A DNA stretch of 64,000 nucleotides from Arthonia radiata (Eukaryota > Ascomycota > Arthoniomycetes > Arthoniales > Arthoniaceae). Shown here piece after piece: positions 1 through 64,000 of the stretch (position 1 is its first letter; every line of letters begins with the position of its first letter). The DNA lies in assembly GCA_002989075.1 (NCBI GenBank), contig PSQN01000012.1, forward strand, positions 682,001-746,000, in the 5' to 3' direction. A program made the translations under genes and the position numbers. Below the pieces are notes generated by a model that saw only the letters and a list, made by a program, of their open reading frames with translations, was not told where the DNA came from and ran no database searches.

Positions 1-1354
1 GGGCTTGCGAGGCGTGTTGTCTGCACTGTTGGGTTGACTGACAAGAGGGCTGACATGCGCGCTGCCCATGCCCAAATCCTTTGCCAGACCAGAGTCGGGG
101 TCGTGGTGCGAATCCAGCGTAGAAGGTTGTGGTGATGAGCTCCTGTAAGCTGGGTTCATGGTCCGTTGAAACTGCGCAACGGAATAGGCATCCTCAGCAG
201 ATACATCTGAAGCGTTATCGTTGATATCACCGCGGCAAAAATTGATGAACTTCGGAGGATCAGGTATCTCTTGGCCGGTACCGCTTTCTTTGATGAATGT
301 CATGATATCTTTCTCGACTTCACAGTCCTCCAAAGAGAGTCGTATTTTCTCACAAGACTACATAGCGTCAGTAATTGATGGAGTGGCCGGCCTGCTCAAC
401 TTACAGCGTCATCGCTAACGCAGACCGTCGAAGCAATGTTTGCGAAACTCCATAAACTATTCTTCATGAAGTCAATTCGCTCTTCCTCCAAATCTTGAAA
501 CTTCTGCATCTGATCAGCCTAGGTCACCATTGGAAGTATGCTACCATCACCTACGTCGCACGCTGCTTTCCACTCGCGGTTCCAACGCCCCGTGGTTTCT
601 TCAACAACCTTGACCGATTGCTCATACTCGTTCTGCGTCGCGGAAAGCTGAATCTGAGTCTTCTCAAGTTTGGCTTTGTTCTTTCGCTCTTCTTGCCCCA
701 TTACCATATGTCCCTGGGCTAGGTAGCCCTTGATCTTGAGGCAGTCCTGCTCATACTTGTCGCGCGACTGTTTCACTGTAAGTTTGAGTCCAGAACTTTT
801 GAGGTACCGACGTGCGCACCTTATTCAGTGTATGCATCTGTTGCGTCTTGACCTTGAGCAGCTTCTCAACGCCTGTCTGTACGATCTTTCTGCGCTCTTT
901 CATTCCTCCAGAAAAAGCAGCCAGCTGCTCGTCAAGTTCGCTTCGCATTTGCTGCGCAATGTTCTGATGCGATCTGCCCATCGACTCAACCTCGCCTCGG
1001 ACGATATCGAGGGACATGCGCAGCGTGCCTCCTTCAGCGGAGCCCAAAGGCTTGCGAGCTAGGCCAAGGAGCTTTCGAGAGTATTCTTCTTCTAGGGCGG
1101 CGCGTGCTGAGCATTGTTAGTGTTGTGTCAGACAGACGTATATCAGGACTCGTACCCGAATAGAAAGCTTTCAGCTCATCGCTCGTAGTTTTCGCGCCTT
1201 GCATGCGATCGAGCAGTGGACCGACGCCGGCGTCATCTCTGCCCCAAAAATTATTTGCAACTACGTTTCGTCAGTATCAACAAGCTTGGGGACTGTATCG
1301 GGATTGCGCACAGGAAAGCGACACGGACGGTGGCTCCACCACAGTTCCAGGCAT
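1..1354 (-). CDS. F-BAR cytokinesis protein of the Cdc15/Imp2 type, 3' part outside window
   Basis: Membrane-bending F-BAR protein expected at the division site, where this family scaffolds the actomyosin ring and septum. Exons by splice signals and frame: 1354-1312, 1260-1156, 1106-820, 767-555, 503-405, 357-1 (368 codons, then it leaves the window). The start ATG at 1354 has a CACC context, and the first splice rebuilds the FCH-type motif SFANNFWG. Further family marks are RAALEEEYSRKLLGLA, SRDKYEQDCLKIKGYLAQ, TTGRWNREWK and FQDLEEERIDF, so the whole F-BAR domain is present (about residues 15-275), followed by the start of a Ser/Pro-rich linker. A C-terminal SH3 domain would be expected off the window. 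Introns are 47-52 nt. Cdc15 and Imp2 cannot be separated from this part; filamentous ascomycetes often have one such gene. Confidence 0.9.
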
Positions 1355-1933
1355 GGTGGGCGCGGTGCCCGGAGTCTCGTAGAAAAGATGCGGTCACTTC
1401 TGTGTTGATGACCAAATGTGATCTCAAAATTATTGCAGGTAGGACAGCTAAGGACCAGAACGCAGGGATTACACGCGGTTTTCACTGCATATTCGCGATC
1501 GCCTTTTTTGTTGATATGGGTCGGATGAGCTCCGTGCGTGTTGCCATAGCAACGAGTAACGCACGGGCCATTCACTCTCGGCGCCTGGCAAAGCCACGCA
1601 TTGATTGTAGAAAGGCCCAGAAATGGCTATGCCGAGATTTCTTCATGCTTCTGAAACTCTTCTTGGTATTGTGCGATACGGAACTATTGCTTTCGCTCGC
1701 GGCTCGCACTCGAATCCAACATTGGGGTGTCTGTCCCGAGACCCGAACCTTGTCCATTTTGAGATCCCTTTTCAGATGCATACTCACAACTTTTGAGTCA
1801 ATGTGTAAAAGCAGATTGTCGGCTCATGTATCAAATAGCCAGAGAAGAGAATCTGCAATTTTGCAACATTCGCGGTCCTCCATCGTACAAATGCTCTTTT
1901 CGATCAACCCTCGATGAAGGGCTAAAGCGTGGC
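1355..1933. other. Intergenic, between two minus-strand genes
   Basis: Contains the presumed promoter of the F-BAR gene and the 3' region of DEF1. Several ORFs up to about 230 codons cross it, but none shows family similarity or splice logic. I see no RNA gene or repeat. Confidence 0.6.
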
Positions 1934-4887
1934 TCAGTGCTGTCCATACTGGCTGCCGTACTGATTGCTCCAGCCACCGCGCCCACCATAGTTGTTGTTA
2001 CCGAAGCCACTGCCATAGCCATAACTAGACTGATTGCCGTGTGAGCCGCCTTGTTGGCCGAGTCCGCCGATGCCGCCGTAGCCAGAGCCATACTGGCTGT
2101 GAAGACCCCCGAGATGGCTAGGGTAATTACTGCCCCCGAATCCGCCTTGCTGCTGATTGCCAGGAGGACCATAGCCCTGGCTGTTCGCGTTATTGGTGTT
2201 AAAGCCAGAGCCTGGTCGTCCAGCTTGAACGAGCGGGCTAGGGCCTGTCTTGGAGTCGTGCAAGGATTTGGCGGGTTCTTCGTTACCACCTGGGGTCGGA
2301 GCATTGCCAAACCCCTGGCCATGGCCTCCAAAGCCACTAGAGGACCTGCCACCGTAGGAATCAGGCATGCTGCCGAAGCCGGCACCTGCGTTTGTGTGCT
2401 GGGTTTGGGATGCGGGTTGCGTGGATCCAGAGCGTGGGTAGTCGTTCAAACCAGAGGACATGCTGCTTTCCCGACCCTGAAGAGACGAATTGCCAAATGC
2501 GCCAGACGTGGCTGGTGAGTGTGCATTGTCGTAGGAGCCGTGGGATGAAGACATGCCATAGCCATGATGTCCTTGACCTCCATACATACCGCCCTTGCCA
2601 CCGTAGGAACCACCATATCCTTGTTGATTGTATCCATAGTAGTTGGGGTATCCTTGATTGCTATACTGCTGATAGTATCCTGAATGGCCATACGAACCGC
2701 CATAAGGATGACCGCCGTACCCACCATGTCCATGACTCTGCTGAGGCATGTGCTGGCTCGGCTGCGAGTGAGACCCTGTGTGTTGCTGCTGTGATCCCAT
2801 TGCCGGATTCGGTGTGTTATGGCCACTGGCCTGAGCTTCGCTAAAACGAGACTGGGGTTGCGAGGGCTGGCTCGCTCCATATCCAGATTCACCAGCAGAG
2901 TAGCCACTTGTCGAGCGCTGTGACGGTACGCTCTCTTGACCGCTCGTTGGTGGCTGATTGTACGCGCCGTAGTAACTGGAGTAGTTGCTGCGAGCGTTTT
3001 CGCTTGGATACTGAGACCCATAGTCTGCTTGACCATGCGAGTAGCTGCCACCTTGGGATGTCGCCGGTTGAGAGGCAGACACAGGTGGTTGCGTAAGACC
3101 TGGATAATTGCTCTGAGGATCATTCTGGGACTGCGGGTACAGCTGTGAACTGAAAGGATCGTAGTTTCTCTGCGACGGCACGCTTGGGTCTTGACCAAAA
3201 GCACCGCCCCCATACCGCCCGCCAAGCTGAGAGTAGTGCGGATTGTCTGCGCTGGGTTGCATCAGGCCAGGGGCACTAGGGATTTGATGAGGTTGAGCGG
3301 CCGTTGCGGGTTGTTGTTGCCCTGGCGTGGGCAATCCGGGAGCATGCTTCGGCGTAGGTAGGGTATCGGAGGGAGCCTGCTCGGCATGCGCGACCGGAGC
3401 ACGTGGCGCAGGGGGCAGAGAAGCTCGGGGTTGAGAGGGAGACTGTTGTGGAGGTTGTGCGCGAGTCTCAGCGTCTTCTCGCTCTTCATCAGCATCGAGC
3501 GGCTTCGACTCGCCATCCAAATTCATCGAGCCGAACTGTACCGCGCTGCGGTCGATGGCATGGTTGCCAGGCATGACTACGGCGTCCTGCTGCTCCTTCA
3601 ATCGCTGGAAACTGAGACTGCGATTACCAGGACCAGCTGATTTTTGCGCGGACACGCTAAGCATAGGCCTTGCAATCGGTGCCTGCTGTCCTCCGTAGAA
3701 TGACGGCTGGGCGCTGCCAAGTGTGCTGCGAGGGTCTCTCGTGCTTGCCACGGTCTCCGTCGATGGCTTCCCTGATGAGTCTGGGAGGTTTTCCAGGTTG
3801 TGCTCAGTAAGGGAGTCTCTGGGAGGAGGTAGATTAGCCGACACCATGCGAGTCGGTCCGTCAGGAACAGCATGATTGGCTTTCGGAGTCGCTTGTTGTG
3901 CAGACAACGACGCGTCGTCCGTCTGCGGAGCGCCCCAGTCTGTAACGAAAGGCTCTTGATAAAGCTCTTCTACTGCTTCTCTCTTTTCAGCTGCAGGTTC
4001 ACCCTCTGGCTCGCTTATAGAGACCGCCGGTGCGTCTTGGTTCGAGGTAGGTGGTGGTTGCTTGGGCGTAGCCATCAAGCTAGCCCAGCTCTTCGTCGAC
4101 CCTTCAGGGATCACCGATGTTTTATGGGTGTCCGCAGTGGGGGCGACTTTGGCTTCTGACGGCGCCGTCGCCTTGTCATCCCAGCCGGTCGTGGTCGTAG
4201 TCGCGGTTTCACCTGGCCCCCAAGTGTCGGCAGGGGCCTGATCCCAGCTCGATGCCGCTCCGGTATCTGTTGAGTTTGCTCCCCAGCCTGCAGAATCTGT
4301 GGGTATCGAAGCCGCTGCAGCTGATCGGCCACCGTTGGTCGCTCCATTTCCACCACGCCCACCGCGTCCTGCACCACCACGTCCCCTGTCTCCACGGCCT
4401 CTTGCGCCCCGGCCACCTTCAGTAGCACCGCGACCGCGGCCGCCGCGACCTCCAGCGGACCGTGTCTGCTCAGGGTCGGTAGAAAACTCGTTCGTTGCGG
4501 TCTTGGCTCGTGACTTCTCGCGCGGCTTCTTCTTCACGTCGTTGAATCTGGAAATAGACCCTCAAGAATGGTCAGCACAAATGTTTTGGAAGCCGCGGAC
4601 TTATCCTCACCATCGGTAATCCGCTCAACAGTAGTCTCGAGATCCCCAGAGGTCTCGTCTATTGCGAAAACGAGATCTTCAATTGTCCAGTCTGGAAAAA
4701 GCTCGGTGAGCGTATCCAGCTGCTGCTTGTAGCGTTTCTTCAACTGCCCCATTTCTCCGTCTTGTTCTAGAAGGTCTGTGTGCGACTCGGTTGGGGCAGC
4801 GCCGGTGCTTCTGGGGGTGCCTCTGGTGTTTCCCCGTGGACCGCGAGAGCGACCACGAGTACCCCCCATTGACGTGACCTCGGCCAT
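1934..4887 (-). CDS. DEF1: RNA polymerase II degradation factor Def1 (CUE domain, prion-like tail)
   Basis: Def1 promotes ubiquitylation and proteasomal removal of stalled RNA polymerase II. Two exons, 4887-4611 and 4560-1934, give about 967 residues. The acceptor is CTTGAG at 4561-4566, since this choice restores the frame and gives ITDGSISRFND, as in other ascomycete Def1 proteins. The CUE region lies near residues 45-92 (LKKRYKQQLDTLTELFPDW and DLVFAIDETSGDLE). An RGG/GRG-rich stretch follows at about 115-160, then Ser/Pro/Gln-rich sequence, and the last 350 residues are Gly/Tyr/Gln-rich and prion-like (SYG, YGGSYG). The upstream in-frame ATG at 4941 would add 18 residues; 4887 was chosen because MAEVTS matches the family start. 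In yeast, Def1 is clipped before entering the nucleus; whether that occurs here cannot be seen. Confidence 0.9.
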
Positions 4888-6724
4888 GATAGCTGAGTGA
4901 TTCTGAGTTTCGAGCTCCTGATAGTTGTGAAAGGGATTCAACGGGGTGACAAGGGAAAGAGTAATTTAATCAAGGATGGTTGTTTTCAGAATGAAAGTCG
5001 CAGACGCGGCTAAAGAGGTGAAGCAAACAACTTTAGCGCCAAGACGAATCCTTGGCATTGTACGGTGCGCTCACATGAAGCCATACAGTACGCGGAAAGA
5101 AGTCTCAAGAGCGCAATGCAACTCGAGCAGCGGTGCGACGTAAGCTATCAACATTCATTGCTCTACTACCATCGCAAGGCCACAGCAGTGTTCCCCTCCA
5201 CGGCCACGGAGTCTAATCACAGCCACTCATTTTGCACCTGATATTTGGCTTCTCGGAGTATGACCAAATGCCACTAAGCGAAATGTATGATCATGATTGG
5301 GTGTATGTCAATAATGTCATATGATCTCGAAGGTGAGCACGGCGGCGATGCTGGTAGATGTCAGAGTGTTCCGATTGTGCATTCCTTTCACGAATCGTTG
5401 ACCGAACCTAGAACACTACTAATACCACAGAACGAGCAAATCTCCGTCCCACTTAAAGGTCGAATTGTACACACGGTATGGTACGCAGTTGACATGACAA
5501 GAATTCATTAGCCCCATGAATACAAACTTCATAAACCTAAGAGGTCGACCTTGATGGACCGCCGATTGAGCCTGCAAATTGCGAAGGTGCAGCATGTGCT
5601 CGCCTTACCGCCTGGTAATACATCTCAGGGCAACATTAATGGTTTGACGAGGCTGGCCTGGCCTGGCCTGGTCTGGCCTTGCTGCTGAGAGAAATGCCTA
5701 CATGAGCACCCGAGGCCGATAGCTTGGTGCGAGACCTTGAAAATCGCTCCACGTGGGCCCTGATCAAGGCCAATAGATGTCATCCAGACGCCTGAAACTC
5801 GACTGTAAGACCGCGTCATCTGGATTACCAACGCGACAGAGGAGCACAGGTGATGCAGTTGTGTCGATTGATCTTCTGGTTTTTCTTCCCCTCTCTAACA
5901 TTTGCAGAAACTCCAGCCCGACCGGCGTACGCAAAGCTCTCAAGCGTCGCGCAGAGATACATTGTACGGATGTGAGCGGATCTACGTTGCTTTGGATCAC
6001 TGCGGACGGTCTCGGAACGCCTGAAACACATCGCTTTACCTCTCGTAGAGCTGTCATCAGTTCGATGCGAACCATCGCTCGGGGTCATCCTCAGGGACGT
6101 ACGGTACCTGATGGGTGTAATGTTCAAGAGCGCCACTCCAGGCACATCGTCTGGTTCAGTACACTACTGACGACGCCCACAACCTCATCTTCGCTCCCAA
6201 GACAGGTTCGTCAGTAAGACGGACGAGGAAGTGAGACATGGCGAGTAGTGGGGGTTCAAACACGCTCACCGCCGTATCTGCGTGGTTATCGCGTGCTAAT
6301 GTGGCTAGCGTGCGCCAGCAAAAAGCTAGAACGCCTCGATGTGGGCAAGCTCCCGACTTTGGCTGCAAGTCCGTTCGATCTGCCAGCAGAAGCAGTGCGA
6401 GCATATCACCTCCAAAGTGAGACGATTCAGCTCGAGATGAAGAGATGTGTAGCAGAGTGCCGTTGGACAACACAATGGATTGCAGCACAAGACATGACGT
6501 CTCTTTGGGGCGGTTTCAACAGTCACCCGCCCAAGGTACCAGACTGAGCCTAGCGCTGCATCCGCATTCTTTGGCGGGTATTGTTTAGCGGTAATTCTAA
6601 CCAGGGGCTCCGTGCCATCGTAAGTTTTGGGTCCTTCGCGGACGCCTGCACACACTCTCACACTCTCCTCCCTTACAACCTCACCAGATGATCATCCTAT
6701 CTCGTTCACCATCATCACACAAAG
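4888..6724. other. Long intergenic region between divergent DEF1 and GDS1-like genes
   Basis: About 1.8 kb between two divergently transcribed genes, so it should carry both promoters. A short CCTGG-based tandem run (GGCCTGGCCTGGCCTGGTCT) lies near 5651-5674. ORFs of 65-146 codons occur on both strands but overlap each other and show no recognisable domain. I see no tRNA or other RNA gene. Confidence 0.5.
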
Positions 6725-8064
6725 ATGGAAACCCGCAAGAAGAGTGTGGACCTTTACTCACTGGGCTTGGTTCGACGCAAGTCCAACGCTCACCGCTCCG
6801 TCTCCAACTCCTCCACGACATCCCCGCCTCATCCCGCGAAACGGCAAAAACGTGAAAGTGATGCCTCTTTCACAGTTCCCAAGTCGCCTAAGAATAGCCT
6901 CAGCGCGCACAAGGATCGCAGACCAATTGCGCAAGCTACACCCCCTCCTTCCCCAGACGACTTTCCACACCACGGCAGCAGTATTGACAAGTCGGGTATC
7001 AAAGACGACATTGTACTGGGCGTCGTTGAGCAATTGGAAAGCTGTGGGAACGTACCATTGATGATAAAAGCCCTAGCCAATATCCTGCTGCAAAAAGGGT
7101 TGCCGTCAGTGCAGAGGCAAGTGACTCTTACCAGCTGCTTTATCGCATCCTATTGACCGTGATTAGTTCCTCAAACCCCGTTGCCATCATATCCTCACGC
7201 CTTACCAACTTTCTGCGACGACCCTGGACAGCGGAAGCGCCATGCCCGTTGGCGAAAGAACAAGTCAACATCCAGCCACGCCGTGTGTATTACTACCTAA
7301 CAACCTGCGTTCGCCAGCCTATACCACTTCAAGCTGAGAATCCTGCCCTGAACAACATGCGCATCATCTCACCATCAATATCTTCGGGACCTGATGACTT
7401 GGAAAACGGCGAGCAAGCTCTCGACGTCGACCGGGAAGAGCCAAAACGCGAGCGCGATATTCTGTCGCCTTCGCCTGAGCTTGACCTGAGCGCGCCCGAT
7501 TTCTACACTGGTCATCATTCACACTCCATGTCGTTCAGCGAAACGCCGCAGTACCAAGATCTGTACGGGACTGCGTTTCAGCAAGCCGCGAGTCCACCAT
7601 TAGAGCATGAAGAGCGGGAGTTTGAGCAGACAGTGAATGACATGGCGACGCGAAGAGCTGGTGAGCAAGCCGCGACTCCAAGTTCAAATCCCGACCCACC
7701 TGCACTGGATCATGTCGACCAGCACGACTCTGACGCATACTTGGCCATGGGAGATGAGGTGGCAGTCGATCAGGCGATGGGCGGCCAAGAGGAAGAGACT
7801 GAGGAGATGCGACAACAGAGGAACCACGAAGCTGCTTCTGCGTTGTTCGGCGGTGAATACGGGCGGCTCAGCGTGAACACCACTTCTCACATGGCGCTGA
7901 GCAGCAGTCCGATGATGCAACCGAGCATCGGCACGAAGAATATGCCGCCCCCAGTGAGAAACATGTGCTTCGGGAGTATCGATGACGACGCGGCGTGGCA
8001 TGAGTTGAAGAGTCCGGATTGTGTCGATATGAGTGAGATTGACGATCTGCTCGGAGGAACCTGA
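6725..8064 (+). CDS. GDS1: Gds1-like winged-helix regulatory protein
   Basis: Similar to fungal Gds1-family proteins, whose yeast member was linked to nuclear and mitochondrial gene expression; the exact role here is unknown. Exons 6725-7116 and 7167-8064 give 429 residues. The intron uses a GC donor (GAG|GCAAGT) with acceptor GATTAG. This is the only nearby choice that keeps frame, and it yields SSSNPVAIISSRL, the expected family sequence. The conserved winged-helix core spans about residues 85-195 (DDIVLGVVEQLESCGN, LIKALANILLQKG as spaced in the family, ISSRLTNFLRRPW, PRRVYYYLTT). The C-terminal half is acidic with SPSPELDLSAPD and ends in a short acidic box (MSEIDDLLGGT). The N-terminus is Ser/Pro/Lys-rich with a likely nuclear signal (PAKRQKRE). 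Confidence 0.85.
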
Positions 8065-8498
8065 CGTGAGTGGTATACAGTGTCCGGGGACAGATGTACG
8101 ATGAAGACGGGTCTTTCGGGGGCGTTGTAAGCTATGGTAGTCATTGATGGATATCCACATTCACAGCGACAAAAAAGTTTAGACATGAATTGAGGCTCGC
8201 GCCTGGAGCACGAGTTGCCCAATCCTTATTCCAGGTCTTGCTGCTCACGTGTCCTCGCGGTTGCAATTCCGCACAGAATTAATAGGAAATTCTTGTTTAT
8301 GGGGAGGTAGATCATACTTAGGACACAAAATGAACATGTAAGGGCGGAGTATGTGCTCACCCTTTCCCTGCCCTCGACCACAAAGCGGTCCGTGCTCTAC
8401 AGGTCTCTTGAATCAAACGACCGAAACATCTTTCAACCACTATGTGTCGTGATATAGAACGAAGATGCCAGAGCTCCAGAGGTAACGCAACCAAAACA
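8065..8498. other. Intergenic
   Basis: 434 bases between two plus-strand genes. The stretch just before 8499 is A/C-rich, as for a fungal leader. Nothing else recognised. Confidence 0.5.
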
Positions 8499-9757
8499 AT
8501 GGCGAAACCAAAACACCGCCAGGCCGCACGCCACCAACCCTCCTCTCAATCCTCTTCCAAACCCACCACGAGCATACCCACCCCCTTCACCGCCGCCCCA
8601 GACCAACTATCCCCCTTCCTCATCGCGTGAGCCCACACCCTCCCCCTTCTTCCCCAACGGTACTGACCCCCCCAGCCTCGACCCCTCCCAAATCTACATA
8701 ACCCACCTCGACACACATCCCCCCGCTTTCAAAAAGCAAATCTTCATGGTCCCCCTCCTCACCAACGTCGCCATCACCCTTCTGCTCCTCTGGCGCGCCT
8801 ACGTCATTCTGCCTACGTATCTTGATTTCTTGCTTATCGCGTTGGGATACGCGCCGCCTGCTATTGCTGATGTGGCGGGGAAGGATGGAACGGTTGGAGT
8901 TGGGAAGGATGGGAAGGTTGAAATTGGGAAGGATGAAGGCGAGTTACGGTGGCTGGTGCTGAGCCGCGCGGCGACGGTGGCGATGGATTTCGTGCTGTTC
9001 CGGGTGCTGGGCTGGTGGCCTTACGCGTTCTTTTGGGAGACGCCGGTGAGTGTGTGTGGGTGGCGGTGGAGGGGGGGATTTAGGGATGTAGAGATTGTCG
9101 TTAGGTCCGGCATTCCCCATTCATTCATATCTTTTTAATCATAGGATGTGACGAGCTGACGGGTCCAGAGTGTCCAAGCAGTGGGGCGCTGAGGAGTTCT
9201 GGGAGTCCACGAAGTCGTTTCGAGGGCGGGAGGTCACGCCTGAGAACCCGGTGTTGAGGGAGCGGATACTGCCTGCGATTGACTCGGAGTATATGAGGGA
9301 GCGGACTGGGTATATGATGATGGGACGGGATTACGATTTGGATCTGCCGGCTATGCATGATGCTGAGGAGATGGTAAAAAAGGGCGACGCTAAGCATGAG
9401 GATTTCGCGAAGGCGGTGTTTGTGCATCTTGATGGGGTGGGCTGGTGCATCTGGAGGATTGAAGAGGCAGCGAGTTCACCGTCACGACGCCTTGATCTTG
9501 ATGAGGAAGAGGCAAGAGGGCGGATGGAGCTGTTCAGGGAACGGGTGATGGCGCTGGGGAAAGAGCATTTGTTCTATCGATGGATTGAGATGGTTCAGTA
9601 TGAGAGTCAGCAACCTGGCGGGCTGACGCCGGGAAGGCAAGAGGAGCTTGTGGGAAAAGCCAGGGATCTGTTCAGTAACGAAGGCGTTGATTTCGACGCG
9701 CTGTTCAGCTCTGTCGGTGGTGCTGAAGGATTCCCTGGTCTTGGGAAGGACAGGTGA
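8499..9757 (+). CDS. Conserved fungal membrane protein of unknown function
   Basis: Exons 8499-8626, 8676-9104 and 9169-9757 give 381 residues. The start is the ATG in ACAATGG (MAKPKHRQAARHQ); an earlier in-frame ATG at 8442 is less likely. After a basic, Ser/Pro-rich head, a hydrophobic segment near residues 66-95 (VPLLTNVAITLLLLWRAYV, LPTYLDFLLIALGYA) and another near 140-165 (AATVAMDFVLFRVLGWWPYA) suggest two or three membrane passes. The C-terminal 200 residues are soluble and carry family-like motifs (GFRDVEIVVR, WGAEEFW, RERTGYMMMGRDYDLD, SQPGGLTPGRQEEL). I recognise this as a widely conserved ascomycete protein type but know no function. A run of GKDG/GKDE repeats (residues about 108-125) is low complexity. 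It converges with the next gene, stop to stop 44 bases apart. Confidence 0.8.
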
Positions 9758-9801
9758 GGAGCAAGGCAAGTCTATTCGATCTATGAAACAAAGTTCCAGG
9801 T

Positions 9802-11267
9802 CTAAAGCCGAGCGCGTGGCAGGTCCACTGTCCTCTGATTCTGATGCCCGGCCAGCGCCTCCCGCAACGTCACCCCTGGTACGCCTGCTCTGCTCCCGTC
9901 GAAGCACCAGACCTCCTTCACGACCTCGCCATTCGCGTTCCGCTGGATCTCGGGCCATTCCCACTTCCTTGTCCACCGACCATCCGTTCTCGCTACGTCG
10001 CTGCCATCCAATACATCCGCAAGTCGCTCTCCGAGCACTGGCAGAAACTTGAACGCATGGCCCGAGCCGCCGGTTGCCACGAACAGTGAGCGGTCGTAGT
10101 CAGGGTGATAGCATCCTATGAAGTTGCTGGACGCTGTGTCAAGGTAATAGCATATTCTTGCGCGGAGCTTGCGTCCGGAGAGATCGATCGATGGTAAGCA
10201 GGTCTTCAAGAAGTTCATCAGCGCGCTGTGATCGTCTTTTGGAAGGCGGTCCGGAAATTCGGGGATGGTTGCGGATGGTGCGTAACCGTAGCCATGAATG
10301 GCACATTTGATTTCCCATCCTCCGCTCTCTTTACGGTTCGCTGGGAAAAAGAAAGTACCCGTGGACATGTTGAAGAGGACAGGTATGTCTTGCAACGCAG
10401 CTGCTTCATCCTCAGTGACATCAATGTAGCCAATCTAACTCGTCGTTAGCTCTTGCCATTCAAGAGAACGAGACGTGTTGAACGAGCAACGAGGCACGTC
10501 TCGGATCAGACACTCACAGACTGACCACGAGCGCTCGCAATGCCGTTCATGTCGAGGAACCGCCCCGTCCACGCACCCGCAGCAAGAACCGTCAGATCCG
10601 CACGGACCTCCTCCCCACCCTCCATCCGAGCCCCCAGAACCTTCTTACCATCCTCGGAATACAACAGCTTCTCCGCCGACTTACGAACAAACCGCACGTT
10701 CCGTTCCTTCGCGAGCGAACCCACCTCCTCCCACAACCACCCCATCGCACCACCCGCATCCGCCCACCCCGCCTGCGTATTCAAATACCCCGACGACCCG
10801 GTAGCCCGACACACCGAAGACCCCATCGCCCCACCCACAGCCTCTGGGCTTGAGAACTCCCGCACCTTTCGCCCCTGCGCCTTGACATTCGCCAACGACT
10901 TACCCACGTACTGCTCCGCCGTCGTGTCCTTATCCGCGGTTAGAAGCAAGCCGGGTTCATGGTAGAATGACGAGAGGCCCGGGGTCTCCCGCCACTGGGG
11001 CATCGTCGTGCCCATGAGCTCCGCGTAGTCGGCATCAGCATAGTCTGGTCTGATAATACGATTTACATCGTTGGAGGCGATGCGTGGGGCTGCTGCCTCG
11101 GCGGAGTGCGTGGACGAGGGCTCTGCGGGTGCGAGCGTCTCGGGGATGCTGGGGGCTATGATCGTAAAGTCATGGTTGGGGTAGCGTTGGAGAAGGGAGT
11201 GGAGGAGCGTCAAGCCAAAGACGCCGCCACCGATTATGCATATCTTGTCCGGGGGTGGTGTTGCCAT
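9802..11267 (-). CDS. Peroxisomal FAD-dependent amine/imino-acid oxidase (saccharopine/pipecolate/fructosyl-amine oxidase family)
   Basis: DAO-fold flavoenzyme of 460 residues from exons 11267-10518 and 10434-9802. It probably oxidises a secondary amine such as saccharopine, pipecolate, sarcosine or a fructosyl amino acid; the substrate cannot be read from sequence. The dinucleotide-binding motif is at residues 9-20 (ICIIGGGVFGLT). VLAAGAWTGRF near 230 and ATGGSGHAFKFLPVLG near 375 are typical of the family. The Cys in ARICYYLDT occupies the place of the cysteine that binds FAD covalently in monomeric sarcosine oxidase. The protein ends in ARL, a good match to the peroxisomal targeting signal PTS1. 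It is convergent with the membrane-protein gene. Confidence 0.88.
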
Positions 11268-12060
11268 CTTAAACCAGAAACTGGATGATGACTATAACAG
11301 TAATAGGAGCACTGGGTAAACTTGATGGTCATTGTTATCCCATTTTCTACGCCCACTCCATCTTGGACGAATCCTTGCTTAATTATGTCCGCTCCGAGTC
11401 CGATAACAGTGCTCCGTAGGGCGTACATGCTAGCGCATAAGACTGTTGAACGAAGTTATGACAGCGATATCGGTGTGTCGGCAATTGCGCAGTGACTCGT
11501 GACCGTCGTCTCTGAGACACCCACGTGACATGTTAGAAAGATTACTGCAAGAGGTAACATACTATGTATATCCGTGCTCAAATCCACCCGGACAGCAGCG
11601 CAATTTCAGCATTGCCTTGTCAATCTCGTTGCACCTGTTCACAGCCCGAGCACTGAGTATGCTATGCTAAGGCTATGGGCGCCATATTTCGAGCGTCTGT
11701 TTAAGAGGATTATCATCCTCACGACAGTTGTGAAGATGCCGACGAGCTGGCGCAGCCCGCCCAACTCAAGTTCATGAGATTGCTTGTCCTACGCGAATGC
11801 TCTGCTGACTGATTCTGCAAATGCCTGAGCAAGTTGTACTGACACGCACAGTGGCATGATGAGCTCTGCTGACGTGGAAAGACTAGCATGACCACGATGA
11901 GGAGCAATTCCGAAGTCCGATTTGGCAGGGGTGAGAACGATCTCCGAGAAGAAGCTGCGCTTGCAAAAAGGACCATCGAGTATGGTCAGAGATGCTCTGA
12001 ATGTTCTTCGGCCGATATGAGTGTCATAAACACCACAATCGCCCAGGGACGTCCCAAGAC
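11268..12060. other. Intergenic, start of accessory region
   Basis: The first part holds the oxidase promoter. Beyond about 11.5 kb only short overlapping ORFs occur. No recognisable gene. Confidence 0.45.
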
Positions 12061-12074
12061 GTATCGTCTTCATG

Positions 12075-12600
12075 GCGAGGCGGAAGCTCGATGCGCACCA
12101 CCCATGCACTGAGAGAACCACGCTTATCTGCAGCTTCTGCCGCGGTCTCGGATGGCGAATGAAGATCATCTGAACCATTGTCAACGCTAGATCTATTGAT
12201 CACGTCTTCATGTACCGCTTGTCGCGAGATTTATGATCTACTCTTGACATGAATAGCATCCGCTGATGCTGGAGTATACCACAAGTCACGCGCAGTCAAG
12301 AAGTTCTGGGGTAGCTGGTCCTGTAGTTTGGTCCGTGATAACGCAGCTTTCAGCGAAGCTTCACTTGCGAGCTCCACATCTTCTACGTCTGACTGATAGA
12401 TGTCTCTAAGTAAGAACATTGGGTTTCGTGGGTCGCCTTCATGGTGAGGTTGAAGCTCGATGCGCACAACCTATCATCTGAGTGAGCCATGCTTGGTTGC
12501 AGCCTCTGCCACGGTCTCGCAAGGGAAATGAGGATCATTTGAACCATCATCAACGCTGAGTCTATTGGTCACGTCTTCATCGGTACCGTATGTCGCGTGA
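12075..12600 (-). repeat. Diverged tandem duplication, unit about 370 bp
   Basis: The stretch at about 12081-12230 recurs at about 12451-12600 with moderate divergence. Both begin with GAAGCTCGATGCGCAC and continue through matching blocks such as GATCAT(C/T)TGAACCAT and GTCACGTCTTCAT-like sequence. Read on the minus strand, both copies encode similar peptides (VRIELQPHHE and VRIELPPRHE; HEDVINRSSVDNGSDD and its partner), so this looks like a decayed coding segment. The longer copy keeps an open frame at 12231-12467 (78 codons) containing SDVEDVELASEASLKAAL. No family recognised. Confidence 0.55.
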
Positions 12601-13199
12601 GTTCAAGGCGTATGTCTCATGTCACTGACTAAACGTTTCACTATCCTCGAATTCCTCACATCTCAGCTCTTGCTGGCGAGTGAACCCGCATCGGCATCCG
12701 CCGGTATCTCCTCTGTCACTGACTGACTCTGCTCACACTTACTTACCTTCAGTCTTCGACGCAGCCCAGCTTCCGCTGGCGGGTAATCCCACACAACCTT
12801 GCTCTTTAACATCAACACTCTCACTATGATGCACATGAGAAGTCTGAGACTCACCAGCACCCCGCTGACTTGTAGACTCTTCTAGTTGAGCCAATTACGT
12901 CTCGGCCTTGGGATCCGATAAAAGCGCCTAAGGGAGAGTCATTTAGCGGAGTCAGCCACGGATACAATACATCACCTGCAGCGTCTTAGCATACAGGCCT
13001 ACCATTATCTAGGAGTGGTTACACCACCATGCCGACGCGTCCGTCAATCCATCAACGGCCGCAGCAAAGGCCCAGCTACGGCCAACCAGCAACGTCAGCG
13101 CCATCACACGGCTCCACCGGTGGAGACTACTCACAACGTTCAACACCAACTCTCCCGGCGTACGCATCGGCGCCATACAGCGGAAGCCGACCAAGTCTG

Positions 13200-13343
13200 G
13201 CGCCAGCACCATCGTGCGGCTATCCAGGGTACGACATTTTGGAGCAGCCAGCATCAACACACATACCGTACGCGTCAGCGCCAGCACCATCGTACGACTA
13301 TCCAGGGTACGACTCTTCACAGCAGCCGACGTTGTCGGCATAG
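13200..13343 (+). repeat. 78-bp in-frame tandem repeat in copy A
   Basis: Two adjacent units starting at 13200 and 13278 share GCGCCAGCACCATCGT and CTATCCAGGGTACGAC. The period of 78 bases is 26 codons, so the reading frame is kept, giving APAPSxxYPGYD units. Similar units occur in copy C near 22.1-22.3 kb. Confidence 0.75.
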
Positions 13344-14595
13344 GCTCTGATACCGCAGCAATTAGAAATACCGCCGGTTGCGCGTTCCATGGTCGAGACT
13401 GGTACTTTCATTGATGCATTGTTGCCACCCACCACCGTCTCCGTCCCTGCCGAAACCTCCCTATCGATCTACGCGAGACGCCTTTCTCACCGCGGGCAGC
13501 GCACATACGCTCAGTAGCAAAGATAAAGAGGAATATGTGCAACCTTCGCCAAAAGCAGGAACAGCAGTCAATTCACCAGAAAACCGTCATGACCAGTCAC
13601 CTGCTTCTGACAAATCCATTAGCCCTACCTTGGAAATATCGAACGAAACCCCGACACGCAATCAGAGTCGACAAGTGCTACGCTCATAGAGGGTTCCAGA
13701 CAGCGTTAGAAGAAGTCATCGTTGTCGAAGACAGTTGTCAAAAGATGACAGGCATTGCCTTCGGCACTGCCTTCCGTGAAGTCACAGCAACAAGAACGGG
13801 CTGACAAGGAGACGCAAGAGGACGTGCAAGAAGGACATGCCCTCAAGAAACGAAGAATAACAAGTTTGACTACGCGGATTGATTACGGCGTGAACATCCA
13901 AGCCACCGCGGGCGCAGACACAGGCGTGAGCGAATCTGAAGAGGACGAAGCGCGAGCAGCGCCCAGTCGCAAGAGAAAAGACCAAGGTGCTCTGACCGCC
14001 ATCACAAGAGGTCGAGATGCAAGTGCGGTGGATAGCGATGTCGATGTAGAGGGTGCGGGCCAGGTAAGTCTGCAGGAGCGTCGCCACATATGCTATTCCA
14101 CGATTCTACATCATGTTGGAGGTATAACGCCCGAAAACAATCAGACTAGAGATCTTGTTTGGCTATATCGCAATTTTAAGGCGAACGGGGCTCTCAAAGA
14201 CTTACAGCTCACGTCCACAGAAATCGTTATGTTCATCGAATCGATTGCGGTCGTTGACGAGACCCAAGCCCTTGAGTTACTGAAGAACATCTACAAGATC
14301 TTTGGCTATGAGCCGGAACTTGGGGGTTTTCTAGAGTTTACAGACACTGAACATAACCCGTGGGATGTTTCCTAATGCCGATGGTCCGGATGGGCAATGT
14401 CGGTGAGAATATGCGGAAGGCGCTGTCAGATAACGTGCCTTCCCCCGCTACGTTGGCTCATCTCACCCAAAATTTGCCAGCCTCTTTCGCTAGCCATAGA
14501 CTCTCGTCTTCCTCGCATCCTTCTCATCCTGTTACAGTCCTTTTGTACGTAAGTTCCTCATTATACGATGCCGCAGATTCGGCGGTCACCTCTTA

Positions 14596-14760
14596 ATGGC
14601 ACCCTTCCGACCTTTTAGAGTGCCAACTACGACAACACCCCAGCCGCGAAACGTTTTCAACATTCGCTGGATATGTCCGCATTGCAATGAGCGCAATCCG
14701 CTTCAAGGCCCGATCTGCCGGCATTAGTAATGCCAGCAAGAGAGGCCAGCAGTGGTGACT
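14596..14760 (+). pseudogene. Family 2 N-terminal fragment with RanBP2-like zinc finger
   Basis: From the ATG at 14596 the frame reads MAPFRPFRVP, then IRWICPHCNERNPLQG and ICRH, then two adjacent stops (TAG TAA at 14725-14730), then CQQERPAV. The pattern W-x-C-x2-C-x3-N-x6-C fits a RanBP2-type finger, with the fourth Cys five residues on. Copies at 25278 and 29613 start the same way (MAP-x-(K/R)-x-F-K-(V/L)-P). The stop pair fits CAG CAA to TAG TAA by two C-to-T changes. This piece sits inside family 1 copy A. Confidence 0.6.
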
Positions 14761-14916
14761 ACTGCCGCAGCGTTGCCACTCGTCCCAAGAGCGAAGCGCT
14801 CGACGCCACATCTGCTACAACAGGTGCAGGGCAGGGAACAATGCCGGATGGCCAAGCGGAAACCACTACAGACAAAAGATGGCAATACACGCAACTCACC
14901 ATAACTTCAGGCCTCC

Positions 14917-15111
14917 CCAAAGCGAGCACCATCACCCATTGCCGAGGTCTCATCCCCATCGCAAGCACCACCATTCCTTGCTAAGGCCCCTTCTCCGAAG
15001 CCAATACCACCATCTCTTGCCTAGGCCCCGTCCCTAGCCCGGGCAACACCGTTCCTGGGTGAGTCCCCGTCTCCAAAGTTACTACCACCATCCCTTGCTG
15101 CGGCCTCGTCC
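14917..15111 (+). repeat. 39-bp minisatellite, five units
   Basis: Five consecutive 39-base units, each encoding 13 residues of the form P-K-x-x-P-P-S-L-A-x-A-P-S. The units are diverged (for example PKRAPSPIAEVSS and PKLLPPSLAAASS), and one carries an in-frame stop. Period and frame agree, so the repeat arose as coding sequence. Confidence 0.8.
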
Positions 15112-15124
15112 CTGGCGCGGGCAT

Positions 15125-15186
15125 AGAAGGTTCTTGACATTGTCATTCGCGAGAGATCACTATGGGCCAAAGGCTAAGCACGTCGA
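15125..15186 (+). repeat. 62-bp segment duplicated at 15974-16035
   Basis: Starts AGAAGGTTCTTGACATTG and ends at AAGCACGTCGA. It recurs at 15974-16035 at the end of copy A with about a dozen differences. Both encode RRFLTLSFA-x-(D/E)-H-type sequence; in copy A it therefore occurs before block 1 and again after block 2. Confidence 0.75.
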
Positions 15187-15973
15187 AAAGTTGCTTGAAG
15201 CTATTCTGGATAATGTGGCGGCGAATGGAGCGAGTTCTGGCTTCTCGTGCAAAGTCTGCGGAATTCTGGAGCATCATTGGGGACGTGCTATAGGAGCACC
15301 GGCTGGAGGACTTCTGCTCATTTAATGTCTCTACGGTGCCGATGGTGTTGGCAATATGGTTGCTCTGAAACCACTATTCAGAGCGTGTAGAATCATGATG
15401 GTGAGAAATTTCCGCGAGGTTCTTTTTCGCAATCCACGTTCAACTTACGGGCATCTCCATGTCATCTGCGACCATACAGTCTCTCCGAGAGAGCTTGGTT
15501 CATGGATATCGTGGCTCTTGAGCACATCCTCATGGGGGACATTATGGGATACTTGCCCCGACTGGTAGGCTCAACTTGCTCACGAGACATCCAAGTGCGT
15601 TGCTGATGCGTTCGCCAGTTATGGAGCAATGTCCGTCAAGGATGTTGGGGATCGGCAGATATGTACACATGCGTCAGCAAAGCCTCGGAACCCGGGCTCA
15701 GGAAAGGCATCTTCCACAGCCGAACACTCACAAACCATACAGAAGTTGCGCGAACTTTTCCAAGGCGTAAAGTTGCCACGTGTGGATCTCACTCTACGAT
15801 ATCGATGGTCCGTCTTTTTCCTCAAGAGGTCGGGGTTCGGGTCGGCAAGATTCAAGCCGTCACCATCGGCAGCTGAGAAGGGAGATCGTGCATTAAAGCG
15901 TAGGGGCAAGGCATTGGTAGGCCTCGCGCAAGTGGGGCATACCTCTTTGTCCCCCCTTCCATTGGATGTCATT

Positions 15974-16035
15974 AGAAGGTTCTTGACACTGTCGTTTGCA
16001 AAAGAACATCATGGGCTAAAGGCTAAGCGGGTCGA
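15974..16035 (+). repeat. Second copy of the 62-bp segment
   Basis: Partner of 15125-15186; encodes RRFLTLSFAKEHHGLKAKR. In copy B the equivalent (KKHTTLSFVTEYLSK, about 19.5 kb) lies only before block 1, so the second position in copy A is probably a local duplication or the start of a further, lost unit. Confidence 0.7.
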
Positions 16036-16732
16036 TTGATGATCCGTGAGACCTTGCGACAGAGCTGACGATGGGCTAGCTGGGGTGTCGTCTTCGGACG
16101 CCGAGCCTGCGACGCTCGCGGATGTTTGCAAGTCTGCTGCGTCGAGACTACTTGCGTCGCTTGGCGGAGAGTCTTCAAGCTGACAACACCTTCCGCTAAC
16201 GGTGTGTACAAACGGCTCGTCCTCGTTCTTGTCTCGAGTGATCTTGAACCTTGATTTACGCCGCTCAGCCTTTGCTTACACCAGACCTGCCCTCATGCGC
16301 TGTATCGTCTTCTGCGCCGTGATGCGCCGAGAGCAAGTTTGCCTTTGGCAGGCTTGCGCTCAACCGGTGAGAATAAAATAGTATTGCGTTCGTCATAGGC
16401 AGCGGCAAGCGAACAGTTGTCTTGAGATTGATATAACTGCTGGTCGTCTAGTGGAGTTTGCGGCTTCGGCTTGCGCTCCAGAGAGCGGGCTTTTCCGTTT
16501 ATCGGCCATGGAGGAAGATAAGTCGTGGATAAGATTGGATAGGAAACAGTTCAGTTCGTCTAAGCAGTCTTCGTCCTCCTCTTCAGCTTCTACCGGTCCA
16601 ACTTGTTTCTCTGCCTCATCACCTCCTTCACGGGCTTCGAATTGGACCTTGCATCACCGCCTGAGCCCGCCATTGCATTTCTCTCCGTCTTGAACTTCTA
16701 GATCCTTGTCCGCCTCAGTCTGATACTCATGC

Positions 16733-17365
16733 TCAGTTAAGGTCCACGGTGCTCGCGCGCGACACCCCTTCCGCATTATTATCATCGTCTTCCTTTGTCT
16801 CCTCACCCTTTTCTCCAGACTCGCGCTTGATGTTGACTTCCATGCCTATGAACTTGAGTGGCCAGACCTTGCGATCCAGATGACCGGAATGGATGCGTGG
16901 GTCTTTCGAGGGTCTGTGGCGAACCACGAGTGCAAGTAGATCCACCGGAAGCGTAGTTGTAGAAGACAATGTGGTCAGATCCGCCGTCGTTACAAGTGCC
17001 CAGACCAAGACATCTCGGAGGGGTAAGTTCTCCTCAATGTGCTTCCAAGCAAGGACGACAGCTTGCATTGTGTGGTCGAGCCGCAAAATGTCAGGTATAT
17101 GCACCAGCGTATCCTGGAGTATGCGAGCCAGAGTTTCTCGCGCTCCGTGCATGCCCCAGGCGTCTTCCACCGTCGCCATGCGCAGACCGTATTCAAATCG
17201 TCGCCCACTGAAGATCGCGACACGCGGGCGGTCATGCGGACGGGCGGCGTCCAGTGAGCGACTGATAGCCTGCCAATGCGGAGACTTGTCGATTGCCGGT
17301 GATCCATTGTACATCCACACAAGGATCACATCGAGGTCGTCCGCGCTGTTGCGGATGTGCCACAA
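16733..17365 (-). CDS. Hypothetical protein, 210 codons
   Basis: Open frame from ATG 17365 to the stop at 16733, unlike the broken frames around it. It contains DDLDVILVWMYNGSP near the start and LRDVLVWALVTTADL in the middle, which faintly recall the end of a BTB domain and the helices after it in fungal BTB proteins, and it ends in an acidic tail (KEDDDNNAEG). I find no convincing BTB start upstream, so it may be the 3' exon of a longer gene extending toward 17.9 kb, or a remnant. No function assigned. Confidence 0.4.
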   Translation of the reverse strand: MWHIRNSADDLDVILVWMYNGSPAIDKSPHWQAISRSLDAARPHDRPRVAIFSGRRFEYGLRMATVEDAWGMHGARETLARILQDTLVHIPDILRLDHTMQAVVLAWKHIEENLPLRDVLVWALVTTADLTTLSSTTTLPVDLLALVVRHRPSKDPRIHSGHLDRKVWPLKFIGMEVNIKRESGEKGEETKEDDDNNAEGVSRASTVDLN

Positions 17366-18011
17366 ATAAGATTGTGTAATGAGCAGTATAGAGCTCTTGC
17401 TCAGGTATCACCTTTTGATGGTTGGGATGCTCTTCAAACGGATTCTAAGATACGGCGCCGTTGCTGTCGATAGTGTGATTGCTCCGTGCAGAGCGTTTGC
17501 AAGTTGTAACCCACACCATGAGCGATATCTTTGTTACTCAGAGCATCCCGGCTGTCGAGCTTCTCTCGAGACCACGACTCCTAGGAGCCATGGTCCGCAG
17601 ATGTACGAACAATAGAGTTGTTATTTATCTGTCGGCTGAGTGTGAATAGTGTTAGTGGCCTCAGACGCTCTGCCTGTCATCACCCACCTTATTGAGGCTT
17701 CACAAGAGCATGCAATGGGAGCTATTCCCGACGTTAGCGCAACAGCTGCAGCAGACCAGGGGCCAGTACCCGTGCCTCGCTGAACGGTCCACTTCGAGGA
17801 TTGTTCCTTCCCCATGGATTTACCCATTGGAAACACCGACTTTCTATGTCTTAAGTCCTTCAAAAGCCACGTTGCAGGACGCAAGAAAAACGCAAGACCC
17901 AGTACATACTTGCAGTATGCTTTCTGCTCAACGAATGTCCTCCTCCTAGCTGTGCGAAGTAGTTCCCCATTTTATAACCATTAAAATCCATCTGTCACCC
18001 TCGCAACAATC

Positions 18012-18257
18012 ATGTCCGAATCCGAAATTGAGCAAGGCCGCGACTTAGTCGTTCGAGGTCATATCTCCACAGCTATAAGCAAATTCAAGCTCCAAGGCCA
18101 CAGGGACCATTTCAACCAGATATACAACACCAACAAGAAAAGACATTTTGACAGCATTTATCATTCTGATCTTGGGTCGTGCCGCAAAAGAGCTGATGCG
18201 TGGGTCAAGAAAAATGCCCCTCCAGAAGAGAGACGCAAGCTCGAAGCGGCTGAATGA
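18012..18257 (+). CDS. Small hypothetical protein, 81 residues
   Basis: Intronless frame MSESEIEQGRDLVVRGHIS to the TGA at 18255. The upstream DNA looks promoter-like (TTTTATAACC near 17970, then a C/A-rich leader ending ACAATC just before the ATG). The peptide is charged, helical in character and lacks a signal peptide or membrane segment (SKFKLQGHRDHFNQIY, KKNAPPEERRKLEAAE). It might be a small nuclear or cytosolic protein. No family recognised. Confidence 0.4.
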   Translation: MSESEIEQGRDLVVRGHISTAISKFKLQGHRDHFNQIYNTNKKRHFDSIYHSDLGSCRKRADAWVKKNAPPEERRKLEAAE

Positions 18258-18876
18258 GGCTCGTATGCGAGAGGCGCTGTTTTCGAGCGGTTGCTGGCCG
18301 CCTTTTTATGTATGCGGAATCAGTAAAGTCAAAAGAGCGGCTTTGGCTGCACCGGGTGCCGGGATCAATCGGATACCACTACGATCTGAACCGTTTGCGT
18401 AAAAATGGGCCGATACCCCTAAGAAATATCACGAATCGGTTGTCGTTGTAACCTGTACTTGAAGCTATCAAAGCTTAAGACTGGACTAAGTAGGGTCTTA
18501 TATTGATAAGGTATATGGCTTTTATCACATTCCGACTGGTATGGTGGGAAGGTAGCGTGGTAAGTACATGGGATGCGTCTATCACGTGATCCCGGTATAT
18601 GCCTATTCAGGCAATTCTCCACCAGGCATCCCGTGTCTTGGCATGGCCATCTGGACTGGGCGATCCTGCACTCAACATATACCCTATAAGCGCGAAACCG
18701 ATATAAATGCCACTAATAGCCGTCAACACCAAGGGCAAACACCGCCGTCGAGGGAGATCCGCCTCCACAAAGAAGAAACACCGCCCTCGAGGAGGGTTCA
18801 CAAAAGCCACAGCCTCAGGAAAAGCCTTTCAGGGCGGTAAAGAGGAAGCAAAGCGGAGGAGCCGGAGAAGCACCCG

Positions 18877-20902
18877 GTGAAGAAGCCGCTTTGGTCAAGC
18901 AAAAAGAGAAGAACCACAGGAGTGTCAGCACGGAGTGGACGTGTTCATTATAAGATGGATGCGAAAGACAGCGCGGGTGTATCAGCAGATGATGGTAGTG
19001 AGTATGAAGGAGGGGAAGGTGAACAAGGCGAACAAGGTGGACAAGGTGAAACACAGTTGGCACAAGTACCCCCCAAGCGAAGAAAGACTCAGCAGGCTCG
19101 CGCCCCCCTTCTCCCCCTCTCCCGCCTCCGCCGCCACCAGCCCGAAAAACATGCGTCATGCATCCAGTCCCGGTGGGGGAGAGGTGTCGCTGTTGACTCG
19201 TCCACAACAACTCAGCAGACTACACACAAACACATGTGCCACTCTACGGTAATGTACGAAGGTGGTAGAGCAAGACCACCAGATTACCATGCTCAATTGT
19301 TGGAGTGAGGTGGATTCGAATCATATGTTGAAAGGCATTGAACTCACGCCAGCTGAGGTTGAAACTCTCCTTGAACCGCCCAAAGTCGTCGATGGCGACC
19401 AGTCTATTGAGAGATTGAAGAAAGTCTTTGACATCCTTGGACATCGACTCGAGCTCACAGCGGACAACTCTTTGGCACCGCTCCCAGCTGGTGTTATGAA
19501 GAAGCACACAACATTGTCCTTTGTAACCGAGTATCTGTCCAAAGGGGGAAACAGCCAAGCATTGAAGTCTCCAAGCAAGCTGCAAACTTCATTCGGCACC
19601 ATCATAGATAACATGCTTGACCCCGACCATCCATGCGGACTCAGATGCACTATCTATTTTCGCCTCGATCAATCGTGGCAACAAGCCGTCGGCGGGCGGG
19701 CGTCTGGACCAACGCTCATACAATGCCCTCATGGACATCAAGGTACCGCTAATCTCGCCGCATTGCGTCCCCTGTGCAAAGCTTGCGGAGAGTTGTTTTT
19801 TCAGCTTTTCGTCCAAGAGCTTCAATCGCCCCAAAAGGCCACATTACAGGTGTACTGCAATCACACAATGTCCGCGGAAGAGGTCGGAACTCGGGCGTCA
19901 TGAATGGTGTCGATGTGCCCTTGGAACTTCCTGTGGGATACTGACGAGGCGATGTAAGTATAATGACCACGCTACCGCGTCGAATTTGACTCACCATTCC
20001 TTGAGGCTTCAAGCACTACATATCAAAGATGTTGGTAACAGGAAAGTCTGTGTCGCCCTAAATGCCAAGCCAAGAAAGCTCAGCACTGGTGGTGTACTGA
20101 AGACCTCGAAACCAACAAACTCCGTCTGCGCGATCAGGTTATTGTTCAAAGACGTTCAACTGCCGCAAGTTGACAGCACGCTCCGCTACAGATGGACGAC
20201 CTGGTTTCTCAAACGATTGGGCTGTGGAGAAGAGGAGTTCATGCCGTCTCCGGCTGCGGCAGGGCGAGGAGACCGTGTTGAAAGAGCACAGGAAAAGGAT
20301 GTGGTTAAAGATGGCGTTCGAAAGGTATCACAGTAGTCACGCAGGTGGCAGAGAAAGACGTAGCGCGGCATGAGCCGGGCAGATCCATCCGTACAACAAG
20401 AGACTGCGACGTACGCGAAGACTCGATATTCAGATCTTATTTTGCAGTCGGCAACGATGAACGTAATAGGCTTTGTCTCGGAACACGTGTTCATTCCAAC
20501 ATCCCAGTGTTACTAAGCTGCTTGTCGAATTCCGTCGACATGCTCAACCAACTGAAAGACGGTCAAGTCAAACAACAGTACAGCGACTTTGCACCGAACG
20601 CGCGTAGCATGCCGTTTGTCATGCAACTCAAACAAGAGATGCTGGCTGCGCCGTACCAATTCGTGCACGAAGCCGATTGTCTCGAGCTCTCGATGGCAAT
20701 CCGACGAGCGTCGGAGGTAAGGATTGGTCTAGCGCTGGCACGACATGACACAAACGCGTGGCAGAACGTCACCCTCGAGGCGACATCACAAACTGTTTGC
20801 CATATTGGCAGCGTCGATTACCAGCCAGCACAATCACAGCAGCGGTCTGCTCTGTGGAGAAGGCTGTGCAGATCACGAGGGAGAGGAGAACAGTTACAAT
20901 AG
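18877..20902 (+). pseudogene. Family 1 ('LRYRW') copy B, best preserved copy
   Basis: Parts in order: acidic head (about 18950-19070, KMDAKDSAGVSADDGSEYEG, parallel to copy C); open frame 19262-19903 (213 codons) with GIELTPAEVETLLEPPKVVD, KKHTTLSFVTEYLSK and block 1 (IQCPHGHQGTANLAALRPLC, CKAC, YCNHTMSAEEVGTRAS); a probable intron near 19940-20010; block 2 at about 20010-20330 (DVGNRKVCVALNAKPRK, VDSTLRYRWTTWFLKRLG, MPSPAAAGRGDRV); block 3 at 20345-20902 (YQFVHEADCLELSMAIRR, EVRIGLALARHDTNAW). Block 1 has paired Cys/His spaced like a small zinc site. Fewer breaks than copies A and C, so it could be expressed. Function unknown. Confidence 0.55.
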
Positions 20903-21436
20903 TGCAGACTTTGTCACGGAAATCACAGCAATACATCAGGATACAGGCCACACGCGATGGAGTACGAGCTTAATAGATGAGAGCAGTCTCCACGTGCGCT
21001 TGCTCACCCCAGTCTCCGAATACTGGTACGACGCCACTGTCTTCCAAGCATTTGCGGAGGCGAACCTCGACAAGTGGATCCGCAAACTCTTCCAAGGAGG
21101 CGCTGTGCTCTGCCAGCACTTGGCCCGATGGACATCACACAGCAGCAAGAGAAGAGGAACTTGTCAAGAGATGCACCGCCAGTGAACGCCAGTGGTTTTA
21201 TCTGGCGCGACAGCAGGCCTCTCGCGACAGACGTTCTCCGCGAAAGGGTGTATGAGATGGCGGCTCTCAGCACACGAGCGTGGAAGTTACTCAAAGTACC
21301 GTTACAAAAGTAAATATGACACTCCGGCGTCGACACTACTTACTGTAATTGCTTCCTTGCAACACCGATCCCAATCGACTATCTACAGACCAGGACTGCA
21401 CCAACGTACATCAGGGAACCTGCCCCATCTCAACTC

Positions 21437-21757
21437 TTGGAAACATTATCGTTCTATTCGATGTACGAGTCTACAGTACATCTCGTTGTTGGCGGTATGG
21501 ACGGCGCTTCCGTAGTCGAAGACCATTGGCGGCACTTTCGTGATGTTCGGAAGAACCTGCACCGGCTCCGCTTCCTCATCATCATTTACCTGCAACCCGA
21601 TTTTCAAGGCCGCTATGACTCGGACATGTTTCTAGATGAACAAATGGACCTCTCTGCGCGGCTTCCTATCAATATAACACGTCAACGGCTCCATATCTGG
21701 TGGCTGCAGCGCGACGAAGGCAGGCAAGCTGCTTTGTCAACAAGAAGAGTTGCCTGA
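21437..21757 (+). CDS. Fragment resembling the 'extended' region of fungal F-box/2EXR-like proteins
   Basis: The open frame actually runs from about 21375 (APTYIREPAPSQLLETL) through FYSMYESTVHLVVGG to the TGA at 21757. The order 'P-x-Y-I-R ... ETLSFYSMYEST-h-h-h' is like the motif in many fungal proteins where a conserved Arg-rich helix is followed by FYS-x-NTF and a beta strand. The match is weak and short, no start codon is convincing, and it lies between family 1 copies B and C, so it may be a gene remnant. Confidence 0.3.
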   Translation: METLSFYSMYESTVHLVVGGMDGASVVEDHWRHFRDVRKNLHRLRFLIIIYLQPDFQGRYDSDMFLDEQMDLSARLPINITRQRLHIWWLQRDEGRQAALSTRRVA

Positions 21758-21874
21758 GTACTGACCAGTCCCAGCTCCCGCCGGTGGGAAGTTTCAAACC
21801 AGTGCTACGAATAGGAAACGTTTGGGTTTCATCAGCAACTCGCTGAGTTATAGACTTTTTCAGTCAGGCAAGGT

Positions 21875-23961
21875 ATGCTCCATGCGTCTCGACCACTCAG
21901 GAGGCACGCACTCCAACAAAATCCTTACCACCGTGACGCACTACATTCGGCACCCCGGCAGTCATGGTCACTATTGCACCAGAGCGGCTTCACACCAACA
22001 CTACCAACTCCTGCGGCATACCCACAATGGCCAATGCCACCACCCGTGCCCCTCAACCCCATACTATCATCAAACGACTCAGCATATCAGTACCGCCCGC
22101 AGCAGGCTAAGTCAGCGCTCACGCCGTATGCACCAGCACCGACATTCCGCCAGGGAGGGTACAGCAATTCCCAGCAGCCAAGGTCGGCGCCCATGCCGTA
22201 CACATCAACACCGGCATACGGCTATGGAGGTCTCGACAATACGTAGCAGACAAAGTCGGCGCCCATGCCGTACGAGTTGACATCGTACACCAGAATCCAT
22301 CTAAGCCCGGCGTCAACGTCATCGCGTTACACAGGGTACAACTACTTGCAACAAGCAATGTCAACACGATATTCGTATCGGTCAAAGCCAGCTTCTAAGG
22401 CGTCGACCACACTACCAGATCCCCCCAATCGATCTGCGCGAGATGCCCCTTTTACCGCAGGCACTGTGCACACGCTAGACAGCGACGATGAGCAAGACGA
22501 ATAAGAGTCACCTTCACCAAAGAGGGGAACAACAACAGCTTTGCTACCTGAAGACCGATCACCTGCTTTGACCAAGTCCTCTGGGCATGCTCCTACCACT
22601 TTCTCTGCCATTTCCCACAAAAGTCCAAGTGCTGCGCTTTGAGATGTTAAAAGACAGTCATGCAAAAGCGGGGCACGGCAAGAAGTCTCCCTTGCTGAGG
22701 ACGGGTAGCAAGAGATACAGGCAGAATCGTCGGCGATGTCACAGCTTCGAGGACGAGTGGGTTCAAGAACGCAAGAGGATACACAAGAGATTGCGCAAGA
22801 GGACACTCAAATGGTATTCGCTGAAAAGAAGCGGCAAGACCGACCATACGCGCAGCTAGGGTCCACTACAGCATGGATATCAAATACAGTGCGGGTGCGG
22901 CAATAGACGCGAGCGAGTATGAGGGAGATGGTAGTAAGTCCGAGACTGAGCAATCTCAAGAGAGTCCGTCAGCGCAAGCAGTGCCGAGCGGTAAGAGAAG
23001 GCGACGAGGATGGCGGCGAGACCATTCTGTCACCGTCGACGCCGAAATCAATCAAGGTGCGAGTAAAGGTACAAGAAGGGGTGGTAATAAAGGATAAGAC
23101 TACTATCAGTAGCAGAAAGAAACTAAAGAATGTACGTTCTTGGAGGAGTCATGGATTAGCACAAGCTGCGCAATTAGTACAACGAAAGCAACGGAAGTTA
23201 TCTGAAAGGTTCCCCAGCTTTTTAAAGGTATACAATTGCCGTGTGTGGATCTCACCTTACGGTATTGATGATGTGTCTTTTACTTCCACAAGCTGGGCTT
23301 TGTCTCGAACGACTTCAAACCCTCTCCGTCGGCTGTTGAGAGAGGAGATCGCGCAGTGAGGCGTAACGGTGAACCTCGACTCGAGATCACTGAAGTCGAT
23401 GATGAAAATGTAGTGCAAAGCCAAGCTCCTGCTCTCGCAGATGGAATCATTCGAAACGAAATGATGAGATAGGAGTCTCCAGGCCACGCAATCCGCCCAA
23501 CGCAACACCGTAACACTCTCGAGGAGGCGACATGTCGATCACCACCTCAAGTACGCAACGCCGAGAAACGAAGCAGACTAGGCTTCGAGGTCCGTATCAC
23601 TGGCTTACGGTCGGTAACAACATTTCTTAAGGAGTTGTAAGAAGTTTACGTCAGGCGCCAGTGTGTCACCCTCGTACCAGACGCCGGCTTCACCCCCCTC
23701 AGACTCCAGTTGAACCACCAGATGATGGGTACCCCAATTCAGTTCATGTGCGAACCGGGCCCGCTCGAGCTTTTGTTGGCTATCCGCAGACCGACCGGGG
23801 TGAGGATTGGCCTTGCATTGTCCCCTCGCGACCAAAACCTCTGGGGAAAGGTGGTGCTGGAATACTACTGTGTACAGTTTGATGAGCTGTTCAAAATAGT
23901 AGCTTCGTCGATAACTAGCGCACACAATTGCAGCTGTGACCTGCTATGCAAAAGAAGCTAA
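21875..23961 (+). pseudogene. Family 1 ('LRYRW') copy C, decayed
   Basis: Head at 21875-22504 with repeats (PAPTFRQGGYSNSQQP, SAPMPYTSTPAYGYGG) and TAGTVHTLDSDDE, parallel to copy A. An acidic segment at 22873-23097 (MDIKYSAGAAIDASEYEGDG) is parallel to copy B. Block 2 follows at about 23190-23400 (GIQLPCVDLTLRY, KPSPSAVERGDRAV) and block 3 at 23710-23961 (IQFMCEPGPLELLLAIRR, GVRIGLALSPRDQNLW). Block 1 is missing, so an internal deletion is likely. The upstream flank near 21.77 kb resembles the flank of copy A near 12.77 kb (CAGCT-CCCGC-GG), so the duplicated unit is larger than the coding part. Stops and frame changes are present. Confidence 0.55.
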
Positions 23962-24176
23962 ATACTACGATGTCTGAGAGGTTGAACTTGATTACTTCGT
24001 ATCTGACGAGGACGAGCCGTGCATAAATGGCTCTGCCAGCGTCCGCATGCTATCTTCCCCGTCCTGCGACGAACGAAAGAGCGCTCACCCTACTACCTGA
24101 AACGTCGTTGGCTCTTCTCTTCCATCACTTGGTAAGCAGCTCGCGTCCAAAGTAGAGGATAGAGAGGAAGAAAGGA

Positions 24177-24437
24177 GTGCGCTCCCCGGTGCCCGAGATA
24201 TCACTGAAGCTGCACATTCGTCGACAAACACGCGGTTATTTTCTCGAGACGAGGAGCAAAGCAGCCCGCTCTCCAGTGTTCGAGATGTCGCTTGAGTTTA
24301 CCCGTGGTCAACAAACGAGTGGCTGTTTCCTCGAGACGAGGAGCAAAGCAGTCCGCTCTCCAGTGTCCAAGATGTCGCTGAAGCTTCACCATGGTCAACA
24401 GACGAGCAGCTATCGTCTCAAGACAACATAAACAGCA
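24177..24437 (+). repeat. 87-bp tandem repeat, three units plus a partial fourth
   Basis: Units start at 24177, 24264, 24351 and (partial) 24438. Each is 87 bases (29 codons) and contains GCTCTCCAGTGTxCxAGATG and CGAGACGAGGAGCAAAGCAG. In one frame they encode SRDEEQSSPLSSVRDVA-type peptides, so this is another period that preserves frame. It lies just downstream of copy C and may be its tail. Confidence 0.8.
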
Positions 24438-24589
24438 GCCCTCTTCCCAGTCGCCACGACGACTCCAATACCTTGCCCCCTTCGCTAGCTAAGGGGCAGC
24501 CGGATTAAAGTGATAATCGCCCTCAGCGGATTGCAGCACGGAAGACGATGCGGGGTATTAGAGGAAGTCTAGCCCGCGATTAGAAAGCA

Positions 24590-24880
24590 ATGCCAAAGTT
24601 GCGGAGATGGGACGTGACTGTTTCTCCCAGCAAAAACGAAGAAGACCCCTTTAAATTGAGTCCCCGTTACGTGAAAGGTCACCAAGGTACAGAGAATCGA
24701 CTGAGCGCTACTAGGGAATATAACACAACTGATGAGTTGACTCCAATCTCGGCCCCGGTGCACACACCACCGCGCATGGCCGACGCAGCATTAGATAACG
24801 ATATTCCAGATAGTCCCACGCCAGCTCAACGACGTCTGCGTGGATTGCGGGCTAGCGGGAAGGCGAGCTACTTCTATTAG
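24590..24880 (+). CDS. Hypothetical ORF, 96 residues
   Basis: Open frame MPKLRRWDVTVSPSKNEEDP to a TAG at 24878. It is Pro/Thr-rich with PDSPTPAQRRLRGLRASGK near the end. It lies between the 87-bp repeats and the family 2 copy. Nothing similar is known to me; it may be chance or part of a lost multi-exon gene. Confidence 0.25.
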   Translation: MPKLRRWDVTVSPSKNEEDPFKLSPRYVKGHQGTENRLSATREYNTTDELTPISAPVHTPPRMADAALDNDIPDSPTPAQRRLRGLRASGKASYFY

Positions 24881-25277
24881 ACCAGACGAGCGGTCTGCCT
24901 GTGGGAGATACTATCGGATTTTGAGCTTGCAGATAATAAATACAGGCGTGACGTTCACAACCTTGTCAATAGCTGTCTCTCGCGTTTCTGTGATGCCGAC
25001 CATTGGCGGGGTCCGCGATTGCTAAAGTCGATGGACAGTTTAGCCGCAGGAAAGTCGCGCTCACTAGGTGGAAATACCTTCTCCGCTATACCTAATCGCA
25101 CGTCGTTTTTTCACACTCGCCAGAGAAAATTGTCTCCTTTACCAAATGTACCGTCCTTCTTAGGCGAACGACTGAGGGCAGGCCTACGTTTCTCTCATTC
25201 ACTTCTTGTTCCCTCTGACGAACTACGTCTCTTGCAACTGCACGCTCCTTGCGTTTTACCTCTATATCTGATGGCCA

Positions 25278-26216
25278 ATGGCACCATGCAAGCCTTTCAA
25301 GGTGCCAGCAAGAATCACGCCTCGACCACACAACAATGAGCCCAAGTTACACTGGGTATGTGAAAACTGCAACCATCCCAATCCGCTGCAAGGGACTCGA
25401 TGCTTGCACTAGGGGTGCGGACAAATCAGGCCCACAACGACCTCAGCGGACGAGAGCGAGCTCACGCGACGTCTATTCAAGACAATACGATTAGCATCAT
25501 CAGAGAACAAACGCCACATCCCGCATCTCTTGAAACAAGTTAAATGTCGAATCATTAAGGATGAGCCGCGGCGAGTACAAGATTCAAAGAGTCGCTCCTC
25601 AAAAATTTTATGTCCGGAGCCAGTCCGGACGCCTATCGTCCACCCGCATCCATCCAGAAGGACCGCCGACATCGACCATCAAATCGAGTATGACAGCGAG
25701 CCAACGCAAGCCGTGTCGGTCCCGGAAGTTTCAGTGTCTCGCTCAGTGACGGCGGCATTGAGCCGCAACCTCCTACTTCCTCTCGCAGCGTCTACCAGTC
25801 CAGTGGACTTAGAGCACGATCAGTCCGCAGTCTCGCTCGGCCACGAAGCAACGACTCTGCTGCACAATGCTGCCAGCCGAGATGAACCACAACAACAACA
25901 AGACCGTCGCCCAAACTGCCTCGGCCCTGATCTAGTGCTCCCGCCTCTGACACAGACTGACCAGAGCCTGGCTAGTGCGAGCGCTGAGGCCTCTAGTAAT
26001 GAAGACGGCGACAACGGCTCAGGTGAGGATCTTTGTGAAGACGAAGATAACGAGAGAGGCGATAGAGGGGAGCTGGATGCAAGAGAGGAAGAACCGGGGG
26101 AGGAATGTAATGCCGGACCCGAGGATCAGGAAGGAGAAGATGAAGGGGACAGCAACGACCCGGCACAAGAAGACGAAGAGCTTTGGAATCTGCCAATCTT
26201 TGCACGTCTCCCATAA
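25278..26216 (+). pseudogene. Family 2 copy E: RanBP2-like finger plus acidic tail, one in-frame TAG
   Basis: From ATG 25278 a frame of 313 codons runs to the TAA at 26214, broken only by one TAG at 25410-25412. It reads MAPCKPFKVPARITP, LHWVCENCNHPNPLQG, TRCLH, stop, GCGQIRP; then a basic segment, a Ser/Val-rich middle, and an acidic stretch of about 80 residues (EDLCEDEDNERGDRGELD, EDQEGEDEGDSNDP). The finger fits W-x-C-x2-C-x3-N-x6-C with the last Cys shortly after the stop. The GIY-YIG domain and CxxC fingers seen in the copy at 27.7-29.6 kb are absent after 26216. Either truncated and dead, or read through or edited at one codon. Role unknown. Confidence 0.55.
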
Positions 26217-26507
26217 TACATTTAGAACGTGAGTGAGCGCAGCCAGGATGCGTGCGTCGCCACCTTGTTGCAGGCAAGACATTAGTAACCAGAAAGTCTG
26301 TGATTTCTGCTGTGCAACTTTCATCGCCCGCCTCTTGATTGATTGTTCATGAGGAAGAACGCCATTTCTGTGGCGGTAAGACTAGCAAGTCTTACAGAGT
26401 TGAGCGCCCACTGGATCTTCACCCCGTGCTCGGCGCGTCCTACCTCCAATCACTCAACACGCCTCGTTTGCGCACACTTTTCTTTCTTGTGATAGATGGC
26501 GACACCC

Positions 26508-27635
26508 TTAATTGATAGGTAGGGCGGCGTTCAGAGGGATAGCGGTCGATTCTTTGGCGTCGATGGCAGCTCGCACACCCCTATACACGTCATTGACGGC
26601 AGCATTGTCGGAGCGAGTAGCGTAGCCACACGGGGCGTATGTCCCGAACACAATCATCATAATTGTTTCAAACAGGAGAATATACGCCGGATGGAGATCT
26701 TTGTCGAAGGACGCAATCAAGAAGAACTTGACGGAAGTTGATGGGGGCGACGCCTTGTCGCAGGAGCTGGATGTGCTCACCGTGCCAGCACCTCTCAAAT
26801 TAATCGCCTTCTTGCTATTGGTCCTGTGTTGCGTTACACGCCGTCCTACCTTGTTGAATGAGCCCACGTAAAGCCCAATCAGTTGATTAATGAAGACCTT
26901 TGTCTGTGCAAGATATACTGACTCGCTGCAATCCTGTTTGTATACTTTGCGAAGTACATCGAAACTTGGATCCGACCATGCTCTCCGTACGATGATTGAC
27001 CGCGCATCGATCCGTATAGCGGTCGAATACAGTTCCACCAGCAGTTCTTTAGAAACGTATTTCATTAAGTGTCGTACGGGGAAAGTCACCCGGGACTCGT
27101 TGTGATTGACCGATGTTGCTTCTACTATGATTTTGGGACGATCGATAACGCTCGTCAAGAGAGCACAGTATATCTCCTTGTCACCTGGCGGTGATGGCGG
27201 TGGTAGCTGTTCGGCAAATGCCCACGCCGGTTCGCTGGCGCCACTCTTTTCCGCATTGTCGTCCAGCTCGCACTCGTCTTCAGGCTCATCAACATCCTCT
27301 GGACCAGGATTGTACTCGTCATGCGGTAGCCGTCCCTCCTCATGATTGCCGTCGTCGATATCCAGCTCCCTTTCTCCATCGGAATGTCCATCAGCATCGC
27401 CACCAAGGGCCAGAGAGGCCGCAAAGTCGGGAGTGTCAGCCATTGCATTAGTGTCTCTATCAGGGTGCTCATCCGTATCCCTGTCGGGGTCCTCATCGGC
27501 ACTCTCATCTGGATCTTCATCGGCATCTCCATCTAGATCCTCGTCCGCGTGCGGGGCTAAAGAGGCCACAAAGTTTGAGCTACCAGGCACCGCGTCGGGT
27601 GTTGCTTCGATTACTGGAACTGGAAGCGGATGCAT
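26508..27635 (-). CDS. Family 2 copy F1: acidic region plus GIY-YIG-type nuclease domain
   Basis: A 375-residue open frame from the ATG at 27635. Residues 1-140 are strongly acidic with D/E-rich repeats (DEDPDESADEDPDRDTDE). A GIY-YIG-like domain follows: SVYLAQTKVF (GIY position), LIGLYVGSFNKVGRRVTQH (YIG position with the conserved Arg and His), LLFETIMMIVFGT (catalytic Glu position) and PLNAAL (possible final Asn). The protein stops soon after, whereas the neighbouring copy continues into CxxC fingers, so F1 looks shortened at its C-terminus. The same frame extends upstream to 27857 without a clear start. If folded, it would be a metal-dependent endonuclease domain; substrate and cell role are unknown. 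Confidence 0.55.
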   Translation of the reverse strand: MHPLPVPVIEATPDAVPGSSNFVASLAPHADEDLDGDADEDPDESADEDPDRDTDEHPDRDTNAMADTPDFAASLALGGDADGHSDGERELDIDDGNHEEGRLPHDEYNPGPEDVDEPEDECELDDNAEKSGASEPAWAFAEQLPPPSPPGDKEIYCALLTSVIDRPKIIVEATSVNHNESRVTFPVRHLMKYVSKELLVELYSTAIRIDARSIIVRRAWSDPSFDVLRKVYKQDCSESVYLAQTKVFINQLIGLYVGSFNKVGRRVTQHRTNSKKAINLRGAGTVSTSSSCDKASPPSTSVKFFLIASFDKDLHPAYILLFETIMMIVFGTYAPCGYATRSDNAAVNDVYRGVRAAIDAKESTAIPLNAALPIN

Positions 27636-27719
27636 AAGAAGAAGGTCGAGGCAAGTGTGGTGGAGAAGGATTGCTGGGGGCTCTGGCACGGCTCGGGTCG
27701 ATCCGTAGTATGACACACT

Positions 27720-29613
27720 TGACACTCCACCGCCTCGCCAGCCTTCCTCTTCCTTGCCACCTCTCGCTTCGCCAAGTATCTTCCATGCGCGTCTGGACAA
27801 GCCAAAACAAGCTCCCTCGGTGGTAGAACACCGTGTTGTGCCCGGTACAGGTGACACCGAGAGCAGATCAACATATTGAGGGCCACGACGACAACGATGC
27901 CGAACTGTCTCGTCATCTCTGCCTTGATCACTTCAGCCTGACAATAGTCGCAATCAACGACAGACCGATCATCCGCCATCAGCCTCTTGAATCGCCCCCT
28001 CAGCATCCTTCGCGTGACAAAGTCAGCCTTCTGTTTCCCCATGATCTGCACACTCGGCGTCAGCTGGTTCGCACAATTCCGGCACACGATCTCCGTATCG
28101 TTGGTCGGATGCAGTTGTGGATGCAGTGCATTCGTCCAATGGGTGCCAGTGTACATCTCACGACACACAGCGCACGGCGGAACTCCCTTGGCCTTCGCTA
28201 ATAAACCCGCAAGGATGCTACGTCGCTGGGCGAGCCGCGCCCTGTCGTTGATTGCTGGCTGGGCCGGGAGACTGCCGTTTCGTCTGCGGTACGTGTAGCA
28301 AGGATGACATATTCGGGCTGACCCAAGATGGTCCTCCACGTCCAGCGGGAATCTCGGTCTCCCGACCCATGGGACGCTCTGTTGGTCCGCCTGTCGGAAT
28401 CCTCGCCTAAGCAGCAGCGCAGCGTTCAAGGGCGTGACTGTGTGGTCCTCGGCACCGGTCACCGCTCGTGTCTGCTTGTATAATTCGGCCGTGCCGGTAT
28501 TTTCGTAAGGAGTATTGCGACCAGAGTATGAGTACGATCCCAAAATTACCATGACAATGGCCTCATAGAGATATTGGTAGCCCTCGGGAGTGTCTTCTGG
28601 AAATCTGGTCAGAAGAAAGAAGTCTGTGTGTGTGCTTGGCAGCGATGCAAATGTATAAAATCGACCAAACCTCAGTAGATTGCCTGCTCAATCAAAACTC
28701 AGTAGACTGCCTGCTTCTGCTCACCGGCGCCTCGCAAGTCGAAACCTTTTTCTGTGTTGCCGGGCGCGCTCACCCATGTGTTTCGATGACCCCGTGTAAT
28801 TGCCGAGCTCGGGTACGAGCAGATGTCTCTTGGTCAGCGCCGTGTAGACTCCGGGGGTGATGTCGTTGTGCAAGAGCCTTTCGAGGGTGTGAGAGTCCCT
28901 CTCTCTCTTCGCTCACTCTGGAGTAAAGAGGCCTTCGCGCTCTTCAACGTTGTGGACACGTTGAGGTCCAAAAGTCGCTTCATCGAAACCTTTCTGAGCA
29001 GGCATTGCATCCCGCGTGTCATGAGGAAGCCAGAAAGGCACTCGACGTCCGAAATGGTATTCAGTATCGGGCTCGTCTGCTGCACCCAGCTCATCCCCGT
29101 CCGCGTTGTTATCGTCGCCCATCAGCTCATCCTCGTTCGTGTTGCCATTGTCGCTCATCAGCTCATCCTCGTCCGCGTTGCCATCGTCGCCCGACAACCT
29201 GAAGACCGACCCGCTGGCCTCGCCCGACCCGACAGGCGTGAGAGGTGGGGTGCCAAAGTTTGGACAGGGGTAAAGGCCGGCGGCAACACAGGTCCGTTGT
29301 GATCCGCAGACTGACTGTGTGTAGGAAGTAAGGTGGTGTATGATTGATAGACTGGTGACGTGGGAGATGAGAGACGTTTTGTGACCCGGTGACCGACCCC
29401 CAGTCTCTTCCGCAGTGAGACGCCAGAGGAACGCACTGCAGGTCTGCCATCTACTGACACCGCAGGCCTCTCCTGTCTACATTGCTTGTTGCGGCAGATC
29501 GTACCGCGGGGCGGGTTGACTTGCTCACATTCAGAACATGGCCACCAATGTTCACCCAGCGACGGCGAAGCGGTTACAAAGGCGGGCAACTTGAAGAAAC
29601 GAGACGGGGCCAT
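27720..29613 (-). CDS. Family 2 copy G: RanBP2-like finger, acidic region, GIY-YIG domain and GATA-like CxxC fingers
   Basis: Most complete member; exon ends approximate. 29613-29400: MAPSRFFKLPAFVTA and a finger WPCSECEQVNPPRGTICRN, KQC. About 29200-28950: acidic repeats (NADEDELMSDNGNTNEDEL). 28860-28740: GVYTALTKR, LGNYTGSSKHMGERARQH, matching GIY, YIG, Arg and His. After an intron (GTGAGC donor near 28735, acceptor CCAAG near 28642): DFFLLTRF, YLYEAIVMVILGSYSYSG (Glu position) and TPLNAALLLRRGF. 28400-27720: three or more paired-Cys modules (ICHPCYTYRRRNG, CAVC with CRNC, CDYC with ICSRCHLYRAQHGVLPP), the last like a GATA finger. One in-frame TGA near 28913 may be an intron misread or a real break. 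Likely nucleic-acid binding; otherwise unknown. Confidence 0.55.
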
Positions 29614-29824
29614 TGACAGAATGCTTCAGAAAGCAAGGGAATGATAACACCTCGCACTGACGAGGACAAAATGAGTGTGCTAAAGGTAATAGGACGACAA
29701 TGAGAGGGTGGCAGGGAGAGCAGGACAGGATGGGGACAGTATTCCACGACCGGCGTGGGGGCGTCGGAGAAGCCGAATAACCTGGAGACGGAAGGCACGT
29801 CCGGCGAGCGCGACTTCCTCACCG

Positions 29825-31814
29825 CTAAATTGCTGCATCCCGCCACTTGCGTCGCTTGGTGGCATTCTTGCACGCTGACAATGTCGGTCGGAACGGGTCA
29901 TCCTCGTTCTCATCAGTAGGAATATCGATCCCTTCTTCTTGTAATTTTGCCACTTCTTCGCGATCGTTGGCTATGCCTTTCCTTATGTTCCGCATTGATT
30001 TCTGTGCTGTAGCGCGACGAGGGCGATCAGAGCGACGAGAGCGACGGTAGCTTTGACAGCGCTGGTCTGGTGAAGAAGGCGTGAAATCGGGTTCGATCGA
30101 TTGCTGCTCCTTTGACATAGGAGGCAGCGCTTTGGGGGCAGCGGGTGCGTTGTTGTAGGCTACGGGCACGGACGAGCCTGGCGCGGCTGATGTAGCTGGT
30201 GCCGCGGGCGCGTTGTTGTGGGTTGCGGGTGCGCTGCCAGCCGGTGCACTGCCAGCCGGAGCCGGAGCGCCGACGGACGAGCTGCCAGCGGGCGCTGAAA
30301 CACCTGGCGCAGTTGGAACGTTGTTGTAGCTAGCAGGGGCGCAGCCAGCGGGCGCTGGAGCACCGACTGATGGGCTACCAACAGGCGCTGATGGTACACT
30401 GAATAGACGTCTTTCGTAGTCGCGCCTGTAAACGCACAGAGGACGGTGACAGGAGATGTTCAAAGTCCTGATTTCCCAGACGCCGACTCTCGTTGGTAAG
30501 AGAGGTGTCAGCACGGTCGTTGAACCGATCATCAGTTTCGTCTCCTTCCTCTACCAATATGGGGCCATCAAAATCTTCGCCTTCCTCGCTCTCCTCCACC
30601 GACAAAGGGCCATCCTCGCCGACCGCCTCATCTCCGACTTCCTCAGCCGGGAGGAGCCCTTCTTCATCTTCGCCTCCATCGCCTTCTTCCATTGAAGGAC
30701 AGCCATCTTCACCGATCGCTTCGTCTCCCTCTTTTTCTGCCAGGAGAGACCCGTCTTGATCTCCGCCTTCACTGCCTTCTTCAACAGGAAGACAACCATC
30801 GTCATCATCGCCGTCGAGTACATCTCCTTCCAATTCATCCTCCATCTGTTCGTCTGCGATTCTATCCTTGCCATCAAGCACAGCATCATAAGAGTGAGAC
30901 CACCAAATGGATGTGGCCCATTAAAAAGATCATAGCCATCAAAAACATAGGAGAGGTTCTCATTGTCGGTGTCTGCCATTAATGCAAAGGTATTGACTTC
31001 GTCGACGTCGCTTGGGAATTCGAAGTCCCCACCCCCCTCGGGCTCGATATGCCCATCGCGAGCTTCAGGATCTGCGCCGAGGTCGTGGCTGTGGTCATCC
31101 GCATGCTCACAAGACGCGTCGTTGTCCAGTCGTGCTTGTCCAATGGACGATCTTGGTCCAATGGCCTGCGAAAACGTAATCTTCTCGCTTTCGCCTTGCT
31201 GCTGACGCTCACGTTGTTGTGCAAGCAGTCTTGCTTTTTTCTGGTTGTATGCCCTCCTCTTTGTTTGTTATCGAGCTGGCATTGTCGATGTAGAACTGGA
31301 CAGTGCTCGCGGTTGAACACTAGAAGAAGGCAGGGGTAGGAGTGACTGCGCTCTGACAATATGCTTCTGCCACAGCCCACACCAGCTCTCGTTAGGAAGG
31401 GCGACCCTGGCATCGAAGGGTGGATAGTAGAGCGCCCGGGTCTTTGGGTAGATGTGAGCAGAGTGTCGTACGGCGCATGACCAGCAGAGGAGCACATACA
31501 GCTTCCACGCCGCCCAGTGATAGTACCTAGTCGAACACAGGTCACTTGATATAACCTGTACCAAGTGCCACCTATCCAAAAGACAGTTGTTAGCTGAGGT
31601 GGAATAAGAGTCTTGCATTGCTTATCTGGAACCATAGCACGTCCCTCTTACCGCACGACAGAGGTATGTCCGCATACGCTGACAGCTCCAGTCTCCGTCG
31701 GCGGAGGATCCCGTCGATTGCAAAGTGATCGTTGAGCTGATTGGCACGAGTGCGCCTTCGCTCAGCGGGGCCGTAGAAAGGGAGCGAGCGACGTTCAATC
31801 CAGACAGTGGGCAT
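29825..31814 (-). CDS. Hypothetical multi-exon protein with acidic and Ala/Pro repeats
   Basis: Probable gene running right to left. First exon about 31814-31640: MPTVWIERRSLPFYGPAERR to a GTAAGA donor. A middle part near 31570-31270 (YHWAAWKLYVLLCW, YYPPFDARVALPNESWCGLW) is followed by MADTDNENLSYVFDGYDLF at 30979. An acidic repeat section at 30881-30530 has units like GDEAVGEDGPLSVEE. An Ala/Pro-rich section at 30400-30160 has repeats such as PAGSAPAGSAPATHNNAPA. A basic C-terminus (RRSRRSDRPRRATAQK, then CKNATKRRKWRD) ends at 29825. Exon joins between the parts were not resolved. The composition resembles nuclear regulatory proteins. No family recognised. Confidence 0.4.
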
Positions 31815-33603
31815 TGTGTGGGTTGCTGCGTGCGTATGAGATTGTAAAGAAGAGGAGAAGTTGGACGGTATGATAATTGTGTGCGTGGTGATGCCTGAAC
31901 GCTTTGGCGTTCGTGTGCCTGATCGTCGCTCCTTCCCGTTGTGCTTCAGTGAGTATCGACGACAATAGCATCACAGTCTTCTCAGCAACCGAGCATCACC
32001 AGCAAACGATTCGCCTTCCAGACTTGAACCGACTCGCAAGTCGGTCTGGTTGCTTTTCATTGGTGGTCCTTTTACGCTATCGTGACTCTGTGCAGCTTGC
32101 CGCCGCTGCTCGCCTTCATCGCCACCATCTCCACTCTCACTCTCTGCTGACTTCTCTCAGTCAAACTCTGAACAGCTTCGCACATCTTCGGTGAGAAAAT
32201 TATGGCTTGTACATCACCTCGACGCTCTCTACGACCCGGCTTGGACCAGCTGCGTGCTGGTCCGGCACAAGGCATTCCACTCCGTTATCGCGACGAACAG
32301 CACTGACGGCAACGTTGTAAATACTCACCTTAACCTCCATCAGCTCGGCTTGGACCAACTGCGTGTTGGTCGGACGTAAGGCATTTCACAGCATCATCGT
32401 GATCAGCAGCACCCACAGCGACATTGAGATTGCTCACGAATCTTTTCGTTGAATGATATGGCTGGTCCGGCGCCAGTTGTGTCATTGCGATTGGAACCTA
32501 TAGCGCTCACGCAGCATTCACCCCCATCCGGTCTCACTGTCTCGCTCGTGGCGGCTTGGACCGGCTTGTTCAGCTTTGCCAGTGTCCAAAATAAGGCTGG
32601 CACCATGGCAACGGCTCCGACGTGTGTATATCAGTGGGCATCCTTCAGCAGCCGCTCGAGTACATGCACTCAGGTTCGAGATCCACGGCAACAAGTTCCA
32701 TTACTCTTCACAGTATCAGAACCGACCTGAACAGTAGTCAAAGCCCACCTGGCCATCTCTGAGATTGTTCACTGCTTTCGCGCATGCATGCTTCCTGGCC
32801 CTATACTCGCCAAGCGTTGTTTTCATATGTGGAACGGTGTTGTGGCGAGAAAGGATTTCAAGGTCAAGGCGGATATGCGGACTAGGTGAGGGCACTGCGC
32901 AAAAGCCCGTAAATTTGTGGATGGGTTGCTGCGGTGGAGTCGATCGTGCGCATGATGAGCAGGAGGCGTGATGCGGGCATCTGGATGGCAGCATTGTTCA
33001 GCTCTGAAGCGCCCACCGCCACATATTCGGTTCTTTATCTTGCATTTCATCGTCACCGGCGCGCCGCGAACGTGCCTCTTCGCATGCGACAACTTGTCTC
33101 ATTCCTGCTTCGCAGGTCAGTCCGTGGCTCAGTACGTCTATCTGCGGTTACCGTTGTAGCATGAGGGGTTGGTCTAGATCTGGAGACTGTGCCTCCTTGG
33201 ACCGTTCACTAGACTCCACGCTTAACGATCTTCAACCATTGGACCGGCAACTGCTCATGCGAAAGCCGTCCTCTTGTTTGGTGACCAAGCCTTTCGTGTG
33301 TGCGCCTGTTGTGCCGCCGTGCTATCGTGCTGAGGTGACATCGTGCTGTGTTGTGTTGCGTCATGTTATCGGATGCATGGCTGGGATGCTGTTTCCAGAT
33401 CCATCGCGTAATTCATTCAATGCCCTCGATTTCGGGCTGCATGTAGCGAAATGGTGAAACGAATTTGGGAAGATTGGTCTTTCAGTTGTAGACGCGCGCT
33501 TGCGGCGGTTCACAAACCTCACATGCGCTAATTCTCTTTCAAGACTAGCCTAGTTCAACGCGTTCTTCGCAATATTGCTGCAACCGCATTCTTTCTGGGG
33601 CGC
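31815..33603. other. Intergenic between accessory region and OMS1
   Basis: About 1.8 kb without a gene I can support. It holds a two-unit tandem repeat at 32237-32452 (listed separately). Short ORFs lack domains. Confidence 0.5.
32237..32452. repeat. Diverged two-unit tandem repeat, period about 109 bp
   Basis: Units begin CGGCTTGGACCAGCTGCGTG at 32237 and CGGCTTGGACCAACTGCGTG at 32346. Both continue with a short palindrome (GGACCAGC/GCTGGTCC type) and AAGGCATT(C/T)CA. A third loose echo, GGCTTGGACCGGCTTG, lies near 32551. No coding meaning seen. Confidence 0.55.
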
Positions 33604-34572
33604 ATGACAGCAAAGAAGAAAGTGCTCCGCTATGCGGCTCGACAGCGGCCGCTACCACCGCCAAGGGCTGCGAACATCGAAAGCGGGAAACGCATACCTT
33701 ACCTGCGAGCCCGTCGCGTGCCACTCGTCCTGGGCAGTATCACAGTAGCCGGCATTGCTTGGTACGGCGTCTTGCTTGTGAAAGGCTTCAAAGCAGACGC
33801 AGAGAGGTCGAAGACCTTGAACGTCCCCGAAGATGCCTCTGATCGCTATAATCGTACCGCTCGACGTTACGACGCGGATGTCGCAACGATCGAGAAGCTG
33901 ACGGGAATTGAGAAGAGACGTAAGGAGCTGTGTGCGAAGGCGTTTGGCCACGTGTGCGAGCTGAGCGTGGGCACGGGCCGCAATGGGAAGTACTATCCGC
34001 TCTTGCGGGGTGTCAAGAGTGTGACGCTTGTCGATAAGAGTCGGGAAATGGTTGAAGAGGCAAGACATAAGTGGCCCGATGATGATGGGAACGCCTGGTT
34101 CATTCGGACCACGTTCAGGGTACAGGATAGTAAAGAGAATGTGCCGTGTCCTGAGCCCGCTGGCTTCGATACCGTGATGCAGACAATGGGATTCTGCTCT
34201 ATTGGCGAGCCCGAGGCAGTGCTGAAAAACATGGGAGAGATGGTCAACCCCGATGGCGGGAAAATACTGCTGCTTGAGCACGGCAGAGGCCATTACAAAT
34301 GGCTCAATGATCTACTGGATGCGGTAGCACCGGCGCATGCGGATAGGCATGGGTGTTGGTGGAATAAAGATATCGGAGCGATTGTGGAGAGGAGCGGCCT
34401 GAAGATTGTGGAGCAGAAGAGATTCAACTTTGGGACTACTTGGTGGTTCATCCTGGAGAAGCCAACAGAGCCAAAACAGCCCGAAGCAGCTCCCTCAAGA
34501 GAAGAAGAGATGCAGCATCAACAAGGAGCCCAAACATCCTGGCTATCATGGTTCGGGGCGGGTTGGTCCTGA
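33604..34572 (+). CDS. OMS1: Mitochondrial methyltransferase Oms1
   Basis: Class I SAM-dependent methyltransferase of 322 residues, intronless. In yeast, Oms1 sits in the mitochondrial inner membrane and was found as a suppressor of respiratory defects linked to Oxa1. Here a basic N-terminus (KKKVLRYAARQRP) fits import, and one membrane segment lies near residues 39-60 (VPLVLGSITVAGIAWYGVLL). The SAM site is at about 118-128 (CELSVGTGRNGKYYP, with V-S-x-G-T-G-x-N). TLVDKSREMVEEA follows as motif II, FDTVMQTMGFCSIGEPE as the acidic/aromatic strand, and LLLEHGRGHYKWLND as in Oms1-type enzymes. The tail is Gln/Glu-rich. The natural substrate cannot be told. Confidence 0.9.
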   Translation: MTAKKKVLRYAARQRPLPPPRAANIESGKRIPYLRARRVPLVLGSITVAGIAWYGVLLVKGFKADAERSKTLNVPEDASDRYNRTARRYDADVATIEKLTGIEKRRKELCAKAFGHVCELSVGTGRNGKYYPLLRGVKSVTLVDKSREMVEEARHKWPDDDGNAWFIRTTFRVQDSKENVPCPEPAGFDTVMQTMGFCSIGEPEAVLKNMGEMVNPDGGKILLLEHGRGHYKWLNDLLDAVAPAHADRHGCWWNKDIGAIVERSGLKIVEQKRFNFGTTWWFILEKPTEPKQPEAAPSREEEMQHQQGAQTSWLSWFGAGWS

Positions 34573-35950
34573 ATTACGCAAGACTACCACAGCATCTCGA
34601 GAGCCAATGCGTTCGTACGCAAACGGTGACCACTTAGCGTTGCTGGCAAGCAGGTGAGACAGCTTCACGGTAAGCACTCTCTTTGTTTCTGAAGACGGCA
34701 CAACTCCTTCATGATGAGCACAGCTTTCAAGTTTCAAGACGGATCTGAATTTACCCCTGACGTCAATTCACGCTTCTGACGGAAAGAGTGAACCCCCGCA
34801 AGATCTGGTTGTGGTGGTTTTGAGGGCACAGCTGACATGTTGAGCGGCAGAGCTGCAGTAGCTCCCGGATGAGGCGCGTTTGCGGCACGCGTATGAGATG
34901 ATGGAGAATGCCAGCGAGCGTCCTCAGGGATACCACCACGACCTGGACGCTGAGTTGAGAACGAGGGTGATAGATGGTGATGCCACACTTACGTGTGCAC
35001 CGAGCTGTTGATTGGCAGGCAGGCCAGAACTATCATAGATCTAGCCCCGCTGCCTGGCCGGTGGCGGAGCCGATGTTTCATAGATTCTAGGTAATCACAT
35101 CATACAATTTGGAGGCACAGCCCTCGTCCATAACATGCACAAGTCTCTTTTTTCGCGTGCATCACATACTGTCATAAGCATCCCGAAGCCAAAAACTGGC
35201 CAAAGTGCTTGGTGGTGAGAGCGTTTGTGACACGCCACGGTGCTTGGGTTCAGGCACCGATTAGCGCCACGCTAGCGGCAGCGTTTGCAGATTCAACACA
35301 AAGGTGGCAGGGTAGGGACGAATCCTAGACTACATAAGCGCGGCCCCTTCCCGCTTCGAAAATTGAGCTTAGCCTTGGTTTACTCTAATCCTTCTCCTCC
35401 TCATTGCCGTTGTAGCATCGTCGCATCGTAAGAATTGAGAGCATCCTTGCGCCAGCTCGACCGAAGACTGCTGAATCGCCTGCCGATTTGCGCTTCACAC
35501 TGCGACCGCACCGCATCGAGCCCGTTCATCTCCATTTCCAGTCGAAGGCAGCGCCTTTTGAAGCCACTCTTTCGCGCAACATCACTGCGCAAGACTCTCG
35601 AAGAGACTTGCGTCGAGCAGATTACGATCTTCTCAATCTCACCTGTATTGGAGACGAAGCCTTGACTGCGCATCTCGCCTCCCACCTCCTCAAATGTAAG
35701 CGCCATGCGCATGGCCACTACCCTAGATAGTCGTCATATAAGACACCGAAAGCAATTGCAAAGCATTCAGATTCACATCTTCCATCAAGTCGCAACGTTA
35801 CATCTTCACGGATCAACAGATTGCGACTGACATCTTGAAATTAGTCTCTCTCTCGCTTCCGCCCAATTCGCAGCGCCTCCGCAAAAAACTCGCAGGCCTC
35901 GAACAAACCCTCCTCACTCGTCTCTCGCTAGCCACCTCACGGTCGCTGCT
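34573..35950. other. Intergenic, OMS1 to TBP
   Basis: About 1.4 kb. The last 550 bases are pyrimidine-rich (CTCTCTCTCGCTTCCGCCC near 35853) and probably hold the TBP promoter and a leader, perhaps with a leader intron. No other gene recognised. Confidence 0.5.
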
Positions 35951-37938
35951 ATGGAGTCATTGACCTCGCATCCGTCCACGGCAGAACAAGCGCGCACCTT
36001 CACGTCGAGCACCTCTTTGGCTCTTCCAGGAGGCATACCCGCGGAACAGAACGCTTCCCAACCCTCTACAGCCCCGGACACTAAGATTGAACCTCATCCT
36101 CATCCGTCAGCGCCGGCGGGTCAAGTCGCGGCTGGTGCGTACTCAGAAGAGCGTTACGTACCTCCGAAATGATAACGCTGACCCGGTCCATCAGGCATAC
36201 TCCCAACTCTGCAAGTTAGTAAAACACAAGTACCGAAGCTCAATTACAACAGCTAAGACTGTAAAGAACATTGTGTCCACAGTCTCTCTTGACTGCCGGT
36301 TAGATCTCAAGACGATCGCTCTCCATGCTCGCAACGGTATGAAAAACCGACTCCTCGTTTGGACATGCCTGATCTCAAGCAGCCGAGTACAATCCCAAGC
36401 GCTTCGCCGCTGTTATTATGCGCATACGCGAGCCGAAGACAACAGGCAAGTTTTAGGCTGTTCATTTTTCCTCACCGTCCGCTCCGTCGGTCTCGATTGA
36501 CCACCCTTCCCCTTTTGGCCACCCACCCACTTTGGCTTTCATTATACGTGCTAACACTCGCCAGCGCTTATATTTGCAAGTGGAAGTATGTCTCCTTCGC
36601 CCTCTATGCTCTCTAATTCACTGAAAAAGCTGACACGCTTTCAAAAAGAAATGGTCGTGACAGGTATACGCTCTACTCGACAACCGTCCACCATCCACCT
36701 TGCTAACAAAAAGCACAGGCGCCAAGAGCGAGGACGGCAAGCTTTACTCCTGTCACTCCGTCTGCACTCGGATTAACCTCAATTTAGACTCCAAGTTAGC
36801 TTCGAGGAAGTACGCGCGGTACGTGGCGATCGAGATTTTACCTCGATGGTACAGACGCTGATCTTTGATCACCAGAATCATACAGAAGCTTGGATTCAAC
36901 AGCAAATTCGTCAGTACTGCAGCTTTCCGGCTACTTTCTTGATGTCTAGCTAACGGTTTCCATTTTCAGACGGACTTCAAGGTCAGTCTCGGCCAAGATT
37001 TGGCACTTGAATATAATTCCAGCTTACGCTCTGCGCCACAGATCCAGAACATCGTCGGTAAGTTTTGTCGTCAGCACACACTGTTCTGAGTAGCCTCCTT
37101 CACAAGAACGACTTCGGCTGACGCTTGGATCAAGGCTCCACAGACATCCGCTTCCCCATCCGGTTGGAAGGTCTCGCAGCACGCCACGCCAACTTCAGCT
37201 CGTACGAGCCTGAATTGTTCCCGTAGGGTTCCCTGTGAATCGGCTATGACACAGCCTTTTGAAGTCATGCAGTGCTGACTCACTCTATCCAGTGGTCTTA
37301 TCTACCGAATGATGTACGTTTCCTCACCAGCCCCGCCACGAACCCTGAAAGTGGTGTCGACGGCCGCAGTCTCCACCATCGGTCACCCACTCTTCTTACG
37401 TCTCAGGACCTCCCCACCCCTTGCTATCCTGAGGTATCCCTGCTAACTTTCAGGCTATAGGAAGCCGAAGATTGTGTAAGCTCCATTGCCACACCAGGGC
37501 CCGCCTTTTTCTGCCTGCTAACGAGTCATCACAGCCTGTTGATCTTTGGTACGTTCTTCTTCACGTTTGGGCTTTGATGCCACAACGAGCTAAGCTAACA
37601 AAATATAGTATCTGGGAAGATAGTCCTCACAGTATGCTTTTCAATTACCTCTGCACTGCAACTACACTGACCGTGATATTTAGGGCGGTTCGTAACAGGG
37701 AAACTTGGTAACGCCTCGAGGTTGGTGAGACACTGACGCGTGTGCAGCCAAAGTTCGCGAGGAGATCTATCAGGCGTTTGAGATGATGGTGCCGGTAAGT
37801 CTCCAGCCCTTGCTGAGATTCATCTCGAGCGCAACGTGATTTACTAACATCGTCCTCCAGGTTCTCAGCGGTCGGTATCTCGCCTGGGAGCTCCCAAGCA
37901 CACCAGCTAATTACCACAAAGATTTCCGCAAGACCTGA
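35951..37938 (+). CDS. SPT15: TATA-binding protein (TBP) with 19 exons
   Basis: General transcription factor that binds TATA boxes for RNA polymerases I-III. Exons: 35951-36157 (end uncertain), 36258-36336, 36383-36445, 36565-36585, 36649-36663, 36719-36736, 36788-36818, 36876-36909, 36970-36981, 37042-37057, 37135-37222, 37293-37313, 37461-37475, 37536-37549, 37609-37631, 37684-37687, 37748-37794, 37861-37870, 37922-37938. The sum is 735 nt, in frame, 244 residues. The spliced product follows TBP core almost residue for residue: [90 protein letters not shown]. Only the first junction is unsure. Three introns have GC donors (36446, 36737 and the form G|GCAAG), and one exon is 4 nt. Confidence 0.93.
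37684..37687 (+). other. 4-nt microexon (GGCG) of TBP
   Basis: Between GATATTTAG and GTTCGT. It supplies the Gly and first base of Ala in LTGAKVREE; without it the invariant Gly is lost. Both flanking introns (37632-37683 and 37688-37747) have GT...AG ends and normal fungal lengths. Confidence 0.75.
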
Positions 37939-38546
37939 GCCGCCCTGGACGGCAGTATCGTTCTTCCTCCGCCGCGCCATCGGCATTCTGCGCCTACGTC
38001 TCATCCGTCCGGCGCATCTGTACAATTCCTCACAGCATTGCAGTTTTTGCAGCAGACGGCCCATCACTCCCGGTCCGCAGTCCGTCCTCAATTCGTGGGC
38101 AGGGTTCTTGTTTACTGGGTCTCCGACAGCATCAGCAAGGAGTTTAGGAGTTTCACTTGCCTCGTGGGAGGCACTTACACCAAAAATAGACGACAGATTG
38201 TCACAGCAGCGAGTGTTTCCCTTTCAAGAATGCATCGCGAGGGACTTTCCGTTCTGGATGAAGACGGGCGCAGCACGGCGAAGCAGGGACCTCGAGCATT
38301 GGCAGACTTGCTTTCAGTCTCACAACAGCGACTCACATGTCGCCATTCATTATCTGAATTATACGCGCATGCGCTATGCCCTGCCTTCATTGCATTCACT
38401 GACCCTTTTTCAACCTCCAATGTGCTCCACGTCATTGGCTCTCGGTGCTCGGGTTGTCGGCTGCGCTATGTGACATCATCTTCGTACGTCTTGAGTACCG
38501 CGGTCTTCGCCTATGCCTTTCTCCAATGCATTGACACCAAGCGACG
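37939..38546. other. Intergenic, TBP to ETF-QO
   Basis: About 600 bases with overlapping ORFs on both strands and no recognised domain. It should hold the TBP 3' region and the ETF-QO promoter. Confidence 0.5.
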
Positions 38547-40611
38547 ATGGCAACAAGACAGATTTTGAGGCGCGCACAGTGTAGGCTGTTGCGGAGTCAT
38601 GCGACGCCCGCGCTTCTATCACGCGCTTCTCCGTGCCGCCCACATGTCGCTCCTTCCTCACACGTGAAGGCCATCCGGCCCTTCGCTACGGTCTCCGACG
38701 TCGACCCCATCTTGAGCTCCGAGCGAGAAAGTGATGAAGTTGATGTACTCATCGTTGGCGGTGGTCCTGCGGGTCTGTCAGCTTCGATAAGGCTTAGGCA
38801 GCTCGCCAAGGCCAGTGGCAATGACCTTCGCGTCGTGCTGCTGGAAAAAGCAGGGGAGTGAGTTTGACGCACCCAGGTCTCCCCAGTTGGACCTTGCTAA
38901 GGAATGAATGCGTGCAGGGTCGGCGATCACAGTCAGTCGTCAATCACTCGTCAGGCTTCACTCTGATGCTGACGATCGTCTAGTTGTTTCGGGGAACGTG
39001 ATTGAGCCGAGTAGCTTATCAGAACTGGTGAGTGGCGACCCAGAATCCCGACAACAGGAAGCCACATAGTGACATCGCCACAGCTGCCCGACTGGGCATC
39101 GGAGGACAACCCAAACCGCTTTCAATATGTCACACCTGTTGCCAAAGATCAGATGAGGTTCCTCACGCGGAACGGTACGATCCCTTTGCCAACGCCGCCG
39201 CAGATGCATAACAAGGGCAACTATATCATATCACTCAACCAGATGACCAAATGGCTAGCAGAAAGGGCAGAAGAGCTGGGCGTGGAGATATATCCAGGTT
39301 TCGCAGCATCAGAAGTTCTATATACCCAGGATGGCGGCGCTGTCAAGGGCGTAGCAACAAACGATCTAGGCATTGGACGGAATGGGAAGCCAAAGGATTC
39401 ATTTGAAAGAGGCATGGAGTTCCACGCACGCGTGACGCTCTTAGGCGAGGGTTGCCATGGCAGTCTTACAAAGCAGGTCATGAAGAAATACGATTTACGG
39501 CGAGACGCCGAGCCGCAGACATACGGCCTCGGTCTGAAAGAGGTCTGGGAGGTACAGCCAGAAAAGCACCAGTCTGGGCTCGTCGCGCATTCGATGGGAT
39601 ATCCACTTTCGAAAGACGTTTATGGCGGTGGCTGGATGTATCACTTTGGAGAAAATCTCGTTAGTGTAGGACTTGTCGTAGGCCTGGACTACGCCAACCC
39701 GTGGCTAAACCCGTACCAAGAGTTCCAAAAGATGAAACAGCATCCCTACTACCGCTCATCACTGGAAGGCGGCAAATGCATTACGTACGGCGCTCGGGCC
39801 CTAAATGAGGGCGGGTTCCAATCAATACCCAAATGCGCCTTTCCAGGTGGCGCTCTCATCGGCGACTCCGCTGGTTTCCTCAACGTACCAAAAATCAAAG
39901 GCACGCACACCGCTATGCGTAGTGGCATGCTAGCTGCAGAAGCGACGTTGGGAGCCCTCAGTGGACAAGAAGATGCTGGCAGCGTCTTCCTTTACGATTA
40001 TGAGGACAAGCTGCGCAATTCGAGCATCTGGAAGGAACTCAAGGAAGTAAGAAACGTGCGACCGAGCTTTCATAGCCCTTTCGGCGTGTATGGTGGTCTT
40101 GCGTACTCGGGTTTGGAGACGTTCGTCTTTCGTGGCATGAGCCCTTGGACGTTCAAGCATGGCGGGACCGACGCTGCTGCGACAAAGCCAGCGGACCAGT
40201 TTTCCAAGATTGAGTATGAGAAGCCGGACAACGAGATCAGCTTCGACGTGCTCACCTCAGTGTCCCGGACTGGCACGAACCACGAGGAGGATCAGCCCGT
40301 TCACTTGCAGGTCAAGGACTGGGAAGTACACAAGAACGCTGCGTTCCCTAAGTACAAGGGCATTGAGAATCGCTTCTGTCCTGCTGGGGTGTACGAGTAT
40401 GTCGAAGACGAAAGCAAGGATCACGGCGTGAGGTTTCAAATCAACGCGCAGAACTGCATTCATTGCAAAACGTGCGATATCAAGATACCTGGTCAAGATA
40501 TCAATTGGCAGACGCCTCAGGTAGGCACCCCCTCAGCTCGCAACCCATCCCCAACAGCGCGCTGATCAACTTACCTAGGGAGGCGAAGGCCCCAAGTATG
40601 TTATGACTTAA
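38547..40611 (+). CDS. CIR2: Electron transfer flavoprotein:ubiquinone oxidoreductase, mitochondrial
   Basis: ETF-QO passes electrons from reduced ETF to ubiquinone at the inner mitochondrial membrane, linking acyl-CoA and amino acid dehydrogenation to respiration. Exons 38547-38857, 38918-38931 (14 nt), 38984-39027, 39084-40520 and 40579-40611 give 612 residues. The N-terminus is Arg/Ser-rich and fits an import signal. FAD binding: DVLIVGGGPAGLSASIRL near residue 66, then VGDHIVSGNVIEP. Family motifs: YVTPVAKDQMRFLTRNGTIP, LLGEGCHGSLTKQV, GGALIGDSAGFLNVPKIKGT. The 4Fe-4S ligands are in RFCPAGVYEY and NCIHCKTCDIK. The protein ends GGEGPKYVMT, as in homologs. Length is normal for the family. 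Confidence 0.95.
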
Positions 40612-41303
40612 GGTGGCAAGGTGAAACGAAACGCGAAGACAGTTGGCTATGATCGAGATGAGCATCCCTTTAGCCTGAACCAAATGAATTTCGAAGAGCA
40701 ACGACGAGCATGAACACAGTTGGGCAATAGCATAAGCGGCGTGATTGAAGGGCGTTGCATTCAAACCCGCTTACAGGAATCAAACCATTGTACATAACAT
40801 GTCACGATAGACCTCGGTAAGAAGCACAGTGCTAGCTCTCTCACAGACGCAATGCTATCGTGGAAGAAAAGGTGAAGTCACGTGAGGCTGGGGGAATATG
40901 GTGGAGCCAGATCGGGCAATGCTGTGATATACCAAAGCCGTTGATGACTTGATTGGCCGGGCCAGGTAAGAGCCCCCATAGCAACCGCGACTTCCACCTG
41001 CTCCCTGCTCGCTTGTCTGCGCCTTTCTCTCCACACTCATGCTCTGCGGTCTATCTATTTGACCGTGTATCCTCAAAGTCGCAGATTTAACGCGACAGCA
41101 ACTCTTTGGAAGCCTAGTCAAGCTTGCGTCGCGTATACTCCGCACCTCTCAGCCTGCCCTCACCCGTCCAACTTCGCGCAGTCTCATACAAAGCTGTGAG
41201 ACCCGTGTCAACCTTGTGACACGCGTAGAAGCACTACGCGACCACGACTGTGAGCTTGGTTCAGGCTCGCGACACGTTCTTGTGATTAGCGACAGCGTCA
41301 AAG
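40612..41303. other. Intergenic
   Basis: About 690 bases upstream of the Tudor-domain gene, with repeated GTGAC/GACAC-rich words near 41200-41290. No gene recognised. Confidence 0.45.
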
Positions 41304-42011
41304 ATGGCCGATGTCAAGCCTGGTGACGAGGGTTTGTACGATCCCGTTCCCCACGACCTGACGTTCGCTAACATAGTATGCAGTGTCGTGGAACTATGGC
41401 GGTGGCGCTCCAGGAGGAAAGGTGCGACGCGACGTGCTCTGGTAAACTATACACGAGGCAGGCGCTAACATCTGCACAGGCCGCCGAGGTCAAGGAGGAC
41501 CAGGTCGACATGACCACCAAACGAGGCAACACTGTCACCAAGAAAGGCGAGGAGGGAAACCCTGCCGTCTACATTGAGCGTGAAGGACACGATGTTGTCA
41601 AGAAGGCCAGCGAGCTCCGAGTGGAGTCCGAGGGTCCGGAGCACAAGGGCGGCGAGGGCGAGAAAGCCGAGGAGAAGACAGGCGGCCTTGACGTCCCCAA
41701 GAAAGGGCGAGGCAGGTCCAAGTCGCCAGGCAAGTCTCCAGGCCCTGCCGCCAAGAAGTCAGCCGAGCCCGAGAAGATGGCTGAGCCTGCGAAAGAGCCT
41801 GAGAAGAAAGCAGAGAAGGCAGAGCCGAAGAAGAAGGCTGGTCGCCCCGCTGGAAAGACCGCGGGCACCAAGAAGGCTGACAAGCCTAAGAGGAAGGCTG
41901 TAAGTATCTCAATGCATCTGTACTTGGGATGCAGAGGGATATGTACTGACGCATTGAGTTCAGGACACCGAGACTGGCGAGCCACGACGTTCCAAGCGCA
42001 ACAAGACCTGA
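41304..42011 (+). CDS. Hypervirulence-associated Tudor-domain protein
   Basis: Small basic protein of 177 residues from exons 41304-41331, 41384-41421, 41480-41899 and 41964-42011. The N-terminal 65 residues match the hypervirulence-associated protein Tudor domain: GDEVSWNYGGGAPGGKAAEV, TTKRGNTVTKKGEEGNPAVY, then GHDVVKKASELRV. The rest is a Lys/Ala/Pro/Glu-rich tail (KKSAEPEKMAEPAKEPEKKA, KKKAGRPAGKTAG) with AT-hook-like GRPAGK, ending RRSKRNKT. The composition suggests chromatin or DNA binding; the biochemical role of the family is not settled. The tail resembles histone H1 composition, but there is no globular H1 domain. Confidence 0.85.
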
Positions 42012-42444
42012 TTGCCATACTGGGCACCAGGGACCTAATCTGAGCCTCACGAGTAGCTTGGTATTTACTGAAACGACGGAATGGGACGGCACGGATGGGA
42101 GCACGAAGCCTCGCGCTGAGCGCAACGATAAACCTGTGTTTATTGCGAGCCAAACTTTTGAATGAGATTATTTGCATGGGACGCGCTTAGGTTTCATTGG
42201 GTGGCATTCTGCGAGCACAAGCATTTGACTGGGGATTTGCTCTGGTTTGCTGCGAAAAGCTTAGTACTAGCATGAAAGCCGTTTGAACAGCGTATATGTG
42301 CGTCTGGTTTGTGTTGTATGGATTCCGAAGAAGAGTGCTTCTCATGCTCGTCTCAACTGCTGCGGTAGACGTCATTCAAGTTACCCAGAATGGAAGAGCT
42401 TCTTCAGTTCGGTGTAGCTTCTTCCTGCACACCCTCCATCAATC
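42012..42444. other. Intergenic
   Basis: 433 bases between two plus-strand genes; nothing recognised apart from presumed UTR and promoter sequence. Confidence 0.45.
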
Positions 42445-43683
42445 ATGTTTGTGCGTCATGTCAGTCGACCACTGAATCGAACCAGCCATCATGCTGTGTC
42501 TCTACAACAACGCAGAGGCATTGCTGCGTACGGATACGAACAAGGGCGCAGTCTAATCTTTTCCCAATATGGAGAGCCTAAAGACGTTCTCAGTCTGCAT
42601 TCGTACTCACTCTCACCTCCATTCTCCGACTTAATTACAGCCAAACTTCTCGCGTCCCCGCTGAACCCCGCCGACATCAATACGATCCAAGGGACTTATC
42701 CCACAAAGCCGCCGTTCACAACCAACCTCTCCACAAAGGAACCCGCCGCTGTCCCCGGTAATGAAGGTCTCGCCATGGCTACCGCGGTTGGCTCCGCTGC
42801 CTCCTCCGAATCAGGCATACAGAAAGGGGACTGGCTGATCATGAAAGCACCTGGCATGGGCACATGGCGGACAGCTCTACAAGCACCAGCATCGCAGTTC
42901 CTCAGGCTCACACAAGAAGACCGCGAGGGCATCACACCCATACAAGCCGCGACCGTCAGTGTAAACCCCTGCACAGCGTGGGCGATGCTACGAGGCTGGG
43001 TAGGCGGCGGCTCCGCGCCTCCAGATACCAACAGAGGAGAGGGACTGCGCCCAGGCGAGTGGTTCGTGCAGAACGGCGCGAACAGCGGCGTGGGACGATG
43101 CGCGATACAATTGGCAAAAGCATGGGGCGCGCATAGTATCAACATGATCCGAGCGAGACCAGGCGGTGAGCAAGAGACGGAGAAGCTGAAGCAAGAGCTA
43201 CGAGACCTCGGCGCCGACGTCGTCTTGACAGAGGACGAGGCGAACGAGAAGGGCTTCAGTGAGCGTGTGAAGAGCGAGTTCTTGAACGGTGGCCGCGAGA
43301 AGAAGGTCAAGCTGGCTCTGAACTGCGTGGGCGGCAAGTCCGCGCTCAACCAAGGCAAGATCCTGGCGCAAGGGTCGACTCAGGTCACGTATGGCGCGAT
43401 GGCGAAGCAGCCACTGACTGTGCCGGCGGGTATGCTGATTTTCAGTGATCTGCGCTTTGCTGGGTTCTGGGTGAGTCGGTGGGCGGAGGTGAATCCGAGT
43501 GAGAAGATGAGGGCGGTGCGGGAGGTGCTGGGACTGATGAGGGAGGGCCGATTTCAGGACATTCCTATGAATGAGGTCAAGTGGAACTATGATACGGATG
43601 AAGGGGTGCTGATCGATGCAGTGCAAGGGACGCTGGAGGGCTACCGAGGTGGCAAGGGCATATTTGTCTTTCGAGACACATGA
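42445..43683 (+). CDS. ETR1: Mitochondrial 2-enoyl thioester reductase (Etr1/MECR)
   Basis: NADPH-dependent last step of mitochondrial type II fatty acid synthesis, needed for lipoic acid supply and respiration. Intronless, 412 residues, medium-chain dehydrogenase fold. The start MFVRHVSRPLNRTSHHAV is Arg/Ser/His-rich and lacks acidic residues, as expected for import. NPADINTIQGTYPTKP near residue 75 holds the catalytic Tyr of the family. PGNEGLAMATAVGS and GDWLIMKAPGMGTWRTALQA follow. The NADPH site is NGANSGVGRCAIQLAKAWG near 212. LALNCVGGKSA and WVSRWAEVNPSEK are typical. A loop rich in Gly and Pro (GGGSAPPDTNRGEGLRPGEW) is longer than in yeast Etr1. Ends FVFRDT. Confidence 0.93.
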   Translation: MFVRHVSRPLNRTSHHAVSLQQRRGIAAYGYEQGRSLIFSQYGEPKDVLSLHSYSLSPPFSDLITAKLLASPLNPADINTIQGTYPTKPPFTTNLSTKEPAAVPGNEGLAMATAVGSAASSESGIQKGDWLIMKAPGMGTWRTALQAPASQFLRLTQEDREGITPIQAATVSVNPCTAWAMLRGWVGGGSAPPDTNRGEGLRPGEWFVQNGANSGVGRCAIQLAKAWGAHSINMIRARPGGEQETEKLKQELRDLGADVVLTEDEANEKGFSERVKSEFLNGGREKKVKLALNCVGGKSALNQGKILAQGSTQVTYGAMAKQPLTVPAGMLIFSDLRFAGFWVSRWAEVNPSEKMRAVREVLGLMREGRFQDIPMNEVKWNYDTDEGVLIDAVQGTLEGYRGGKGIFVFRDT

Positions 43684-45620
43684 GGGTTTCTTCACAGTAT
43701 GATCGTCGTGGAGCAAGCTGACTGTACATTATAGAGCAGACGATACTAAGAGCAATACCTTTTCGCAGCAAGTGTACTGAGCTGTATGTCACTTTGACCA
43801 AGTCCTTCCAATTAGGCAGAGCTCCAACACGACCGGCATTGGGATCAATCCGCTTCCGAATTGCATCGATCCTCTGATTCCGCCGTATGGCTTGTAGGAT
43901 ATCTCGGACCCATGGCCCGAAGAATGAGCAAAGTTCTATTCAATAAGCAGACAGTAAAGCAAGCAACAAAGCTCGAGGCGTGTCTTTTAGCCAGGGCCAG
44001 GCCTGAACCAGGCTGGCACCCTTATCTCATGCACTCCAAAGCCAAGGCAGACGCTCTCCAACACCGAGCCAAGCTCAACTCAAGTGCTCAAAGCAACTTG
44101 TTGCTTCACCTATGAAGCTCGGACGTTGACGTGGGCGCAGACAGAATGCGTCCGACAGGAGCATCGGGCGCAGACAGAATGCGTCCGACAGGAGCATCGG
44201 GCGCAGTATCCTCAGCATCGTCTCATTCCTCTGCTTTTCCAATCCTTTGTGCAACCCATTCCTCACAAGCCGTAACAATTGCATCGCGTGGCAGACCGGT
44301 GCTATGTATCGCATGTGCGTCCCTTCCGTAGTCTGAACGCTGGAGCGGGAGTCTGCTCTTCCGGCATTTGCACACGAGAGCCGTGCTGGTCTATTTACGC
44401 CGGCTCTTGCTACAAGTACCGCTGGATCTCTTACCATTCTAAGCAAGCGTGACGTAAGTCAAGACCGTCGCGCTCGACCTGCAACAATATTCACGAAAGA
44501 TCAATACGTTCCCGTGTCAGGGTGCAGATTGCGCTCTTCAAACGTGATTAAATGTATTAGCAATGTAATTGTTGGATGTCTCGATCTGTGACGCAAATTG
44601 TTGGTTCTTAGTAACGGCTAACTTGAGCTACATGATAACCCCACCGCATCCATCCGCCCTTTGGCTTCAATGATGAGGAGATTCGTCCTGCTTTGTGACA
44701 CAAGTATCGACACTGCCAGAATTTTCGTCCCTGAATTCTGCTATGTATTTTTTGTGTACGCGGAGGAGACGTCCGTCATGATAGAAAAACCATTTACGAT
44801 AACAGCTACAAGTTCTCTTAGCGAAAGGGTTCCCCTCAAGGAAATGCAAGCTCCAGCCATACCGTACGTCACCACGCGTGTATGTTGCACCATCCGTCTT
44901 CTTCATGCGCGCAAAGGCTTGCCGAATGACATCCATTTCAGCTTTATCATCTCGCTCTCCGAAGTGAACCCAACAAACAAACGAATGGCCTTCGGAGTCT
45001 AACGTGAACTTCCAAGTGTGAACGTTGTAATTCGTTCAACCGTCAGTGTCAAAATCCGGCTTCATTGCAAAGAGGCGCCTTATCCCACCCAAGTCGAATA
45101 ATCTCGGAAGTCAGTAATGGTAGTAATACCTTTGGTCGCTAACCACGAATTACGTAGTCCGACGTGTTTTGAGAAGGGAGATTGCGCAATTGAATGTTCC
45201 CGTTGTTGTTCCTTTGATCTTTCCAATCAATGCTAGGTCAGGAACCTCCTATACTTATATCCACTACTGGCCACCTGTTTGTTCCTGACAGTAATGTTAG
45301 TAGACTCGAATGCTATTCGGCGATGAATCCACTCAGGCCACCGTTCCATGTACTCCACTGTCCACAGACATATTACCCGATGGGGCAATACTGGTGGCTC
45401 TAAAACACTGAATAGGTTATTCCACCAAAATTATGGGTCCGTTTTATTCCATTCCGCTTGGATCGTTCGGTTCCGTTGACATCACTGCTTCCGAATAGCG
45501 CAAGACAGCGCTAGCATCGCCAGTAACGGCGCCAACACTAGGTAAGTTGACAAACAACCCGCGTAGGTCATGTGTAGCTCACTCTTGAGGTAGCCACGCG
45601 CACGAAGGCTTGGCCTCGCC
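43684..45620. other. Intergenic, start of second accessory region
   Basis: About 1.9 kb. It has a perfect 33-bp tandem duplication at 44133-44206 (listed separately). Base composition drifts toward AT from about 44.5 kb. ORFs such as 44661-45002 lack domains. No gene supported. Confidence 0.45.
44133..44206. repeat. Perfect 33-bp tandem duplication
   Basis: GGGCGCAGACAGAATGCGTC... occurs at 44133-44165 and again unchanged at 44166-44198, followed by the first 8 bases of a third unit. Identity is complete, so it is recent or under turnover. Confidence 0.9.
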
Positions 45621-47594
45621 ATGACAGCGTCAAAGGTATCAAGTTCTGCATCGTTCGCCATCAATCGCTTTGTTTCAGCACAGTCCAAAAAGACCGGCGA
45701 AGCACGGTATACGGCGATTGAAGTCTGTTCGAGTTCCGATTCTTCAGACACCTCTACTTCAAATAGCACCGCATTATTGATTCCGTCAGATGAGGACATA
45801 AATGGCCTGGCTCCGGCAACGACATTGCACGAGTCCGATATGGATGTTGATAATGTGTGTAAGGTTGATGTAGTGTTTGCTAAGGCTGGATGCGATCGAG
45901 CTGCGCGTTCGTTTGGTCTCCTTTGCTGCCACGCTCATAGCGACGACTGGCTCGAAAGCGACGAATGTGCCGAGTCTGAAAATTCAGAGGACATCTCGGA
46001 CTCTGCTGATACGCCCACCGCGCACGGCACCAGCATCGGTAATGAATCCGATGACGGCGCTGGCTGTAACCAAGGCATACTGTCTCCTGTTTCAAAATAC
46101 GACTTTGATGACAGCGATCCCGAAACAGCTCAGTTACCGGCGTTGCCTCAGGAGACGATCTACTCCGATTTGCCCCCAGAGTTTGACTCATCCGGTGGAC
46201 ATGTCAACGAGGAGCGTGTGGCGGGCCTCGGCGGAAGTGACGGAGCTGCCTTACCAGTAGCAGTGGCAGGTGACGCAAATGCACCGGGCGAAGTCGACGC
46301 AGAGGACGACTGGCAATCTGACAGCTTTAATTGCGTCGATGACGACTGGCAGCCCGACAGCTGTGTCAATGACGAGATAACTGACGCCGACTCTGGCGCA
46401 CTTGACGCATTCAGGCGACCGTATCAGACTACGGCGGCACCCCCGCAGCAGGCGAGTCCTGAGTCTGAGACGCGAACGGCTTCTCGTCGTTGGCCATCGT
46501 CGAATCCATACTTCACTCGCAGCAGCCTTCGCAGCTCTGGAACAGTGACAGAGACTCCTCAGTCGGCTTCCTCTAACCTCAACGGCATACACGTACAACA
46601 GGCTTCTGAGACCACAGGAGACGTGTTATCTTCCTCAAAGGCACCCAAAGCGCCAGCGCACACCTTGCTCACGAATTCCCCCAGACAAAGCGGACCAGCG
46701 ACACAACCAGATGCTATATCGTCTCAAACACCTCCACTATCAGGCGTGAAGCCTCCATTGTGTCCACGCTGTCGTCAGCCTAGGGGGAATTTCTATGAAT
46801 GGGTCCAACACAATAATAATGGCTGCCCTGGCAAAACTTTCCAATGCCCCGGCTGCCCTTGGCGATATACTTCACAAGAAGCGCTCGTAGCGTAATATCA
46901 ACTAATGGGACTTACTCGCGGGGGCAGCACAGTCTCAGAGGCTGAACACGCACCTGCAATCGAGACGCCTGGGCAAGTCGACGCAGAGAGCATCAATCTC
47001 CGGCGTGAACGGTGGAACGCTCCCTTCGAAGACGTTCGTGCTTTTGCCGACCACACTGAGTATAAATGCCCGAAGAAGCCGATTCGCTGCGAGACATGTA
47101 CTCGACGTTTTATTACAAACAAAGGAAAAAAGGAACAAGTTTATAGCGCCACATTGAAGTGTAAGCTACGCAAACAAGAGTTGCGAGCAGATAGCTAGTC
47201 ATGCAGCGTGGCTACTGGGTCTGAACAGCCTAAGCCGATCGGCAAGATGAAGATGAGCCTACCGAGCGTCACGTTTCCCTCGCATGACTATGATCCTACT
47301 GTTGCACTACAGCACGCACTTCGCGAGAGCTTATTCTCCCCAAAAGTTTTGGCCGCGGCGCTGCAACGTGCCAGCGCTAAAGAAGTAAGAAAACACATCA
47401 ACAACTATCGTCAAACCGATGTAGCATTCTACATCAAGCAGAAGATCGTAAAGAGTGAATGGCCTGTTCTTTTCTTCGCCATCGCACGTAACGATACAGA
47501 GACTGTCCCCAGGAAGTTAGATCCCCTTGAGCCTAGTAGCTATTGTCCTAGGAGTCGTCTAGAGGCGTCAACGAGCAGATCTAAATTTTTTTAG
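45621..47594 (+). pseudogene. Zinc-finger plus ankyrin-type gene, 3' part lost at the AT-rich island
   Basis: Probable three-exon gene: 45621-46891, 46928-47158, then from 47207. Exon 1 encodes an acidic, Ser-rich head and, near residue 380, a Cys/His section (CPRCRQPRGNFYEWVQH, FQCPGCPWRYTSQE). Exon 2 continues with FEDVRAFADHTEYKCPKKP and IRCETCTRRF. Exon 3 has KPIGKMKMSLPSVTFP, QHALRESLFSPKVLAAAL, then EWPVLFFAIARNDTETV, which is how many fungal ankyrin-repeat proteins begin. The frame stops at 47592 where the sequence turns AT-rich, so the ankyrin repeats are missing. Introns of 36 nt (46892-46927, unusually short) and 48 nt keep frame. It may be a true short protein, but truncation by the neighbouring island is more likely. 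Confidence 0.55.
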
Positions 47595-49060
47595 TTGGAC
47601 ATCAGACTTAGTAAGTGTCTAATATATAACAACTTACAGCTCATTTTCGGGGACATGTTCCCCAAAATCTTCTCCATTATCGACTCTGATCAGGTTATAG
47701 TGATGATGAGTGGCTCCTCGCCAATCCATCCAGTTAGTATGGACTGTTTGATCTTACAGCGAACGTCCTTGTAGTAGACTATGTCGTCTTTGCTGAATAC
47801 TATGGTTTCTTGGTACTGATTGATTTGGGATCGTTGTTAAAACAGTTTAAAGTTAAGGGATATAGTACTACTACTCTTTTAGAAAAGACTGAAAAGGGTC
47901 TATATATGCATATAAACCGTATAGTATGCTAGTCTAGTCAGTAATATTTTTTATAATTACTATACTTTAGTAAGTAATATTTATTAATAAAAAAGAATAG
48001 TAATTTTAACTATCTTCTTTTTACTTTTAAATATTTAGTAAAAGCCTTTACTATACTAGTAGTTCTTATAAATTAAAAGATAATACTACTAATAACTACT
48101 AATAGCTATACTTTTTACGATATACTTTAGTTTTATATCTTTATTTTTACTTTCTTTTAAATTAATTATTATTAATATAGCTATAAATATTACTTATTTA
48201 GTTAAATTAAAGTCTTTTATTTTTTTTATTTAGCTACTAATAGCTATAACTTCTTTAGCTATAAAAGTAGTATTTTCAAAAGTAGTAATAATAACTATTA
48301 TTATTTTTAAGAGCTTTTTTATCTTCTTTAGCTTATGATATATATAATAAAGATACTTATCTATAATTTACTTCTCTTTAGTATATTAGATACTACTAGT
48401 AAAAAGAGTAAGTATTATAGTTAAATTATTTTTTAACTTTACTAGCTTTATTAAATAAAATACTATTTATAATAAAACTAGCTATCTTAGCTATACTATT
48501 ACTAGCTTACTAGTCTTCTTAATAAAAATTTTTAAATTTATTACAATTAAACTACTAAATAAGTATCTTCTTTTTATGTATTAAAAATAGTATTATATAT
48601 TATAAAAAAGTTAGCTTTTTAGCTATTAATAGTAATAAAACTATATAATACTTATTTTTTTTAAAAAATAGCTTATTTATAAACTTCTTATTTATATGTT
48701 CTATTAATACTATAATAAAGCTTTTATAGTAATTATAGCTTATAGTATTTAGTATTTTTATAGTAAAGTTTTTAAGTTTACTAAAAAGCTTAAAATAAAT
48801 AAAATTCATACTATTTTTAATAGTATTTATTTAGTTATTAATATATTATACTATATCTTTATTTAGTAATAATAATTAGTTACTCTTTTTTATAATATTT
48901 TTCAAACTATTTATTTAAGTATATTACTAGTAGTAATAGTAATAGTAATAATATATATTTATAATTAAAACTAATTTTTTAATTTTTTATATACTTTATA
49001 TCTTCTTTTTTATAGCTACTAGTAATTATTTAGTAGTAAGTTTAAATATATTTAATATTT

Positions 49061-49065
49061 TTAAG
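49061..49065. repeat. Target-site duplication, left copy (TTAAG)
   Basis: TTAAG directly before the left LTR. The same five bases follow the right LTR at 56297-56301, supporting a single intact insertion event. Confidence 0.75.
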
Positions 49066-49514
49066 TGTAACGCCGGTCGCTAGATAGACCGAACTAAGGC
49101 TTACTTACCTTATATACTTATTAACCTTAATAGTAGGTATCTTATGTACTAAAGACTAAAAGGTAGGAGAGGCGAGATAGATTATAAAGAGTAAGAAGGG
49201 CTTAACTAAGTAAATAGAAATTAAAATACGTTACTTAAATATAGTTAAAAAACTTATATTCAAATATTAAGTTAATAGACTAAAGTTTATTCTAAGGTTA
49301 GCTATTAGTTTAGCTATATAATTTAAAGTATATAGGTATATTTCTTTATATTTAACGGTTCCGATAGCTTCTCTGTCGCATTATCAGAATTTTATTATAA
49401 TATAGCGACGTCGCTAACGTCGCTATATTAAATTTATTGGGTATTTTATATAATACTCTAATAAGGCTGGCTGCGTTTAGCTTTATACTAGCTAAATGTA
49501 GTAAAACCGTAATA
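49066..49514 (-). repeat. Left LTR (3' LTR of the element)
   Basis: 449 bases starting TGTAACGCCGG. It aligns end to end with 55848-56296 without length change in the parts compared. More AT-rich than its partner. Confidence 0.85.
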
Positions 49515-52500
49515 TAAGGTTCTCTCTTTAAGGCTAGTTATTCTTAACGGCCCTAAAGACATTAAAACCTCGTTATTGCTTAGTAATAGATTTAGTTTTA
49601 TAAGTCGTTATATTTAAAGTTAAGAAGGCTTCTAATACTAATAAAGCACTTAAAATTAATATTGTTCTTACTAAAGTCTGTAGTTAAGAGATACCTCTAT
49701 ATTCCCGTTGCTCTTATTTAAGTAAGAAGTGTGTTCTAAAGTCTAAAAAGATATCGTACTTTATATATATTTGCGATAAGAAGTTGTATAACGTTTATCT
49801 ATCGTTAAAGATTAGTTAGTTTCTATTTTAATGTTCGTTCGGGCTAGTTTTAATTTATTTAGCTTAAAGTATTTGTTCTTAGTATCTATAAGTATTAAAC
49901 GCCCTCTAAAGGCAATATAAGTATTTAATAGAAGAAAAAGAAGTCGTTTGTACAGCGAAAAGGTAGTATAAAGCTATTAAAGCGGCGGTTGTTAATTTAA
50001 AGAAAGAGCTCGAAAGGTTACGCGTCTAGATATAGAATAAAATAGATTCATTTAATATATTATTTAAAGAAGAATAGCTAATAGCTATATTTAGTAGTAA
50101 TATTGTAGATATACTAAGTAGTCTAAGTATAAATTTTTATAATAATCTATACCTAAATTTAGGTAGTAAACTACTAATATAGTAGACTAATTTATTTGTA
50201 GGTAACTTAGATATCGGCGGAGCGTACTAGATAGTAAATTAGAGTGTTAGTACTATTACGACCGATTAACATTTTAGTTTTAATATTGTTAAATAGTATC
50301 TTTATAGTTAGTTAGATTCTATTCTAGTTTCTATTAGTTTTTATATTCTAAGTATTCTTTCTACTTTATAAGATACTGTTGTTTGCCTTAGTATTATCTA
50401 TAAACTCGAATTGTTTCGACCTTATATTTAGGTTCTTAATTATTAGAAAAGATTTCTAAGTTAGATCGTTTTACTTCTTAATAGTAGACTAATTTTAATA
50501 GCGCTATATAGAATACAGAATATATTTTTTTTGTTCTTAGAAGTTTTAGTTTGTATGTTATAGATTCTAATTGCTATAGAATTTTAAAGGGTTCTGTTTT
50601 AGTATAGTCGAGTTTTTTACTTAGTCTCGTAGTTTTAAGATTTTTTATAAGTAAGTAAGCTCTTTCTCTCTCTTTTATGTCTGTATTTGGGGTTATTTTT
50701 AACTTATTATACTATTTCTTAGTTCATTTATTAATAAACTCGCTGTCGAATTTTAACTACTAGTATAAGGTCTTTATATTCATAGCTATTTGTATAGCTG
50801 TTTCGTTGTTTATTATATTTTAGAGTTGTCTACTTTAAAGGGGGTAATAGCTATATAAGGCGTAAAACGGAGTAATTTTAGTAGTATCGTTTTTTGTATT
50901 ATTATACGTAGTCTACGTTACTAGTAATAGTTGTACCTAGTTATCTTACTAATAGTTAATATATGCTCGTAAATACTGCTTTAAGGTTTAGTTTATATGT
51001 TCTGTTTGTCTATCTATTTGTATGTAAAATAATATAGATATTTTTTGCTTTATTCTTAGTTATTGTATTAGAGATATTTAAAATTATAAGATAAATTTTC
51101 TATCTCTATTAAAGATAATTCTTTGTAATTGTCTATAGTTTGCTAGAATAATTTGAAGGAAGGTATATACTAATTACTCTAAATTACTAGCTTCCTTGTA
51201 TAGTATAAAATATACGTATTTTGTTAGCTTATCGTATATAACTAAAATAGCGTCGTAAGCTACTTCTATAAGTAGATTTTTAGAAGATAGTAACTTAGTA
51301 ATAGAGTTTAGTAGAACCGTATATTATAGTCTTTCAAATATCTCTAGTAGTTGTAGTTTACTGTAAGATAAATATTTCGGATATTTTATTCTTACGTATA
51401 TATTATATTTATAGATATAATTTTCGATATAGTGTTGGATTCTTAGAATATAATAAGTTCTTATAATCTTTTTAATTGTATTATCGATACTTTTATACTT
51501 CTTTATTAAGCTATTATAGAAGTTACTAATAATATATTAGATTAGATTCCTTAGAACATAGATTTTTTCTTATAACTCGTAATAGCCCTTATTGTTCTTA
51601 GTTAGTCTTAAATATTGTTTCTCGTTTTCTTAGTATATTTCTAGATCGTTAAGAATATCTAGAATTAGGCTATCGAGTTTTATAACAAATTGAGTTGTTA
51701 TAGCTAATTAATTGTATCTAATTTTATTGTTATATTCTTAAAATATTGCGTACTCGATATATTTCTTATTATTAAGGTAGTTTAAACGTCGACTAAGAGT
51801 ATCTACTCTATTATTCTTAGAAACCTCTTTTATAGGTAATAATAAAGTTATATAGAGCTATAGTCTCTAACTATCGAACCTATCTTTAGTTAAGTTTCTT
51901 TATTATAGTAAAGTAAATTAAGTTTTATAGTATATATACTATAATTGTATAGTTTGCTCCTTTTAAGTAAACTCGCTATATCTCGAATACTGCTATAATA
52001 GCTAAAAGCTCTTTATTATAAACATAGTAGTTCTACTTTATAGGTAATATTTTTCTTAAGTAGAAAGCTACTAGTTTAAGCTTTCCTTTATTATTATTTT
52101 AACTTATATATACTCTAATTATATAGTCTAACGCGTCTATTTCTATAATAATTGATAAATTAAAGTTAAATATTGCTAATACGGGCTTAATCTTAAAAGC
52201 TTCTTTAAGCTCTTTAAATACTAATTATTCTTTTTACATCTAAAAGAATTCTATCAATTATTTTATCTGTTAAGACAGCGGTGCTATAATTTAGCTAAAG
52301 TTAGATATATATTATCTATAGTAGTTAGTAAAACTAAAAAACTATTGTAATTATTTTATATTCTTTAGTATAGGCTATATTAAAATAGATTAAATCTTTA
52401 AATCTTTTATTTAAAGACTGTACTTAGTAATTATAAATCTAAGAAATTCGATAGATTGTTAATAAAACTAGATTTTCTCGATATTAATTTATAAATTGGT

Positions 52501-55500
52501 ACGCGCCAATCTTTTTAATACCTTCTTAATATATTTTTTATATTCTTCTAGTATACAGCTATATACTAGGATATCGTTTAAATAAGTAGTTATAAATATA
52601 TCTAGGTAATTACTAAGTATATTGTTAATTAGTTTCTAAAATAATACTAATACGTTTATTAGTCTAAAGAGTATAACACAATACTTAAAAAGTCTGTGTC
52701 TTATATAGAAAGTACTTTTCTATTTTTTACTCTCTTTTATATAGATTAAGTTATATACTTCTTATAAGTTAAACTTAGTAAATTATTATACGTTATATAA
52801 TTAGTCTATAATTTTCTTAATATATAGCAGTAGATATCGGTTTTTAATAGTTATTCTATTTAATTGTCTATAGTTTATATAAAGTCTTAATTTACTATTC
52901 TTCTTTATTATAAAGAGTATTAAATATTTGGCTAATAATATTAACTTTTAAATAAAACGCTTCTTAAGGTTTTTATTAAAATAGTTGTAAAGCGCTTAAT
53001 TTTCTACTTTTAATAGAGAGTATATTAAATCGAATATCAACGTTTTATCTTCTTATAAAGATATTGTATAATTCTACGGTTTATACTTTAATAAAGCTAA
53101 GTTTAGCTTAGCTTCCTTAAAAAGATATTAAAATTAATTATATTCCTTAAGTATCTTAGTAATTAACTAAGTACTTGTTATTATATAGAATCGTTAGCGT
53201 ATATTTATTTCTTATTTATACTTTTATATAGTTAGCTATAGATAAAATACTACGTTAGACTTCTCTTATAAAATATCTAAGTGTTAAAGTATAGTAGTAC
53301 TTATCTGTATAAGTTCTTTATCGCGCTTCTTATTCTTACTACTAAAAATAGCTTATAGAGTATTTATTCTGTAGAACAATTCTTGTTCAAAGTGCTTATA
53401 CTTAGTAAAAAGAAGTTTTTTAGTTCTTTAATTTACTTTTAGATTATATTATTATAACTAAGATATATTTAGTACGGCGTAGTACTAGTTAATATTTATA
53501 ATATCGTAAGTAATTTCTTTCTAATAGTTCTTAATAATTATACTTATTAGCAAAGTTTTATAGTTAACTCTTTTCTCTACTCTCTAGAATCTAAACAATA
53601 TATAAAATAATTTCTTTTTTTATATTTATATTTAGTACTCCTTAACGTAGCGTATTAAGATAAAGTTACCTATTGCGTCTAAATTAATTATAATCTTAAT
53701 ATTTCTGTTGTTTATTATTACCTAAGTATATAAGTATGTTCTGTAGATAGCCGAGCTTATATAAAGCTAGGCTTTTAGAGAATTTAACTGTTAAACGGGC
53801 TAGTACTGCTACCCTTAAAATAGTTAGCTTAGTCTTTTTTTTGTTAATTGTATACGTTCTAGAGTATTTTAAGTACTAAAATCTATTGTTAATTAATTTG
53901 CTATAAGAATTCCTGTATTAAATGTTTTAATACTGCTTTTATTATAACATCTAGTTTATTGTCTATAATTTTTGCTTTAATTATACAACTATTATTAGTT
54001 AAAATTTGTTGTATCTGTAGGTTATATATTATTAATCGAAGATATTAGTACTAACTACGTAATTTTAAATCTCTAATAAGATAGTTTACTAGTTATTATA
54101 GACGTAAGTAAATATATTCTAGAGTATTGTTAATATCTTTATTAGCGCTTAACTTTCTATTGTAGAAGGCTATTTAATAAAGTCTCTATATTATTTCTTT
54201 CTAACAGATTAGAGTTTATTCTTTCTAATTCATATCGTTTTTGAGTAAGAATTCTGTATAATTAGAATCTATACTTTTATCTTTAAGTTGTTGTTTTGCT
54301 TATAACGTATTGTAGATACTATCTTACTTAGTTTCTATAGTCTATTCTTTTTTAAATTTCCTTTAGGTTTCTAAATAAAGTAATCTAGGTCGTTTTTAAA
54401 TAAGACCTAGTTCTTATATTAAACCTTGTTTTAAAGATATTAGTTTCTTTAGCTACTATTTTAACCCTAGTTTATCGGATTTATAAATCGTACAATCGTT
54501 ATTATAGTATATAGTTTAGAATAGTGTTTTATATAGTATAACGGTTTTTAATGCCCGTTGCCTTAGAATAGTACAGTTAATATTATTTTAGTTCTGTACG
54601 TTATATTTTCCTTATTCTGTTTGTTGTTTTTTTGTTTATTTCTATAACTCGCTATTTGTATCCTAGTTTTAGTAAAGTTTGTATAGATTTAGTTAGTTCT
54701 TCTTTCTTAAGTTCTCTAAGATTAGCTAAGGTAGATCTGTTTTTAATTTTAAATAGTCGAACGCTTATCTTTATAGAGGATTTAAACTAATAAAGTACTT
54801 TAGCTAAAAGTCTTCTATATATATAGATAAGCTTATTTAATTTAGACATTAATTAAGTTGTTCTTTAGCTATAGTAGTTAGGATAGTTATATTAAACTGT
54901 TATTGTAGCAAGCAGAGCTTTTATAGTCGATTATTGTTGTATTCGCTTCGTTCAGTACTATTAAACTGTTGTTTCTTAGAACGGTACTTCTTAACTTAGT
55001 ACCCTAGTTTTCTATAATATAAGTATAGTTTATTCTTTATTCTATATTTTCTTTTTTAATTGTTTAGTTTTTCTCGAGGCTTTATAAAATTTAATTCTAT
55101 TAGATTATCTCGGTTTTATTGTACGTTTGCTCGATTTTTTGTTCTATAAAACTAATTAGTAGGGTTATCCTTTTTTTTTATCTATCTTTTGTAGTTACTG
55201 TTGTTAATCTCCTTCACTCGTTGTATAAAATTATTGAGATCGTTAAACTTTTCTCTATAAATATAGATTATTTTCTTAATATAGTCTTTAAGTCCTTTAT
55301 AAAAGGTCTTAATAAAGAGTTTTTTGTTCTATTCTGTTTAATTAGTATATTGTATAAATTTAGCTGTATACTTGCTTACTAGTTCTATTTACTTTAAATT
55401 CTAAAGCTTTTTAGTAGCGACGCGTCTAGCGTTAGTCTAACTAAAAATCTCTCGAAGCTTCTTTTAGAAGAAGATAAAGTTAATAAAGAATTTATTAGTA

Positions 55501-55847
55501 TTCTCGCGCCTACTCTTTATTAAGGTAAATAAAAAGTCGTTAAAATAATACTTAACCTACTTATAAGCGTCTCTATCTATATAAGAGGTAGCAAATAGTA
55601 CTATAGTAGTATTATTTAAAAACTAGTCTTTATAAAATTTAAAGTATATAGCTAGGCGTATTAAATATAAAGTAACTTTAGAACGTTTATTTAAGAAGCT
55701 TTTTTTTATCTTAGTATTAACGTTTAATATCTTACTTGTACTAGCTATTCTGTTAGCTAACCTGTTTGCAGCGTCGCAGCTGTTAGGTACTAAAGTAGTA
55801 AACATAATTAATCTACTTTTTTTACTTTTGTAGTAAGTCTGTTAAAG

Positions 55848-56296
55848 TATAACGCTAGTCGCTAGGTAAACCGAACTAAAGCTTACTTACTTTATATACT
55901 TATCGACCTTAGTAGTAAGTATCTTGTGTACTAGAGACTAAAAGATAGGAGAAGTAAGATAGATTATAAAAAGTAAGAGAGACTTAACTAAGTAAATAAA
56001 AGATAAAGTATATTACTTAAATATAGTTAAGAAACTTATATTAAAATATTAAGTTAATAGACTAAAGTTTATTCTAAGATCGACTATTAGTTTAACTATA
56101 TAGTTTAAGGTATATAAGTATATTTCTCTGTGTCTAACAGTTTTAATAGCTCCTCTGTTGTAATATTGGGATCCTATTGCGATATAGCGACGTCGCCGAC
56201 GTTGCCGAGTCGGAGTCGTTGGGTATGCTGTATGACGCTCTAATGAGGCTAGCTGCGTTCAGCCTTATACTAGCCGGATGTAGTAAGACTGTAACA
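55848..56296 (-). repeat. Right LTR (5' LTR of the element)
   Basis: 449 bases ending GACTGTAACA. It keeps more GC than the left copy (for example GACGTCGCCGACGTTGCCGA near 56188). Confidence 0.85.
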
Positions 56297-56301
56297 TTAA
56301 G
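56297..56301. repeat. Target-site duplication, right copy (TTAAG)
   Basis: Matches 49061-49065 exactly. A 5-bp duplication is usual for Ty3/Gypsy integration. Confidence 0.75.
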
Positions 56302-56716
56302 TATACTAAGTATACTTATAGCACTAAATTTAGCTTTATTATTTTTAATAGTATAGTTATAGCTATTTTCTTTTTAATAAATAAGTTAAATAGTAACAAA
56401 GCTCTATTTTTAATATTTTAAGTCTTTTAAGTAAAAATATACTTTTAAAATAAGTATAAGCTTATTTTAAATAATAAGTAAAGTAGTAAACTTAAAATAA
56501 TAATAATAGTAAGGTAAGGTAGTAATATACATATACAATATCCTTAATTTTAGTATATTCCTTACTATAAACTAGACTAGTATACTATGCGGTTGTGCGC
56601 GTATACGGACCACGTTGTCAGTCTTTTCAAGAAGAGCAGTAGACAGATTGGAATGCAGGATCTGGCTGACAAAACGCTCCCCAAGCGGCCCAGCATACTC
56701 GCCTGTACACGTAGTT

Positions 56717-57423
56717 TTATAGCGACCGGGAAGCTCGCGATCCCGTTTCGACTCGAATATGACGATCGCCTGGTTCGGCTGCGGCTGGTGATGGATAGAA
56801 ATCGTTGTCATCGAAACCGGCAAGACGAAACGAGGCCAGACACCAGCGATAACGCAGGGTCTGGTCTGCGGTGGGTAACTTGGTGCCCTCAAACAAAGTT
56901 CGAACGTTACGGGTGCCCTCAGTTGGTTCGAAACTTCGAGCTGGTTCGCCGCTGCCGGGGATCCGAGGCTTCGCGTCAGCATGAGTACAGACGAGTCTGT
57001 CACCAAAATCATTACGTGTCTGCTCCAGCTGTTCGAAGCTGGCCAATTTAATTAGCTGAACGTCGATCATAAAGGATATGGACATGGTATTTACCACCCT
57101 TTACATATCTCCTAGAATATAGACAGAGTACTCAAAGCCAGCAACCATGATGCATGGCTAGCCACTTCAGCAGCAGGTACATCATGGTTACATATAGCGG
57201 ACATCCTTATCGAGCGCCTCTTACCAAGTAAAGTATTAATAAAAGCCTCCAGCCACGTCCTTCGACAATCTAAACACTGTGGTCGTAATGTAGCGATATT
57301 AATTAAGCCGTCTTCCTTGTGCCCACAATGAGCGCTTGGATGACCACATGCACGACCTCCTAGTGCCTGCTTCCATGCTGATGCTTGCCGAGCGCAAGGT
57401 ACACAGAACATGACTACGCCCAC
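56717..57423 (-). pseudogene. Family 1 ('LRYRW') copy D, truncated, at the island edge
   Basis: Minus-strand copy. 57423-57112 encodes block 1: MFCVPCARQASAWKQALGGR, HCGHKEDGLINIATLRPQC, LDC, ICNHDVPAAEVASHASWLL. After a short gap (probably an intron with acceptor CGTTCAG near 57055), 57050-56717 encodes block 2: FGDRLVCTHADAKPRIPGSG, LPTADQTLRYRWCLASFRLA, YPSPAAAEPGDR. It stops at 56717; block 3 is absent, and the acidic head is absent upstream, where a pyrimidine-rich tract begins. Each remaining block is open, so it is either a short recent gene or a truncated copy cut by the AT-rich island on one side. Confidence 0.6.
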
Positions 57424-57690
57424 CCCCGGACCCCAACAGCCACCTAACCCCTTTCCCCTCCCCTCCCCTACTTTCTCCTATCCTCTTCCTATCTCCGGGG
57501 GCTCGTCCACTCCCGCGCCCGCTTCTTCCTGTCCTTCATATCCCCTTTATGAAGACTCCCCTTCCCCGTTTCCCTCACAGATTTCCCCCGCCGCTTCGGC
57601 CTCTCCTCCACCTCCCCCCCCCCCCCCCCCCCCCCCCCCCCCTTTTCCCTCCTCCTCTCTCCGCCGCCCGCTCGACCGTCCCTGGTACGC
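57424..57690. repeat. Pyrimidine-rich tract with a 29-nt poly-C run
   Basis: The plus strand from about 57415 to 57670 is almost all C and T, with an unbroken C run at 57614-57642. A plus-strand frame through it (57410-57772) encodes Pro/Ser low-complexity sequence only. Run length may be unreliable in the assembly. Confidence 0.8.
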
Positions 57691-57724
57691 CGACTGCGCC
57701 GCTGCTGCTTCCGGACCAGGGTGG

Positions 57725-58006
57725 TCATACTCCATAGGCCCAGGCCCGTGCTTGTGTTTGGGATGCAGATGAACAGCGTTCATCGCCGCTGTGAGGTCGT
57801 CGCGGACGGGGTGGGACACTGGTTGCGCGGGCTCCGCGCTGGTCCTTCATGTCAATATTGTTGGCGCGGCGGTATTCGGGGTCGACATAGGCGCGCACGG
57901 CGTTGGCGTGCTCTTTATCACTGAGCCACTTACCGTCCTCGTCGAGGAAGCCGGGGAGGATGCGCTCGACGCCTTGATCGTCAATGTAGGTCTCGTCTCG
58001 GGGCAT
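57725..58006 (-). CDS. Small hypothetical protein, 93 residues
   Basis: Frame from ATG 58006: MPRDETYIDDQGVERILPGF, then LDEDGKWLSDKEHANAVRAY and VDPEYRRANNIDMKDQRG, a compact charged sequence that looks like real protein. The last 45 residues are low complexity (Arg/Pro/Ser), and a splice before them into another frame is possible. The same frame is open upstream to 58255, so an earlier start cannot be excluded. No known family. Confidence 0.45.
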   Translation of the reverse strand: MPRDETYIDDQGVERILPGFLDEDGKWLSDKEHANAVRAYVDPEYRRANNIDMKDQRGARATSVPPRPRRPHSGDERCSSASQTQARAWAYGV

Positions 58007-59142
58007 TGTGTTTTGCGGCTTTACGATTGTGAGCGCTGCGGTAAGAGGGGCGTTGGGTTTGAGAGCGAATTGAGCATAGAGTGTGCGTGTAGTCTTATAG
58101 GCGCTATTGCTATTGCGTTTGGTGTAGTAGAGTGGTTGAAACGTGGCACGTGTACCGGCGACTGCGATAGGTGAGGACGGATGGCTAGCTTGCTTTGCGG
58201 AGTATGTAGTAATATGTTGTTGAAGATATATGGGGCGCATCTGGGGGTTAATCAATTTGAACAGTATGAGCGAGCTTCCACGCTAGAGTCTTGAAGCCAT
58301 GTGACGTAAATGAGGGTAGCTTTGCGGCTTTCAGCATTAGGGTAGTGTGTGGAAAAGCATCGGGTTATTTAGGTGTCCTCGATAAAAAGCTTCTCTTACA
58401 AGCGGTGGATTCGAAGACAATCTATGGATCCAAATTGCCCGAAACGACCCGCCCCAAGGTTGGCGACTTGAATCCACCGCGGGGTGACAAGAGGTGGACT
58501 TGTTGTTTCGTCCGAGACGGTCATGGACTTCTGTTGCGTGCTACCTTTGTCCGTGGCTAACAACGTGTAACAATGTCTGCTGCGATGCTTGCTCAGATCG
58601 ATCGACCTAGACGCTTGTGTAGTAGTGTTGAGGGCCTTTTGCGCGATGCATCAATTGATTTCGCACTTACCTCTTAGCGTAAGTTATGTCCTCTTGTATG
58701 AATTCGCACAGATGCATTTTGGATCATCGAGGGCTGTCCTTTGTTGATGAATGATATCCGCCCGAGTCACAGAAACCATATGAGAGAGCAAGTGCAACAA
58801 GAGTCCGCTCACACAATCGCGTGTACTTCTCTCAGGTTATCTTGCACGTCTGTAGGCGAGTCTGTGGACGGGTCGATCCGTCATATGTACGGCTTCATCT
58901 TGATGTATCCTACCTTATTGCATTCAGTGTGATCGCTTACCGTACCGTGCAGTTCGAGCAGTCACACAGGACCACGGACGCAGACAAACGATTCTTCGCC
59001 GTGTGATCTGTACATTCATTTGCTTTCCCGCATGGCCGATCTCGCTATTGCACATATACCCAGTCGCCAGACGCCTTCCGGAAATGCTGTTCTACGCTCT
59101 GCCATCCTTTTCATATAACGCCTTCTGAACCATTGCATGGTG
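58007..59142. other. Intergenic
   Basis: About 1.1 kb between the small ORF and the Tre1-like gene. ORFs of 60-90 codons are present but none is recognisable. No RNA gene seen. Confidence 0.45.
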
Positions 59143-62100
59143 TCAGTGGGCAAGCCGCCATCCAGCCCACCTTATTGCGCTCGCAGCAACCTCTACAGCC
59201 TTTCTTGTGCCATTCCAGTCGCCTTCTTCGAACGCTTCTCTGACGCCTGGAAATGGCTGGTTCGAGCCAGACTTCCACTTCCTCGGACCATGCAAGACAT
59301 GTTTAAATTGTGGGGCGTACGGCAGCCCGTATCCTTGCTCGTCAGCGCGCCTCTGCTTCGGCGGCTCTGGAGTCTCAGGGTGCACTGGTGAGTCAGGGCG
59401 CATCAGTACCGTCCCATTCTGGTTCGTCGTGGAGTAGTCGTCATCATCATCAGAAGGATTCACGCCGTCTGGCAGTGGTAAGTCAAGTAGGTGGGATTCG
59501 AACTGCCCAATCTGCTGATTATGCGCCACACGCCTCACTGCGAGCTCCCGCGGCTCACCTAGGCTGTTGAATCCGCCGTCGCCGCCACCTCCGAACAAAC
59601 CTCCATTACTGGCTTGATCGCCGCCCATGAGACTTGCGCTGCCGCTACCTCCATTGCCGCCGCCTTCAGAGGGTTGCATGATCTCGCCCATAGACGCCAG
59701 ATAGCCGGCAGTCCATGTGTTGAAGCCTTCGACGCGCCGCGCCATGCCTTCGACTGAGTTACGTAGAATGTGAAGACCGAAGATCTGGTCGACTTCTGCG
59801 TCATCGTTTTTGGTGTTTGCATGTAAGTCAGAGATCAAGTCGGCGATATCGGCGTTGATGGAGGTGGCGTAGTGGCTGAGATCGAGTGGGAGGATGGGAT
59901 TATCTGAGAGCTCGTAGAGTAAAACAGCGACCAGCTGGGCGAGGAGAGTGTGGTAGACGAAGCCTGGGTCGCCGTGAGTGGTAAGCCACGTGAGCGTATC
60001 GTGGCAAGAACCTTTAGGAAAAGCGACAGGTGTTTGTTGAAAGATGGAGGCGGCATTTGAGCCGGATGGTGCACGGTCCGCTTCTCGAGAGGACGTGAAG
60101 GAGAGGTCAAGCGCGGATATGCCGGCTAGGTCGTGAAACGGGAGATAATCACCAAGTGAAGTAGGCAAGGATTCGAGGTCGGAGCGCGAGGCATTCCATG
60201 TTTCGAGTAAAGAGGTATTGGTGCTGGGATCGATTATGCGGGCTAAGCTGTCGTGCAACACTGAACGAAACAGGGGTGAGCCACGCGCTTTGAGCTGATT
60301 GCCATACACCGCTGCGCCGAGATTGATGTAGGATAGACCACGGAGGCGCATTTCCGCCTGACGAGCCTCAACGTGCTCGCAGCTGCCGGCCGCATTGTAC
60401 TCGCCGGCGTCCCAAGATGCAAATACGAGAGTACGGCGGGGTCGCCAGTTGTTCTGAGCAAGGCGCCCGAAAAGCCGCACCACTTCCATAAGGATGGCAG
60501 TTCCGGAGCCGGGTTGCGTCGCGCCAAAGCACAAAGCGTCGCGAGGAGCAGAAATGTAGATGGGGTCCAAAGGCTGCTCTGTGCCTCGAAGTGAGGCGAG
60601 AACATTGCGAATGGTCTGCTTATCAGATTCGTCGTGGTGATTTTGGAGGTTGATACGAGGCGAAGCGGAGGACGTTGCGTTGCCGGTCCAGTAGGCTATT
60701 CTGGGAATCGCGCCACACATGTTGTCCGGGAGTGGCGTGCCGACATCTTGAATAGCTTTGAGCAGAGGTTCGGCGTCGCGCCAGGCCAGAGGTAGGGAGG
60801 GAATAGAGGGCAGGCTGGACATGTTGACATGATTGAGGCGGACCGCATCTGGTGTTGACGGGAAGCCAGGGGTGAGCACATCGCCGAGTACGCGATTGTG
60901 AAGTGCTACGGAGGTACGGTGGACACTTGAATGATCACGCCACGGATCGTCCGGGGGAGAGTGAGGTGTATCAACTTCAGCAGGTCCATCCTCAGCTGGA
61001 TCAGAGTACACAAGGACACCGATACAACCGGCTTCTTTCGCTGCTGCGATCTTCAAAGATACATCAGGCTGCGGCCCGTAATGTCGGACTAGAGCAATCG
61101 AGCCATCCGTGTAGACGTCGTGGTTTCTTAGCCACTCGAAATCCTCTTGGGATCCGTAGTTGGCGTACACAAGCGGTCCAGTAGCCTCACCAGAGTATGA
61201 ATAAGGCTGAAAGGCTGGCGATTGATGTCGAGCCAAGCTCGCCGTCTGACCGGGATGCACGGTAGAAATCAAATCCTCGGTGACAACCTCCTCGTCAAGT
61301 ACAGACTCCCATCGCCTCTCTTCAGGCTCAACGATAGCGACACGCCGGCCCTCATTGTTAGGTTTCGGGAAGTTCATGTATATCTCGAAGTCCTCCTGGT
61401 AGACAGAGTCCATCTTATTCTGGACAAAATGGTCCTCAATCCACTGAGCCAGGAAAAAGTCGCCACGTGTACCGGCGATATGATCGTCGAAGGAGAGCTC
61501 GCGGAGGTGTGATTCAATCTTGGAGGGATCGACTTGTCGGATGAGAAAGTCTCGTATCGAGTCCGGCTCGAAGCGCATTCCGCCCATGACGCTTCGCGAG
61601 GGCATGACTTTCATGACAATGAGCAAATATATTACGCCTGCAATGATTAGAAGCGCGACTAGACGGGCCACAATGGGCCATGATACGGAACTTCTTTCAG
61701 GCAAGGGAATTCGTGGGAATCGTTCTCGGAGCGAGCTGAAGATGGAAATGTTCGGGAAGCGTGGCAGATGCAGGCTCGAAAAGGTCGACGTGACGCTGGC
61801 TATACGTTTCTGGAATTCTCTTCGCATTCTTGCTCTTTGCTGCGCACGACGCTCTTGCTCTGCGTCCTCAACCTCCATCTCGTCCAATTGGTGTCGCAGC
61901 CCTTGGCCCTCCTCGTCTTCATCTTCTGTCACCTCTGGACTCGTAAGAGCGCTGTCGTAACTGGAGCGCTCCGATTCGACCGTTGGCGCCTGATAGTGTC
62001 CTCTGCTGTCACGACCTCGTCTCGTGGCGGTATGGCCGCTGCTGCTCGCCTGTGCAGCTTGGCGGCCGAGCAGCCCCTGTCTTTCGGCGTCATGGCTGAT

Positions 62101-62205
62101 CTCCTCAGCACCACGATGACTGGCGGATGAGGATGGTCTTGAAGAAATTGCCTCTTCGTATGTCGGAATTGGGAGCGAGTCGTATTTCTCGGAGGCTTTA
62201 GACAT
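59143..62205 (-). CDS. Tre1/transferrin-receptor-like type II membrane protein, inactive M28 peptidase fold
   Basis: Intronless, 1020 residues. Cytosolic head of about 175 residues with LPIPTYEEAISSR, a possible ubiquitin-ligase-adaptor binding motif, and an acidic stretch. One membrane segment lies near 178-200 (IVARLVALLIIAGVIYLLIV). Then comes the ectodomain: PA-like region (ATGPLVYANYGSQEDFEWL), M28 peptidase-like region and a C-terminal dimerisation-like region. Compared with glutamate carboxypeptidase II, most zinc ligands are replaced: the His-Asp motif reads ISAPRDALCFGATQPGSG, the Glu pair reads WDAGEYNAAGS, and the Asp motif reads YINLGAAV. The late His remains (SCHDTLTWLTTHGDP). 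Tre1/Tre2 of yeast, which lack activity and help sort metal transporters to the vacuole with Bsd2 and Rsp5, are the closest functional parallel. Confidence 0.88.
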   Translation of the reverse strand: MSKASEKYDSLPIPTYEEAISSRPSSSASHRGAEEISHDAERQGLLGRQAAQASSSGHTATRRGRDSRGHYQAPTVESERSSYDSALTSPEVTEDEDEEGQGLRHQLDEMEVEDAEQERRAQQRARMRREFQKRIASVTSTFSSLHLPRFPNISIFSSLRERFPRIPLPERSSVSWPIVARLVALLIIAGVIYLLIVMKVMPSRSVMGGMRFEPDSIRDFLIRQVDPSKIESHLRELSFDDHIAGTRGDFFLAQWIEDHFVQNKMDSVYQEDFEIYMNFPKPNNEGRRVAIVEPEERRWESVLDEEVVTEDLISTVHPGQTASLARHQSPAFQPYSYSGEATGPLVYANYGSQEDFEWLRNHDVYTDGSIALVRHYGPQPDVSLKIAAAKEAGCIGVLVYSDPAEDGPAEVDTPHSPPDDPWRDHSSVHRTSVALHNRVLGDVLTPGFPSTPDAVRLNHVNMSSLPSIPSLPLAWRDAEPLLKAIQDVGTPLPDNMCGAIPRIAYWTGNATSSASPRINLQNHHDESDKQTIRNVLASLRGTEQPLDPIYISAPRDALCFGATQPGSGTAILMEVVRLFGRLAQNNWRPRRTLVFASWDAGEYNAAGSCEHVEARQAEMRLRGLSYINLGAAVYGNQLKARGSPLFRSVLHDSLARIIDPSTNTSLLETWNASRSDLESLPTSLGDYLPFHDLAGISALDLSFTSSREADRAPSGSNAASIFQQTPVAFPKGSCHDTLTWLTTHGDPGFVYHTLLAQLVAVLLYELSDNPILPLDLSHYATSINADIADLISDLHANTKNDDAEVDQIFGLHILRNSVEGMARRVEGFNTWTAGYLASMGEIMQPSEGGGNGGSGSASLMGGDQASNGGLFGGGGDGGFNSLGEPRELAVRRVAHNQQIGQFESHLLDLPLPDGVNPSDDDDDYSTTNQNGTVLMRPDSPVHPETPEPPKQRRADEQGYGLPYAPQFKHVLHGPRKWKSGSNQPFPGVREAFEEGDWNGTRKAVEVAASAIRWAGWRLAH

Positions 62206-62657
62206 CTGTCTGGGAGGTGGAGGAAATGCTCATGAGGACGAGCGTTGCGATGGCGGGAAGGTCATAACGCGGTCGTTACTTTTGCGGCGGCCCAACAAAA
62301 CAGTGATGTGTACAGGTAATGAACGGCTAGGGAGGGATTCGATGAAGGCGATTCGAATGAGGTGGTGGTCTGGAAGCCTGCATCGACGGCTGGGATGAGG
62401 ACGTACTCCTATGCCTCACCAGCCTGGCCCAGCCCTAAAGTCCATCTTAGCTCCGGGGGAAGGATGTATGCCAAAGATGCGAGAACGAGAGCTCTTCCTT
62501 CTCCAGCAGACGTCTGACCACCCCGACAACTACCTTTCCACCTATCCCTGCTGTTGAAAGAATGAAGCGCGCTCTGAACATTCTGCGGCACTTTCAATCG
62601 GTTTATATGGGCCCAATGACTCGTCCATGAGCTGGAAGACCTGATATTAACTACAAC
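62206..62657. promoter_or_regulatory. Shared divergent promoter region
   Basis: 452 bases between start codons of the Tre1-like gene (-) and the SR140-like gene (+). No specific factor site can be claimed. Confidence 0.5.
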
Positions 62658-64000
62658 ATGAGTTCAAGGGAGACCAAGGAGAGTCAGTCCTCGTACACGC
62701 GTAAAAAGGAAGAAGAGGAGTCGAAGCGCGCAAAAGATCGAGCTGAGCGTGAAGCTGTTCTACATGAATTCACAAAGTACTTTGAAGAAGACGATGACGC
62801 AGAAGAGGCCTCCCGGACAGGCGACAAGCGACATCGAGCGCCAGGAGCCATGCTTAACAGCGGTCCTGGCAGCCTCGACAACGACCTCGGCTTCCGTCCG
62901 CCGCCAAAGAAGGCAAGAACGGGTGACACCCTGATCAGACAGAGCAGTGACGGGATGCGAAGTGGAAGAACGGCAAGCATATTGGCACTAGATGATGAAG
63001 ACGAATCGGAAACACACAGCAAGAATGCCAACAGGTCAGCAAAACAAGCAGCATCAAAGCCTACGCTGCAATTACAGGACCTACCGTTGGACGTTTCCGA
63101 GGCCAAAGTCAAAGGTCTGCTCCCAGAATCGCTCAACGTGCTGAGCGTACGGATCATTCCTCCCCCAAAAACTAATCAAGCAACTGGCGACCGTCGGTCA
63201 AACACCGCGATTGCGACGATCCATGCCGACACCAGCGGTCGTGACATGGACGACGCGATTCGACTTCTAGACAACAAGTACGTGGGCTACGGTCATCATC
63301 TCAAGATCTCCAGAGGTTTATCATCCACGGCGATGGAGTCACGTCTGACGAACCCTTCATCATTGCATTCAGCTTTGGTATCGAAGCCGTTTGGTGCGCG
63401 TGCTGTCACGAGAGATGCGCAGACTCATTCACTGTCCAGAGCACCGCCGCCTTCAGAGTACAGCGCCCGTATTGCCCCGCCTCAGTCCTATGCTCCGTCG
63501 AGAATGGATCCTCGAGAGAAGCACATTACAACTGAAATCAATATCGTCCCTCCTCCATCTCTTCATGAGCTCAAAGCGATACATCGGACCATCGAGGGTG
63601 TGCTGAGCATGGGTCCTCGATTCGAAGCACTCCTCATGAGCAGACCCGAGGTCCAGAATGATGAGAAGTGGGCATGGATTTGGGATGCGAGAAGTCAAGG
63701 CGGCGTTTACTACCGATGGCGTTTGTGGACCATTGTGACAGGCGCAGAGCAAGAAGGCAAACGGCAGGCCGTCGAGCAGCCTATTTTTGAGAACAACCTG
63801 GACTGGACAAGCGCTGGCAAGGATTTGCCCTTCGAATTCATCGAGCAAGTCGGCGACATCGCGCTTGACTCAGAGTACGACTCTGATGCGGAAGAAGAGT
63901 CAGACGACGAAGGTTTTGTGCGCAATAAGCGCTTTGATCGTGGCGGCATCAAGACCGGGCCGGGCGCTGAAGAGGACGTCAACGTCGGAACTTACCTGGA
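62658..64000 (+). CDS. SR140/U2SURP-like splicing factor, 3' part outside window
   Basis: Open frame of 447 codons from ATG 62658 with no intron so far, running off the window. The head is charged (KKEEEESKRAKDRAEREA). An RRM-like segment sits near residues 138-225 (TLQLQDLPLDVSEAKVKGLL, AIATIHADTSGRDMDDAI). A SURP-type module is near 300-360: LHELKAIHRTIEGVLSMGP, RFEALL, then WAWIWDARSQGGVYYRWRLW, as in U2SURP/SR140 proteins. An acidic stretch follows (SEYDSDAEEESDDEGF). The role inferred from the family is U2 snRNP-associated pre-mRNA splicing. A C-terminal CID-like domain would be expected beyond 64000. Confidence 0.82.
   Translation, partial: MSSRETKESQSSYTRKKEEEESKRAKDRAEREAVLHEFTKYFEEDDDAEEASRTGDKRHRAPGAMLNSGPGSLDNDLGFRPPPKKARTGDTLIRQSSDGMRSGRTASILALDDEDESETHSKNANRSAKQAASKPTLQLQDLPLDVSEAKVKGLLPESLNVLSVRIIPPPKTNQATGDRRSNTAIATIHADTSGRDMDDAIRLLDNKYVGYGHHLKISRGLSSTAMESRLTNPSSLHSALVSKPFGARAVTRDAQTHSLSRAPPPSEYSARIAPPQSYAPSRMDPREKHITTEINIVPPPSLHELKAIHRTIEGVLSMGPRFEALLMSRPEVQNDEKWAWIWDARSQGGVYYRWRLWTIVTGAEQEGKRQAVEQPIFENNLDWTSAGKDLPFEFIEQVGDIALDSEYDSDAEEESDDEGFVRNKRFDRGGIKTGPGAEEDVNVGTYL

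What the first reader, a model, noticed from the sequence alone, without database searches (positions are those of the whole stretch)
26508..29613. Family 2: GIY-YIG nuclease domain joined to a RanBP2-like finger, acidic repeats and GATA-like fingers
Two adjacent minus-strand copies each show the GIY, YIG, Arg/His and Glu positions of a GIY-YIG domain in the right order. The fuller copy also has an N-terminal W-x-C-x2-C-x3-N-x6-C finger, D/E-rich repeats and several C-x2-C pairs after the nuclease part. I know no named family with this order. A nuclease with two kinds of zinc finger in a repeated, decayed accessory family could be a selfish or DNA-targeting element, or a genome-defence gene.
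Basis: partly seen in the sequence, partly recalled or inferred. Interest (0 to 1): 0.75.

Follow-up and report, generated by a model that had tools for sequence, protein, structure and literature searches.

The report
Relic fungal DNA-cutting, zinc-finger gene family
The stretch holds two neighbouring, mostly broken fungal genes that once encoded a probable DNA-cutting (GIY-YIG) enzyme followed by a row of zinc fingers, an uncommon combination best compared with a plant DNA-nicking regulator; the extra front finger is not proven to belong to the same protein.

Summary
Two adjacent minus-strand copies carry GIY, YIG, Arg/His and Glu elements in order; two more partial copies lie on other contigs. 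Copies match at protein level (Glu-helix part, E 1e-12 to 1e-16) with codon-position identity near 0.6/0.6/0.3. Pfam's GIY-YIG model finds the C4 copy at E 2e-4, just under cut-off, and window copy 1 at E 0.06-0.33. One of three family profiles ranks T4 endonuclease II first in the PDB (E 0.023); the other two do not. AlphaFold2 failed (pLDDT 38). Cysteine-pair (GATA-like) fingers follow in frame: four in C4, two whole and two half in copy 2. The RanBP2-like front finger was found three times, all in this window; only one is near a nuclease copy, in another frame, so that join is unproven. No copy is plainly intact. I found no reverse transcriptase, terminal repeats or shared flanks, so the selfish-element idea has no positive support. 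Nearest analogue: plant EFFECTOR OF TRANSCRIPTION proteins (GIY-YIG plus zinc-binding repeats). Reading: relics of an unnamed nuclear family of finger-tethered GIY-YIG nickases.

The parts
26511..26999 (-). Copy 1, GIY-YIG-like region in one open frame (VY, YVG, R/H, third strand, Glu helix, PLNAALP), ending in a stop
   Evidence: PF01541 E 0.06, below cut-off
27000..27570 (-). Copy 1, acidic (D/E-rich) stretch upstream in the same open frame (frame 26511-27932)
26304..26534 (-). Copy 1, PLNAALP and, past the stop, a relic of the first C-terminal finger with further stops
   Evidence: HMM E 1.7e-11, not in the training rows
28748..28912 (-). Copy 2, GIY ... YIG ... R-x3-HR part
   Evidence: no Pfam hit by itself
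28878..28916 (-). 39-nt GTGAGC...AG stretch holding the in-frame stop at 28915; short for an intron
28671..28724 (-). 54-nt GTGAGC...GAG stretch holding stops 28723 and 28690; candidate intron or decay
28409..28670 (-). Copy 2, RFYTFAS motif, third strand and Glu helix through PLNAALL
   Evidence: RFYxFAS..TDF shared with C4, 0 of 2000 shuffles
27614..28408 (-). Copy 2, C-terminal cysteine-pair array (2 whole, 2 half GATA-like fingers), same frame as the Glu helix
   Evidence: (E 7.7e-9 to C4 copy)
28916..29240 (-). Copy 2, acidic stretch with 36-bp tandem repeats (29087-29192)
29446..29613 (-). RanBP2-like front finger, in another frame from the acidic and nuclease parts
25278..26213 (+). Second front finger followed by an acidic stretch in the same frame (one stop); no nuclease follows
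14596..14763 (+). Third front finger, with stops
   Evidence: (Zn_ribbon_RanBP E 0.0033, below cut-off)
29828..30127 (-). Tail of neighbour gene X upstream of the copy-2 finger
24506..24793 (+). Second copy of the gene X tail, upstream of the 25.3-kb finger
   Evidence: (score 101, 0 of 1000 shuffles)
16195..16350 (-). Third, weaker gene X tail relic
   Evidence: E 7e-6, not in the training rows

Best explanation
These are relics of a small, old family of nuclear fungal genes for an enzyme with a GIY-YIG DNA-cutting domain followed by an array of about four GATA-like (C-x2-C ... C-x2-C) zinc fingers. Inferred mechanism: the fingers hold the protein on DNA and the GIY-YIG domain nicks or cuts a strand nearby, as in other modular GIY-YIG enzymes. 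In the window, two copies lie in tandem, and a neighbour gene (X) plus front finger recurs in opposite orientation, so the locus grew by local duplication and then decayed. Shown: homology among copies, past protein-level constraint, order of the active-site elements, fingers in frame with the Glu helix, disruptions. Inferred: nuclease activity, DNA targeting, biological role, fungal host.
For: Glu-helix parts match at E 1e-12 to 1e-16. Codon-position identity is 0.60/0.60/0.29, 0.54/0.63/0.30 and 0.60/0.63/0.41 over 70 codons in three pairs. The distance from Glu helix to LNAAL is 46 codons in copies 1, 2 and C13, and 50 to the matching LNSAW in C4, across a stop (positions). PF01541 hits the C4 piece at E 2e-4, 22.0 bits against a 22.6 cut-off. 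The A3 profile's best PDB hit of 177,635 sequences is T4 endonuclease II, E 0.023, with YTGS..GKR..HR aligned to YIGK..RKR..YR. The C4 fingers' top four PDB hits are GATA1, AreA (twice) and GATA3, E 0.07-0.28. C4 has four complete cysteine-pair fingers in a 313-aa frame, the first with C-x4-C.
Against: No profile hit passes a curated cut-off, and none covers the GIY Tyr or the Glu. Copy 2's own nuclease piece gives no Pfam hit. Profile A2 found no GIY-YIG chain (best were kinesins). Profile A6 ranks T4 endonuclease II seventh, E 0.54, behind unrelated chains. The single C4 piece hits ribosomal L20, not a nuclease, in the PDB. A read-through of the C4 domain scored lower, E 8e-4, over the same part. 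AlphaFold2 gave pLDDT 38. NCBIfam and PHROGs gave no nuclease hit. For the fingers, Pfam ranks ADD_ATRX (E 0.16) above GATA (E 2.6) in C4 and zf-UDP and zf-BED (E 0.02-0.05) in copy 2, none over cut-off.
Confidence: 0.7

Rival explanations
1. Copy 2 is a living gene: the in-frame stops lie in short introns and the front finger is its first exon, giving the full finger-acidic-nuclease-finger protein the first reader proposed. (Compatible with the family reading above; it differs on decay and on the front finger.)
For: All three internal stops fall inside stretches beginning GTGAGC and ending AG, both a multiple of three long. The 25.3-kb relative has a front finger and acidic stretch in one frame, past one stop. 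Copy 1 has acidic stretch and nuclease in one open frame.
Against: One stretch is only 39 nt; the 54-nt one ends in GAG, a weak acceptor (intron preferences recalled). The first finger lacks its first cysteine pair and the fourth lacks its second half. The finger-to-acidic junction needs a splice that I could not pin down. The other two front fingers have stops.
Confidence: 0.2
2. A selfish or mobile element in which the finger-tethered nuclease cuts its target for insertion.
For: GIY-YIG domains are frequent in mobile elements (PMC1564403, passages). Four copies on three contigs. The X-plus-finger pair is repeated in opposite orientation.
Against: No reverse transcriptase, transposase or integrase hit in the 26 window fragments scanned, which include 24 of the 80 stop-to-stop frames of 130 aa or more listed. 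No shared DNA among window, C13 and C4 loci. Inverted repeats are short, imperfect and inconsistent. Copies are old, about 40% identical.
Confidence: 0.12
3. A mitochondrial GIY-YIG homing endonuclease moved to the nucleus, as reported in Ustilago maydis (PMC7593156, abstract and outline).
For: It is a known route for GIY-YIG genes into fungal nuclear DNA.
Against: G+C here is 51-57%, like most of the window. Zinc-finger arrays rather than NUMOD domains; no NUMOD hit. Codon-position pattern shows constraint after the copies diverged.
Confidence: 0.03
4. The GIY-YIG resemblance is chance; the family is an unrelated zinc-finger protein.
For: All hits are below curated cut-offs and depend on the profile used; none covers GIY or Glu. 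The fold prediction failed.
Against: Pfam E 2e-4 and one first PDB rank both fall on the predicted superfamily and align the predicted YIG and Arg residues.
Confidence: 0.12

Closest known systems
Plant EFFECTOR OF TRANSCRIPTION (ET) proteins (PMC6585611, passages)
   Same: GIY-YIG domain (single-strand cleavage reported for Arabidopsis ET2) followed by cysteine-rich zinc- and DNA-binding repeats; a neighbouring tandem copy (ET3) that lacks the C-terminal repeats, much like copy 1.
   Different: Reported as exclusively plant; ET repeats are not C-x2-C/C-x2-C GATA-like fingers as far as I recall (not tested); no acidic stretch or front finger is mentioned in the passages I saw.
T4 endonuclease II (PDB 2wsh)
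   Same: Best PDB match of profile A3; YIG and Arg line up.
   Different: Phage enzyme, 143-residue chain, no zinc-finger array (recalled); not the best match of profiles A2 and A6.
Slx1 structure-specific nuclease (Slx1-like gene of this genome, L001, C11)
   Same: GIY-YIG domain, PF01541 E 2.9e-17; the Slx1 name is my reading of its sequence.
   Different: The only place over Pfam's cut-off in this genome; the relic family is far more diverged and has a finger array.
GATA zinc finger (GATA1, AreA)
   Same: Last C4 finger: second half LCTACNMFWRQHG; top PDB hits of the C4 array.
   Different: Below Pfam cut-off (18.9 of 26.8 bits; 8.1 bits); loop between cysteine pairs longer.
Penelope-like elements
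   Same: GIY-YIG nuclease in eukaryotic nuclear DNA.
   Different: No reverse transcriptase found in the fragments scanned.

Membership tests
GIY-YIG nuclease superfamily | Tyr of GIY, YxG, Arg (and His) on the first helix, catalytic Glu, in order | tested here: met
   Present in copies 1 and 2 by inspection; in C4 across a stop and a one-base change of frame; C13 keeps only the third strand and Glu helix. GIY Tyr and Glu lie outside the profile matches.
GIY-YIG nuclease superfamily | Profile match above the curated cut-off | tested here: inconclusive
   Best 22.0 bits against 22.6, E 2e-4; copy 1 E 0.06-0.33; copy 2 piece none.
GIY-YIG nuclease superfamily | Three-stranded sheet fold | tested here: inconclusive
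   AlphaFold2 with 3 rows, pLDDT 38.2.
RanBP2-type zinc finger | W-x-C-x2-4-C-x3-N-x6-C-x2-C (recalled) | tested here: not met
   Last pair is C-x4-C in all three copies; Zn_ribbon_RanBP E 0.0033, 17.1 of 27 bits, for the 14.6-kb copy only; zf-tcix E 3.7e-5, 23.6 of 31.2 bits, for the 29.6-kb copy; no hit for the 25.3-kb copy.
GATA-type zinc finger | C-x2-C-x17-18-C-x2-C (recalled) | tested here: not met
   Loops in C4 are about 20-40 residues; PF00320 18.9 of 26.8 bits, 8.1 bits; called GATA-like only.
Plant EFFECTOR OF TRANSCRIPTION | GIY-YIG followed by ET repeats, in plants | not tested
   ET repeat pattern not compared by sequence; the host here is unnamed and a fungus only by my inference from genome size and gene content.
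Penelope-like element | Reverse transcriptase joined to GIY-YIG | tested here: not met
   No reverse transcriptase hit among the 26 window fragments scanned; small decayed pieces were not scanned.
Mitochondrial homing endonuclease | AT-rich, NUMOD domains | tested here: not met
   G+C 51-57%; no NUMOD hit.

The most novel reading that the evidence does not exclude
An undescribed fungal family of GIY-YIG nickases carrying a long GATA-like finger array, in some members with an acidic stretch and a RanBP2-like front finger, working with a co-duplicated partner gene X: a fungal counterpart, reached independently, of the plant ET regulators, acting in the nucleus on chosen DNA sites (regulation, demethylation or genome defence).
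Probability: 0.2. Interest if true: 0.65.

Novelty: new variant of a known kind. Interest (0 to 1): 0.42.

Why it matters
Modular nucleases that pair a cutting domain with zinc fingers are engineered in laboratories but uncommon in nature. A fungal family with that build, parallel to the plant ET proteins, would give a natural example and could show how fungi cut or nick chosen nuclear DNA sites. Here the copies are mostly broken, so the value is as a lead to intact orthologues in other fungi.

Tried and rejected
Tried without result: relatives in viral contigs (5 and 30 stretches matched patterns) and genome contigs (68 stretches): no relative was confirmed. tblastn of the C4 piece in phages: 15 of 19 records were listed, best E 0.3, annotated as cytosine methylases, integrases or hypothetical proteins, none as GIY-YIG. 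PHROGs and NCBIfam: no nuclease. A search with the Slx1-like gene for sequences to build a reference profile gave one viral locus and was dropped. AlphaFold2 failed, so no fold search was made; the second structure job was not used. The pattern for PLNAALP found 3 places, with 1 in the reversed control: two are known copies; the third, on C3, was not followed up. The C1 place at E 0.12 showed no GIY-YIG or finger context in my reading of its three forward frames and was dropped; the C12 place at E 0.08 was not followed up. Two weak protein matches of L010 to window 36.6 and 43.8 kb (E 0.003 and 0.001), not next to the copies, were not followed up.

Considered and rejected: a frameshift in copy 2 (my first reading while working, replaced); an intron of about 100 nt there (it would remove the RFYTFAS motif shared with C4); repeat-induced point mutation as the cause of the stops (indices in the region are like most of the window); a mitochondrial or Penelope origin.

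Literature: no paper held all of GIY-YIG, fungi, GATA, zinc finger. One paper held GIY-YIG and RanBP2, on prokaryotic EVE/DCD domains, seen as a listing only. None of the 20 listed of 48 held GIY-YIG. Other listings were scanned by title and start of abstract: 20 of 27, 10 of 85, 25 of 71, 15 of 21, 15 of 716. Passages were seen in PMC1564403, PMC6585611, PMC4469406, PMC4522978 and PMC5635595; abstract and outline in PMC7593156. Subscription papers and fungal protein databases were not searchable.
Full report
Setting. The window is bases 682001-746000 of contig C10 of an unnamed 33.5-Mb, 16-contig genome, which I take to be fungal (inference). Towards its ends it has ordinary genes: a GDS1 winged-helix gene, an FAD oxidoreductase, a methyltransferase, ETF-QO, an alcohol dehydrogenase and an M28 peptidase. 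Between about 11.8 and 33 kb the fragments scanned show no Pfam domain over cut-off, and the stretch is rich in partial repeats. The finding lies inside it.

What is there. On the minus strand, copy 2 runs from 29.6 to 27.6 kb and copy 1 directly follows, from about 27.6 to 26.3 kb. Both carry in order a (G)VY, a Y[TV]G, an Arg/His helix (ERARQHR, RRVTQHR), a third strand (FFLLTRF, FFLIASF) and a Glu helix (YEAIVMVILG, FETIMMIVFG), then PLNAAL. The whole-genome search gives two more, partial copies, on C4 (L011) and C13 (L010). Further protein queries and a motif pattern gave no other convincing nuclease copy; weak places on C1, C3 and C12 were not shown to belong, and the tool calls its counts lower bounds. 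The only GIY-YIG place that Pfam's model finds in the genome is a Slx1-like gene on C11 (the name is my reading of its sequence).

Is it more than chance? Glu-helix regions match at 40% over 78 aa, E 1.1e-12 (copy 1, copy 2), 41% over 90 aa, E 1.6e-16 (copy 2, C13) and 40% over 80 aa, E 5.6e-14 (copy 1, C13); the GIY-YIG halves of copies 1 and 2 alone reach only E 0.005. Identity by codon position over 70 codons is 0.60/0.60/0.29, 0.54/0.63/0.30 and 0.60/0.63/0.41, the mark of past selection on the protein. The spacing from Glu helix to LNAAL is 46 codons in copies 1, 2 and C13, and 50 to LNSAW in C4 (positions). A motif RFYxFAS...TDF before the third strand is shared by copy 2 and C4 (local score 46, reached in 0 of 2000 shuffles).

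Is it GIY-YIG? For: Pfam PF01541 hits the C4 piece at E 2e-4, 22.0 bits against a cut-off of 22.6, and copy 1 at E 0.33, 0.088 and 0.06 depending on the crop. The profile of alignment A3 ranks T4 endonuclease II first of 177,635 PDB sequences, E 0.023, with the YIG and Arg positions aligned. Against: copy 2's piece has no hit; profile A2 found none; profile A6 put endonuclease II seventh at E 0.54 behind unrelated chains; the single C4 piece hit ribosomal L20; the C4 read-through gave E 8e-4 over the same part, YIG to just past His; PHROGs and NCBIfam were silent. No match covers the GIY Tyr or the Glu, which rest on order and conservation among the copies. I put GIY-YIG homology at about 0.85.

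The fingers behind the nuclease. In copy 2 the Glu helix and the cysteine pairs are in one 358-aa open frame, so this join does not depend on splicing. In C4 they share a frame too, past one stop. The pairs are regular: C4 has four complete fingers (24/29-52/55, 97/100-123/126, 164/167-208/211, 255/258-279/282; the first opens with C-x4-C); copy 2 has two complete and two half fingers; C13's held part has one complete and one half. The C4 array's top four PDB hits are GATA1, AreA (twice) and GATA3, E 0.07-0.28, followed from E 0.33 by chains of unrelated name and one more AreA entry at E 1. PF00320 scores its last finger at 18.9 bits against 26.8. But in Pfam's own ranking ADD_ATRX (E 0.16) comes above GATA (E 2.6) for C4, and zf-UDP and zf-BED (E 0.02-0.05) lead for copy 2. 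I therefore call them GATA-like, not GATA fingers. Past its stop, copy 1 keeps a relic of the first finger (E 1.7e-11, not in the profile's training rows).

The front finger. W-x-C-x2-C-x3-N-x6-C-x4-C preceded by MAP-[SCF]-[RK]-[FP]-F-[KR]-[LV]-P was found three times, all in this window: minus 29.6 kb, plus 25.3 kb, plus 14.6 kb. The three are clearly related (scores 102, 119, 146; 0 of 1000 shuffles each). The family match is weak: zf-tcix E 3.7e-5 for the first, Zn_ribbon_RanBP E 0.0033 for the third, none for the second; all below cut-off. At 25.3 kb the finger is followed in the same frame, past one stop, by an acidic stretch, but no nuclease follows. At 29.6 kb the finger's frame differs from that of the acidic and nuclease part. 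In copy 1 the acidic and nuclease parts share one open frame but the pattern search found no front finger next to it. So finger-acidic and acidic-nuclease are each seen, but never all three in one frame.

Are the genes broken? Copy 1: a stop after PLNAALP, then a relic with further stops. C4: a stop in the GIY-YIG loop, a one-base change of frame before the Glu helix and a stop before the fingers. C13: no GIY/YIG half detected and a stop inside the first finger. Copy 2: one frame of 622 codons (29476 to 27611, final stop included) with internal stops at 28915, 28723 and 28690, all within GTGAGC...AG stretches of 39 and 54 nt. The 54-nt stretch could be an intron with a weak GAG acceptor; the 39-nt one is short for that (recalled expectation). 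Copy 2's first and fourth fingers are incomplete. I lean to decay, but a living copy 2 is not excluded.

Surroundings and mobility. A neighbour, gene X, whose tail lies just upstream of the copy-2 finger (30127-29828), recurs upstream of the 25.3-kb finger in the opposite orientation (score 101, 0 of 1000 shuffles), with a third weaker relic at 16.3 kb (E 7e-6). So X plus finger has been duplicated as a pair. I found no shared DNA among the window, C13 and C4 loci and no consistent terminal inverted repeats. No reverse transcriptase, transposase or integrase was hit in the 26 window fragments scanned; these include 24 of the 80 frames of 130 aa or more listed, so small or decayed pieces could be missed. 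The region is not RIP-mutated, unlike the block at 48-56.5 kb.

Comparison. A survey of the superfamily lists UvrC/Cho, homing and restriction enzymes, Penelope, COG1833, COG3680 and Slx1 types and, in the passages I saw, no fungal finger-array family (PMC1564403). The nearest architecture I found is the plant EFFECTOR OF TRANSCRIPTION proteins: GIY-YIG, with single-strand cleavage reported for Arabidopsis ET2, plus C-terminal zinc- and DNA-binding repeats, and an adjacent tandem copy that lacks those repeats (PMC6585611, passages). That is a likeness of design; I did not test sequence membership, and the paper calls ETs exclusively plant.

Verdict.

Noticed in passing
window 13100-16040, 18900-20900, 22100-23950 (+) and 56750-57400 (-): Another decayed family (Family 1) in four partial copies, about 40-49% identical at protein level in its best part, no Pfam match over cut-off for the pieces scanned; the whole-genome search with one 106-aa piece found it only in this window.
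   Followed up: partly
window 14321-15098: In the 14-kb Family 1 copy about 780 bp holding a front finger separates parts that are adjacent in the 19-kb copy (19456/19472), so a finger piece may have been inserted there or lost in the other.
   Followed up: no
window 48000-56500: AT-rich block (about 15-28% G+C up to 56 kb) with strong RIP indices (TA/AT 1.62, substrate 0.28) and two direct repeats of about 300-456 bp (49.05 and 55.84 kb), like a RIP-mutated LTR element.
   Followed up: no
L011:6538-7283: Diverged tandem repeats (75% over 532 bp) upstream of the C4 copy; nearby frames look like protein-kinase pieces by eye, but Pfam gave no hit for the two fragments scanned there.
   Followed up: partly
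L010:2675-8095: The C13 relic lies between a protein kinase gene (Pkinase plus Pkinase_C) and an ORF with a weak DUF6590 match (E 0.0014, below cut-off).
   Followed up: no
window 24164-24451: 87-bp tandem repeats just upstream of the gene X tail relic.
   Followed up: no
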